Of a stretch of DNA of 64,000 nucleotides, positions 1 to 64,000 are shown piece after piece. Location: NCBI GenBank assembly GCA_963971425.1, contig OZ020517.1, forward strand, positions 22,392,462 to 22,456,461, written 5' to 3'. Each line of letters opens with the position of its first letter. Position 1 is the stretch's first letter. The position numbers and the translations under genes were made by a program. The notes under the pieces were generated by a model. The model worked only from the letters and a program-made list of their open reading frames with translations, searched no databases and was not told the origin of the DNA. The DNA is from Bryoerythrophyllum caledonicum. Lineage: Eukaryota; Streptophyta; Bryopsida; Pottiales; Pottiaceae.

Positions 1-699
1 CTCCAACACACACACAAGGTCACACACACGACCTTAGTAGTTAGGGTATTTCCCTAACTTATTTCATGAAGAATAAATATACAATGCATTCATGCATAAG
101 AATTTTATCCACAATTAATACCTAATGCATGCACTTGTATTTACAACACACAATGTCAAATTTATGCAATGAAGTTCACATAATATTGCAATTATACATA
201 TAACTCAAGTCACAAGACTCTACATATGCAAATTCAATAACAATTATATATTCATATATAAAATTAAATACTCTTACAACATTAAGAGTCATCAACTAGC
301 TCTTTCACCTAAAGCTAGGGCTCACTCCAATCTTCCTCCAAGGAATTTCTATGGTAATGGCCAAGAATGCTAAAAATTCAAGCTAGTCATTCTACTCAAC
401 ATCCAAGAGGTACAACTCTTGGAAAGAGGTTTTCCCTAGTAGTATTAACCATTAAGATTAATTCCACTAAATCTTCACATCTCTTCATATCCATTCATGA
501 AAAGGTACACTCTATCCAAAGGGTGCGAGTCCAACCCTTTTCCCATTATTTCCTTATTCTTGGATATGAATAGGTACTTTCCACCTAATTATCTACTTAG
601 TGTAAACTTAATCATTAATTTTTTAATTCTCCATATATCTACAACCCTTTTTACACTTAATTTTCGGAAAAAAGCTAATTTTGTCATTTTGGCTCTACA
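1..699 (-). repeat. A1 3' LTR, cut by the window edge
   Basis: Direct copy of 17318-18014. The LTR ends with ggctctaca on the plus strand at 699, so its minus-strand start is TGTAGAGCC. The rest of the LTR (about 1.3 kb) lies to the left of the window. No differences from the other LTR were seen by eye. Confidence 0.93.
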
Positions 700-716
700 T
701 AGCCCTCCTCTTAGCT
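700..716 (-). other. A1 polypurine tract
   Basis: Read on the minus strand, the bases just inside the 3' LTR are purine-rich (AAGAGGAGGGCTA, then TGTAGAG). This is the expected place and composition for the plus-strand primer of an LTR element. Confidence 0.7.
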
Positions 717-2956
717 TGGAGACGTCCTCGTCGACTTCAACGACCTTGGTCCTTGAACTTGATCTTTTGCACTCCATCTTCCTTTCTATCATTTTTCTCG
801 TAGTCTCTTTATGCTCCATATAGATTTCTTCTTACTTGTCTTTATTCTCTAAGAATTATTTATTTTCTTTATTTGCTTTCTATTGTTCTTCTCTTTAATG
901 AGTATGTCTCATACATACTTGGCTTCAAGTTCCTCTTTTTAACTTAACTATTTTAGTTAAGTCTTCCATTTGTAGATTTCCATAATTTTTCATTTTAGCT
1001 TTGAATTTTTTCATTTTCTTCTAAATCTTCATTTTTAATTTTCATTGCTTTTCAAATTTTTCCTTTCAATTTATTTTTTCTTCATATATTTTTTCATTTT
1101 TTTAGAAAATTAGCACTCATTAGTCCTCACATCTCTTGATTAGTAAATTAGTAGTGCATCTTCACAACAAATTACTAATCCTAGATTACTAATTTTCTTT
1201 CCATACTCTTCTATTTCTATTTTTTCTAACTTGTGTGAGCTACCCTATCATACAATTCAAGTAGTGTGTATATTACTTCACCACTAATCGTCTCATCTAC
1301 ATGACTCACATTGTTTTCTATAGCCTTTTTGCTTTATCTCTCAATATTTATCATGTTCTTTCTTATTTTTCCCTTCCATGATACTCTCTCATTAGAATTA
1401 TCATGTTCTCTCCCTCTTATTTTTTCCTTTCATGATAATCTCTCATTATAGTTATCATGTTCTCTCCCTCTTATTTTTTCCTTTCATCTATATGCATTTT
1501 TTTTCATTTTTTTCATTTTTTTTTTTAAAAAAAAAAAAATTATTTTATTTTTTATTATTTTATTTTATTTTTTATTTTTACAAATTCAATTGAATTTGCT
1601 CTTCCCTTAAGATACTATCCCTCCACATATTCTTAAAACTCTCACTACATCAAAGTCTTAAGATTTTTGTTTTATCCAAAGTGTAACTGACTTTGGTTTT
1701 ATTCTTAAGGAGACTGACTCATAACAGGTTTTTTAAGAACTGACTTACTTAAGGAAAATAAGGATTAACCTATTTGTTCTTTTCCTTTAAGGAACTATAT
1801 CTCTCTTACTCGTCTGATTCTTAATGTTCTAGTCTGCTCAAGGTTGTACCTTAAACTCTCACTTCTCTTAAGGTCACGGGAAGAAATGATCTCACTCAAA
1901 ACAGTGTGTTTAAAGAATCTTACAAACTTATACTTGAAAGAGATCTTCGCTAAAAATTTGAACTTGAGGAGTGGTACTTTAAAGGATAAACTTACTACAT
2001 ACTTTTTAGTAGGAAAATTATCTGTTCTTTCAGCCTATTCGTTTCTTCCCGAACTGGTTCTTAAGTACGTACAGACAGAGCTCTGTCTGTATTGACAGGT
2101 TCCATATTTTGCCGCAAGTCTCAATCTCTTTAAAATCCGTTTTTCCTTCCAATTTTCTTCCCTAAGTTCCTCGTACCGCTTTGCTCATGACTTGTGCTTC
2201 ATTGTGCTTCACATTATGAAAATTTGGTGTACTTATATCTCTGGATAATCGAAACAATAAGTGGAATTTTTACTTTCCAGCCATAGCAGGTTCAGCATTT
2301 GTCCCATATCGTTTGGTGAGGCTCCTGTGGCTCACGATATATAGGCTGACGAACCTCCAACCCACATCTAGCAGGCCTTGGTGGTCTGGTTGACGTGTGA
2401 CGCGGGTATATACTGTCGTGGCAACCTCCGGGTGCTAGTGCCGGGTATGTACCATCATACGCGGCCTACCCCACCACGCTTGACTAGGGTGTTGACTTCT
2501 GTAGTTACAGGCAGTTCAACAATTTTTATTATTTTTTTTTCACTTTACTGCACAGTGTTTCTTTCTTTGTGTGTACACTTCCAAGTCACCGAACCTCTTT
2601 TCAGCATACTTCCACTCTTATGTTTTTTGTAGTAATCTCATAGTTGTTCGTCATTCTCCAACAGTTACTCATTTTAATTAGTTGTTGATTTCATTTTGTC
2701 GTGTTCATAATCTTATGACACCGTCTCATACAGCTAATATCATTCATATTTCCAGAAGTAGATTGCAACTTTACAATGCTTTGTTCAGTCTTTCAACATC
2801 AGCTATCAGCTCATTATCATGGCTTCCATAACAAGCCATATTCTGAGTCTTGAAGCTGCAAACGCCTAAGCTTTAATTGCCACCTCAAAATCACAAAATT
2901 CCATCTTAGTCCTTACATTGTCTGCACATAGCTCCTCCTAAAAACCTTATGTCTAC
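717..2956 (-). other. A1 3' untranslated region
   Basis: About 2.2 kb between the accessory coding region and the polypurine tract. It is AT-rich, with long T/A runs at about 1500-1580 and pyrimidine-rich stretches. Scattered CTTAAG-like motifs occur at about 1600-2000. No ORF here has support; the few short ORFs show no recognisable domain. Its length is unusual for a 3' UTR, so remains of further coding sequence cannot be excluded. Confidence 0.5.
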
Positions 2957-5900
2957 TTAAGATCTTGGTCTGGCTTCGAGTCGAGGGCGCTTGTGCTTGT
3001 ATGCATCCTTGAACTCACACTCCTGGAGAATCAGCTGTAGCTCAGCCATCTCCACATTACGACGAACATCTTCGTCATGCTTAAAAAGATACGTCTCGTG
3101 CGCCTTCTGATAACTCAGCCATGCAACTAGCTGCTCTTGACGCTTGCTTGAATTCTCCAAAGCAAACACCGAGCTCGCATCATGGAGGAAGTTGGTGATT
3201 ACCATACACTCCAAAGCTCTCATATGGCGACTTGGCATCTGCTGCATCTTCGTCCATAAGTGAAATTCAAGCTTGGTCTCATCAAACCTGTTGACGTTCA
3301 CCACACACTTGTATCGTATACACATGTGAGATAGGATGTTGCAAAATACTGCAGCTCGAAAACACACAGGGTCCGTGTGTCTTCGGTGAATCTCAAAAAA
3401 GGCTCGATAGGAATCACTGCATTCCTGGGGAGAAGAAAAACTCCCTGGAATCTGTGGCCAGTTGTAAGGCACTGTGTCGAGCTTACTCCAGGGCGCCCAC
3501 TTGTAACGCCGATATCCCTTCAAGGGACACTGGTGGTAGCTCATCGTGATCGCTGCTGGTGACACCGTTGACCAAGTCTGGGATACCTTGGGATATAGTT
3601 GATCCCACTGTCTCCAGACCTGCGGTGACAAGCCAAAGTCCTCCAACAGCCAATCTATGGCTTGCCATGAGGGAAATGGCACCTCCTCCTCGCTGTTAAA
3701 CAGATTCTCGTACTCTCCGAGAAATCGTTGCTTGTTCAACGATCCGGTCACTGGTAGTGGCAAGCCTCCCCAGATCGTGTGTCTATAATCTGGAGGGGGT
3801 GACATGAAAGTGGCCATCTGAACCGCATCTGCCACATCCACCGTTTTCTTCTTTGCTCCCTCGATCGCACGCTTAAGTCGGTGGTGAGCTCGGACCTTGG
3901 CGTAGAGATACTGCCCCATGGTGATCTCACCTCGCTGAGCCAAGTCCTCGCGCTCCTGGACTTGAGTAATGCATCCCACAAAGCTCTGCTCATTTTGTAA
4001 TAGCTTCGTCAGCTTCTCCATCTGGTTCTTCCATTCTCCCAGATAGTCCGAGGAGAGGGGAATGGTCTTAAGATCAACCTCAGGAATGACTACCATTCGT
4101 TGAGCTACATCTGGTTGATCATACTGCCTCCGCATCTGCAGCTGCCCCTCCAAGTGCCAGTAATATAGTAGCACTCTGGCTCCAATATCACCGATCGGCA
4201 CCAGCAGCTGTCTCGAGTCCTCCAGCTGAAGGTCTTGTCTCACGATCATTTCGCAGATTAGATTCTGCATATTGGCGAAATTCGCCGCTACGGTCCACAC
4301 GTTCTGAAATTCTCCTCGGCTCAGCTTGTCTCCATGATTCAAACACATCATGGTTAAACAAGCGGTCCTTTGCAACTCATAGGCTCGGAAGAGTGCAAAG
4401 GTTGGCGGACTGTGTAAGTCCTGGCGCCAAATGGCCTCTTGGAGTTTGCCCTTCACTCCTCTATCTACTGTTGTCTGTGAAGTCAACCGGGCATTAGCCT
4501 CGGTGACCTCCCGTACCTTCTCTTCCAATTCTGCTACCTGCGAAGAGTCGGGCGTAGCTACGGTCGACGTTTCCCTGCTTGCCTGTACCTCCCTCTTCTG
4601 TTGTGCTAGGGACGTCGCCAACTCCTTCGCGAGATTCTTCTCAACCTGACACTGTTCCTGCACCTGCTGATATTGAGTCTTCAGATTCTCAATCTCGAGC
4701 AAGTATTCTTCAACTTGTCGCTCCTTCGCAGTGTGGAGATCCTTCCAGTGGGTAGCGCTCCCGGAAGCTTGCCGGAGCTCTTCTTGCAACGTGTGCCAAT
4801 CTCGCACCTGTGCTTCCTTGTCTCCAGCTAGAGCCGAATTCTCCTTCTCCGACTCCGCCTTGAGGCGATGGTACTCCTGCTCCATGTGGCTCAGCTTCTT
4901 CTGCAATTCCTCGCATTGCTGTGCCTTCGTCGTCTGATCGTTGCACAAGGTCTCCCAGCGCTGAACTTCTTCAGTTGTTTGGGCTAACTTCCCTCGCAGT
5001 TCACCTCGCTCTCGGTCCAGCAGCTCTCTAGCCCGCTCAGCTTCCAACAGCGACTTCTCCAGCCGGAGCTTCTCGCGTTGGAAGTCCTTCTACATTTGAT
5101 CCTTGGCCAACAAGACGTCCTTGTTGGTGGCTTGATATTGAGCTACGAGATCATCCTTTTGGATCACCATCAGCTCGAGTTTCTCCTTACTCAGCTCACG
5201 AACCTCACTCCGTTTGGTGCCATCGGCTTCCTGCGATTTCTTCTCTGTTCGCTTGATAGGCACTTCATCCTCAGGGTCCTCTACGTCGATGACGTTAGGA
5301 GCAGCGTACGGGACAATCTGCTTGGATGGTGTCTTGGGCGGCTTCGCTGTTCCTGGTGTACGCGGTTCCTGCCCTGAGGTGATCCTTAAAACACCTCCAG
5401 TGCCGATCGGGTGCTTCACCTTTTTCTTCTGCACCTCCACCAACGGTGTCTTCCCCTTGTCTTTCGCTCGTACAGGGGCTTGAGGTGACCCTGGTGTCTC
5501 CTCTTCCTCGTCCTCCCTCGCAGGACTTGGCACGTCGTTATCTCCCACGTCCTCTTCTTCTTCAGAAGCTTCTTCCGGTTCGTCCTCTTCCTCTTCCGGT
5601 TCTTCGACCATCTTGCGCAATCTCTTCTTCCTGGGACTTCTCCCTGATTCTTCTTCCACCTGTTGCGCTCCTCCAGTCAAGCTCTTCCTCAATGGGGGAC
5701 AGATTGCTGAGAAGTATGTGGTTCCATGGAAGAAGATGTTATGGCGGGTATTCTTCCCTGCCAGCTCCAATCGGAGATGCGCGTACATGATCTTGGACCA
5801 GTTGAGTCGCTCTCCATTCCAGCTCTTGTAAGCTGCGGCCAACGCGCTGGGCGATAATACCTCCGTTCCATCAAAAGCCATCAAAAGTCGAAGGTTGATA

Positions 5901-6424
5901 AATTTCAACCACTCCTTCCACGAAGCCTTGGCCTTCCTGATTGAATATCCCCGTCCTACCTTGGCGTCGTCTGGCCTCTCGAATACCCGACTGAGCTCAG
6001 TCTTGGTTAGCAAAGGCAATCCCACCAGCGTAGGTCCTGTCTTCGGCAAGCTTGGACAATGCTGCTGGACGATCTCCACGTCGAAGCGAACCACTTCACC
6101 GTTGATTAAAAATTCGTCTTGCGCGCCTCGCTTGGAGCCCAGCATGAAGGCCAGCACTCGCGGTAGATCCGCCTCCGGCCATTGTTGCTCGATGAATTGC
6201 AGGAGACCTGCCTTTTCCAAGTTCTTGCGGTTGCCCTCATACACCTTCTTTGGCAACTCCCTGAGCGGTGAAGGATCAATCTCAAAATCCTTCTTCGGCT
6301 TCCGTTTCTGGCTCATCTTGATCTCTGAGTCAACTGTTCTCTTACAACCAACGCCACTCTGTGAATTTGGATTCACCATCTTGCACCTGTCTTTAACAAC
6401 AAAGCAAAGCTCTTTTTCCTGCAA
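2957..6424 (-). pseudogene. A1 3' accessory coding region, conserved N-terminal domain plus coiled coil plus C-terminal domain
   Basis: This is a coding region downstream of integrase that ordinary gypsy elements lack. In order it holds: a conserved globular part (for example LLQFIEQQWPEADLPRV and FLINGEVVRFDVEIVQ) of about 230 residues; a charged, acidic and proline-rich linker (EEPEEEEDEPEE); a long heptad-rich coiled coil with many E, Q, K and L; and a C-terminal globular part of about 450 residues (YELQRTACLTMM, NLICEMIVRQDLQL, DIGARVLLYYWHLEG). The same order and motifs recur at 61438-64000 in A2, so it is an inherited part of the family and not a captured passenger in one copy. About one break is present. 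The N-terminal part resembles the 'plant transposon protein' type of domain known downstream of pol in some plant elements, but that is a guess from pattern. Function unknown; the coiled coil suggests self-assembly or tethering. Confidence 0.75.
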
Positions 6425-7776
6425 TGTCTACTTCGTTTTTGCAATCTTCTTTACGCTACGAACACTCTTAAGACATGCACCTACACTCATAGAATTCCCT
6501 ATCATCTGTGCAGACTTATGTCTTAAGATTACATGCAAGGTGGTTACAACGGTTATTCCGTTTCTTGATTTTCTTTAACAAACTCTTTGATTTTACTCTC
6601 GTAGATAGTTATCTACTCTCAGTAAATTTTATTTCGTTAATCTCATACCTTAGCAAGGAAGATCAGTTGAATTCTGTTGTCTTAAGCAACCTTATTCACA
6701 ACGACATGGCATAATCCAACAATTCTGTGAACTCACATTCAGCATGACTTAAACGACGAACTTACCACCAGAACGTGTGACAACCTCTGCCTTCGCTCTT
6801 GGTGACCCCTCGCTTCCCCGACGCAGAGTCTCACAAAACTCACGATACACTCTGACTCTCAATAATGCAAACTAACCTCTCGACTCTGCTTCAGCGACTG
6901 AACAATGCACTTGTGAATTCTCTCTGATGAGCCATAGCCAAGTTTGGCAGCTCGTTTTCTTAACGGCTCATCAAGTTTGCCACTTGGTTTTAAGTCTTGC
7001 CCCCACTCGTCCTTATCATCACGTTATTCAAGTCATTGCAATGATCTTTTTGACGTGATTGATTGTTGTTTCCCTCGGGTGAAGTGCCCACTTTTGTCCC
7101 TTCCATGTCACTTTAGTTGATCTTTTGTCATGATGAGATTTCTCCATTTTATGACAAGGTCGCTTCTCACAGATTTCCTACCAACTTAATCATCATTTTT
7201 ATTTTCTTAACTATTTCCATTTTTCATAATTTGCATCGTCTTACTTCTGTTTTAAGGCATCTCCTTATTTAAGTTTATTGTTGTCTCACAATTTTACTTT
7301 TTAAGATGAACTCCAGGGACAACCCCAGACTTACTGTCTTAAGGTGTCTACTCAAGTTCTTAAGACAACTGTAGATCTGACGTCTCTTGAGTGCTTGAAG
7401 ACAGCTTAAGTTCTTTAAGACAACTGTGTCTTTAAGAGCACTTAAGTTCTTAAGACAACTGACATGACATCACACTTATGATCTTACTTCTGTGACTTAA
7501 CTTGAGATGACTTCTTAAGTACTGTTCCTTTATGCAAAAATGATTTAGCTTTTAAGATTTTTGATTTTTTCAATAATACCTTATGACAAGGTTTCTCTCA
7601 AGAAAGTTTTTTGTGCATGTTTTTGTGAATGTTCACAAATTAACAATGACTAAAAACACAATATTTTTAACTTTCCCTTTGGTAGTTTAGGGTCGTTCCG
7701 GACCACTCAAAAACTTTTTCTTAAGATTACCCTTAAGTAGGGGTGTAGCCCCCCTCTTTTAAAAGGTAACTTGCCC
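6425..7776 (-). other. A1 spacer between gag-pol and the accessory region
   Basis: About 1.35 kb without a supported ORF. It contains a cluster of CTTAAG/TTAAG motifs around 7290-7470, similar to those in the LTR. Its size and place match the 59408-61437 spacer of A2. It could hold signals for expressing the downstream accessory region (a promoter or a splice acceptor), but none can be pinned down by eye. Confidence 0.5.
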
Positions 7777-10700
7777 TCAAGTTACATACTTTTTGAGCCT
7801 GTATCCATTATAGCGTGTTGCATGTACATTACCTGCAAAATCTTGTAATTCGACGGAGCCATTAGGATAAGATTTAAGTATTTTATATGGTCCAAACCAT
7901 CTCATTTTAAATTTCCCTGGAAATTTCTGGAATCTACTATCATAGAGTAGGACTAAATCATTTTCTTTTAGAGTTTTTGGTTGTAATTTACTATCATAAT
8001 AAGTTTTCCTTTGTTTTTGTATAGCTTCCATATTCATGTAGGCTTGACCTCTAATTTCATCTAGACGTTCCAGATTATCTAATCTTTCTCTTAAAGATTG
8101 TTCATCATCTAATCTTTCAGAAATTGCCACACGTAAGGAAGGTAATGCCACTTCTATTGGGAGCATAGCTTCCAATCCATACACTAATTGAAAAGGGGTT
8201 GCTTTAGTTGTAGTTTTTATTGTACATCTATATGCCCATAATGCATTATTCAACTCATAATCCCAATTAGATGCATTGCCTTGTAATGTCTTAGTGATGA
8301 TCTTGCAAAGAATACCATTAGACTTCTCAGTTTGTCCATTAGCTCTAGGGTGATAGGGTGACGACTTACGGTGCTTAATAAAATACTTTTGCAACATTTT
8401 CTCAATAGTGTCATTGATGAAATGAGTCCCTCTATCACTTACAATTTCTTTTGGACACCCAAACCTAGTGATAATATGTTCATAAATGAATTTTGCAACA
8501 GTGTCTGCATCATCATTTTTAGTGGCAAGGGCCTCTACCCACTTAGTCACATATTCTGTTGCAACCAAGATATAGCGTTTTTGACCCTCACGACTAGGTG
8601 GTTTAATGGGGCCTACAAAGTCAATTCCCCATTTCTCAAAAGGAATTTGTGCTAAAATTGGTGTTAATGGCATAGCCTTAGTAGCTGTCGGTTTACCGAC
8701 TCGCTGACAAGGATCACATTTTTTAACATAATTAGTGGCGTCGGCAAAAAGTGTGGGCCACCAATAGCCTGCTCGTAATGCTTTTTGAGCGGTAGCCCAA
8801 CCCGCAAAATGCCCTCCACAGACATCATCATGACATCCTACTAAAATCATTGACACTTCACTAGGATTTACACATCGTCGAAGTACATCATCTTTACCTC
8901 GCTTATAGAGAACACCACTAATCATAGTGTATGGTAACGATTGATGCACTAGTTTAATTTTATCTTTGCTAGTGTATTCAATAGGAAAAGTAGCTTTAGT
9001 TAAATAGTAGATGATGTCGGCATATTCTTTTGGAATTACATCAAGTACCTCCACACCCTCCTTAACAGAAAAGATGTGTGCATCTGGAAAGTTATCATCT
9101 ATGGACTGTGGATTTATGGTCTCACTAAGTCTTGATAAAAAATCTGCATTTTGATGTATTTTCCCCGGTCTGACATTTATGGTAAAATTAAACTCTTGTA
9201 ATAACAAAATCCACCTCGCAATTCGTCCACTTAATTGAGGCTTATTGATCATATACTTCAAAGCATCATGATCAATATGGAAAGTAAATTTATAACCCAA
9301 TAAATAATGTCTATATTTTTAAACAGAGAAGATCATGCCAAGACCTTCTCTTTCAGTCACAGAATAATTTCTTTCTGGGGCACTCAACTGTCTACTTGCA
9401 AAATAAATTGGTCTATCATGACCTTTAGAATCTTTTTGACTTAAGACACTTCCAATGGCCATATTAGAAGCATCAACATACACTTCAAAAGGTTTTGTCC
9501 AATCTGGGGGAATTAGGACAGGTGCTTTACTAAGACGACGTTTTAACTTGTTAAAAGCTTTGGTGCAATCATCTGTCCATACCCCAGGTAATAAAGTTTG
9601 TTTTGTTAAGACATTCAAAGGTGCTGCTATGAAAGCAAACCTATAAATAAATCTTCTATAATAACCTGTTGCACCTAGAAAGCCTTTTAGTCCTGTTAGA
9701 TGTTTAGGTATTTCCATATTAAGAATAATGTCTACTTTGTCTGGGTCTACCGATATTCCCTCTTTTGAAACAACATGACCTAATAATTTACCACATACAG
9801 TGGCAAACTCAGACTTAGCAGCATTTATGGAGATGCCATATTCTTTACATTGATTAAAACATTTCTTTAGGTTTTGTGCATGATCTTTCTTAGAACCAAA
9901 CACACAAAAATCATCTAAAAATATCTCCATAAATTTTCTAAGATATTTTGTAAAGGCTTGAGTCATAACTCTTTGGAATGTTGCCGGAGCATTGCACAAT
10001 CCAAATGGCATGACATTATATGCAAAAGTTCCCCAGTCCGTAGTGAAAGTGGTCAATGGTTTATCTTCTGGGGCAATCTGCACTTGATTATAACCCGAGA
10101 ATCCATCAAGGAAAGAATAACACTCATGACCGGCTACACCATCTAGGACTGCATCCGAAAATGGTAATGGAAAGAAATCTTTCTTAGTGGCTTTGTTCAA
10201 CTGTCTGAAATCCTGACAAATACGGATCTTACCATTCTTTTTAGGTACTATGACAATAGGTGACACCCATTCGCTAAATGGCACGGGATAAATGAAATTA
10301 CACTCCAGTAATTTATCAATTTCCTCTTTAACCATCAGAGAATACTTTGGGTTCATCCTATATTGCCTTTGCCTAACAGGTTTAGCATCCGCTTCTAGGA
10401 TAATTCGATGTTGACAAACATCAGGAGGTATGCCTTTCAAGTCTTTATAAGTCCAAGCAAAGGCATCCTTTTCCTTCTTAAAGAATTCCAACCATTCTTC
10501 ATATTCTTTAGAACTTAATTCATCATATATTTTAATAGGCTTAGGATCTTCCGTAGTGCCTAAATTTATTTCTATAGTATTTTTTACTAAAGGTCGAACA
10601 TTAGGAATTTTTTTATCACCTAGTAATTGATCCGAGTCTGACACATAAGGAATTTCCTTATCTGACTTCCCCTCAATAGTAATATTAAAAATAGGAGCAT

Positions 10701-13700
10701 TTTGCCATGCTTCAATAGCTGCATCCGAGTCATCAACTTGACTGGGAGGGACAAAATACTCTCCATGACCTAAGCCTTTAAACGTAGGCATGTCCTGGAC
10801 AACATTAGTGTCTTCAGGCTCAGATTCTGAATTGGGATCAGTAGTCCAATCTGAAGCATCATCCTGGGTCTCACCATGATAGTTTGCAGGAAACATAGGG
10901 AGAATAATTTGACTTTTACCCTTCCCAATTGTTAAAGTTCCCTTACCCCAATCGTCCTTAGCTTTAGCCAATGACAACCAAGGCCTGCCAAGGAGTATAG
11001 GATATGTGGAAATGGACTCACTCACCTTAAAGACAATATAGTCAATTTTATAATCAATTCCACCAATTATTGTATTTAATTGTATCAATTTTCCCAAAGG
11101 TTTGACTCTACTTTGATCGGCCATTCTTAAAATAATGGGAGTAGGAACTAAGTTGGTTATACCCAACTCTTCCATAGTGTCAACATTCATAAGGTTGACA
11201 CTACTCCCACTATCAATTTGGACTCCATCAATTAAAGTTCCATCTATAATTACATCGACTGTAGGTGCACCTGGATCTAGAGAGATATCATGAACGTTCA
11301 CAATTTCGGGTTGAGATTTACTTGTTTCCTTATTTATTTTTTGTTTAGTTCCTTTAACATTGCCCTCCTCTTGTATTTTTGCTCTCTTTCTAATTAGAGA
11401 AGATGTTAATTCATTTTTACAATAAGGTGACAATGCAAGTAATTGTCTCAAAGAAATTTGAGGTTGTAATCTATCTAAATCTGTGAGAATATCATATGGA
11501 TGCATACCCACTGTTAATCTCATAATTCTATTATGTTTTTTCTTTTTTAAAGACATAGATGATTCTTTCATTATCTTTTTTGAAGGCTTATAAAAAGTAG
11601 GTTGTTCCAATGGTTTCATGGAGGTACTTGTTTTTTCCACTTTTGGAATTATAGGTACAACTTTTTCTGGCAAAGTAGATGTTATAGGTACTTGAGTTGG
11701 ATTTTCCTGAGAATCACTACTTGTCATCTCTATTATTTGTGGTGATGGTTTAAGAATTTCTGGTCTTTTTAGTATAGTTGGCATATCTCTAGCAAGCACA
11801 GGATTAAGTTTTACTTTGCTATAATCACTCTCTGAACTATTAATGGGTTCTTTTTCAAGGGTCTTCTTGGCTTGTGATCTAGTGATAAAGACATCTTGAG
11901 GTGTATCAATTGCCATATAATTAACATTTCTAGTATTAGAAGACTCTACTTCTTGAATTTGAACTTGTTTCCTAACATTAGGAAACTCAGTAATTATGGC
12001 TGTGCAAAAGGTAGAAACATGTCCTGTTTGGCCACATCTCCCACACAAGGGATTAAAACCAACTTGTTGACGTGCATTTGTGCATTCCCTAGAATAATGA
12101 CCTGGCTCTCCACATCTATAACATATTACTTCTTTGTTTCGATCTTGGTTAGGTTCTCTCCAAACTTGATGTTGACTATAACCATTATTTCTTCTCGGAT
12201 TGTTATTATTGTTTCCTGGTCTGGTGAAAGGTTGTTTGGATGTAATTCTATAAGGTTGTTTCTGGTTATTATTTTGAGAAGGTTGCTCTTGTACTAAGGC
12301 CTTAACTTCCTTGATATTTCTACAAGTAGTTATATCATGACCCTTTGCACCACAATAAGCACATTTAAGCTTAGGTGTTCCTCCTATAGGATATCTACAC
12401 TCGGTGGCCAAGTGTCCATGTCCCTTACAATTACTACACCAAATATTAGTTCGTTGATTAGTAGCCTTAGGTCTTTTATTTTTTCCTTCATTAACTTGGA
12501 CTGACAATTCCCTAAATTGTTTTTGTAAGGCTTGTAGCTCATTTTCCTCATGACTTGGAGGCATCAACGCAAGTTGTTGCTCTCGAGGATGAGGTGGTCC
12601 TTGTATGGTTAATTGGGGTTGACTAGATGTTGACCTAGGATAATAATCTCTTCCACTATTATCCATCCCATATTGAGTAGATACAGGTAAAAGATATGGA
12701 TCCTGATATGGAATTCTTTTTGTTTGTAACAACATATTAGATCGCTGCATAGCAGCTTCCCAATTTCTAGCAGCTTCATATGCTGCATTTAAATTTGCCG
12801 GGTTGGAAAGTTTAACCTGGTATATACACATAGGATCTAATAAACCTCTGGTAAAGGTATTAGTGATCCATGCTTCTGGCATATTATGATCTCGCCATCT
12901 ATTCAATAAGTTTCTAAGCCGAGTATAATATCCGGCTATAGTTTCTGTGGGATACATTTGAAAACTTTGTAACTGATCCTGCAAAGTATTATGATAAGAC
13001 TGGGGTCTGAACCTGGTCAAAAATGCTTCTTTTAAAGCATCCCAGTTTATTGGTTGAGGATCTAATGCCGCATACCACCTCTGAGCTTCCCCTAGTAAAT
13101 TACTAGGAAAACTAGTGATGTACTTATCAATTGCTAAATTATTAGCTATTGCTACTACTTGAAATCTTTCCAAGTAGGAATCTGGATCTTCTCCCAAGTC
13201 ACCATAGAATATGGGAAATGGAGCTATATTAAGCATCCTATGATGCGCCATAGCAAGGGAATTAACACAAGGGTCGTCTGGAGTAGGAGGGGTTGAAGGT
13301 GGTGAGGATAATGAGGACCTGCTAGAGGTAGAACTAGCAGAAGAAGAGTCAAAAGGAGAAGTCCTCCCAGAAGTATGTGAGGGGAGTCCAGCTGGACTCT
13401 CTTCTCGCACTGGTGGTTCTGAGTGCTCTTCTTCTTTACTTTCACTATTAAATAAACTTTCACCTTCTTTAGGCTCACTTTGCTCACCTACATCTAACTT
13501 TTCCTCTTTAATAGGATTATACTTAAATTCCGCTCCTTCTACACTAATTTGGTCAATCTCTTCTTGTATGTCAAAGTTTAAAGTGGTAGGTCTAAGAATT
13601 TGACTAAAAGCTTCTAATAACTCCTTACGAAACTTATGCTTTTCTTCTTCATTTTCCAATGGTCTATCATTCAGAAAATGGTCAATAGATTCTTTTGCTT

Positions 13701-14355
13701 CACTATGAGTAAATATTGGTATTGACTCAAATTCTTGGGCAAAAGGACTTGGATAGGGAGTTTCAAAGTTTGTTTGGTCTGAGGAGTTACCTACTTCATA
13801 TGTACGATTTATTAAAGATTGGGGTATGGGGGTTCTAAACAATCGCTCTAACTCATCAAGTTGTTGATCATGAATGTTAGGTTTTTCATCCACTTCTTCC
13901 TCTTCTGAGGATCCTTCCTTTTCTAAGGATTTAGACCAAACCTTCTCACTTTGGGTCTCCCAATTTACTTCTTCCGGGCTACTAGAACAACAAGAGTGAC
14001 TCGTATATTTTTTATCTTTTCTTTTTCCTATATATTTCTTCCTAGGATTTTTTAAGGCTGCAAATACTAACTCTTCTGGGGTAAATTGTGGTGTCTTTGT
14101 GTCTGACTGAGGAGAATTTGGAGGATCGGGTAGTGTTTTATATGTTGTCTCCTTTTTTGTTTGTCTCAATGCCTTTTCTAAGGCTATTTCTATTTCCTCA
14201 TCTAGTTTGAAGGGAGAAGGAGTTGTAACAGTGTTAAAGGTAGGATTATGTACTCCTAACACTATAGTTGGTTGTTTCCTCTCTACCCTTTTCTTATAAC
14301 GTTGAGCTCTCTCGACTTTTTGTTTCTCTCTTTTCTCTTTGTCTTTTCCTGACAT
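7777..14355 (-). pseudogene. gag-pol: A1 gag-pol
   Basis: One long gag-pol region in the order gag, protease, reverse transcriptase, RNase H, integrase. Gag starts MSGKDKEKREKQKVERAQ and has a long acidic, serine-rich N-terminal arm of about 370 residues before the capsid-like part (near 13236-12700). Four CCHC zinc knuckles follow at about 12444-12000. The protease DSGSS motif lies near 11210, the reverse transcriptase FLDDF near 9915, RNase H (VDASNMAIGSVLSQ) near 9470, and the integrase zinc-binding and DDE parts (WGIDFVGPI, VSDRGTHF) at about 8900-8300. There is no chromodomain. About one break is visible; otherwise it looks whole. The start matches that of A2 at 27746, each lying just after a short conserved leader. 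Confidence 0.93.
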
Positions 14356-14413
14356 TAGTAATCCCCATAGGTTTTTTATTTTTATCCTTATTCTGAACTT
14401 AATTTTTAAATTT

Positions 14414-14698
14414 TTAATTTAAACAAAGATAAATTGCTTCCTCCGTAAGCTTCATTCCCTCAACTTCCCATGCAATGTTTCGTGGATACTTATACATAGT
14501 TAGTAAGGCTCCCATTTCATTTTCTCCCAACCATTCACTGGCTATACCTATTAAAAGGTCTATCTCACTTTCGGCTATTTTCAAATATCCCCCATCATAA
14601 GGTCCTATACGGTGATACGCACAAATTGTAGTGATTAATCTCCTAATTATTTTCCCACCATTAACTGGGGTACATAAAGGATCACTCTCTCGGTTCAT
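14414..14698 (-). CDS. A1 small upstream ORF 4 (94 aa), paralogue of ORF 3
   Basis: A 94-residue ORF ending about 60 bases before gag. Its C-terminal half (EWLGENEMGALLTMYKYPRN, ending EEAIYLCLN) matches the ORF at 14747-15028 and the single A2 ORF at 27401-27679, so ORFs 3 and 4 look like a tandem duplication. It is not recognised as a known family. It is predicted to be mostly helical and soluble, with no membrane segment or signal peptide. Conservation in A2 argues that it was a real gene of the element and not a chance frame. Confidence 0.65.
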   Translation of the reverse strand: MNRESDPLCTPVNGGKIIRRLITTICAYHRIGPYDGGYLKIAESEIDLLIGIASEWLGENEMGALLTMYKYPRNIAWEVEGMKLTEEAIYLCLN

Positions 14699-14746
14699 TT
14701 TGTCATTGGGGTACTTGTATGGTATTTCAAGGAATTATAAAGAATT

Positions 14747-15028
14747 TTAACTTGAACAAAGGTGGAGAGCCTCCATGGATAGGTTTAATTCCTTCTCTTT
14801 ATTTATGGGGTAACCTAAATATGCCAACAATTCCCCTATCTCAAGTTCACCCAACCATTCTTTTGCTTGTTCAATCAATCTCTCTATTTCAGTTTCTACT
14901 ATATCCAAATATTTCCTATCCTGACTAATGAAAGTTTCATAATAAGCTATTCTTGCATATAAGAATTTAAGGGACTTATTTCTTTCACTTTTAGAATTTA
15001 GGCGTTCAATTTTTCTCATTTGCTCCAT
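14747..15028 (-). CDS. A1 small upstream ORF 3 (93 aa)
   Basis: A 93-residue ORF that starts MEQMRKIERL and overlaps the end of the preceding ORF by 23 bases. The same start context and a similar overlap (32 bases) are found in A2. The pattern Y-K-L-x-ETEIERLI, then E-x-GELL-x3-YP and a final EALHLC, is shared with ORF 4 and more loosely with ORF 2. Function unknown. The overlapping start suggests coupled translation (reinitiation) on a multi-ORF message; this is inference. Confidence 0.65.
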   Translation of the reverse strand: MEQMRKIERLNSKSERNKSLKFLYARIAYYETFISQDRKYLDIVETEIERLIEQAKEWLGELEIGELLAYLGYPINKEKELNLSMEALHLCSS

Positions 15029-15344
15029 TGAGGTAACAATAGTGACGCCAATCAGTCAGGGTAAATGGTTCTATCTTAAATTCTCGTGACAGTGGTTCTA
15101 TTATTAATTCTCTTGGGTAATTGAATTTTTGTAAGAAAGTATTGATGATTTTTTTTCTATTAATGGAATGTTGGTTGTTGTCTTTAATACGTTCTATTTC
15201 TGTCCCCAAAAGTCTAAATAATTTCCCTTCATTGTATTGAATTTTAGAATAAATTATTAACAATCTTTTCAACCTTGTCCGTTGTTCCTTAAAAGTTTCA
15301 TTTGAGGAACTCATTTTTTTTTTTTTAAATACATAATAAATCAA
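15006..15344 (-). CDS. A1 small upstream ORF 2 (start probably at 15314, about 102 aa)
   Basis: The likely start is MSSSNETFKEQRTRLKRLL at 15314, because that is where similarity to the A2 ORF at 27115-27432 begins. The upstream in-frame methionine lies next to an A-run and is not conserved. Shared motifs are RLKRLLIIY-x-KI-x-YNE-x-KLF, KFNYPRELIIEPL and FTLT-x-W. It is basic and helical, with no known domain. The RLKRLL and FNYPREL patterns echo those of ORFs 3 and 4, so all three may be ancient duplicates. Confidence 0.65.
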   Translation of the reverse strand: MIYYVFKKKKMSSSNETFKEQRTRLKRLLIIYSKIQYNEGKLFRLLGTEIERIKDNNQHSINRKKIINTFLQKFNYPRELIIEPLSREFKIEPFTLTDWRHYCYLNGANEKN

Positions 15345-15843
15345 AGGCTACACTCACGGGAACTTCTGGATCTTTAGATAAGAAGTCGGGAAAGAATACT
15401 TTGCTCTCTAAGTTTTGTTTACTATAAACAAAGATATAAGTTTCTTGATTAAACTTGTATCCGTTCCAAGCCCCTAAGCCTCTAGAAATTAATGGTTGTG
15501 TTTGAAGTTTCAATCTACCATATTGAGCAAAAAGGTAGTGTAGTTGATATTTTAAATATAAAGTCTTTTTCTTGACAATTACTTCATTAAAACCCTCACC
15601 CTTATTCCACACTTTGTTTAAAATTAATTGTTTAATTTCTAAGGGTAGTTGTTCAAATTTTTCATTAAATGATTGATCAATTTTTAGGTGAGCCCCATAA
15701 AATTGAAATCCTTGTCCATAATACGCACCTCTATAGACACGATAAAGGGCGCTAAACAAATATGGACCACTAAAGAAGTCACTCAAAGTTTCTTCAGAAA
15801 CCTCCCATGGAAAAGTAGACATGTTGTAACAACATGTCTTCAC
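15325..15843 (-). CDS. A1 small upstream ORF 1 (172 aa; start probably MSTFPWEV)
   Basis: The first ORF after the primer-binding site. Similarity to A2 (26617-27111) begins at the internal methionine MSTFPWEVSEE, making about 165 residues the likely product. It is strongly conserved, for example GPYLFSALYRVYRGAYYGQG, YGAHLKI, NKGEGFNEVIVKKK and FFPDFLSKDPE. It is rich in aromatic residues, and no signal peptide or membrane span is evident. No family is recognised. Ogre-type Tat elements carry an unassigned ORF upstream of gag, so position is precedented, but homology is not claimed. By eye the protein is better conserved between A1 and A2 than the LTRs, pointing to past selection on the protein. 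Confidence 0.75.
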   Translation of the reverse strand: MKTCCYNMSTFPWEVSEETLSDFFSGPYLFSALYRVYRGAYYGQGFQFYGAHLKIDQSFNEKFEQLPLEIKQLILNKVWNKGEGFNEVIVKKKTLYLKYQLHYLFAQYGRLKLQTQPLISRGLGAWNGYKFNQETYIFVYSKQNLESKVFFPDFLSKDPEVPVSVAFDLLCI

Positions 15844-16000
15844 TCTTTACAAATTTTAATTTTTAAATTTTTTTAAATAATGTTTTTCAAAGTTTATAAC
15901 TTCACATAAAACTAAATGCTATGATAGTTTACTTAAGTAATTGACTTAAGTTTGACAGCTTTCCTAATTAAAATTACTTAAAAAAAAAACTTGACGGTAC
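15844..16000 (-). other. A1 short 5' leader
   Basis: About 157 bases between the primer-binding-like site and the first small ORF; AT-rich. Nothing specific is seen apart from one CTTAAG-type motif near 15935. A2 has a comparable leader of about 200 bases. Confidence 0.5.
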
Positions 16001-16021
16001 CATCCCCAGCATGGTCGCCAA
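16001..16021 (-). other. A1 primer-binding-like site
   Basis: On the minus strand TGGCGACCATGCTGGGGATG follows the LTR end after a short T-run. The identical site is present in A2 at 26399-26419. It has the TGGCGAC...GGGGA form that I recall from Tat/Ogre elements. The matching tRNA was not identified. Confidence 0.75.
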
Positions 16022-16026
16022 AAAAA

Positions 16027-18014
16027 TGTAGAGTTGGTTTTCACCACTCTAAGAAAACACCCAAGTGTACCCACACCTCATAGGATTCGTTACGGGGATG
16101 ATCATACGCCTAGTTTTAAGTATTTGGAGATTAATTGTGTCGTTAAAGCTATCTTTTTAGTTAATTCTTAAGGTTATCTATCTATTTTTAGGGAATTAGG
16201 GCGGTTAGCATCACTCTTAAGGGATCCACCCACAAAGTCTAATCCCAAAGGATCTCTCGTGCCTTAAGACGGAACATTAGTCCTTCTAAGATTGTGCTTA
16301 TGCCACTAATCCTTAAACACTTGCCACACTGGGCTAATGGAAGTTTCCATTAAGTCTCATTGCATTGGTTCTTTTAATTACAATCTTTAAGAATTCAAAT
16401 TCTTACCTCATGCAAAATTGCTCCACTTTTCACGTCCGTCCACTAAATCCACGTAATCACGTTCTTAAGACAAGGATTAGTCTCAAAAATCACATACACA
16501 AGTTAACTTAAGTCTTAAGGAATTTCAGCTCTTAAGTCTCCACTTAAGTTCACCTTTCCACAATTATCCCTTAAAGACCACGGTGTTCCACACTTACTCG
16601 TACCACTTAGTCTTTAAGATGTCTGAATTTTACTTAAGACTTCGCTCTTAGTTGACTCCATGTTCTTAAGAACACAGTTTCTGTCCTTGAGTTCTTAAGC
16701 ACTCACTTACTCAATCGGGACTGATTCTTAAGAACCTGTACTGTCTAGACCAATTCAGCCCTACAGTGTTCTTAAGTTTCTGTCTTAAGACTTCCAGAAT
16801 CGGGAATGCATCTCACTGAATGCAAATGATGTCCCATATTCTCACTCATACGGATCTTAAGTCCCAGCCCTTAAACTTAAGGGTCTACTGGTACTTAAGA
16901 TCTCAATCTTCATAAGCTTATGTATCCAAACTTGGACTTAAGATTCTTAAGTTTCTATGTTCTGTTCTTAAGTCTTTCTTTGGGATTTATTCCTTATTTT
17001 CTCTCTTATGCTAGATTCTTTTAAATACTCACAACTTAGCCTACCTTAGAGAATCCATTCTATTAAGGTTAGACTTAATGCCAATTTTTTGTATGCATAA
17101 TATGACACTCTTGCCATGCATCAAGGTATGCCACTCTTGATGTTTATTGCATCAAATTGCATTAACATGAATAAGAACTCCATTCTTATTCTTATGATAC
17201 TCAAGTTATGCTCACTCACACTCGAGATCTTATTAAGTACTTATGCATCACACATCTCATGTACTAAGTCACTTAATTTCACATTATCTCTATTAATCTT
17301 CACACTCATGATTAATGCTCCAACACACACACAAGGTCACACACACGACCTTAGTAGTTAGGGTATTTCCCTAACTTATTTCATGAAGAATAAATATACA
17401 ATGCATTCATGCATAAGAATTTTATCCACAATTAATACCTAATGCATGCACTTGTATTTACAACACACAATGTCAAATTTATGCAATGAAGTTCACATAA
17501 TATTGCAATTATACATATAACTCAAGTCACAAGACTCTACATATGCAAATTCAATAACAATTATATATTCATATATAAAATTAAATACTCTTACAACATT
17601 AAGAGTCATCAACTAGCTCTTTCACCTAAAGCTAGGGCTCACTCCAATCTTCCTCCAAGGAATTTCTATGGTAATGGCCAAGAATGCTAAAAATTCAAGC
17701 TAGTCATTCTACTCAACATCCAAGAGGTACAACTCTTGGAAAGAGGTTTTCCCTAGTAGTATTAACCATTAAGATTAATTCCACTAAATCTTCACATCTC
17801 TTCATATCCATTCATGAAAAGGTACACTCTATCCAAAGGGTGCGAGTCCAACCCTTTTCCCATTATTTCCTTATTCTTGGATATGAATAGGTACTTTCCA
17901 CCTAATTATCTACTTAGTGTAAACTTAATCATTAATTTTTTAATTCTCCATATATCTACAACCCTTTTTACACTTAATTTTCGGAAAAAAGCTAATTTTG
18001 TCATTTTGGCTCTA
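16027..18014 (-). repeat. A1 5' LTR (about 1.99 kb)
   Basis: On the minus strand this LTR begins near TGTAGAGCC and ends CTCTACA, giving short inverted ends. The part at 17318-18014 matches 1-697 base for base by eye. The interior (about 16460-17000) is rich in the hexamer CTTAAG, with roughly 17 occurrences, a looser form of the regular array in the related A2 LTR. No protein-coding function is seen; the short ORFs inside are chance ORFs duplicated with the LTR. Confidence 0.93.
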
Positions 18015-18560
18015 TAGGGACTTACCAAGGAACCCTTACGACTTCGATTCAAAGTAGGCACTGATGCGTACACTCACATCTCTGTTAGGTGTGTTGTAAC
18101 AAGTGCTACAAGCTATGACATTCTTTTGGGGCAGCAAGCATTGTATCCCATTGGTTTTGGTCATGGTTTTTGGACTGAAGAAGCATGGTTCCGACCGGGG
18201 TGGTCACAAGGGAATGGACGAAAGGAAGTAATTCCTGTCATCTTCGGTGCTTTTGTTGGTGTGGTTGAGGGATTGGTGGCAGTATATGGATGTGCTGCGG
18301 AATGGTTTTTAACTGGAGATTTATTGCTAGAGGGCAACATGTCTTCTACAGACTCACCTCCAGAGTTGGCAATGCAAGCACATAGAAAAATCAAGTCGTT
18401 TGAACAACATCCCAAGGATCCTATACCACCATGGATTTCACCAGAAAATTTAACTCAGCAATGTGAAGAGTTAGTGGAGGGGGTTCCTCCACAATTTTGG
18501 AAACCTCAATCCACACCACCACCGCTACAACAACTCGTAGATCTTCACAATGACTTTGGG
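18015..18560 (+). pseudogene. B: end of protease and linker
   Basis: The first residues after the A1 boundary read like the end of a retroviral-type aspartic protease: RLRFKVGTDAYTHISVRCVV, then SYDILLGQQALYPIGF, matching the usual 'ILLGxxxL' end. The active-site part would lie left of A1, outside the window. A linker of about 140 residues follows, tryptophan- and glycine-rich at first and then proline-rich (PPWISPENL, PPQFWKPQSTPPP), of no recognised family. It leads directly into the methyltransferase. Confidence 0.7.
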
Positions 18561-19540
18561 GGCATAATTTAAGTGAAGCTATTTGCTAGACTTGGTATTG
18601 GTTTGGCTGCTACATTGGAGGCCGGATTGTCTATACGAAGTTATACATATGTAGACAATAATATTGTGGTGAGCAGGGCTGCCAAACATCATTTAGAGAT
18701 GTTGAGGCTTCAATATCCAACACAGCTTCCCGCAAGCGCCATTCAAGATTGTATGTCTCGAGTTCCTTCAGATATTGCCTTGATTGGAGAAGAGGATCTT
18801 CGAAGGTTGGGTAGAGTAGACCTTGTGATGGTTGGATGGCCTTGCCAAGGTCATTCCCGGGCTGGATCTGGCCAAGGACTCCAAGACCCCCGCTCAGGTT
18901 TATTTTGGGAGCTCTTGCGCTTGTTACATTGGTGGCAAAAAGAGCAGGCTACAAATATGGCCTATATCCTTGAGAATGTGCCTCCACTACAAGATATTAG
19001 AGCCCAAATTCACGAGGATGTCAAAGTGGTATGTCACCACTTAGGTGACCCGGTGGCTGTAGATGCTGTAGATGCTGTAGCTCTTGGTTCCTACGCCCAT
19101 CGTTTACGATGGAAATGAACTAATTTGGCCCATGGACTAGGAATTTCAGCAGCATTACATCACATAACACGCCCTGAGGGAAGACACCTTGATGACATCT
19201 TGGAGGAGGGACGGTCTACTCAAGCGGTGGTACAAGATGATCAGCCACCTTTGGTTGTTGTTAACCGTATTGGAATGCCTCATTTGGCATTTCCTACTTT
19301 GATGAGTTATCCTCGGTCGTTTGCTTTCCGCAATGGTGGACCCGGCTTGGTGTTTGACGCTACTTCTATGCGATTGGAGGAGCCATGCGCTAATGAACAA
19401 GAGCGAGCTATGGGATTTCGGACCGGTGCCACAAGTGGGCCTGGTTTGAGAGAGTCTCAACGGCGACATTGCCTTGGGCAAGCCATGGACTTGACTTCTA
19501 TGGTTTGGTTCTTTGGAATATGTCTAGCAGCTCAACGGTA
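18561..19540 (+). pseudogene. B: C5 cytosine DNA methyltransferase domain
   Basis: The region shows the ordered motifs of a C5 DNA methyltransferase. A motif I-like stretch (LGIGLAATLEAGL) with an acidic residue after the following strand lies near 18590-18660. The catalytic motif IV, VDLVMVGWPCQGHSRAG, has its PCQ near 18840. DPRSGLFWELLRLLH follows, then motif VI ENVPP near 18972. The RLRWK-x-TNL motif VIII is near 19100, and a late QERAMGF and GQAMD motif (IX-X) near 19400-19490. SGLFWELLRLL and RLRW-x-TNL are closest in look to the DNMT3/DRM type, but that is by eye. The enzyme would transfer a methyl group from S-adenosylmethionine to cytosine. It is an internal domain of the retroelement polyprotein, between protease and reverse transcriptase; it is a fossil with several breaks. 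Confidence 0.85.
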
Positions 19541-20005
19541 CAAAAAATTTGGCATTGACAACCATCTGGGGGCAGATGCTTCAAGCCAGGGGGCAAAGAT
19601 AGTTGTGCCTCTAACTATGGAGAAGATGAATTCTTTACATGTCAAGGCTTGGCATGATGGTCGACAAGCTTGAAACCAAGCACTTGAGAAGAGAAGGGCC
19701 GAAGATGCTGTGGAGTGGCTTGTACTAGATGAGTTAAGAGGACAACGTGTGTTGTCAGCATTGGCCCAGGACCTAGGCATGAAAGATGCCAAGGAGAAGT
19801 TCAAAAGGATGTTTCTTACGAAGGAAAACCCTTATTTCATTACATCATCTCATTCTAAAGATGGTGTTGATGGTAATTCAATTAGAATAGCAATGAGTGA
19901 TGATGCATCTATTGTCCTGGACAAGGGCGATGGTGTAAGCTCGTCCAATTAGCAACCAGAGTTGGTGCTAGCACCGCCAAAGAGCCCCTAAAGAATAACA
20001 TAGTC
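19541..20005 (+). pseudogene. B: spacer between methyltransferase and reverse transcriptase
   Basis: About 465 bases of worn coding-like sequence, for example AVEWLVLDELRGQRVLSALAQ and KEKFKRMFLTKENPYF. No known domain is recognised. It may be a linker of the ancestral polyprotein. Confidence 0.5.
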
Positions 20006-22910
20006 GTGCCAATGTCAATGAACAAGGATTGGGAAATGGATATAGGCATGGGGCTCACTGATGCAGAGGCACGGAAAGTGCGAGCTTTCATACGCTTGTA
20101 CAAGGCTTGCTTTGCTTTTAAACTTACTGACTTGGAGGGCTATAAAGGCAAGCCAGTAAGGATACAATTAGAAGATGACCATCCAGCATTTAGACACCCA
20201 TATAAGCTCAGCCTTTCTGAAAGAGATGGGGTCAAATTGAGATGCAAAGAATTATTGGACGCCGGATTGGTAGAACTCTCAGATGGAGAGTATGCATGTG
20301 CCACGGAGATGCCAGCAAAGAAAGATATTCTTGGAAATTGGACAGAGAAGCGGATGTGCGGAGATTACCGTCCTATAAACAAAAAGACAAAATTTGATCG
20401 ATATCCTATGCCAACACCTGAGGAGATATTTGATGCAGTTGGAAAGGCAAAAGTTTTTAGTACTTTGGATCTGAGGTCTGGGTACCATCAATTGCCATTG
20501 AGACTAGAAGATAGGGTGAAGACGGCATTTTGGGGGGTAGATGATGATGAAAGAGATATGCTTTTCCATTGGAAGTTTTTACCTTTTGGCTTGAAGAATG
20601 CTCCGGCGTAGTTTCAACGTGTAATGGATCAAGTCTTAAAAGGGTTACCATTTGCTCGATGTTACATAGATGATGTAATCATCTTTAGTAATACACCAGA
20701 GGAGCATGTAAGACATTTACAACAAGTCTCTGACAGGCTACAAGCTTGGGGTCTTCGCTTACATCCTGGAAAATGTAAATTTTTCCATGATAAGCTGCCT
20801 TACTTGGGGCACATGATTACACTAGGAGGATTGGGAGTACATGAGGCGAAGGTATTTGAAGCTTTGAAGAGGATACCAATTCCTAGGGATGTATCAAGGT
20901 TGAGAGCATTTATAGGACTAGCTAACTATTATCGACGATTTGTTCGAGGGTTTAGTCTCTTAGCCAAACCTTTGACCCGATTGACTCGAATTGATCAAGA
21001 ATGGATTTAGGGTCCTGATCAAGAATGGATATAGGGTCCTGATCAAGAAAATGCATTTGAGGCTTTGAAGGGAGCACTTGGTTCAGCACCAGTGTTGAGG
21101 CGGCCCGATGCTCGACGGCCTTTCCAGCTCCATACAGATTGGAGTATGTTAGGAATTGGTGCCGTGTTAACTCAAAAAGATGATGATGGCAAGGAGTATG
21201 TCATTGCGTACGCTTCACGAAGCAACAATGATGCAGAGGCCAAGTATTCATCATATGAAGGGGAGTGCTTAGTAGTTGTGTGGGCCGTTGCCCACTTTCG
21301 CCCATATCTTTACGGTCAAAGCTTTACCCTTGTGACAGATCATCAACCTTTAAAATGGTTGATGGAATCTGATAAACTTACATGAAAGTTGGCTAGATTG
21401 GCCTTGCTATTACAAGAGTATGATTTTGAAGTAGTCCACAAGGCGGGATTGCAAAATTTAGATGTTGATGGCTTGAGCCGCAATCCAAGCCCGTTGGAAG
21501 AGGACTTGACTGGTGCCAGGTGGCATGGTACTTGTGATCAGGAAGCAGTGCCTCGGTAGCATGCTTCATCTTATTTGGCATGGATGGAAGGAAGATCTGG
21601 CCAAGATATAGGAGGAACTGGACTGGATGTTGTTGATGAGGACTTGGATGCAAAAGGACCTCGAGTCACCATTGATGTGTGGAAGGACCAAGGAATTCTA
21701 CATCGTCTTCAACATGGGGAGTTTTTGCCTAATACCACACCTCAAGAAAGAGACCGAATAGCTCATTGTTTGGCTAGGTTTCATTGGGAGAGTGGACTTA
21801 TATTCTGAATATGGCCGGATGGAACACAAAATGTTGTGCCTAGGCTTGACCAACGTCTTCAATTGATACGTCAAGTTCATGAAGAGTTGGGCCATTTTGG
21901 AGTACGTCGGACGTATTCAATGTTACGTGGTTTATATTGGTGGATGGGCATGCAACAAGAGGTGGCAATCTATGTAGGAAGGTGTGAAGTGTGCGATCGA
22001 GTGAGATCAAGCTTCAACACTCTAACTCCTCAATTACGGCCTTTACCAATCATGGGTTTGGGTTATAGATGGAGTCTTGACTTTGCTGGACCATTAATAA
22101 CCACATCACGAGGTGCCAAGTATGTACTTGTGATGATAGAGCACTTCAGCAAATGGATTGAGTTGGTAGCACTACTACAAAATTCCGCGGAACTAGCAGC
22201 AGCGGCATTCCTAGACCGTGTATTGGCTAGATTTGGAGCTCCAGGTGAAGTGTTGACAGACCAAGGAAGAGAATTTTTGGGAGAATTTGAAGAGCTTTGT
22301 ACAAAGGCTTTGATTGATCACCGTACTACATCGAAAAATCATCCAGAGGCTGATGGATTGGCAGAGAGGGTGGTTCAAACAGTCAAACGCGGGTTACGCA
22401 AATACGGGTTGTTGGTAGGCAATCATCAAGATTGGGATTTGAAGTTGCCATGGATAGCAATGGGCTATCGTTTTAGTTGACAAGCCTCTCTTGCATCATA
22501 TAGCCCTTACCAGCTATTGTATGGCAGAGAGCCAATATTACCATCGGCATTAAGGGAGAAATTGGATTCTGTAGTGGACTTGGATGACCCCGGAGTTTGG
22601 GCAGAGGTGCTACGAGATCAAGCCGAGTATTTCCAGAGAGCCATGCCAATAGCTATGGAAAATTTGGCAATAGCACAACACAGAGATACTCTGAGATATG
22701 CACGTATTAGAAGTGGGGCTTATAAGCCTCAACTTCGTCGATTTAAGGTTGGAGATTACGTGTATTTACAACGTAAGACACCAACAACCTTGGATGTTCG
22801 GGTAGGGAGGACCATTTTAAGGGTCAAGGCAATTCTGCCCAGTGGAGTAGTTCTTTTGGAGGGAAAAGATGGACAAGAGTGCAGAGATAACACAAAAAAA
22901 TTGTGCTCCT
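20006..22910 (+). pseudogene. pol: B: reverse transcriptase, RNase H and integrase
   Basis: In order: reverse transcriptase with DYRPINKKTKFDRYPMP, FSTLDLRSGYHQLPL and the CYIDDVIIFS active-site block (near 20670); RNase H with TDWSMLGIGAVLTQ (near 21140) and YEGECLVVVWAV; and integrase with an H-H-C-C zinc-binding part (ELGHFGVRRTYSML, CEVCDRV; near 21890-22000) and the DDE parts WSLDFAGPL, LTDQGREF and HPEADGLAERVVQTVKRG (near 22075-22390). The C-terminal part (FKVGDYVYLQRKTPT) resembles a GPF/GPY module. This is the standard gypsy order. Its clade is different from the three Tat/Athila-like families in the window. Several breaks are present. Confidence 0.9.
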
Positions 22911-22937
22911 TGTCATCTACCAATTGAAGGGACTATG

Positions 22938-23117
22938 GATAAAAAATTGGCAGTTGTTCCATCTGGATACAAATGTTTTATTTGTGGAGAAAGCAAGGGT
23001 GCTGCAACTATGTTGCTATGCGATTTGTGTCAACGAGGTTGGCATATGGCATGCCTTCGACCGCCATTAGTTGTTCTCCCTATTGGGCGTTGGACTTGTC
23101 CCCATTGTAGGGACTAA
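22938..23117 (+). pseudogene. B: C-terminal PHD finger
   Basis: The end of the integrase region carries a Cys4-His-Cys3 finger: CFICGES, then LLCDLCQRGWHMACLRPP, then WTCPHCRD before the stop. Spacing (C-x2-C, C-x2-C, H-x2-C, C-x2-C) and the tryptophan before the last pair are typical PHD features. PHD fingers read histone H3 tails, so in a retroelement the likely role is to steer integration to marked chromatin, as chromodomains do in chromoviruses. It looks better preserved than the rest. A slightly different reading frame from integrase is possible, so how it was joined to pol is uncertain. Confidence 0.85.
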
Positions 23118-23465
23118 TCCATTGATACTACTTTTCAAAGTAGTTGTTGATGATCTTTCCTAAATTCTAATAACGGAAGATGCAGACACTTATGACATTC
23201 TATGTTGAGCATGACCGGTGGCTCTTGATATTGTAGCTTGGAGAAAGAATTTGTGGAGTTCAACTAAAAGTTAGAAGCGATTGAGGATGGGGCTCAAATG
23301 CACCAGTTTACCCCTTTACTGATGATTGATTCAAGCCTAGCTATGGACAGGGCCTGCCGCATGTCTTCTTCATCATGTTGATTGTATCAAAAGTTAATGT
23401 AGGTTATTTGATTTTAATGAATTTCAATTTATACTGCTAGCTGAGTTGCGAGGGCGCTTTACTCA
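23118..23465 (+). other. B: 3' untranslated region
   Basis: About 350 bases between the PHD finger and the purine tract. No ORF, repeat or RNA gene is seen. Confidence 0.5.
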
Positions 23466-23478
23466 GCTAAGGGGGCAG
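23466..23478 (+). other. B: polypurine tract
   Basis: CTAAGGGGGCAG lies just before the start of the LTR-like repeat at about 23482. Both place and composition fit a plus-strand primer. Confidence 0.65.
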
Positions 23479-24119
23479 TTAGATGGTTGTTTATCCATGC
23501 CTTGTTTTAGTCTAGATTTGCTCTTAAAGCATTTGTATATGGTTTACCGTTGATAGGCTTATTGTTTACGACACCTTCTATTAGCGATGTAGAGCGACAC
23601 GACAGCTGTCACGTTAGTTGATGGCGGGTGGTTGTTAGGCTCTATATGGCTTATTAAGAGTCAATAGTAGACTTAGTATAGCCAAGACGGCCATGTATTG
23701 GCTATTGGGGGGCTAGACTAGTGTTTTTAGACTGTTAGAGGTGTGAATGGAGCTATTATGGGGCTCTTTTGGGGTGGTTGTAACCCTTGGCCGCCCCCTT
23801 GCTTTTTCATTCTCTTCAAGTCTTGCATGTTGTTGTAGTTTGAGTTGATAGGAGTTAGAGCATATTGTTGTAGATGATGGTTGGTGCTTTGCCAATCTTT
23901 TTACAAAGTGTTACTCCTTTTCTCAAGCGTTTTTGTGAGACTAACCCATTGAGACAAACTAGGAGTTTTCTTGGAGTTTGAGGAAGCTTATTTATTGGAT
24001 GGTTGTTTATCCATGCCTTGTTTTAGTCTAGATTTGCCTTAAAGCATTTGTATATGGTTTACCGTTGATAGGCTTATTGTTTACGACACCTTCTATTAGC
24101 GATGTAGAGCGACACGACA
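23479..24119 (+). repeat. B: 3' LTR followed by a partial second copy
   Basis: A 122-123 base segment at 23482-23604 (starting gatggttgtttatcc, ending gcgacacgaca) recurs almost exactly at 23998-24119. The first copy directly follows the polypurine tract. The simplest reading is an LTR of about 516 bases (about 23482-23997) followed by the beginning of another copy, cut at 24119. Alternatively it is an internal duplication near the end of a longer LTR. The TG...CA ends are not certain. Confidence 0.6.
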
Positions 24120-24444
24120 AGGACGAGGAGGATCCTTTTGACATGATCGCGATAGGGTATGAGAAGGCTAAGGAGACTTACGAGCGGATCGAGGTCATCT
24201 TGGCCAAAGCGTGCCGGATTGCGGGTGACGTGGGAGCAGACGAACTTTGCGTACATCTGGAGCGGAACCTGCAACCTCGGAACGTGTAGGAGTTGGAGGC
24301 TCGGCTCGTCTCCCTGGAGAACGAGAACCGGAAGATGAAGACAGCCATGAACCAGAAGAAGGTGAAGTGGGCTGCATCGATGGGTAAGGCAAACGATTCC
24401 GCAATTGCTCTCACCCGTGTGACGGAATTCGAGCAGCAGCCTAG
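24120..24444 (+). other. Unexplained coding-like segment between B and A2
   Basis: GC-richer than both neighbours. One frame reads as a charged helical protein (EEDPFDMIAIGYEKAKETYERI, then ELEARLVSLENENRKMKTA), like part of a coiled coil. No match is recognised to the accessory proteins of A1 or A2. It could be a piece of an older element into which B and A2 inserted, or of a host gene; there is no evidence to decide. A2 begins at 24445 with the expected TGTAGAG end. Confidence 0.35.
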
Positions 24445-26392
24445 TGTAGAGCCTAAATCCTTAAAATAGATTTTTTCAGAAAATTAAGTGTAAAAAGGGT
24501 TGTAGATATATGGAGAATTAAATAATTAATGATTAAGTTTACATTAAGTACTTAATTAATTGAAAAGTACCTCTTCATATCTAAGATAGAAGGATTAATG
24601 GGAAAAGGGTTGAACTCGCACCCTTTGGGAAGGGTGTACCCTTTCATATCTAGATATGAATAGATGTGAGGATTTAGTGGAATTAATCTCAATGGTTAAT
24701 TATAGGCAAAACCGTTTTTCCAAGAGGTGTGCCTCTTGGGTTTGAGTAGAATGACTAGCTTGAATTTTTAGCATTCTTGGCCATTACCATAGAAATTCCT
24801 TGGAGGAAGGTTGGAGTGAGCCCTAGCTTAGGTGAAAAAAGCTAGTAATTGAAGAAATCTCTTATGTTGTAAGAGTATTATGTTGTGTGTGAAATTATTA
24901 ATATATAATTATTATTGAATTTGCGTGTGTAGAGTCTTGTGTGTGACTTGAATCATATGTATAATTACAATAATATTTGAACTTCATTGAATAAATTTAA
25001 TATTGTGTTTTGTGAATGCAATATATGCATGAGGTATTAATTGTGAATAAATTCCTATGCATAAATGCATTATATATTTATTTAGATCTTCATTGTAAAA
25101 ATTAGGATACTATCCTAATTAATTATGTGACATGAAATTGTGTGTGTGATGAATTAAATTTATTGTATTACATATGAGTGAAATATGAATACTTAATAAT
25201 GTTAAAACTTCAAGAGATAAAGTTAGGGAAGATCCTAACTATGTCAAAGTGACATTGGGAATATTAATGTAATAATTCTAAGTGTATGTAAGGCATTTAG
25301 AAATTAATTTGGAGTAAGAAACTTAATGCATTAATGTGAGGAATGCATAAGTAATTGATGAAATACTTAAGTTCAGGTGTGGAAACTTAAGTATTAAGAC
25401 ATAAGACGGGAGTCTCGTGCATGTGTAAACAACAAAACTTAAGTCTAGAGTTAGGAAGGACTTAAGTATGAATGACAGGACTTAAGTCTAAGTGGAAGAA
25501 CTTAAGTCTGAATGATAAAACTTAAGTCTAGAGTGAAGAGGGACTTAAGTATAAGTGACAGGACTTAAGTCCAGAGTGAGAAAGAACTTAAGTATAGACG
25601 ATAGGACTTAAGTATGAGTGTTAGGACTTAAGTCTACTGTGGGATAGAACTTAAGTTTAAGTGATAAAACTTAAGTCTGGAGTGCAAAAGAACTTAAGTA
25701 TAAACGATAAGGACTTAAGTCCAGGTGTTAGGACTTAAGTCTACTGTAAGGGAAAACTTAAGTCTAAGTTACAGAACTTAAGTCATGCAAGTGTAAGAGT
25801 GAAGATACTCTTTTTGCATTTAAGTGTTAAGGACTAATAGATAGGTTAGACTTAAGTCCGGACTTAGAGTAGAAATATTTAGAGGCTTAATCTAACTTAT
25901 GTGTTGTTCGAGACTAACACTTGTGATAAGTACGTGAGTACGTGAACCGTGGGATGTACGTGAAAAGTGGAGCGAATTACACGAGGTAAGTTTGTGAATT
26001 CTAAATGGAATTAATTAAGGAATCAACCATGAGTGCAATGGATAGTATCTAAATGCCGAAGATGGCAAAAGTATAGGAAACTAACAAACGTGCATATTCA
26101 TAGTTAACTCAAGAGCAAGGCTCTTTGAAGGAGCAAGGTTCTACCTAAGCACTTAAATCCTTGGGATTAATACCTTAAGAGTGGAATGTTAAGGGTGATA
26201 TGTTTTAAGGCTAAATTCCCTAAAAACGAGTGCATAAACTTAAGTATTTCAATGGAAAGATAGCTTTTTGACCTCTAATTAAAGACAAACTACTTAACGG
26301 TTGACGCTAGACCATCCCGGGAAGAATTTAGAATCAAGGATAGACTTGTGTGAGTCTTGGGTGTTTTGCGAAGGTGAAATTTCACGATTACA
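24445..26392 (+). repeat. A2 5' LTR (about 1.95 kb)
   Basis: Begins TGTAGAGCC and ends TTACA directly before a T-run and the primer-binding-like site. The first 200 bases align with the minus-strand start of the A1 LTR, for example the shared stretch around gttgtagatatatggaga. It contains the ACTTAAGT array at 25365-25783. The partner LTR must lie beyond 64000. Confidence 0.88.
25365..25783 (+). repeat. Phased array of the palindrome ACTTAAGT inside the A2 LTR
   Basis: Nineteen copies of the 8-base palindrome start at 25365, 25385, 25437, 25460, 25480, 25500, 25520, 25543, 25563, 25586, 25606, 25626, 25649, 25669, 25692, 25713, 25733, 25756 and 25776. Steps are 20 or 23 bases, with one of 21 and one of 52. 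The underlying unit is about 43 bases (20 + 23), and the bases between palindromes vary more than the palindromes. This is about two helical turns, so all sites face nearly the same side of the DNA. A binding-site array for a dimeric protein is plausible but unproven. Confidence 0.9.
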
Positions 26393-26398
26393 TTTTTT

Positions 26399-26419
26399 TG
26401 GCGACCATGCTGGGGATGG
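26399..26419 (+). other. A2 primer-binding-like site
   Basis: TGGCGACCATGCTGGGGATG, identical to the A1 site, seven bases after the LTR end. The tRNA was not identified. Confidence 0.75.
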
Positions 26420-26616
26420 TACCGCCAAGTGTTGAGTAGTTTTTAATCAAAGAAAGTTGTCATTAATTACGTTGAATACTTAAGTATTACTGTGAATTAA
26501 AGTGTATTAATGAACAAGGAGGTTCATTATAAAAAACACAAAAATTAAGGATTTGATCCAAAAGTGAATTGGACATACCTAGTGTGAGAACCCATGGGAG
26601 GAAAAGTTAGGAGAAC

Positions 26617-27111
26617 ATGTCTTTTCCATGGGAAATTAATGAAGAAAGTCTAAGTGACTTCTTCAAAGGACCATATTTATTTAGCGCCCTATATCGTGTT
26701 TATAGAGGTGCATATTATGGTCAAGGTTTTCAATTTTATGGGGCACACCTAAAAATTAATAGAAACTTTAAGGAAAAGTTTGAACAATTACCGATAGAAA
26801 TTAAACAAATAATTTAAAATAAAGTGTGGAATAAAGGTGAAGGATTTAACGAAGTAATTGTCAAGAAAAAGACATTGTATTTGAAATACCAACTACAATT
26901 TCTTTTTGCTCAATACGGTAGATTAAAACTTCAATCCCAAACTTTAATTTCTAAAGGTATTGGAACTTGGAACGGATTTAAGTTTGATAAAGAAACTTAT
27001 ATCTTTATTTATAGTAAACTTAACTTCCAAAGTAAGGTGTTCTTTCCAGATTTCTTGTCTAAAGACCCAGAACTTCCCGTGACTATAGCTTTTGATTTAT
27101 TATGTCTTTAA
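26617..27111 (+). pseudogene. A2 small upstream ORF 1
   Basis: Counterpart of the A1 ORF at 15325-15843, starting MSFPWEINEESLSDFFKGPY. The protein is close to A1 throughout, with GAYYGQGFQFYGAHLKI, NKGEGFNEVIVKKK and FFPDFLSKDPE. About one break. No recognised family. Confidence 0.72.
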
Positions 27112-27114
27112 TCA

Positions 27115-27432
27115 ATGAATTTTGAAAATGAAACATCTAAGGACTTAAGAACTAGGTTGAAAAGATTGTTAATAATCTATGAAAAAATTAAGTATAATGA
27201 ATTGAAATTATTTAACCTTTTGGGGAAGGAGATAGAAAAAATTAAGGAAAATAATAAAAATTCAAAAAAGAGGATTGATATCATTAATGGTCTTTTAAGA
27301 AAATTTAAATATCCAAGGGAATTAATTATTGAACCTTTACCATTAATGATAAAAATAGAAAATTTTACCCTAACAACTTGGTATCATTACCAAATTCTTT
27401 ATGGAACAACCATGGGAGAGTCCTCTGAGTAG
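27115..27432 (+). CDS. A2 small upstream ORF 2 (105 aa)
   Basis: Starts only three bases after the end of the previous ORF and matches A1 15006-15314: RTRLKRLLIIYEKIKYNE, KFKYPRELIIEPL and FTLTTWYHY. Lysine-rich and helical. Its 3' end overlaps the next ORF by 32 bases, as in A1. Function unknown. Confidence 0.65.
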   Translation: MNFENETSKDLRTRLKRLLIIYEKIKYNELKLFNLLGKEIEKIKENNKNSKKRIDIINGLLRKFKYPRELIIEPLPLMIKIENFTLTTWYHYQILYGTTMGESSE

Positions 27433-27679
27433 AAGGTCTAGAATAATAAGACGCATAATAACCAAAGTTCAACGTTATAAAACTCTTGCACCTAATGATA
27501 GGAAAGAGTTAAAAATACTTGAGGACGGGATAGACGGATTACTTGGACAGTTAAGTCATTGGGTGAGTGCTGAGGAGATGGGAGAGCTCTTGACTATCTT
27601 AAATTATCCTAGGCATATCCATGAAGATGTTAAGAAAATGAATCTTTCAGAGGAGGCTATTTATCTTTGCTTAAATTAA
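27401..27679 (+). CDS. A2 small upstream ORF 3/4 (92 aa)
   Basis: Starts MEQPWESPLS inside the end of the preceding ORF. The start resembles A1 ORF 3, while the body (RRIITKVQRY, EEMGELLTILNYPR, EEAIYLCLN) is nearest A1 ORF 4. A2 therefore has one gene where A1 has two, which fits either a duplication in the A1 lineage or a deletion between two copies in A2. It ends about 66 bases before gag. Confidence 0.65.
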   Translation: MEQPWESPLSRRSRIIRRIITKVQRYKTLAPNDRKELKILEDGIDGLLGQLSHWVSAEEMGELLTILNYPRHIHEDVKKMNLSEEAIYLCLN

Positions 27680-27745
27680 AAATCTAAACATAAAAAATCA
27701 AAAATCAAAATTAAAATTAAGATAAAAACTCTATGGGGATTACTA

Positions 27746-28899
27746 ATGTCAGGAAAAGACAAAGAGAAAAGAGAAAAACAAAAAGTTGAGAGAGCTCAAC
27801 GTTTTAAGAAAAGGGCAGAGAAAAAACAACCCTCTATAGTATTGGGAGTACACAATCCTACCTTTAACACTGCTACAACTCCTTCTCCATTCAAATTAAA
27901 TGATGAATTAGAAAAAGCCTTAGCAAAGGCATTGGGACAAATTAAAAGGGAGAAAACATATAAGACACTACCCGACCCTCCAAATTCTCCTCAGTCAGAA
28001 TCAAAGAAGCCACAGTTTACTCAAGAAGAGTTAGTACTCGCAGCATTAAAAAATCCTAGAAAGGAATATATAGGAAAAAGAAAAAAGAAAAAATATACCA
28101 CTCACTCTTGCTGTTCAGATAGCCCAAAAGTAGAAAATTGGGAGACCCAAAGCGAGAAAGCTTGGTCTAATTTCTTACAAAAGGAAGGATCCTCAGAGGG
28201 GGAAGAAGTAGATGAAAAACTTAATCAAGGTATACTTAACGTTCACGATCAACAACTTGATGAGTTAGAACAATTGTTTAGAACCCCCATACCAAACTCC
28301 TTAACAATTGATCATACCTACGAAGTAGATAACTCCTCAAACCAAACAGACTTTGAGACTCCCTATCCAAGTCCTTTTGCTCAAAGATTTGAGTCCAAAT
28401 TAGAAACACCAATATTCACTCATAGTGAAGCAAAAGAATCTATTGACCACTTTCTTAATGCCAGAACATTGGAAAATGAGGAAGACAAACATGAGTTTCG
28501 TAAGGAAGTGTTAGAAGCATTTAGTCAAATCCTTAGACCTACTACCTTAAACTTTGACATACAAGACGAGATTGACCAATCTGGTGCGGAGGAAGACGAG
28601 GTTAAGTATAATCTTATTAACGAGGAGGAGTTTGAAGTAAGTGGGCAAAGTGAGCCTAAAGGAGTTGAAAGTAAACTTAACAGTGTTGAAGAAGAAGAAG
28701 AACACTCAGAACCACCATCACGAGTAGAGAGTCCAGCTGGACATTCCTCAGGTACTTCTGGGAGGACTGCTCCTTCTCACACTTCTTCTGTTAATTCTAC
28801 CTCTAGCAGGTCCTCATTATCCTCACCACCTTCAACCCCTCCTACTCCTGACAACCCTTTGGTTGATCCCGTTGCTATGGCGCATCTTAGGATGCTTAA
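27746..28899 (+). pseudogene. gag: A2 gag, N-terminal arm up to the C insertion
   Basis: Begins MSGKDKEKREKQKVERAQ like A1. It covers the acidic arm with the conserved LGVHNPTFN, TLPDPPNSPQS and serine/proline-rich SSRSSLSSPPSTPPTPD stretch. It stops where element C begins, immediately before the capsid-like part, which continues after C. Confidence 0.9.
28895..28899 (+). repeat. Target-site duplication of C, left copy (cttaa)
   Basis: cttaa here and again at 41418-41422 flank element C. The uninterrupted A1 sequence has a single cttaa at the same place (in the aggatgcttaatatagctcc stretch), which confirms a 5-base duplication. Confidence 0.92.
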
Positions 28900-29867
28900 T
28901 GTGAGCCGCAAAAACGGCTCACGGTGATGAATGGACCTCACGTCGGGTCCATTAAGGCTAATGAGTGGTGAAAATGGGTTATCCCATGGACTAGCTCGTG
29001 GTTTTTTGATTAAAATGGCCAAGTGGCCTTTCCCCTCACTAAAAGAAGAGCCATTTATGGGCAATCGCGGAATTTATGTAGTTAGCCAAAAAGGAAGAAA
29101 AAAAAAGGGGAATAAACCAGAAAAGAAAAGCAAAGAGAGAAGGGAAAAAAGACAAAAGAAAATTAGAAAAGAATTAAAATGAGTAGTAGTGGAGAAGAAT
29201 TTACCTCCTATCAAGTTGTAGACCATATTCGGTCACGATGAAGAAATCACGAAACCAAAAAAATGGGAGAAGAAGAAGGAGGATGGTGAGGAGAAAAGAA
29301 AAAAGAATGGGGCGTTAAAAGCCCTTAAAAAAATAGTCAAAAGGGTCCAAAAGAAGTGGAAAAGAATCCTCATCAATCACTAAGTAAATTAGGAATTACC
29401 CCAAGCAAGGGGAATTCAATTTAGGTAGGTTAAATTAGATTTTTGCACCTTTGAAAATTAGCTAATAGCTCACTTATTGGGATCATGCACACACATGTGG
29501 CATGGAGTCAAAGTTTAGATTTGGATATTCCTTGGTTAGTGGGACACCCACTTGTGTTAAATGCAAGGGTGGCTAGTGAATTATTGCTTTTTAGTTACTA
29601 GTTGTTTAGTGTGACCATTAATGTACCCACCCAAATTGGCGGCTGTGAACGACGAAGGGAACGACCTTGGGAACAAAGAAGGGAGCAAGGGTCTTGGGGT
29701 TACCCCCTTGGAGGGCGCTCATTCGAAGTGTGGGAGGTAGGAGTGAGAGAGGTGTGTGGTAGGAGCTAAGAAACCGAGAGAGGTGTGTGGAAGGAGAGAG
29801 AGAGGTAGGGTTCAGATTTCCCCCTCCTGTGGGCTGGAATGTGATTCAATCGTTGCAAAAATAGGAG

Positions 29868-30325
29868 AGTAGATAGATTAGAAAGTTGGCTTTCCAACAA
29901 GCTCAAGAACACGCGGATCGAAGCTGTGACGACGAAGATACGGGCGGCGGAGTGAGGACGACCGGTTGGAGGATCGGTGGCGGATCTCATACGGCCTCAG
30001 GTTTTCCCTCGTCAGTAGCGGAGTTCTTGTCCAATCAGGCTAAGATTTTAGGAGTAGATAGATTAGAACGTTGGCTTTCCATCAAGCTCAAGAACACGCG
30101 GATCGGAGCTGTGACGACGAAGATACGGGCGGCGGAGTGAAGACGACCAGCTGGAGGATCGGTGGCGGATCTCATACGGCCTCAGGTTTTCCCTCGTCAG
30201 TAGCGGAGTTCTTGTCCAATCGGGCTAAGATTTTAGGAGTAGATAGATTAGAACGTTGGCTTTCCAACAAGCTCAAGAACGCGCGGATCGGAGCTGTGAC
30301 GACGAAAATACGGGCTGCGGAGTGA
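29868..30325 (+). repeat. 185-base tandem repeat in the C 5' LTR (about 2.5 units)
   Basis: Units start at 29868, 30053 and 30238, each opening agtagatagattagaa. The third is partial. The copies differ by only a few bases. The same array is in the 3' LTR at 40031-40488. Short ORFs inside it are a result of the repetition, not genes. It may hold duplicated enhancer or promoter elements. Confidence 0.9.
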
Positions 30326-30333
30326 AGAGCACC

Positions 30334-30411
30334 AACAAGAGGAGCAAGATCACGAGCTGAACAAGAGGAGCAAGATCACGAGCTGAACAAGAGGAGCAAG
30401 ATCACGAGCTG
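30334..30411 (+). repeat. 26-base tandem repeat, three units, in the C 5' LTR
   Basis: Three perfect or near-perfect units beginning aacaagaggagcaagatc at 30334, 30360 and 30386. They lie directly after the 185-base array; the counterpart is at about 40497-40574. Confidence 0.88.
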
Positions 30412-31257
30412 ACCAAGCAAGTCGAAGGCTAAGGATGGAGGGTGAACCGAATTAACTCAGGGAGCCCCTTTTCTTTTCTCCCTCGAACCTCTTCAATTCC
30501 ATGTGTATGACTTGAACCCTAATTTTCTAAATACAAAAACCACGCGGAAGCGCTGCCAATTTTTCGGTAGAATTAGGGTTTGCTATATATTCAACTAAAT
30601 AACCGATTAGAGCGCCATTAGTAAGTGAACACAACTGGAGGCTCACTCTTAGTAAGGCTGGGGTGGATTCTTGTGTGAATGAATGTGATACATGCATAGG
30701 AATGTGGTGCATGATCTTGAATAAAGTCATATGTTGAAGGTGCACTGCTGGTCGCTGGCTGGGAGGTCCAGGGTCGAGTCAAATGATCAATTGAAGGCTG
30801 CCATCGTGTTAAGCAAGAAAAACTAATAAGAATACAAAAAACAAACATAAAAAACGGAGTCATAATCACGAAGATAATGAAGAATTAAACTTTTAACATA
30901 AAAAGAGGAGCCTGTCTGCTGGTTGCTGCTGTTAGGGTCGCACTTGGGCCTGGAATTGGTGGTTAAGGTGCTAATCAAGTTTACAAGGCAAAATTGAACC
31001 TAATGGAGCTTTAAAACATTGGAAACAAAGCTTTGAGGCGGAATTTACGCTTGTCTAAAGGTTGGATTCAACCTAAGGCTCAATTCAGCCATCACATCAC
31101 TAATTATTAACGAACCGTCTTAAGTGACCACGCCTTGGGTCATCATGCTTGTATGAATGGTTAAAGTATGTTTGCACAAGGGGTTGCATCCCATATGTAG
31201 GATCTTGTGTTCAAGATAAGCCACCCCATTAGGGGGCGGTTTATTTGGCTCACATTT

Positions 31258-31277
31258 TGGTGCGTCCGCCGGGAGGA
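31258..31277 (+). other. C primer-binding-like site
   Basis: TGGTGCGTCCGCCGGGAGGA, three bases after the LTR end; the same 20 bases occur at the same place in D (47988-48007). This fits the position of a tRNA primer site. The TGG start pairs with a CCA end, but the tRNA was not identified. Confidence 0.7.
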
Positions 31278-32743
31278 GGCGTGCTCATTGTTTGATTGTG
31301 TTAATTATTCTACCGTTGGATGTAGGGGTACAAACGCTAAGAGACTCATGGTGTAAGGAGCGGCATCGGGTGGCTTAAAGGTAAGTGCCCAACCTTGCTC
31401 ATGAATGGTTGATTGAGTGCCAATTGTGTGCATGTTTGAAAGTCTTGTGAATGAATGAACGTGCCAAGTTGTGTTTTAAGGTGGGGGTCTAGAAGGGAGT
31501 GTGGTTTCCCGACCTTCCAACCACAAAACACCTTGTGTTGGAAGGATCCCCTTCTAGTCTTGTGGCTTTGAGTCGAGCAAGGGGCCTAGGAGTGAAAGGT
31601 TGAGGCCCTCCCACGGTGTTCGTAAGAATTTCAGTGAGCTCCTAGGCCGAAGGGAAGGGTGCAAGTGCCCGGGTATGGGACAAGGGTGCCCCTTCCTTCC
31701 CCCCGCGCTTGACTAACCACCAAGGTAAGAACAACTTGGTGTAATTGGAATGGTTGAATCAAAAGTTGCAAGTTAAAGCAATGTATGTGTGAATGAGCCA
31801 CTTGGAGGGGAGTTGGAGTCGTGGACGCATCCAAGACGTAGGGGTGCTGTTTGGAAGGAGCGCTGCGTACGGTATGTGCACTACACCCTCTTTGTAGGAC
31901 CACAAGTAGTAAATAGGACCAACTTGGATGTGGTGACGACACTAGGGTTAGAAAACCCTGATTTCCCACTTGAGCCGTGTGGAACACTTGCCTTAGAACC
32001 GCTAGGTTTGGCCAACCACGAAATTGCATGCAACAAATCTTGTGCTAACAAGTGGATTGGCTGGAGTTGCTTCAAGGTAAGTTATCCCCCTCTATAACAT
32101 TGTATGTGACTTATTGGTTGGCCTTAGCATCGATAGAGTGCGATTAGGTCCACGGTCGACTTCAACTAATGGTGACAGGGTGGCTGGAGATGCATCGAGG
32201 TATGTCTTCTTCACAGTGATAACATTGTATACACACCTTGTTGCATGCCGTCCCGTGATTGAGTCGTTTTCCTCCTAGTGGGTAATGCCTAGTTCAAGGT
32301 GGTAAAAGGTGGAAGGGGGGATACCAAAGATACCGAGGAACCCCACCTTTTATCAAATTGAGGTCTGGGTCAGCCCCACAGTAAGGATCTGTACCGTGTG
32401 GCGCCAGTTGGGGGACAGCTTTCCAACGGGGTGATGCTCGTGGAGACATCCCTCAATTCGGTTAGCTTTTTGTCGTTTGCCCTTGGAGGGTAGTCCTTAA
32501 TAGGATTCTTCGGCGGCTTCATCGAGCTAAAACTCCACCACTAAAAATTGGGTCTTGGTCTTGGGTCAGTCCATCCTCGTGATAGAATCGGGAGTAGGAG
32601 TGTTGGAAACATCCACTCACCGATCGAATTAGGCCGTGCTTCGTGTAGTTTCACCCACGACCCTTAAACCTTGGATGGAAAATCTTTCGGGGGAACATGA
32701 CCATCATCAACACACAACAAGATTCTCTTAGACTTTAGAGTAG
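31278..32743 (+). other. C untranslated leader with conserved hairpins and splice-donor-like modules
   Basis: About 1.5 kb with no supported ORF before gag. 31489-31724 folds into hairpins conserved in D: CTAGAAGGG (31489) with CCCTTCTAG (31549), enclosing CCTTCCAA (31513) with TTGGAAGG (31538); GGCCTAGGAG (31583) with CTCCTAGGCC (31639); and GGAAGGG (31653) with CCCTTCC (31690), enclosing CCCGGG (31668). Donor-like GGTAAG/GGTATG motifs lie at 31380, 31724, about 31872, 32076 and 32199. Two similar modules (around 32060 and 32185) are duplicated. By analogy this is the packaging, dimerisation and splicing leader; that role is inference. Confidence 0.7.
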
Positions 32744-35700
32744 ATGTCCCGTGCCACAAGGTCCCAAAAACCTTCCCTCACACCACCGTGGGAACCGGCG
32801 AGTGAAAGGACTAGGTCTAGGGAACTCACTAAGGACACGGCGGAAGGATTCTTGGACGTTCAGCTAGAGACTATCCCAGCTCCCCCCCTTCTTTTTCCCC
32901 CATCTTTCCTTATCCCTGCATTTGATCCAGTGAACACCACCAACACCACTAGTCCACGAGGCAACACCTCAGCCCCTACCATGGCCTCTGGAGGGCCACC
33001 CCCGGTTCGGCCTCCCATCAACCCCTTGGTTCAACCAAGGGGTTTACCAATTGTAGTACCCGAAGGCTTACAGGCGGCGCCTATGCCACCCAATTTGCCC
33101 ACGTTTAGAGGAACTAGGGATGAAGACCCCTCCGCACATGTGGAACGGTTTCTAGAGCTCCTCACTACTTGTCTCATCACCAACACCGGGTATTTTCTAG
33201 TGTGGTTCTCGTGTACCTTAAAGGATGCCGCTTACGAGTGGTATAGGAACCACCCCCCCCAACACCTTCCAGGACTGGGATAGCCTCATGAGGGCCTTTT
33301 TGGAGCACTTTAGACCCGAAGTAGGTCAAAGTAATGCCCTCACAGCCCTAGCCGCGCTACGCCAAGGTCCAGGGGAGGATATCACGACATACATTAGGAG
33401 ATTCGACCTGGTGGTTACAAGGTTCGGGGGAAACCTCCTCACCAATGACACCTTAACCCAGTTCTTTATCCAAGGGTTCAACAATGAGGGAACCATTAGG
33501 GAGATTTTGAAGGTCCGCCCTGCATCGTTAGATGAGGCCAAGGCACAAGCTAGGCTAATAGAGCAGGTGGATCGAGACCAAGAGCGCATGTGGAGGAAGG
33601 AGGATCACCATATTCCTAGTTTCATACCCATCCATGCCAAGGGTAAGGGACCAGTCTTAGAACGTAACCAAGGATCCACAGGCGCACAAGTTCCTACGTG
33701 GAACTACTACGCCCCACCCTTGAACGTTAGGCCACCAGTAGCCCTTCCTGAGCTCACCTATCATGAGGAGCGGGGCACATGGAAGGAGGAAATGAAGAAC
33801 GAAATCCTTCAAGGCCAACAGGGCTTCCAGGATCAATTAGCTCAACAAATCAAGGCCATGCAAGACCAAATGGCCTTATTGATTAAGAACCAAGTCCCTA
33901 ACCCCACGCCTCCACCCATAGAATCCGGTAGACATGCTTCGGGCTTATGGTGCACTCAATGTGGTCAACCAGGCCACACCAGCCCTTTTTGTACCACTCC
34001 GGTGGCCGCACCCCAACACCAAGCTTCTCAACCTCCGTATGTGCCTCCTCATAGGAACCAACCACCGACAGTAACTAGCTACGTGCCTCAAGGCTATGCA
34101 TCTCCAAGCCAAGGTTATGGAGGACCTCCGAGACCACGGTATGAAATCCATCAACCGTGTGGCAAGAGACACGCACCAGGGCAATGTTGGGTCGAAAGTG
34201 GGGTGGTATGCGGTAACTGCGGGGGTAATCACCCTACCCAAGTATGTCGTAGATCGGACAAGGTAATTCCCATGCCCTTTCCACCAGGGAACTATCCTCA
34301 ACAAGCCCAAGATCATTTGAGAGGTGCGCGTAACCCCACCTCCGATAATACCCTTAGGCCTCCTAGTCTCTACTACGACTACAACAATCATCGCCAAAAT
34401 CAGACTCCTCCAATGGGGGTGAATACCAAGGCCGGGTACATCCCTATTAACCAAGGGCAGAACCACGGGGGCCAACAAAACCTAGGGCAGAACCACGGGG
34501 GCCAACAAAACCTAGGGCAGAACCACGGGGGCCAACAAAATCTAGGGCAAAACCACGGGGGCCAACAAAACCTAGGGCAGAACCACGGGGGCCAACAAAA
34601 CCAAGGCCCACAAGATGTGCGCTATGCCACCATGTCAAGTAAGATCGTGTCCACCCACAGCCCCTCCCTCACTGAGCTCAATGTAGTTTTCCACGAGGTG
34701 AGCACAACCAAGGAAGCAAAAACTTGTGAGTTACCGGCATTGGCAGTCCAGACTCGGTCTAGCCGACGGGAGCCTAGATACTCAAGCCCCCCTCCACCTA
34801 TACCAGAGGAAGGTGAGACCTCAGAAGAGGATTCACCTCACTTCTCTGACCTAAACGATACCACCAAGGAGGCGGTAGAAGGCACTAAACGAGCCAACTT
34901 CGAGTCCCCCCGTGGGATACCTAGGTCTCGAACACCCTTGTCCACCCCCCAAGAGCCATGGGAAGGTCCACCAATCCCTAGTCTTGAGGTAAACACGTTC
35001 CCGCGTATCGAGAAGCAAGGGGGAGAGGGGCCTTACGATTTATGGGCGGACTTGAGTCGCCTCAAAGCGGACATCACCATAGCCCAACTATTAGAGGTGT
35101 CACCACCCATGAGGAAGTCCCTTAGGTCGGGTACTCCGGTGAAGCGAAGGCCTAGGGCAAAGGTCAGGCTGGCGGCTCGGGTTAAATCCGCACACCCCAA
35201 TATTGAGGTCAAGGCGGTACAAATCGAGGTTTCGATTGTGGACAAGATCGTACCTAATGTACTAGTAGACGGTGGTAGTGGGTTGAACATCATGCCCCTC
35301 TCAACCATGGAAAAACTAGGCCTTGACATCACAGAACCTTCACCGTACATCATCAACATGGCTAATCAAAGCTCGGAGGCCCCGTTAGGCCAAATTAGTG
35401 GTTGTAAAGTGACCACGGGGGGGGTAGAGTATTCCCTCACCTTCCAAGTCATCCGAATGCACTCCAACAAGGAGGCATACCCCTTGCTACTAGGTAGGCG
35501 TTGGTTGCGGATTGCCAATGCCACGGTAGAATGGGGGGGGCCAAAACCAAACATCACCTATGGTCCACCGGAGAATCCTACTACAGTCCATATCCAATCA
35601 AGTAGGCTAGGAATATGCCGTGGTTGCATGGGCTCGTCGGAGGATGAATCACAAGAGGTACTATCAAAGGAGCCTCCTAAACGGGTGAGGTTTGCGCCCC

Positions 35701-38700
35701 ACAAGGCGGTGGATCGAGCCCAACCCTCGAAGGCCCGCGTAATGCCATTTAAAAGCATGGGACCGGGCCTTTATGAGTGGGTTCCCACCGGGGAATTTGT
35801 AGACTGGTTGAGGGAGCACCCTACCTCGAGCGCGGATGAAGCCATGTCCGTGCATTTCATGGAGAGTGAGCTCATTGGAAGGGAAACCGGGTTGGAACTT
35901 AGCCTAGTTCCCCTCCTCGATGACCTAGAACCCTCGGCGGTGTTTGGAATGGATGTGGAGGGCACGCAAGGGGACGAATTGGAGGTTTTGGGAGACGAAG
36001 GCCCTCTCAACCCATCTCTCCACTTCCGCAGGACATCCACCGGTATCCTAGCTAGTGGTTCGGGGGCAACATACCCCCAAGTTCCGAATGATTGGTACAA
36101 GGGACCTACCCAACAACCACACGTTCATCATGATGATTGGAAGTTGATGGTGGTTTCTCATGAGCAGGATGAGGTCCGTAGTATTAAGGTGGGCGTTGGG
36201 TTGACCGAGGAGGAGATGGTGAAATACAAAGCACTAGTGGTCGAGTTTGGAGACATTTTTGCATGGTCGTACAAAGACCTCAAGGGCATTCCCCGGGCGA
36301 TAACACAACATCACATCCCCCTCCTCCCAGGCACTACTCCCATTAGACAAAAGGAGCGGCGTATGAATCCTAACCTACAGCTCATTGTCAAGGCCGAATT
36401 GGAGAAGCTCCTCCAAGCGGGGTTCATTAAACCCGTAGAGATATCCGATTGGGTATCCCCCATGGTGTTGGTTAAAAAGAAAAACGGGAAGCTACGGGTG
36501 TGCATTGACTATAGGAAACTCAACCATCACACCCAAAAAGACCACTTCCCCTTGCCATTTATCAACACCATCTTGGAGGAGGTAGGTGGTCATGATCTTT
36601 ATACATTTATGGATGGCTACTCGGGCTACAATCAAATCTCCATTGCCCCAGAGGACTATCACAAGACCGCCTTCACTACCCCATGGGGCACGTTCATCTA
36701 TTTGGTCATGCCTTTTGGGCTTTGTAATGCCCCTTCCGCATTTCAGAGGGCCATGACCTATGCCTTCTCAGATCTCTTGCATAAATCCATGACCGTCTTC
36801 ATTGATGACTTTAGCACCCAGTCCACGAAGGACAACCACCTCACGTGCGTGAGACAAAGTTTTGAACGGTGTAGGCGCACCGGTATTGCCCTCAATCCCG
36901 AGAAAATCTTCCTTGCCGTAGAACGGGGAGTCTTGCTAGGATTCGTGGTATCCAAGGATGGTCGAGAGCCGGATCCCGATAAAGTGAAGGTTATCGTGGA
37001 GTTACACCCCCCCACGAATGTCAAGCAGATATAAAAAACCCTAGGACACATAGGGTGGTACCGGGAGGTTATCCATGACTATGCCACGAAGGCCATGCCC
37101 ATCACTAGGCTTATCCAAAAGAACGTAAGGTTCGAGTGGACTCCCCATTGCCAAGAGGCCTTCGACGTCTTGAAGGGGGAATTAACCACCTACCCGGTTT
37201 TGAGGCCCCCGAATTGGGAATTGCCCTTCCACGTCTATTGTGATGCCTCGGCGGTGGCTGTGGGAAGCACATTGTGCCAACCGGTGGGCCTTAATGGCAA
37301 AGACCACCCCATTGCTTTTGCAAGTAGGCAATTGAACCCCGCCGAAAAGAACTATACCACCACCGAACGTGAGTGCTTGGCAATGGTCTTTTCGGTCAAG
37401 AAGTTTCGCCACTACTTGTTACTCAACCCCGTAGTGTTCTACGTGGATCACATGGCCATCAAATACCTTGTCAACAAGGCGGACTTGAGTGGTCGTTTAG
37501 CGAGGTGGGTCTTACTTTTAGAGGAGTTTGACTACACGGTGGAATACCGCCCGGGGCAGATGCACCTTCAAGCGGATCACCTCTCATGCCTCTCAGAGGA
37601 ACCCGGTATTGTTCCCATTGATGAGGCCTTGATAGATGAGGACTTGTTCAAAGTATCCTCCATTCCTTCATGGTACAATCTGGTGGCCGAATTCCTCACC
37701 ACCCACCTTCTACCGGACTCATTGTCCAAAAACGAGCGTCGAAAGGTTCGCCTCCATAGCCGCCACTTTACCATAGTAGGGGGCAAACTGTACCGTCGGG
37801 GGGTGGACGGCTTGCTACGTCGATGTGTGACGTCCGTGGAAATTCCCACGATCCTCTCAGCCTGCCATGACAGTGCGTGTGGAGGACACTTCTCTGGGAC
37901 CTTGACGGCCCAAAAAGTCCTTCGTGCGGGTTATTATTGGCCCACGTTATTTCAAGACGCCCAAGAGTACACCAAGCGATGCGACGCTTGTCAACGGTAT
38001 GCCCGAAATGACCTTCGAATGAGCATGCCACTACGAGTATCCTTGCCCTTGGTCCCATTCGAGAAGTGGGGTATTGATTATGTGGGGGAAGTGCACCCGA
38101 GCTCTTCTAGTGGGATGAAGCACATTGTGGTGGCAACCGAGTATCTCACCAAGTGGGCAGAGGCTCGAGCCGTGAAAACGAATGATGCTAATCATGCGGC
38201 CAAATTCTTGTTCGAGCAAATCATTACCCGGTTCGGATGTCCCAAAATCCTCATTAGTGATAGGGGGAAGCATTTTTTAAACAAGGTGATCGAAGCCATG
38301 ACCAACCGGTTCAAGATCAATCATCGTAAGACCACCCCTTATCACCCTCAAACCAATGGGCACACCGAACGGGTCAACCAAACCCTCGTGAACATCTTGA
38401 GGAAAACGGTCACCGATTCCAAGAGGGATTGGGACACGAAACTTCCCGCCGCGTTATGGGCTTACCGAACCACGTTCAAAGTGACCACCCATGCTACTCC
38501 CTTCTCATTGGTGTATGGCATTGAAGCCATTTTACCCATCGAGTTCGAGATCCCCTCTCTGCGAGTGGCCGTGACCGAACGATGGTCCATGGCCACGTCC
38601 TTAGCCGATCGGTTAGAACGATTGGAGGAGCTCGACGAGATGCACCGGTGGAGCGCCCTAAACATGGAAGCCATCCAACGAAGGAGGAAGATTGCCTTCG

Positions 38701-38918
38701 ACAAACGGAACAAGGTCCGGTCATTGAGACCGGGAATGCTAGTCCTCCTTCAAGACGCGAGGAGATTGGATTTTCCAGGGAAGTTCGATGCTTTGTGGTT
38801 GGGACCCTATCTCGTGAAGGAGGTCTTCCCCAACAACTCCGTTCAACTTCAAACCCTGAACGGCGAGGATTTTCCCACGCGAACATCGGGCAACCGATGC
38901 AAAGAGTACAAGGTGTGA
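32744..38918 (+). pseudogene. gag-pol: C gag-pol
   Basis: Gag starts MSRATRSQKPSL. A capsid-like part begins near 33070 (NLPTFRGTRDEDPSAHVERF). Cys/His knuckles lie at about 33948-34250 (WCTQCGQPGHTSPFC, then VCGNCGGNHPTQVC). A decapeptide repeat follows at 34455-34604. A retroviral-type protease is near 35270, reverse transcriptase (SGYNQISIAPEDYHKTAF, FIDDFSTQS) at about 36340-36990, RNase H (CDASAVAVGSTLCQ) near 37235, and integrase (CGGHFSG, CDACQRYARN, WGIDYVGEV, ISDRGKHF, HPQTNGHTERVNQ) at about 37860-38400. It ends GNRCKEYKV with no chromodomain. About two breaks; otherwise it looks whole. Protein order and motifs match D. Confidence 0.93.
34455..34604 (+). repeat. 30-base (10-residue) tandem repeat in C gag, five units
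   Basis: Five units beginning gggcagaaccacggggg, encoding LGQNHGGQQN each time, lie in the linker after the zinc knuckles. D has a single non-repeated GQNQ stretch here, so the array expanded in the C lineage. It is a low-complexity, glutamine/glycine/asparagine-rich linker. Confidence 0.92.
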
Positions 38919-39062
38919 TTTGTTCACGACCTTCACAAGTGGACCTCCACATTTTGGTACTGCCATGGGTCATTCGAACACAAAAAAGGTAGATATTGAC
39001 CGTGTGCCCATGAACAAGAGTGGGTTCTCTACCTCTTCGAGTTGTCCCAGATGGCCGCCATG
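38919..39062 (+). other. C 3' internal end
   Basis: Only about 144 bases from the gag-pol stop to the 3' LTR. No classical long purine run lies next to the LTR; instead the bases are CCCAGATGGCCGCCATG. D has nearly the same bases (CCCAGATGGTCGCCATG) at its own LTR border, so this conserved block is the likely plus-strand priming region. Confidence 0.6.
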
Positions 39063-41417
39063 TGTGAGCCGCAAAAACGGCTCACGGTGATGAATGGACC
39101 TCACGTCGGGTCCATTAAGGCTAATGAGTGGTGAAAATGGGTTATCCCATGGACTAGCTCGTGGTTTTTTGATTAAAATGGCCAAGTGGCCTTTCCCCTC
39201 ACTAAAAGAGGAGCCATTTATGGGCAATCGCGGAATTTATGTAGTTAGCCAAAAAGGAAGAAAAAAAAAGGGGAATAAACCAGAAAAGAAAAGCAAAGAG
39301 AGAAGGGAAAAAAGACAAAAGAAAATTAGAAAAGAATTAAAATGAGTAGTGGTGGAGAAGAATTTACCTCCTATCGAGTTGTAGACCATATTCGGTCACG
39401 ATGAAGAAATCACGAAACCAAAAAAATGGGAGAAGAAGAAGGAGGATGGTGAGGAGAAAAGAAAAAAGAATGGGGCGTTAAAAGCCCTTAAAAAAATAGT
39501 CAAAAGGGTCCAAAAGAAGTGGAAAAGAATCCTCATCAATCACTAAGTAAATTAGGAATTACCCCAAGCAAGGGGAATTCAATTTAGGTAGGTTAAATTA
39601 GATTTTTGCACCTTTGAAAATTAGCTAATAGCTCACTTATTGGGATCATGCACACACATGTGGCATGGAGTCAAAGTTTAGATTTGGATATTCCTTGGTT
39701 AGTGGGACACCCACTTGTGTTAAATGCAAGGGTGGCTAGTGAATTATTGCTTTTTAGTTACTAGTTGTTTAGTGTGACCATTAATGTACCCACCCAAATT
39801 GGCGGCTGTGAACGACGAAGGGAACGACCTTGGGAACAAAGAAGGGAGCAAGGGTCTTGGGGTTACCCCCTTGGAGGGCGCTCATTCGAAGTGTGGGAGG
39901 TAGGAGTGAGAGAGGTGTGTGGTAGGAGCTAAGAAACCGAGAGAGGTGTGTGGAAGGAGAGAGAGAGGTAGGGTTCAGATTTCCCCCTCCTGTGGACTGG
40001 AATGTGATTCAATCGTTGCAAAAATAGGAGAGTAGATAGATTAGAAAGTTGGCTTTCCAACAAGCTCAAGAACACGCGGATCAGAGCTGTGACGACGAAG
40101 ATACGGGCGGCGGAGTGAGGACGACCGGTTGGAGGATCGGTGGCGGATCTCATACGGCCTCAGGTTTTCCCTCGTCAGTAGCGGAGTTCTTGTCCAATCA
40201 GGCTAAGATTTTAGGAGTAGATAGATTAGAACGTTGGCTTTCCATCAAGCTCAAGAACACGCGGATCGGAGCTGTGACGACGAAGATACGGGCGGCGGAG
40301 TGAAGACGACCAGCTGGAGGATCGGTGGCGGATCTCATACGGCCTCAGGTTTTCCCTCGTCAGTAGCGGAGTTCTTGTCCAATCGGGCTAAGATTTTAGG
40401 AGTAGATAGATTAGAACGTTGGCTTTCCAACAAGCTCAAGAACGCGCGGATCGGAGCTGTGACGACGAAAATACGGGCTGCGGAGTGAAGAGCACCAACA
40501 AGAGGAGCAAGATCACGAGCTGAACAAGAGGAGCAAGATCACGAGCTGAACAAGAGGAGCAAGATCACGAGCTGACCAAGCAAGTCGAAGGCTAAGGATG
40601 GAGGGTGAACCGAATTAACTCAGGGAGCCCCTTTTCTTTTCTCCCTCGAACCTCTTCAATTCCATGTGTATGACTTGAACCCTAATTTTCTAAATACAAA
40701 AACCACGCGGAAGCGCTGCCAATTTTTCGGTAGAATTAGGGTTTGCTATATATTCAACTAAATAACCGATTAGAGCGCCATTAGTAAGTGAACACAACTG
40801 GAGGCTCACTCTTAGTAAGGCTGGGGTGGATTCTTGTGTGAATGAATGTGATACATGCATAGGAATGTGGTGCATGATCTTGAATAAAGTCATATGTTGA
40901 AGGTGCACTGCTGGTCGCTGGCTGGGAGGTCCAGGGTCGAGTCAAATGATCAATTGAAGGCTGCCATCGTGTTAAGCAAGAAAAACTAATAAGAATACAA
41001 AAAACAAACATAAAAAACGGAGTCATAATCACGAAGATAATGAAGAATTAAACTTTTAACATAAAAAGAGGAGCCTGTCTGCTGGTTGCTGCTGTTAGGG
41101 TCGCACTTGGGCCTGGAATTGGTGGTTAAGGTGCTAATCAAGTTTACAAGGCAAAATTGAACCTAATGGAGCTTTAAAACATTGGAAACAAAGCTTTGAG
41201 GCGGAATTTACGCTTGTCTAAAGATTGGATTCAACCTAAGGCTCAATTCAGCCATCACATCACTAATTATTAACGAACCGTCTTAAGTGACCACGCCTTG
41301 GGTCATCATGCTTGTATGAATGGTTAAAGTATGTTTGCACAAGGGGTTGCATCCCATATGTAGGATCTTGTGTTCAAGATAAGCCACCCCATTAGGGGGC
41401 GGTTTATTTGGCTCACA
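39063..41417 (+). repeat. C 3' LTR
   Basis: 2355-base direct copy of 28900-31254 with about seven base differences by eye. Includes the 185-base array (40031-40488) and the 26-base array. A2 resumes at 41418. Confidence 0.95.
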
Positions 41418-41422
41418 CTTAA
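41418..41422 (+). repeat. Target-site duplication of C, right copy (cttaa)
   Basis: Second copy of the cttaa at 28895-28899; A2 continues with tatagctcc as in A1. Confidence 0.92.
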
Positions 41423-44400
41423 TATAGCTCCATTTCCCATATTTTATGGAGATCTAGGAGAGGATCCAGATTCCTACTTGGAAAGATTCCAAGTAGTGGC
41501 AATAGCTAATAATTTAGCAGTGGATAAGTATATCACTAGTTTTCCTGGTAATTTACTAGGGGAAGCTCAGAGGTGGTATGCAGCATTAAATCCTCGACCA
41601 TCAGATTGGGATGCTTTAAAAGATGCATTTTTGGCCAGGTTTAGACCCCAGTCCTATCATAATACCTTGCAAGATCAATTACAAAGTTTTCAGATGTACC
41701 CTACTGAATCTATAGCAGGTTACTATACCAGACTTAAGAATTTGTTACATAGATGGAGGGATAATGAGATGCCCGAGTCATGGATTACAAATACATTTAC
41801 CAGAGGATTATTAGATCCTTTGTGTATCTATCAAGTCAAACTTTCTAATCCTGCAAACTTAACTGCAGCATATGAGGCTGCTAGAAATTGGGAAGCTGCT
41901 ATGGAAAGATCTAACATGTTGTATCAAAATAGAAGAATTACACAACCAGATCCTCAATATATGCCTATACCTTACCCAATAGGAATGGATAGAAGTGGAA
42001 GAGACTACTATCCTAAAACAATAACCCAAAAACCTCAATTAATGTTACCAGGACCACTCTTAGACAGAGAGAAGCAGTTAGCTTTAATGCCTGCTAACAA
42101 TGAAGAAACTGAAATTCAAGCTTTACAAAAACAATTCAGAGAATTGTCAGTTCAAATTAATGAGGGAAAGAATAAGAGGCCTAAGGCTACAAACCAAAGA
42201 ACTAATATTTGGTGTAGTAACTGTAAAGGGCATGGGCACTTAAGTACAGAGTGTAGATATCCTATTGGAGGAATCCCTAAACTTAAGTGTGCTTATTGTG
42301 GTGCAAAAGGCCATGATATAACTACTTGTAGAAATATAAAAGAAGTTAAGGCCTTGGTGCAAGAACAACCTGCACAAAGTAATAATAATAATCAAAAAGT
42401 CCCTTATAGGATTACCTCTAAACAACCTTTTACCAAACCCAATGATAACAGACGTCCCAGTGGGACCAATGAGTACAGTCAACATGCGGTTTGGAGAGGA
42501 CCACCTAATCAAGATAGGAATAAGGGAGTTGTATGTTTTAGGTGTGGAGAGTCGGGTCATTACTCAAGGGAATGTCCAAATCCACGACAACAAGTGGGAT
42601 ATAACCCAGTTTGTGGAAGATGTGGACAACCAGGTCATGTTTCTACTTAGTGCACTGCTATTATCACAGAATTTCCTAATGTAAGAAAGCAAGTTCACAT
42701 TCAAGAGGTAGAATCCTCTAATGCTAGAGATGTGAATTATCTGGCTGTGGATACACCCGAAGATGTTTTTATTACCAGATCACAAGCTAGAAAAGCTAAG
42801 GAACAAGAGCCAATTAGTAGTTCAGAAAGTGATTACAATAAAGTTAAACTCAATCCTGTGCTTAGTAGACAAATGGCAACTATACTCAAGAAACCTAAAC
42901 CACCTAAACCCAATCCAGAAACGATAAACATAACAAATAGTGATTCCCAGACCAACATTAGGCCAGAGCCTATACAACCAAAAGATGTATCTCCACCTAA
43001 AGATAAACCAAGTATTACAACAAAGCCGTTGGAACAACCTACTTTTTATAGACCTTCAAAGACCATTGTTAAAGAACCCTCATTGGCATTGAAAAAGAGA
43101 AAGCATCATAGAATGATGCGATTAGCTGTTGGGATGAATCCTTATGACATCCTTACGGATTTGGATAGATTACAACCTCAGATCTCCTTAAGACAGTTAC
43201 TTGCTTTGTCACCCTCTTGTAAGAATGAATTAACATCCTCTCTAATAAGGAAAAGAGCCAAAATAGTTGAGGACAATAATATTAAGAAATCTAAACCAAA
43301 AACAACCAAAGAGACAAGCAAACTTCAACCTGAGATTGTAAGTGTCCATGATATCTCTTTTGATCCAGGAGCACCCACAGTTGATGTCATTATAGATGGG
43401 ACTTTAGTTGATGGAGTCCAGATTGATAGTGGGAGTAGTGTTAATCTTATGAATGTTAACACTATGGAAGAGTTAGGTATAACTAACATAGTACCTACTC
43501 CTATTATCTTAAGAATGGCAGATCAAAGCCGAGTGAAACCATTAGGTAAATTGTTGCAATTAAATACCATAATTGGTGGGATTGACTATAAGGTTGATTA
43601 TATTGTTTTCAAAGTAACTGAGTCTATATCGACTTACCCTATTCTCCTTGGTAGACCTTGGTTATCCTTAGCCAAAGCTAAAGATGATTAGGGTAAAGGA
43701 ACGTTAACAATAGGGGAGGGTAAAAGTAAAATAGTGCTACCTATGTTTCCAGTGGAGTACCATGGAGAAACTCAGAATGAGGATTCAGATTGGACCACTG
43801 AGGCAGACTCTGAATCTGAACCTGGTGACACTAATAAAGTCCAAGATATGCCTACTATTAAAAGTTTAGGACCTGGAGAATATTTTGTTCCTCCTAGTCA
43901 GGTGGATGACTCAGATGCAGCCATAGAGGCATGGCAAAATGCCCCAATATATAATGTGACCATTGAAAGAGAGTCAGGTAAGGAACTGCCTTATATAAGT
44001 GATTCAGAAGAATTACTAGGTGAAAAGAAGACACCTAATGTCAGATCCTTAATAAAAAATACTATAGAAATAAACTTAGGAACTAAAGACGATCCTAAGC
44101 CAATAAAAATATATGATGGATTACAACCTCAAGAATATGATAAGTGGTTGGAATTTTTCAAGAAGGAGAAAGATGCCTTTGCTTGGACATATAAAGACTT
44201 AAAAGGCATACCTCCAGATGTTTGTCAACATCGTATTACCCTAGAAGCAGATGCTAAACCTGTTAGGCAAAGACAATATAGGATGAACCCAAAGTATTCC
44301 TTAATGGTCAAAGAGGAAATTGATAAATTACTGGAGTGTAGTTTCATTTATCCCGTACCATTTAGCGAGTGGATGTCACCTATTGTCATAGTACCTAAGA

Positions 44401-45547
44401 AAAATGGTAAGATTCGCATTTGTCAAGACTTTAGACAGTTGAACAAAGCCACTAAGAAAGATTTCTTTCCCTTACCATTTTCTGATGCAGTTCTAGATGG
44501 TGTAGCTGGGCATGAGTGCTATTCTTTCCTAGATGGATTTTCGGGCTATAACCAAGTTCAAATAGCTCCGGAGGATAGACCATTAACCACCTTCACCACA
44601 GATTGGGGAACCTTTGCATATAATGTTATGCCCTTTAGACTGTGCAATGCACTAGCTACTTTCCAAAGAGTTATGACACAAGCTTTTACAAAATACCTAA
44701 GAAAGTTTATGGAAATATTTTTAGATGACTTCTGTGTATTTGGATCTAAGGAAGATCATCCCAAAGCATTAAAGCAATGTTTCGACAGTTGTCGAGAATA
44801 TGGAATATCCATAAATGCTGCTAAGTTTGAGTTTGCCACTGTATGTGGTAAGTTATTAGGTCATGTTGTCTCAAAAGAGGGTATAACAGTTGATCCTGAC
44901 AAAGTAGCAGTTATACTTATAATGGAGATCCCGGAACATTTAACTGCACTTAAAGGATTTCTTGGTGCCACTGGGTATTATAGGAGATTTATATATAGAT
45001 TTGCATTTATAGCTGCACCTTTGAATGCTTTAACTAAACAAACCCTTATACCTGGAGTTTGGTCAGATGACTGCACAAAGGCTTTTAATAAGTTAAAACG
45101 CCGGCTTAGCAAAGCACCAATCTTAATTTCTCCAAATTGGGACAAATCTTTTGAAGTTTATGTTGATGCTTCCAATATGGCAATTGGAAGTGTCTTGAGT
45201 CAGAAAAATAGTAAAGGTCAGGATAGACCCATATATTTTGCCAGTCGCCAATTAAGTGCTGCTGAGAGAAATTATTCTGTCACTGAACGTGAAGGTTTGG
45301 GAATGATCTTTTCTGTTCAAAAATTTAGACATTACCTATTGGGATATAAGTTCACTTTCCACATTGACCATGATGCATTAAAGTATTTGATCAATAAACC
45401 TCAATTGAGTGGACGGATAGCAAGGTGGGTTCTACTTTTACAAGAGTTTGACTTTACCATTAATGTGAGACATGGGAAGATCCATCAAAATGCAGATTTC
45501 TTATCTAGGCTTAGTGAGACAATCAATCCAGAATCTATTGATGATAG
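41423..45547 (+). pseudogene. gag-pol: A2 gag (capsid part), protease, reverse transcriptase and RNase H, between C and D
   Basis: Resumes with the capsid-like part (APFPIFYGDLGEDPDSYLERF). Then come four CCHC knuckles at about 42211-42650 (WCSNCKGHGHLSTEC, CAYCGAKGHDITTC, CFRCGESGHYSREC, CGRCGQPGHVST), the protease DSGSS near 43425, reverse transcriptase with FLDDFCVFG near 44720 and RNase H (VDASNMAIGSVLSQ) near 45165. It ends at the D insertion. Closely similar to A1 along its length. A few breaks. Confidence 0.92.
45543..45547 (+). repeat. Target-site duplication of D, left copy (gatag)
   Basis: gatag flanks D here and at 58087-58091. Confidence 0.92.
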
Positions 45548-47985
45548 TGTGAGTGGCCAAAGTGGGCCCTCACTCTTTTTTCTTTGTTTTTTCGAGTTTT
45601 TGATAGTATTGACCCAATTTTAGTTAAAGTAGTAGTCAATCCACCTATTAGAGTCAAAGTCCTAGATTAATAGGCCTAGTGCCATGATGGGACACTAAGT
45701 TCCCTATTTTTTCCTCCTCCCTACTAATATGCTTGAAAGTGTAGTGGAAGTGGAGTGGGAATGAAGAGAAAGATAAAAAAGGGAAAGAAAAGTCCTTGGA
45801 AAATGACTAAAAATTGAGAAATGGGACAAAAATTATGGAAAAAATTGAGAGAGTGTCTCCTAGCAGGTAGAAGTAGTGGTAAAATTTCTAGAATTTTCCG
45901 AGTTGAATTGCTATTTATTTCTAGGGTTTGACTAGTGGATTGGCGGTTGACCGTTCGGGAAAAATACTTATTGAACTCCAAAAATGCTAGGGAAATTTAG
46001 GTAGACTAATTAGGGTGCTGGGAGTCCAGCTGTGTGGTTAGTTTTTTAAGTTATAAGTAAATTGCAAATCATCAGTAGATAGTAGTAGATCTAGGGTAAT
46101 AGTCTTTAAAAGATCAAAAGGAAAAGAAAAAAAAAGGGAGGAAGAAAAGAAAAGAAGGTGGTTGGGCGTGCTTCCCCATGCACATGCCACATGACAATTC
46201 TTGCCACCATGGAATTAATTTTAGGGAGGCTTGTCAGGAGCAAAGCGGCGAGTTAATGCTAGTAATAAACTAAAAACATGCAAAAACGGCTGTAAGTAGC
46301 CAATCCTGCACTTCTGTGAGAGGTCATGGGCTGCCTCATTTAAACTAAGCCAGTCTTGTCGGGGAAGAAAAACGAGAAAGACCAAAAGAAAAAGAAAAAA
46401 AAAGGGAGAAAGGAGAACCAGCCAGGCTGAGTCGCTGGCGAGAGAGTTGGAGTTCTCGGGATTTCCGGGGGCCGTTTTTTTGGGAGCGAGGAGGAGTTCC
46501 TGCGAGCAAGAGGGAGGGCTGGAGCTCTCGTTTTTTTGGGTTGGGTTTGTTTTTTTTTTGTGGTTGGTGGGTGTGCGCCCTGGACGCGAGGGAGAGCTGG
46601 CCTCTCTGCGTTTTTTTTTTTTTTTTGGAGAAGAGGCTCCTACGCGAGCTGGAGGAAGCTCCTGCGAGCTGGAGGAGAGGCTCTTCCGGTTTTGGTGGTG
46701 AGCGCACCGGCTGCGCGCGAGGAGGTGTCTCCGTGTTGGTGGGTGCGAGCGCTCCTGGAGCCGGAGGGCGTGTGTGCGCGCGAGGTCTCGCTCTTCGTTT
46801 TTTCTGGAAGCTGAAGCGCTCCGGTGTGAGAGGCTCCTGCGCGAGCTGGAGGGTGTACCTGCGCGAGGAGGTGGATCGGCGTGGGTGAGCGAGAAGCTCC
46901 TGTGAGCGAGAAGCTCCTGCGAGCGGGGAGCTGTTTTCTCTTGGAAGACTCTGTTTTGGTGGTGCGCATCTGTGCGCGCGATCTGTGAAGGGTGAGCTGG
47001 TGAACTGAAATTCGGTGATGGAGTGCCGCGGAGAGTACGCACCTGCGTGCGCGAAGTAGGAGGTGGCGTGTGAATGTGAGTCTGGTGCGAATTGCTGGAG
47101 GTCGTCACTCGGTTGTCGTGGAGCTGCACGCGAGGTCTGGGAAGCTGGAGCTGTTGTGCGAGAGATCAAGAGCCGGCGCGCGCGGTGCTAGCTGGAGAGA
47201 AGGTGCTGGAGAGCTGCGAGGAACAGGTGTTAAAATTCCGGTGGCCGAATCTCATGCGGAAGCGCTGGCGAATTTTTGCCAGAATTAGGTATTTGGCCAC
47301 AAGTTCCTTCAGAACTGAACCAGTTCGCAGCCCATTGACTCCGTCCTGTATGCATAAGTTTGTCTTGGTTCATAATGATGTGTTGAGATCGTTGGTGCAT
47401 GGAAATTGCTTGTGATGGTGGTTTCTATGTCCTCGGCCTGCTGAATTCGGTTTTAAATGGTTCATTCAAGTTGGAAATGAGTTGCTGATCACTGTGAGAG
47501 GAATTTTTTCTGGATTCGGAGTCTCGAGTCAAGAGATAAGTGCTGTTGAAGTTGCTGCCACAAAACGGGATCTGGATCAGGCCTGATCAGCCGACCTAAA
47601 CTCGAAAAATGAACCAAAAAATAAAATAAAATAAAATAAATTAAAAAAAAATATATATATATATATATAAATAAAAATAATAGTAATAATCATGATAATC
47701 AATAACCGTAACGATTAGATAACAAATAAGTAAATAATTACCTATACCTAATTAATTTATCCGGAGTTAAGTGTTTAAGTTCCAAGGAAGGCTCAATCGA
47801 GTCCACATGACTGGGTTAAAATAATAGTATTATTAAACTCTAAATATATAAATAGACATAACCAAGGATCCAGCCCCAGTAAATTAGAATATACAGATAA
47901 GCATCAGGAATGTTAAGTGGTGTAACATTAGGACCTTGTAGGTTTAAAAATTGATTCTCTTAGGGGGTCTATTTTTTGCCTTACA
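45548..47985 (+). repeat. D 5' LTR
   Basis: Begins TGTGAGTGGCC and ends GGCC/TGCC-TTACA. Bases 45549-45573 fold back on themselves (GTGAGTGGCC with GGGCCCTCAC). The middle (about 46430-47280) is GC- and CpG-rich, with repeated ctcctgcgagc/gagctggag motifs and two long T-runs. The 3' third holds an A/TA-rich run at about 47620-47680. Long open frames here on both strands are composition artefacts. Confidence 0.94.
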
Positions 47986-47987
47986 TT

Positions 47988-48007
47988 TGGTGCGTCCGCC
48001 GGGAGGA
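47988..48007 (+). other. D primer-binding-like site
   Basis: The same 20 bases as in C (TGGTGCGTCCGCCGGGAGGA), two bases after the LTR end. tRNA not identified. Confidence 0.7.
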
Positions 48008-49037
48008 GCTTTTTGTTGGTTTGTTGCTTGGAAGGTGTTTGTCTTGCCGCTGGATTGCTAAATTTAGGTTTTCTAGGGTTCTGAATTGTCTAATTCTGAC
48101 CTAAATCGTGAGTTGAGTGGTTTTTGGCACATATGGGGAGTGGAGTGCGCTATTGCTTGAGGTAAGTCGTTAAACCTATTTTAGTGCGTGTATTCCTGTA
48201 TGAGGTGTGTTGTCCAAGTTGCAAGGGAGGTGGGGAGTTAGAAGGGTGTGTGGAATTCCCGACCTCCTAACACAAGCACATTGTGTTAGGCGGACCACCT
48301 TCTAACTCTTGTGCTTTGGTTGAGTAAGGGGGCTTAGGGGTGAAAGGTTGAGGCCCTCCCACGATTGCTTGAAAGTAATCAGTGAGCTTCTAAGCCAAAG
48401 AGGGAAGGTGCATGTGCCCGGGCATGGGACAAGGGCGCCCTTCCCTTCCCCCCCGAACTCGATCTACCACCAAGGTAATAGCAACTTGCATACTTTCAAT
48501 AGCCTTGGTTGTTGAATGGGATGAATGTTGCATACATGGAATGATATGCATGTTGAAGGGGTCGTGAGGAAGGAGCGCGGCATAAGGTGAGTATACAAAC
48601 CTTCCTCACTACACCAAACCCTACACTAGACACTTAGGTTCGGCTAGGGATCGAACAGGGGATGTGAATTTGCAGCCAGGTACGTTCTTCCCTTCTTAAT
48701 GAATGAATTATGATGAACCAATGAAGGATTTTTTGTACATGTTGGTGTCGTTTCTCTTAAGTTGGTGATGCCATCCCTTGGAGAGAAATTGGGGATACCT
48801 TGATACCAAGGAGAAACCTCCAGGTAGGTGGTCAGCCCAACTAAGAGTCTGTATCGTATGGGGCATAGTGGGTGTACCTCGTCCGGAGGTTAGCCCCACA
48901 TGTAACCTTCTGTTTTGTTTACTTCCCAGCATGGGGGAGTTTGGGAGAAACTTGGAATCATTTTAAGTCAATTATTGGTGTTTACGAAATGTCTTCACAT
49001 AGGTCTAGAAAACTAAGAACGGCAACTTAATCGTTAG
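48008..49037 (+). other. D untranslated leader with conserved hairpins and splice-donor-like modules
   Basis: About 1.0 kb before gag. The hairpins match those of C with changed bases but kept pairing: GAGTTAGAAGG (48235) with CCTTCTAACTC (48298), enclosing CCTCCTAACACAA (48263) with TTGTGTTAGGCGG (48281); GGCTTAGGGG (48331) with CTTCTAAGCC (48387); and GGGAAGG (48402) with CCTTCCC (48439), enclosing the palindrome TGCCCGGGCA (48415-48424). Donor-like motifs lie at 48161 (GAG/GTAAGT), 48474 (AAG/GTAATA), 48586 (AAG/GTGAGT) and 48679 (CAG/GTACGT). No ORF with support. Confidence 0.7.
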
Positions 49038-52000
49038 ATGAGCCCTGTGACTCGATCTGGAAGATGTTATAGACCGCTTCCCCTTCCCCTAATTTCTACT
49101 ACTCCAACTTCATTTCCCAATCCTGAGACATTAGAAGGAGGTCCTAGTACAAGAACCAACTCGGGAGGCCCAAAAGACCGTACAACCGTTGAGGAATCAA
49201 GCTTTAGGTCTTCCTCCTCTCCTCACTCTTCCCCTCTTCCTAGTCCTGGTGACATGGAAGATCCAATTGTCAACCCACCCCTAAACCCCTTGGTTCAACC
49301 AAGGGGTTTGCCTATTGTAGTTCCTGAAGGGCTTCAAGCTGTCCCTATGCCCCCAAATCTTCCTAGTTTCAAGGGAACTAGGGATGAGGATCCCTCGATG
49401 CATGTGGAGCGGTTTATAGAGTTATTGACTACGTGTTTGATAACCGACAACCGTTACTACTTGGTGTGGTTTCCAACTACACTCAAGGAATCGGCTTACG
49501 AATGGTACCGCAATCATGCGGCATCCACCTTTCGTGATTGGGATGGCCTCATGAGGTCATTCTTGGAACAATACAGACCCGAAGTAGGCCAGAGTGCAGC
49601 CTTGACGGCCTTGGCAAGCTTTAGACAAGGGAAGGACGAGGATATTTCATCCTACATCCGTAGGTTTGAACAAGTTGTCACCCGGTTCGTGGGTGATTTG
49701 CTCACGGATGATACCTTGAGACACTTTTTCCTTCAAGGGTTTTATCTAGAGAAAACGATACGGGAAATCCTCCAGACAAGGCCCACCACCTTAGAGGAAG
49801 CTAAGGAGGCAGCTAGGACCGTGGCAGCGGTGGCAACAGAACACGAGAAACTATGGAGGAAGGAGAATGAGAGCATTCCTAGCTTTATTCCCATCCATGC
49901 CCGGGAGAAGTCAGACTCAGTTGAACCTCCACCTGGCCCAACAGTGTATTCTCCACCTGTGGTGAATACCATTCCTCTTAATGTCAGGCCCCCCGTTCCT
50001 CTACCCGCTCTTACATATGGACCCACTTGGCGTCACGAGATGAAGAAGGAGATCCACGACGCTCAGCAAGGGTTCCAAGACCAACTCCAACAACAATTGA
50101 GGGCAATGACAGATCAGATGGCTCTTCTACTCAGGAACCAGAACCCTAATGCCCCACCTCCTCAGATAGAGTCAGGTAGACATTCTTCTGGTATGTGGTG
50201 CACTTCATGCGGCGAGAATGGTCACACCATGCAGTTTTGTACCACCTTCCCACACCATTCAAACGTCTATCAACCCCCACACCGGAATCAACAACTTAAT
50301 CGTGGTCAAGGTCCGAGGTCCCAACCTCGATGGGAGATCTGTCAGTCTTGTGGAAGAAGACATCCACTTGGGAGTTGTTGGTTGGAGAATGGGGTAGTGT
50401 GTGGGAATTGCGGTGGTAATCATCCCACAATTAGATGTAGGGAGAGGGACAAAGTCATTCCTATGAGGCCAATGAGAGGGAATTTTCCACAACAAGCCAT
50501 GGATAACCAGAGAGGGGCTCGAAACCCTTTGAATGACAATAGTCTCCATCCTCCCAACATGTACTATGATTATAATAATCATCGTCAAAACCACCAACCT
50601 CATCAGGGCTTGCAAACCCAACAAGGTTTTGTGCCTTTTGGCCAAAACCAGGCGCCTATCCAAGATGCCCGATTTGCATCTCCTTCTTCTTCATCTCCCT
50701 CTACCACCGTCACATTGACAGAACTCGGGTCTCAAGGAGCTCCTCAAAGTTCTACCTCTTCTCAATCCCATTTTGTATCGCATGAACCTGTCATTCCACA
50801 TCAAGTAGCTCACCTTTCACTTCCCGTAAATGCGGTATTGACACGAGCCCAAAAGGCCAACCAACCCTTCGTAGCTCAGGAATCGGAGGTTAGCTTCGAG
50901 GACTCACCACACTTATCAGAGCTCAATGATGTAGTTCATGAAGCCTTGAAGTCCACGAGGAAGGCCAACCAGAAGGTGCCTCCAGTGAATCCGTTGATGT
51001 TAGATTCCACCCCTTCCGAAGGCGGTGAAGAACCCCAGAATCCCCACGCACCCGAACCAACCTGGGAGGGTCCAACAATTCCTACTCAAGAAATAGGAAT
51101 TAAAATCCCTTCATCCACCTCCACGTTTAGACCGTATGATCTTTGGGAGGACTTGAATAGGTTGAACGCCAACATTACCATTGCCCAGCTCATCCACTTG
51201 GCTCCCTTGGTACGGAAGGAGTTGAAGAAGAAGATTCCACTAGCCAAGAGGGTAAAGGTCAAGCCCAATCTAGCAGCTAGAGTGAGCTCTTCTAGGAAGC
51301 CTTCCAAAAAGGCATTTGAGGTTCGTGCGGTAGAAATTGAAGCCACTATCGTGGATAAGGTGTTGCCCAAGGTGTTGGTGGGTGGTGGTAGTGGTGTAAA
51401 CATCATGCCTCTTCACACCATGGAAAAGTTAGGGTTAGATATCACAGAGCCCTCACCTTATGTGATCAACATGGCCAACCAGATTCCAGAAGCACCAATA
51501 GGTCAAATTTCTGGGTGCAAGATAAACACAGGAGGGGAGGACTACACGGTCACCTTCCAAGTGCTTCGAATGCACTCGAACAAAAATTCCTTCCCCTTGC
51601 TTCTAGGGAGACCGTGGTTGAGGGCAGCCAACGCTAAGGTAGATTGGAGTGGTGAAAAACCTCACATCACCTATGGTGTCGGGTCGAATCTAACCAAGGT
51701 TTATATTCAACCTAGCTTCCCTAAGACCTTAGGATCTTCTAGCTCATCCTCAGAGGATGAAGACCACGTGCCACGCGGAGCTAGAAAGACAATCAAGGGG
51801 GTCAAGTTCGCGCTTCCAGAGGTAACAAAAACCACCACTCCTTCATTGAGTTGCCTGGGGCCTAGTCTATACGAATGGAAGGATGATGGAGAATTCTCTA
51901 CTTGGTTGGCTGAGCACCCGCACACTGAGTCTGACCGATCCATGGATACGTTTTTCATGGAAGAACTTAGTGGTGATCCTCTCAAGGACATTGACTTAGC

Positions 52001-55000
52001 CATTCTCGTAGATGACCTACGTTACGAGGATGTTTGTGGTGTCACCTTAGATGGCACACAATTGTCCAATGTAGATCCTATCTTGGATGAAGAAGCCCTC
52101 ATTTCTCCGTTGCACTTCAAATCCACTTCATCAGGAATACAAGTGGGAAGTGATCTATCCATCTATCCACCAATCCCCCATGACTGGTACAAGGGACCAA
52201 CAGAACAACCTCATGCGAGTCCAAAAGATTGGCAAGAGATAGATGTATCGTTTGAGGGAGAAGGGCCGCGAATGATAATGGTTGGGAGCCAACTCACAAG
52301 GGAAGGATTAGAGCCCTTTAGAGCCCTAGTCATGGAGTATCGCGATGTGTTCGCATGGTCTTATAGAGAACTCAAAGGCATCCCTCCAGAAGTGGTGCAA
52401 CATCGAATTCCCTTAATTCCAGGCTCAGTGGCCATTCGTCAGAAAGAGCGCCGAATGAATCCACAACTCCAACTTATAGTTAAGGCGGAATTGGAGAAAC
52501 TCCTTCAGGCTGGATTTGTCCGCCCAGTAGAGATTACCGACTGGGTTTCCCCCATGGTGATAGTCAAGAAAAAAAACGGAAAGTTGAGAGTTTGCATAGA
52601 CTATCGCAAACTTAACCAAGCCACGTAAAAGGACCACTTCCCTCTTCCTTTCATTAACACCATTTTGGAAGAAGTGGCTGGTCATGAACTTTACACCTTC
52701 ATGGATGGTTATTCTGGTTATAACCAAATATCCATACACCCCGATGACTACCACAAAACAGCCTTTACCACTCCTTGGGGCACCTTTATCTATGTAGTCA
52801 TGCCATTTGGATTGTGTAATGCACCATCCGCCTTCCAGCGGGCTATGACCCATGCCTTCTCTGATCTCCTACACACATCTATGACAGTGTTTATAGATGA
52901 TTTTAGTACCCAATCATCAATTGAGGAACATGTGGCATGTGTTCGAGGAAGCTTCGAGCGGTGTAGGAGGACGGGCATCGCCCTTAATCCAGACAAGATC
53001 TTTTTAGCCGTTGAGAGGGGTGTCTTGTTGGGTTATGTGGTCTCCAAACATGGTAGGGAACCAAATCCGGAGAAGGTCAAGGTGATAGTTGAACTGCCTC
53101 CACCCACAGATGTTAAAGGAGTCCAAAGGACTCTTGGTCACATGGGATGGTATCGGGAATTAATTCCCGACTATGCGACAATTTCATTACCCATTAATCG
53201 GTTGCAGCAAAATGCAGTAAAGTTTGAATGGACTCCAGAGTGCCAAGGGGCATTTGATATCCTTAAGACCAAGCTTAGCACCTTTCCAGTGTTAAAACCT
53301 CCAAACTGGAACTTGCCCTTTCATGTTTATTGCGATGCCTCCTCTATAGCGGTAGGGAGTGCATTATGCCAACCAACTGGAGGGAAGGAGAAGGACTACC
53401 CCGTGGCCTTTGCTAGTCGCCAGTTAAACCCGGCAGAAAAAAATTACACCACCACGGAACGAGAATGTCTAGCCATGGTGTTCTCTTTGAAGAAATTTTG
53501 CCACTATCTATTGCTAAATCGGGTGGTCTTCTTCGTAGACCACATGGCCATCAAATACTTGGTGAACAAAGCCGACCTTAGCGGTAGGATTGCTCGATGG
53601 GTACTCCTCTTGGAGGAGTTTGATTATACCGTGCAATACAAATCGGGTAGGAAACACTTGCAAGCGGATCACCTATCTAGACTATCTGGAGATCCAATTA
53701 CCACGCCCATCGACGATAGCTTGGTAGATGAGAACCTCTTCCTGGTCTCTTCTTCTCCTATTTGGTACCAGAACATTGCGGAGTTCCTCAGAACCCAACA
53801 AATGCCGGACAACTTAGGGAAAAACGATCGTCGGAAGGTGCGCATTAATAGCCGCCACTTCGCCCTTGTAGGTGGCCGTCTCTATCGCCGAGGCATTGAT
53901 GGCATTTTGCGGAGGTGTGTAGAATCCACGGAGATTCCGACTATTTTGGCTTCTTGTCATGATAGTGCATGCGGGGGGCATTTTTCTGGTACCTTAACAG
54001 GCCAGAAGGCCTTACGCGCTGGTTATTATTGGCCTTCCATGTTTCGGGATGCCCACGATTACGCTCGACGTTGCGATGCTTGTCAACGTTATGCTAGAAA
54101 CGACCTACGCATAGAGTTGCCACTTCATGTCTCTCTTCCCCTCGTTCCATTCGAGAAGTGGGGAGTAGATTACATCGGAGAGATTCATCCCCATTCGAGT
54201 AGAGGGATGAAGCACATAGTGGTAGCGACAGAGTATCTCACCAAATGGGCAGAAGCCAAAGCGGTAAAATCAAATGATGCCAAGAGTGCTGCTACGTTTT
54301 TGTTTGAGCAAGTGATAACCCGGTTTGGATGCCCTAAAATCCTCATTAGTGATCGAGGCAAACATTTCCTCAATGAGGTGTTTGAGGACTTGACCGATCG
54401 GTTCTAAATTGACCACCGTAAAACTACACCCTATCACCCTCAGACAAACGGGCACACTGAGAGGGTCAATCAAACCTTGGCCACGATCCTGAGGAAAACG
54501 GTCGTAGACTCGAAGAGAGATTGGGATGTTAAACTCCCCGCTGCGTTGTGGGCTTACCGAACAACGTACAAGGTGACCACCCAAGCCACTCCGTTTTCAT
54601 TAGTCTATGGTGTAGAGGCTGTACTTCCCATAGAGTTTGAAGTGCCATCACTTCGAATAGCGATAGACACTCGATTGACCACCAAACAGTCTTTGATCCA
54701 TCGATTGGAACGGTTGGAGAAATTGGATGAGGATCGTAGACTGAGCGCACAACACATTGAGGTTGTCCAGAGGCGCCGAAAAATTGCGTTTGATAAACGC
54801 CACAAGAAGCGGACATTGTTGCCAGGGATGTTGGTTTTGCTTCAAGATGCGAGAAGGCTAGAATTCCCTGGGAAGTTTGATGCGTTGTGGTTGGGCCCCT
54901 ATCTCGTTACCAAGGTATTTCCCAACAACTCGGTCCAACTCGAAACCCTGAATGGTGAATCATTTCCAACACGCACGGCTGGGAGTCGTTGCAAGGAATA

Positions 55001-55010
55001 CCGGACATGA
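49038..55010 (+). pseudogene. gag-pol: D gag-pol
   Basis: Gag starts MSPVTRSGRCYRPLPLP. The capsid-like part is near 49340 (NLPSFKGTRDEDPSMHVERF), and Cys/His knuckles at about 50196-50450 (WCTSCGENGHTMQFC, ICQSCGRRHPLGSC, VCGNCGGNHPTIRC; the last two with C-x2-C-x3-H-x4-C spacing). A protease region is near 51380. Reverse transcriptase (SGYNQISIHPDDYHKTAF, FIDDFSTQS) spans about 52430-53100, RNase H (CDASSIAVGSALCQ) is near 53335, and integrase (CGGHFSGTLTGQKALRAGYY, CDACQRYARN, WGVDYIGEI, ISDRGKHF, HPQTNGHTERVNQ) is at about 53950-54480. Ends SRCKEYRT, no chromodomain. About two breaks. Confidence 0.93.
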
Positions 55011-55645
55011 TAGAGTGGATTCATTATCACTAGCCCACCTCACTTCGTGACAATTGGCCTCACAACGGGGAGGACATGACCCTTCTGATTCAACTAGTGC
55101 CTTTTGACCACTAGTTGCAGCCGATCATGTCTTCTCCATGGGTCAACCATACTAGTCTCATCACTACACTAGAGACAAGTGTTTTCTTTTCTCCCAAATT
55201 ACTATCAAAAATATATTTTTCTCCTTGCTTTCCTTACCTTCCAAAGAGATTGGAACTTCTATCTCTCTGTAGTCCAAGTTCACTCCGATGAAGGCGGAAG
55301 GCGGTTTTGAAATCTTTTTTGGCTGTAGATTCAACCTGGGTCCGTCCAGGGCGAATGGGTTTAACTCAAAAATTGGGACGTGCATCCATTCTGCTAATCT
55401 TTCAATTCTTTCTAGTCGAATGCCGTCTCTATTTTCCCTATTTTTCTCTCATTTTTTCCCCCTTCTCTATTGAAATTTCCTAGCTTTTCTTCAATCCCAT
55501 CACTTATGTCTAACTTCCTAGTTTTCTTCCAAATTCCATAATTGTCTTTCTACATCTCTTTATTTTTTCTCATTACCGTGCGCCGTAGTGAGCAAGAGGT
55601 CTAGGTCCACTCTCCTCTCACGAGTCGGCCCAGATGGTCGCCATG
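55011..55645 (+). other. D 3' internal end
   Basis: About 635 bases after gag-pol, pyrimidine-rich in the second half, with no supported ORF. It ends with CCCAGATGGTCGCCATG directly at the LTR, as in C, and without a classical purine run. Confidence 0.6.
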
Positions 55646-58086
55646 TGTGAGTGGCCAAAGTGGGCCCTCACTCTTTTTTCTTTGTTTTTTCGAGTTTTTG
55701 ATAGTATTGACCCAATTTTAGTTAAAGTAGTAGTCAATCCACCTATTAGAGTCAAAGTCCTAGATTAATAGGCCTAGTGCCATGATGGGACACTAAGTTC
55801 CCTATTTTTTCCTCCTCCCTACTAATATGCTTGAAAGTGTAGTGGAAGTGGAGTGGGAATGAAGAGAAAGATAAAAAAGGGAAAGAAAAGTCCTTGGAAA
55901 ATGACTAAAAATTGAGAAATGGGACAAAAATTATGGAAAAAATTGAGAGAGTGTCTCCTAGCAGGTAGAAGTAGTGGTAAAATTTCTAGAATTTTCCGAG
56001 TTGAATTGCTATTTATTTCTAGGGTTTGACTAGTGGATTGGCGGTTGACCGTTCGGGAAAAATACTTATTGAACTCCAAAAATGCTAGGGAAATTTAGGT
56101 AGACTAATTAGGGTGCTGGGAGTCCAGCTGTGTGGTTAGTTTTTTAAGTTATAAGTAAATTGCAAATCATCAGTAGATAGTAGTAGATCTAGGGTAATAG
56201 TCTTTAAAAGATCAAAAGGAAAAGAAAAAAAAAGGGAGGAAGAAAAGAAAAGAAGGTGGTTGGGCGTGCTTCCCCATGCACATGCCACATGACAATTCTT
56301 GCCACCATGGAATTAATTTTAGGGAGGCTTGTCAGGAGCAAAGCGGCGAGTTAATGCTAGTAATAAACTAAAAACATGCAAAAACGGCTGTAAGTAGCCA
56401 ATCCTGCACTTCTGTGAGAGGTCATGGGCTGCCTCATTTAAACTAAGCCAGTCTTGTCGGGGAAGAAAAACGAGAAAGACCAAAAGAAAAAGAAAAAAAA
56501 AGGGAGAAAGGAGAACCAGCCAGGCTGAGTCGCTGGCGAGAGAGTTGGAGTTCTCGGGATTTCCGGGGGCCGTTTTTTTGGGAGCGAGGAGGAGTTCCTG
56601 CGAGCAAGAGGGAGGGCTGGAGCTCTCGTTTTTTTGGGTTGGGTTTGTTTTTTTTTTGTGGTTGGTGGGTGTGCGCCCTGGACGCGAGGGAGAGCTGGCC
56701 TCTCTGCGTTTTTTTTTTTTTTTTGGAGAAGAGGCTCCTACGCGAGCTGGAGGAAGCTCCTGCGAGCTGGAGGAGAGGCTCTTCCGGTTTTGGTGGTGAG
56801 CGCACCGGCTGCGCGCGAGGAGGTGTCTCCGTGTTGGTGGGTGCGAGCGCTCCTGGAGCCGGAGGGCGTGTGTGCGCGCGAGGTCTCGCTCTTCGTTTTT
56901 TCTGGAAGCTGAAGCGCTCCGGTGTGAGAGGCTCCTGCGCGAGCTGGAGGGTGTACCTGCGCGAGGAGGTGGATCGGCGTGGGTGAGCGAGAAGCTCCTG
57001 TGAGCGAGAAGCTCCTGCGAGCGGGGAGCTGTTTTCTCTTGGAAGACTCTGTTTTGGTGGTGCGCATCTGTGCGCGCGATCTGTGAAGGGTGAGCTGGTG
57101 AACTGAAATTCGGTGATGGAGTGCCGCGGAGAGTACGCACCTGCGTGCGCGAAGTAGGAGGTGGCGTGTGAATGTGAGTCTGGTGCGAATTGCTGGAGGT
57201 CGTCACTCGGTTGTCGTGGAGCTGCACGCGAGGTCTGGGAAGCTGGAGCTGTTGTGCGAGAGATCAAGAGCCGGCGCGCGCGGTGCTAGCTGGAGAGAAG
57301 GTGCTGGAGAGCTGCGAGGAACAGGTGTTAAAATTCCGGTGGCCGAATCTCATGCGGAAGCGCTGGCGAATTTTTGCCAGAATTAGGTATTTGGCCACAA
57401 GTTCCTTCAGAACTGAACCAGTTCGCAGCCCATTGACTCCGTCCTGTATGCATAAGTTTGTCTTGGTTCATAATGATGTGTTGAGATCGTTGGTGCATGG
57501 AAATTGCTTGTGATGGTGGTTTCTATGTCCTCGGCCTGCTGAATTCGGTTTTAAATGGTTCATTCAAGTTGGAAATGAGTTGCTGATCACTGTGAGAGGA
57601 ATTTTTTCTGGATTCGGAGTCTCGAGTCAAGAGATAAGTGCTGTTGAAGTTGCTGCCACAAAACGGGATCTGGATCAGGCCTGATCAGCCGACCTAAACT
57701 CGAAAAATGAACCAAAAAATAAAATGAAATAAAATAAAATAAAAATAAAAAAAATATATATATATATATAAATAAAAATAATAGTAATAATCATGATAAT
57801 CAATAACCGTAACGATTAGATAACAAATAAGTAAATAATTACCTATACCTAATTAATTTATCCGGAGTTAAGTGTTTAAGTTCCAAGGAAGGGTCAATCG
57901 AGTCCACATGACTGGGTTAAAATAATAGTATTATTAAACTCTAAATATATAAATAGACATAACCAAGGATCCAGCCCCAGTAAATTAGAATATACAGATA
58001 AGCATCAGGAATGTTAAGTGGTGTAACATTAGGACCTTGTAGGTTTAAAAATTGATTCTCTTAGGGGGTCTATTTTTGGCCTTACA
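55646..58086 (+). repeat. D 3' LTR
   Basis: 2441-base direct copy of 45548-47985. Nearly identical; most differences are in the A/TA-rich run near 57720-57775. A2 resumes at 58087. Confidence 0.95.
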
Positions 58087-58091
58087 GATAG
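58087..58091 (+). repeat. Target-site duplication of D, right copy (gatag)
   Basis: Second copy of gatag (45543-45547); A2 continues ctttccagatgcac as in A1. Confidence 0.92.
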
Positions 58092-59407
58092 CTTTCCAGA
58101 TGCACATATCTTTGAAGTTAAAGATGGTATAGAAATACTTGACATAATTCCTCAAGAATATGCAGATATTATCTATTATTTGACTAAAGGAATCTTCCCT
58201 GTTGACTACACTACTAAAGATAAAACAAGGTTAGTACACCAATCCTTACCTTATACTATGATTAGTGGAGTTTTGTATAAAAGAGGAAAAGATGATGTAC
58301 TTAGAAGATGTGTAAATCCTTAGTGAAGTGCCTATGGTTTTACAAGGTTGCCACACAGATGCATGTGGTGGACATTTTGCGGGGTGGGCTACGGCTCAAA
58401 AAGCTTTAAGAACAGGCTATTGGTGGCCTACGCTTTTTTCTGATGCCACTACCTACGTTAAGAAATGTGACCCTTGCCAAAGAGTTGGTAAACCTACAGC
58501 TACTAAAGCTATGCCTTTGACACCAATTTTAGCCCAAATCCCTTTTGAGAAATGGGGAATAGACTTTGTAGGCCCTATTAAGCCACCTAGTCGGGTGGGA
58601 CAAAAACGCTACATCCTAGTTGCCACAGAGTATGTAACTAAGTGGGTTGAAGCCGTAGCAACTAAGACAGATGATGCAGATACTGTAGCAAAATTTATTT
58701 ATGAAAATATTATTGCTAGATTTGGTTGCCCCAAGGAAATTGTAAGTGATAGAGGGACTCACTTTATTAATGATACTATTGCAAAAATGTTACAACGATA
58801 TTTTATTAAGCATCGAAAGTCCTCTCCCTATCACCCTAGAGCTAATGGGCAAACCGAAAAGTCTAATGGCATTCTTTGTAAGATTATAACAAAAACATTA
58901 GAGGGAAATGCATCAAATTGGGATGATGAGTTAACTAATGCTTTGTGGGCCTACCGTTGTACCATTAAAACCACAACTAAGGCTACTCCGTTTTCATTGG
59001 TCTATGGCTTGGAAGCCATGTTACCAATCGAAGTGGAACTACCATCATTAAGGATTGCTATTTCTGAAAGATTGGGAGATTTGGCTTCCTTGAGGGAACG
59101 TTTTGATAATTTAGAACGACTCGATGAGATTCGAGCACAAGCTTATATGAATATGGAAGCAATTCAAAAGCAACGGAAAACTTACTATGATAGTAAGCTA
59201 ACACCAAAAATATTAAAAGATAATGATCTAGTCTTACTATATGATAGTAGATTCCAGAAATTTCCAGGAAAATTTAAAATGAGGTGGTTTGGTCCATATC
59301 GAATACTTAAGTCTTATCCTAATGGTTCTGTTGAGTTACAAGATTTTGCAGGGAATATCCATGCAACAAAATATAACGGTTACAGATTGAAAAAATATGT
59401 AACTTGA
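58092..59407 (+). pseudogene. pol: A2 integrase
   Basis: Continues A2 pol after D. It has an integrase zinc-binding part (GCHTDACGGHFAGWATAQKA, CDPCQRVGKP), the catalytic core (WGIDFVGPI, VSDRGTHF, HPRANGQTEKSNG) and a C-terminal part ending NGYRLKKYVT, as in A1. There is no chromodomain. It is very similar to A1 7777-9100. About one break. Confidence 0.92.
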
Positions 59408-61437
59408 GGGCAAGTTACGCATTAAGAAGGGGGCAGGACCTCCAAGATGCGACCTTTGAAGTGGTCCGGAATGACCCTAAACTACCCAGGTGAAAGTAAG
59501 AAATAATGGCAAAGCTTTGAAATCTAATCTAGGATGATTTTGTAACTTTGCATTAAAAAATTTCTTATTTGATGGGATATGTCACAAGTTGCTAATAAAG
59601 TTACTTGTGAGAAAAAAAATTTAAAAATTAAAAATAAATAAAAATAAAAATAAAAAACTTCTTTACACTATTGGGTAACAAGCAAAAGTTACATAATAGT
59701 GCCTCATGGGGAAAGTGAAAAATAAAACAACAAATTTGGAAAGTATCCTTAATAAGTTAATTTTTGAATGATTGAGAAATGACTCTATTTGGATGGGAGT
59801 GGAAAAATAGTTAAAAGTTTAAAATTTATTATGATTAAGAATAAGTCAAAATACTTATGACATCATAATAAAAACTTTTCTTAAAAATGGGATTTTAGAA
59901 GATTTTGGAAGATCACTAAAATAACCATTTGTTTGTGTTAAAAAAATTAATAAATAAATAAATAAATAAAAGGAAATTTTTAAGTAAAATTCTAAAATTT
60001 GGAAATGATAAAACTTTTTGGACATGACGGCATGACCATGTACTTGAGTAAAGAAGTAATTATTAAGACAACAAAATAAATACAAGATAAAAAAGAATTA
60101 AGTAAAGTTTCGACTAACTTAAAAGCTTTAATAAAATAAAGTGGAAAAATCGTGAGTAAAAGATCATGAAAGTTAAGTCATGCATTAAGGTTGAGATTTT
60201 GCATGAGGTGGACAAAACATTCATGTTAAGGAAGATAAGCTGGACAAAACATTAAATGTCAAGAAAGACTAGCTGGAGGTCACTGTCGATGTGGACAAAC
60301 ACTAACTGGAATTTGGAAGACGTTGTCCACCTGGACAACAAGAACTGGAAATAGTGTCCACCTAGGCGCGAAGCAAAGAGCCAAACAACGATATGTAGGA
60401 GAAATCACCAAAATATGAAGATCTGATCACGACACAAAAGAATAGCGCTGGAACCTAGATGTTTGAACCCGATGCGTGATCTGGCGGTTATGGACCGTCG
60501 ATGAAGTAATCATGCAGGAGCAGGAAGAAGACAAAGACAGTTTCTTTGCTCATACAGTGACAATCGCCATAGCTGCAGCTGGAGAAGAGGAGAGCGATGG
60601 CGTTGAAGACGAGTAGTGTGAGCAGGTTAGAGGAAACTTGCTTTCGTAATTCAGCACAAAATTCTACATGTTAGGTACGAGACGTTGACGAGACGTTGAC
60701 GTCGAAGACACAGCGTGGGAAGGTACGGTGACTCTTTCGAACTAAGTGCGATAATTTTTGAGGTAAGTCACTGAAACCCTACAGTCTGCGTCGTCGTCGT
60801 GAAATTTTAAAACAAGGTCAGATGTGCATGAGGGTTGGGTTCATTGCGAATACGTTATGAACAGTCCTGATTTTGTGAATATTAACCTAATTGTGTTAAT
60901 GTCAAGTGCTGTGAAAAAGAGTGTTGATCAGAACTAGGTTGCGAAATTCCTAAAACTAAGCTGAAGTTAAAAAGGAACCTAAAGCTGAACGAGTGAGAGT
61001 CACTTGCGATAGCAATAGTAAACCATGGACTAACTCATCTGATTTTTAGTAACGTGCAGAAACAGTTCAAGAGGAAACCTGATCTCCGCATAGCTGTAAC
61101 ATGGATGACAGGGAAGTGACTTGTGAGGCATGAGATTATTGAGGGAAATATAATTTCTTCAAAGCATTTGTAGTTCAGTATGATAGGGAATAGGTCATCA
61201 TACTCACAAGCATAATAGAGTGTTTGAAAACAGGGCGAGCAAGATGACTAAACCTACTTCCAGGTATCAAAAAGAATTAATCAACTCGATGTTGTAAGTT
61301 AACGAACAAGACAGGATAATTTCAGTTGAAAGCTTGCATGTGGCACTGATAAGCTAAGAAATTTCACATCTATTTGAATGGATAAGTAAAATAATCAAGA
61401 GTAAACGAACAAGGAAAAATAAAAAATAAAATTTGTC
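59408..61437 (+). other. A2 spacer between integrase and the accessory region
   Basis: About 2.0 kb, AT-rich in the first half with simple repeats (aaataaa-type at 59619-59660 and 59945-59970). The second half is more balanced, with a donor-like GAG/GTAAGT near 60762 and repeated gtccacctggac-like stretches near 60220-60360. No supported ORF. Place matches A1 6425-7776. It may hold signals to express the downstream accessory region. Confidence 0.5.
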
Positions 61438-64000
61438 TTGATGGTGACACCGAGTTGGAATATTGACGAAATGTGTATGAGGTCGAACAGGTACGATCCG
61501 ATGGCAGCAGCAAGAAATCGGAAGACAGACTTCGAGCTTGTTGCGTCGAAGATGATCTACCTACCAGAGAAACCGCTGCTTCCCAACCTCACCAACTTGG
61601 AGAGTGCAGGATTGTGGCAGTTCATAGCGCAGAGGTGGCCTGAACCGAACCTCTAGTGGGCACGCACGTTCATCATCGCTAGCGATCGAGGGGCCCTAGA
61701 TGAGTTTCTTATCGGTGAAGAGGTGGTGTTTTTTGATCTCTCGACGATCAAGAAACACTTTCCTGGTTTGAGTGACAGCAGCCCGACGTTGGTAAACATT
61801 CCGCTGTTGGATCAAGAAACTCTCTTACACCTCTTTGATTCACCAGAGACTGCGAAGGTGGAGAAGAAAGATGCCAAACATGGATATAATGTAACCAAAG
61901 CTAAGATGCGCTGGAAAGGTTGGTTGACTTTTGTGAATCAACGACTGTTATTATCATTGCCAGGTCCTAACATCATTTCACTTGAAGGATTGGCGGCAGC
62001 ATATAGGGCGTGGCAAGGAGAACGCTTCAACTGGGTGAAGATTCTCTACACGCACATGAAGCAGGAGATGACAAGCAAGACGACTTGTCATACTAAGGCA
62101 TATTTCTGTACCACCTATCTCTCTGAATTTTGTCCTGAATTACGAAAACAGACTTTGTCTAAGGCAGTGGAAGAGACGAAGAAGGCGACGAGCTCCAAGA
62201 AGAGACCTCGGCGCGGTGAAGTGCCCCAGGAGGAACCTGAGGGCGGAATCAAGAAAGCAGGAGAGGAGACGCCTCCGTGTGCGTTTACCCCGGAGCCTAC
62301 TTCTACTCAGCTCGGTGGCACCCCAGAGCCGTAGCCTCCAAGTGATGAACAGGTGACCCCACCGGCAGAGATCGTGAAGATTAAAAAGAAAGCAAGGCGA
62401 GAACCAGCAATAGAAGCAGATGCTCCAGCACCTCGGAACTTAGTGGCTGAGTTGGAGACTGCTGATAAGGGAGCAGCCAAGAAGGCTACAGCTCCAACGC
62501 CGAAGGACGTGATCAACCTCGAAGTGGATGGCGAGACAACCTCTAGAGCTGCAGAAGAGCCCTTATCGAAGCTGGGGGCGCCGACCACGACGGTCAAGGT
62601 GGAGGAACAAGCCACAACTTCCAAGATCTCAAAGGGTAAGGGGGTAGTAGTTGAAGAACCTCATTCAGCTAAGAAGAAACCTCTAAAGAACGAAGCAATT
62701 CTACCACTGGGAAGAAAGGAACTGGAATTGTTAGTAGTTGAGAAGGATGATCTGATAAAGGAGTACCAGAGAACTAACGATGCTATATTTCGTGCTACGG
62801 AAGATTTGGAGAGGGATTCTAACAGGGAGAAGGTGCGAGTTAACGAGGAGCTGCAGAATCTCCACAAAGAGCGGGATGAGTGGAAGCGAAAGTACAACAG
62901 CGAGGAAGCTTTCCGAAAGGCCATGGCACCACAGCTGAACAAGGAGAAACGAGAGCTCCAAGAAGAGGTGGCCCGTCAGACCGCTAATGTAACATATTGG
63001 AAAGCTAAGTGTGCAGACCTACAGGTACAACTGAAGGAAGCCAAGGAGAAAAAGGACAAGGATCAAGTCCTCTTCAAAAGGTGTGAGGAAGTTGTCGTAG
63101 GGATGCGTGAAGCGAAGGAGCTCTGTGATCAAGAGAAGAGCAACAAGGAGCGGTTGGCTCAAGAAATGGTGGTGATGAAGGAACATCACGAAAAAGAAGT
63201 AGCAGAGCTACGGAAGTGTCATGCCCAGGAGATAACCGTGTTGAAGGAACAACATGCGGAGGCACTAGACAGAGTGAGGAAGCCACAGAGTAGGAGTACG
63301 AGCAGTCCCTTAAAAGAACGGACTCTCACACCCAAGTTGCAGGGAGACATCAAGGCTCTTGCCGAAGCGGCCGATAGACTGCAGTTGCAAGTCTCTACTG
63401 AGTGCGAAGCCAAGAAAAAGATGCAACAGTGTTTGTGGGATAACGAGTTGCGAGCTCCTCCTCCTTTCTCGCTTTTCCGTGGTTATGAACTCCAGAGGGA
63501 CACTTTCTTTAGTATCTCACAGTTGGCTCTAGGAGCAACACTCCAAGATGAGGAGTTTGACACTTTATGGGCTAGTGCTGATCATTTTCCCAATATGCGG
63601 AATTTGATTTGTGAAATGTTGGCACGAGGTGCCTTACAACTTGCAAGTGCAAGTAAGTTGGTTAATCCGATAGCTGATCTAGGTGCGAGAGTTCTACTCT
63701 ATTACCTGACCGTGGAGCACCAGCTAGCATCCAAGAGAGCTTGGGATAGGCCAAATGAAGTTTTTAGACCAGTGAAGATCCCTGAGATCAGGGTGTCTAC
63801 AGTCAGCACTCCGGAGTCAAGACAACGGGCTGAGCTTCTTTATCACGAGGTGCGTGATGAGAATGCTCTTACGGCCACTTTGGCTTTAGTACAGAGCCGC
63901 GAGGCCACGGCTCAGAGAGGAGAGTTCACCTGTGGACATTATGTTTATGAGTATACACGAGTGTGTCACCGTTTGAAGATGGTGGTGGAGGGCCAGCAGC
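61438..64000 (+). pseudogene. A2 3' accessory coding region, runs off the window
   Basis: Same layout as A1 2957-6424. The globular N-terminal part (ESAGLWQFIAQRWPEPNL, DEFLIGEEVVFFDLSTIKKH, WQGERFNWVKILYTHMKQE) is followed by a charged proline/lysine/glutamate-rich linker, a long coiled coil at about 62720-63420, and the start of the C-terminal domain (PPFSLFRGYELQRDTFF, NMRNLICEMLARGALQL, DLGARVLLYYLTVEHQL), still open at 64000. About two breaks. Clear similarity to A1 in both globular parts, with a freely changing linker and coiled coil, suggests past selection on the protein. Function unknown. Confidence 0.75.

Follow-up and report, generated by a model that had tools for sequence, protein, structure and literature searches.

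A decayed Ty3/gypsy retrotransposon copy in a moss genome with both a Dnmt3-class DNA methyltransferase and a PHD finger, and its green-lineage relatives

The window, a stretch of 64,000 nucleotides from the moss Bryoerythrophyllum caledonicum, contains at 18018-23117 a decayed Ty3/gypsy copy with a protease tail, a Dnmt3-class C5-methyltransferase (DNMT), reverse transcriptase (RT), RNase H (RH), integrase (IN) and a PHD finger. We consider it probable that this is a dead, 5'-truncated copy of an element whose intact form was gag-protease-Dnmt3-class methyltransferase-leaky UAG-RT-RNase H-integrase-PHD and which worked by the mechanism proposed below. The sequences directly show the domain order and its recurrence elsewhere, the catalytic motifs that relatives retain, the stop context, which occurs in two copies, and the PHD zinc ligands. 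The initial annotation had described a gypsy element with both a methyltransferase and a PHD finger; its observation was right and its inference largely holds, with the Pfam order in the window as described and both domains occurring together in a protein relative (P0036) and in an intact relative (L001). The features of the copy and its borders are, in window coordinates:

17318-18014, minus strand: LTR stretch of the younger element that truncates the DNMT element on its 5' side, identical to 1-697 (697 bp)
18018-18563, plus strand: aspartic protease C-terminal tail and linker, aligning to the protein P0001 from residue 70, past LDTGAQ
18564-19508, plus strand: Dnmt3-class C5-methyltransferase domain (PF00145 at 1e-11, PDB profile, motif table), in-frame stops at 18570 and 19116
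19509-19949, plus strand: less conserved ORF1 tail after the methyltransferase (37% amino-acid identity to L001), in-frame stop at 19671
19950-19958, plus strand: ORF1 end, TAG CAA CCA (UAG-CAR-YYA), with TAG CAA TCA at the same place in L001
20027-21007, plus strand: reverse transcriptase (RVT_1), within a 75% match to L001 ORF2 and an 88% match to P0016
21035-21382, plus strand: RNase H (PF17919/PF17917)
21809-22900, plus strand: integrase with H2C2 zinc domain, rve core and C-terminal part (PF17921, PF00665, alignment to relatives), in-frame stop at 22478
22896-23114, plus strand: NCAPCHLP linker and PHD finger (PF00628 at about 22974-23108, 5e-11; zinc ligands)
23470-23478, plus strand: polypurine-tract-like AGGGGGCAG, found by eye, directly 5' of the 3' repeat
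23479-23604, plus strand: 3' repeat copy 1 (start of the 3' LTR, or B1 of a split repeat), 98.4% to 23995-24119
23995-24119, plus strand: 3' repeat copy 2, 516 bp further on (truncated tandem LTR, or B2), with an identical 82-nt core

Pfam was run on ten uncorrected pieces of the window copy. DNA_methylase (PF00145) matched 18573-19115 (E = 1e-11), followed by two matches to RVT_1 (5e-10 and 7e-16), RNase H (PF17919/PF17917; 2.5e-35/4e-33), Integrase_H2C2 (PF17921; 5e-17), rve (PF00665; 1e-13) and PHD (PF00628; 5e-11). Four of the ten pieces had no Pfam match up to E = 0.1 (18018-18569; 19119-19670, which holds the late methyltransferase motifs; 19674-19949; 22481-22924). The first three of these can be aligned with P0001, at 62% identity across 649 columns (window 18018-19949), and P0001 itself has Pfam matches to Asp_protease_2 and DNA_methylase. 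The copy follows the Ty3/gypsy order of protease, RT, RNase H and an integrase with H2C2 and rve domains, from RT to integrase by Pfam and for the protease tail by alignment to P0001 and L001. The active-site part of the protease is absent, having been cut away at 18015. A single reading frame spans 18018-19952, with three in-frame stops ahead of its end at 19950, and the copy as a whole is disrupted by in-frame stops and frame changes. The PHD finger lies in a different frame from the end of the integrase, whereas the two are continuous in P0016 and L001.

The copy begins at 18015 because the younger LTR element ends there, and its lost 5' part should be located to the left of the window. Three primer-site 12-mers, allowing up to two mismatches, did not match in window 23100-24460 and matched once in L001, at 2220, within its coding sequence; the copy's own 5' end is lost. 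The 3' repeats at 23479-24119 are compatible with either a DIRS-like split repeat or a tandem LTR. No further DNMT pieces were found within the window by tblastn, and the gypsy pols elsewhere in it match at 26-35%. CpG depletion was considered as a methylation scar and rejected as uninformative (element 0.51; four stretches nearby 0.21-0.67; whole window 0.60).

The surroundings in the window are a nest of broken LTR elements. A younger minus-strand LTR element occupies 1-18014, with LTR stretches 1-697 and 17318-18014 identical over 697 bp, long pol ORFs at 7777-14418 and two minus-strand ORFs at 2957-6427. A related element lies in the opposite orientation at 24447-28927, its LTR 85.7% similar to that of the left element, and together the two form a large head-to-head inverted repeat enclosing the DNMT copy. 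A coding-like stretch (24120-24446) separates the truncated 3' repeat from the LTR that follows. Further along are 185-bp tandem repeats (29867-30421; copies 2 and 3 at 96% and 62% to copy 1) and a gypsy element whose long ORFs span 49038-55010, flanked by ORFs with the same translations at 46221-47415 and 56319-57513 that look like its LTRs. No tRNA genes were found in the window.

L001, which preserves the full arrangement, is a 9,285-nt contig (CADCWO010000201.1) binned in a cyanobacterial MAG (AVDCRST_MAG81), where it is presumably a eukaryotic contaminant. Its order is gag-PR-DNMT-TAG-RT-RH-IN-PHD, the TAG being the only interruption. ORF1 (3-3491) contains two CCHC knuckles (by eye), a protease (a Pfam match under the cut-off) and the DNMT; ORF2 (3492-6635), in the same frame as ORF1, contains RT, RNase H, integrase and PHD. 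Its ends overlap by exactly 127 nt, so that L001 resembles a circular assembly of the kind expected from collapsed LTR copies. A protein labelled Candidatus Obscuribacterales (P0008) looks like another contaminant of this kind.

The methyltransferase domain of the window copy has WPCQG, ENV, AHRLRW and GQAMD in methyltransferase order, as the initial annotation had stated, and motifs I, IV (PCQ), VI (ENV), VIII and X (the late GQAMD) are unrearranged. A profile of the family searched against PDB sequences found DNMT3A, DNMT3B and DNMT3C at about 1e-17 to 5e-14, which together with the PF00145 match places the domain above background as a C5-methyltransferase. In bits, DNMT3C/3A/3B scored 66-55, M.HaeIII 34, 4onj 28, DRM2 19 and DNMT2 15; PDB 4onj ('DNA methyltransferase') we take to be tobacco DRM. 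No entry named DNMT1, CMT or MET1 was among the 55 PDB hits of this profile up to E = 10. The window piece alone had M.HaeIII as its best PDB match (1e-4), with DNMT3 at about 0.015. By profile score against PDB sequences, the retroelement DNMT appears nearer DNMT3 than DRM, CMT or MET1. Host DNMT3 also carries PWWP and ADD domains; neither had a Pfam match at E <= 0.01 in L001 ORF1 or P0001, in which the catalytic domain stands alone.

Amino-acid identity between the window copy and L001 was 58% in the DNMT, 42% and 37% in its two flanks, 77% in RT, 81% in integrase and 74% in PHD, and non-synonymous differences per site were 0.30 in the DNMT, 0.42 and 0.45 in the flanks, 0.15 in RT, 0.14 in integrase and 0.21 in PHD. 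The methyltransferase is more conserved than its own flanks and less conserved than RT, integrase and PHD. Synonymous differences were saturated in five of the six stretches, and therefore no proper dN/dS is available for them; the sixth, the tail after the DNMT, gave a dN/dS of 0.49.

The methyltransferase fold might be retained to bind nucleic acid or to build the particle, rather than as an enzyme acting on DNA, with a PHD finger whose partner is not a histone. The negative result for the Klebsormidium nitens domain in yeast (PMC5890265, as described there) is in keeping with such a role, as are a Pro to Glu change in motif IV of a second DNMT group and the loss of the catalytic Cys in Volvox and Tetrabaena proteins. 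Against it, the window copy's DNMT group, which has 38 rows, keeps PCQ in all 33 rows that are complete there and ENV in 35 out of 37, and we regard the structural reading as unlikely compared with that of a DNA methyltransferase.

Used as a protein query, with X in place of stops, 18018-19952 found 15 relatives among 8000 candidates scored. P0001 and P0002 are the nearest DNMT relatives; P0001 matches the entire query (62% identity), and the 15 include proteins from Marchantia (P0014) and Calypogeia (P0013). A DNMT profile search found 131 relatives, of which 120 were listed; for many of those listed the match is confined to gag or protease, both of which were contained in the profile's first row and so drew in such proteins. 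Among the 120 are many Marchantia models and proteins from Sphagnum troendelagicum (P0149), S. fallax (P0154) and S. jensenii (P0156 and P0195). Across both searches, the DNMT was found in Marchantia, Calypogeia and Sphagnum. Two Marchantia models (P0138 and P0150) contain DNMT, RT and RNase H in one protein, and the S. fallax protein has DNMT, RT and IN pieces by local profile, with rve the one Pfam match above the cut-off. The protease-DNMT-RT order that the initial annotation expected in further copies was found in other genomes, in L001, P0138, P0150 and, by local profile, P0154. Viral contigs scanned with the DNMT and IN-PHD alignments gave no relative.

The integrase end was followed with a query of IN and PHD, which found 288 relatives, the best 120 of which were listed. 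By local profile, 114 of these best 120 have a PHD finger, a count favoured by the presence of PHD in the query. One of them, P0016, is an ORF of 1039 aa with the order RT-RH-IN-PHD, at 88% identity, and the named PHD-bearing relatives among those listed come from Klebsormidium nitens, Calypogeia fissa, Volvox reticuliferus, Haematococcus lacustris and Tetrabaena socialis. A local DNMT profile found a whole or partial DNMT in 25 of the same best 120 (of 288), among them the named Volvox (P0087) and Tetrabaena (P0132) proteins. The order DNMT-IN-PHD occurs in 23 of the 25, P0100 reads RNase H end-DNMT-IN-PHD, and P0036 contains DNMT (C-terminal half)-RT-RH-IN-PHD in one ORF. The DNMT stretch is at least 320 residues long in nine of the 25 and shorter in the others, down to 46 (P0061).

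A chance juxtaposition, with methyltransferase and PHD fragments landing beside or inside a gypsy copy, has in its favour the many broken LTR elements nested in this region. It is refuted by independent copies: the same order occurs in L001 and P0036, DNMT with RT in P0138 and P0150, and DNMT with IN and PHD in 24 more proteins, which leaves this explanation a vanishingly small probability.

Among the bryophyte relatives, the putative pairing of both domains on one element is pieced together from separate DNMT and IN-PHD proteins. None of the named bryophyte proteins among the listed relatives combined DNMT with PHD. Apart from the named bryophyte proteins, a protease-DNMT protein (P0002) and an IN-PHD protein (P0017) each lie on an ENA contig of 36,659 nt and are therefore probably on one contig. 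The Calypogeia DNMT (P0013) and IN-PHD (P0037) proteins lie on contigs of unequal size. The listed Marchantia and Sphagnum proteins carry no PHD, and the Marchantia IN-PHD end was not among the listed matches.

The Cys4-His-Cys3 PHD finger that had been claimed behind the integrase is borne out by the Pfam match (PF00628, 5e-11) and by zinc ligands that are near-invariant, each present in 113 to 116 of 116 aligned rows. In PHD fingers that read H3K4me3, a cage Trp stands two residues ahead of the zinc His. At this position the element's PHD has Gly in 111 of 116 rows and Trp in one, and so lacks the cage Trp; an Asp follows the third Cys in 112 of 116. By such rules, these residues suggest that the PHD reads H3 without a modification at K4. 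PHF12 and CHD4 head the list of its PDB neighbours, and ATXR5 and PHF21A come lower (60 of 93 listed). DPF3, KAT6A, KDM5 and UHRF1 are also among these listed neighbours, and nearness alone therefore does not fix the ligand.

The DNMT occupies two positions in these elements, ahead of RT in a first clade, to which the window copy belongs, and directly ahead of integrase in a second. An IN-PHD tree was built by a quick method with SH-aLRT support only. Of the 120 listed proteins it took in 113, seven having been dropped with incomplete IN or PHD, and with L001 and the window copy it had 115 rows. All 24 proteins with the DNMT before the integrase fall inside one 61-row clade (support 100), in which the DNMT position of the other 37 rows is not visible. 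The window copy, L001 and P0036 fall in one 47-row group (support 94), in 32 rows of which RNase H runs into the integrase without a DNMT; a DNMT upstream of RT would mostly lie outside those protein models. RNase H ahead of the second type of DNMT was seen by profile in P0100 only, and by eye in P0130.

The DNMT tree comprised 44 of 57 rows, those below 225 residues having been dropped except for two short outgroup stretches. Its outgroup, two mammalian DNMT3 stretches, is distant, P0132 is on a long branch, and no host green Dnmt3 is included. The second group lies on one side of a branch with support 99/99 and the first on one side of a branch with 90/64. Motif IV of the second group (17 rows) reads ECQ, ECN or ECK in all 12 complete rows. 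In the volvocine proteins P0132 (Tetrabaena) and P0087 (Volvox), the catalytic Cys is lost (by eye) and the place before the integrase is kept.

Two positions, two separately grouped DNMTs and the confinement of all 24 proteins of the second type to one IN-PHD clade are what two independent captures, one upstream of RT and one directly before integrase, would produce. The two DNMT groups, however, match each other at up to 329 bits, compared with 66 bits to DNMT3 obtained with another profile, which makes the comparison a rough one. This similarity favours a common retroelement ancestry of both groups, in a tree without host green Dnmt3, and we find two captures rather unlikely beside a single DNMT that moved within an ancestral element.

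In L001, and at the matching site of the window copy, a stop that the initial annotation had missed separates DNMT from RT, and the DNMT is therefore the end of ORF1. ORF1 ends with TAG CAA CCA in the window and TAG CAA TCA in L001, both of which fit UAG-CAR-YYA, a Type I read-through motif according to PMC11166343. L001 has this context with ORF2 following in frame; the window copy keeps the context and has lost the downstream frame. The context follows 4 of 1027 TAG triplets on the plus strand of the window and 1 of 101 in L001, and in each sequence one of these is at the DNMT end. Sixteen of 23 models examined, which are protein models only, stop 72-158 residues past motif X without RT. Five of the 23 ORF models have no stop from DNMT to RT (P0036, P0137, P0138, P0141 and P0154), nor has P0150 by Pfam; gene models that run DNMT into RT may hide introns. 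The arrangement would place the methyltransferase on the Gag side in the window's branch, with DNMT made together with Gag, and RT-IN-PHD by read-through.

In the mechanism we propose, most ribosomes would halt at the UAG, giving methyltransferase in Gag-like amounts that would be packaged, while RT-IN-PHD would arise through read-through. The methyltransferase would then methylate the element's own new DNA or its insertion site, and the integrase-linked PHD would bind H3 tails unmodified at K4 and steer insertion into silent chromatin. Host DNMT3 follows an ADD-plus-catalytic logic, which the DNMT and PHD of the element would copy in two pieces. The suggestion in the initial annotation that such a family could target and mark its own copies is likewise an inference.

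A wider reading can be offered tentatively, as a possibility well short of our expectation. The elements might form a gypsy clade that is old in the green lineage and spans volvocine algae, liverworts and mosses, with a captured Dnmt3 catalytic domain as writer and, on the integrase, a PHD reader of unmodified H3K4, the DNMT having moved within Pol or been captured twice. In the window copy's branch, a leaky stop of plant-virus type would supply DNMT at Gag level, and the reader-writer coupling of host DNMT3, rebuilt in two pieces, would bring the silent state to the insertion site. The reliance on separate proteins for the bryophyte pairing slightly lowers the odds of this reading.

Why a transposon carries a host silencing enzyme is a question left by PMC5890265 (2018), as far as its text goes, and here the enzyme stands beside a probable chromatin reader. 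A DNMT branch with DNMT and RT occurs in the model liverwort Marchantia polymorpha, in which insertion sites, methylation and knock-outs are accessible. Given the leaky stop, the enzyme is predicted to be produced in bulk as a component of the particle, which makes methylation of the cDNA or of the target site a testable choice.

A gypsy element carrying a DNMT is an already known kind. The initial annotation had pointed to retroelements with DNMTs from charophytes and dinoflagellates, correctly according to the text of PMC5890265, which describes Dnmt3 in Klebsormidium Gypsy elements with DIRS-like repeats and purifying selection on the DNMT; this DNMT gave no methylation in yeast, a result that its authors call inconclusive. 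PMC12344493 likewise reports some DNMT3 members embedded in retrotransposons (LTR Copia, DIRS) of streptophytes and dinoflagellates. No paper on the PHD pairing, on bryophyte or volvocine members or on the stop between DNMT and RT was found in the open-licence literature, mostly at the level of listings, which agrees with the earlier suspicion that the pairing may be undescribed. Within that literature, what appears new is that reader and writer are paired, how far this pairing has spread, that the DNMT occupies two positions and that a leaky stop is present.

The closest known system is KnitGypsy-Dnmt3 of Klebsormidium nitens. Like the elements described here, it has an LTR Gypsy pol with an unrearranged Dnmt3-class domain and DIRS-like repeats (PMC5890265, by its description). 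Unlike them, compared by description, it comes with no mention of PHD in the main text of that paper, nor with a leaky stop or a second DNMT position in the text consulted. The window element could belong to this family or its close kin, the PHD having gone unmentioned, in which case the novelty would be the host range and one overlooked domain. The intron-less, unrearranged Dnmt3 in a Gypsy Pol ORF with DIRS-like repeats reported in PMC5890265 agrees with such kinship, as do the B1-A2-B2-like repeat at the 3' end of the window copy and the presence of K. nitens IN-PHD proteins (P0020 and P0050) in the same tree. Set against these are the absence of a K. nitens DNMT protein among the 15 relatives, or the 120 listed of 131, the lack of a DNMT stretch in three K. 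nitens integrase protein models (P0020, P0050 and P0121), and the placing of the acquisition in the K. nitens lineage by the authors of PMC5890265, according to its text. We hold this identity to be quite possible, if on the doubtful side, and keep to the reading of a distinct DNMT-leaky stop-PHD arrangement.

Other retroelements share single parts of the arrangement. SymbioDIRS-Dnmt3 and SymbioLINE-Dnmt of dinoflagellates also captured DNMTs, and the SymbioDIRS domains methylate CG in yeast, but they are of other element classes (DIRS and LINE) and live in other hosts (PMC5890265, in its text). CR1/L2 LINEs have a retroelement PHD, suggested to aid targeting, but are non-LTR elements with the PHD in ORF1, and DNMT is not mentioned in the text available (PMC4120745). 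Arthropod retrotransposons reportedly carry a captured MBD, a reader of DNA methylation; judged by title, they resemble the present elements in the captured reader and differ in reading methylated DNA and in having no writer. Chromoviruses are gypsy elements with a chromodomain, a histone reader, after the integrase. They share with the window element a histone-reader module in that place, but it is a chromodomain there, and here a PHD finger together with an additional methyltransferase.
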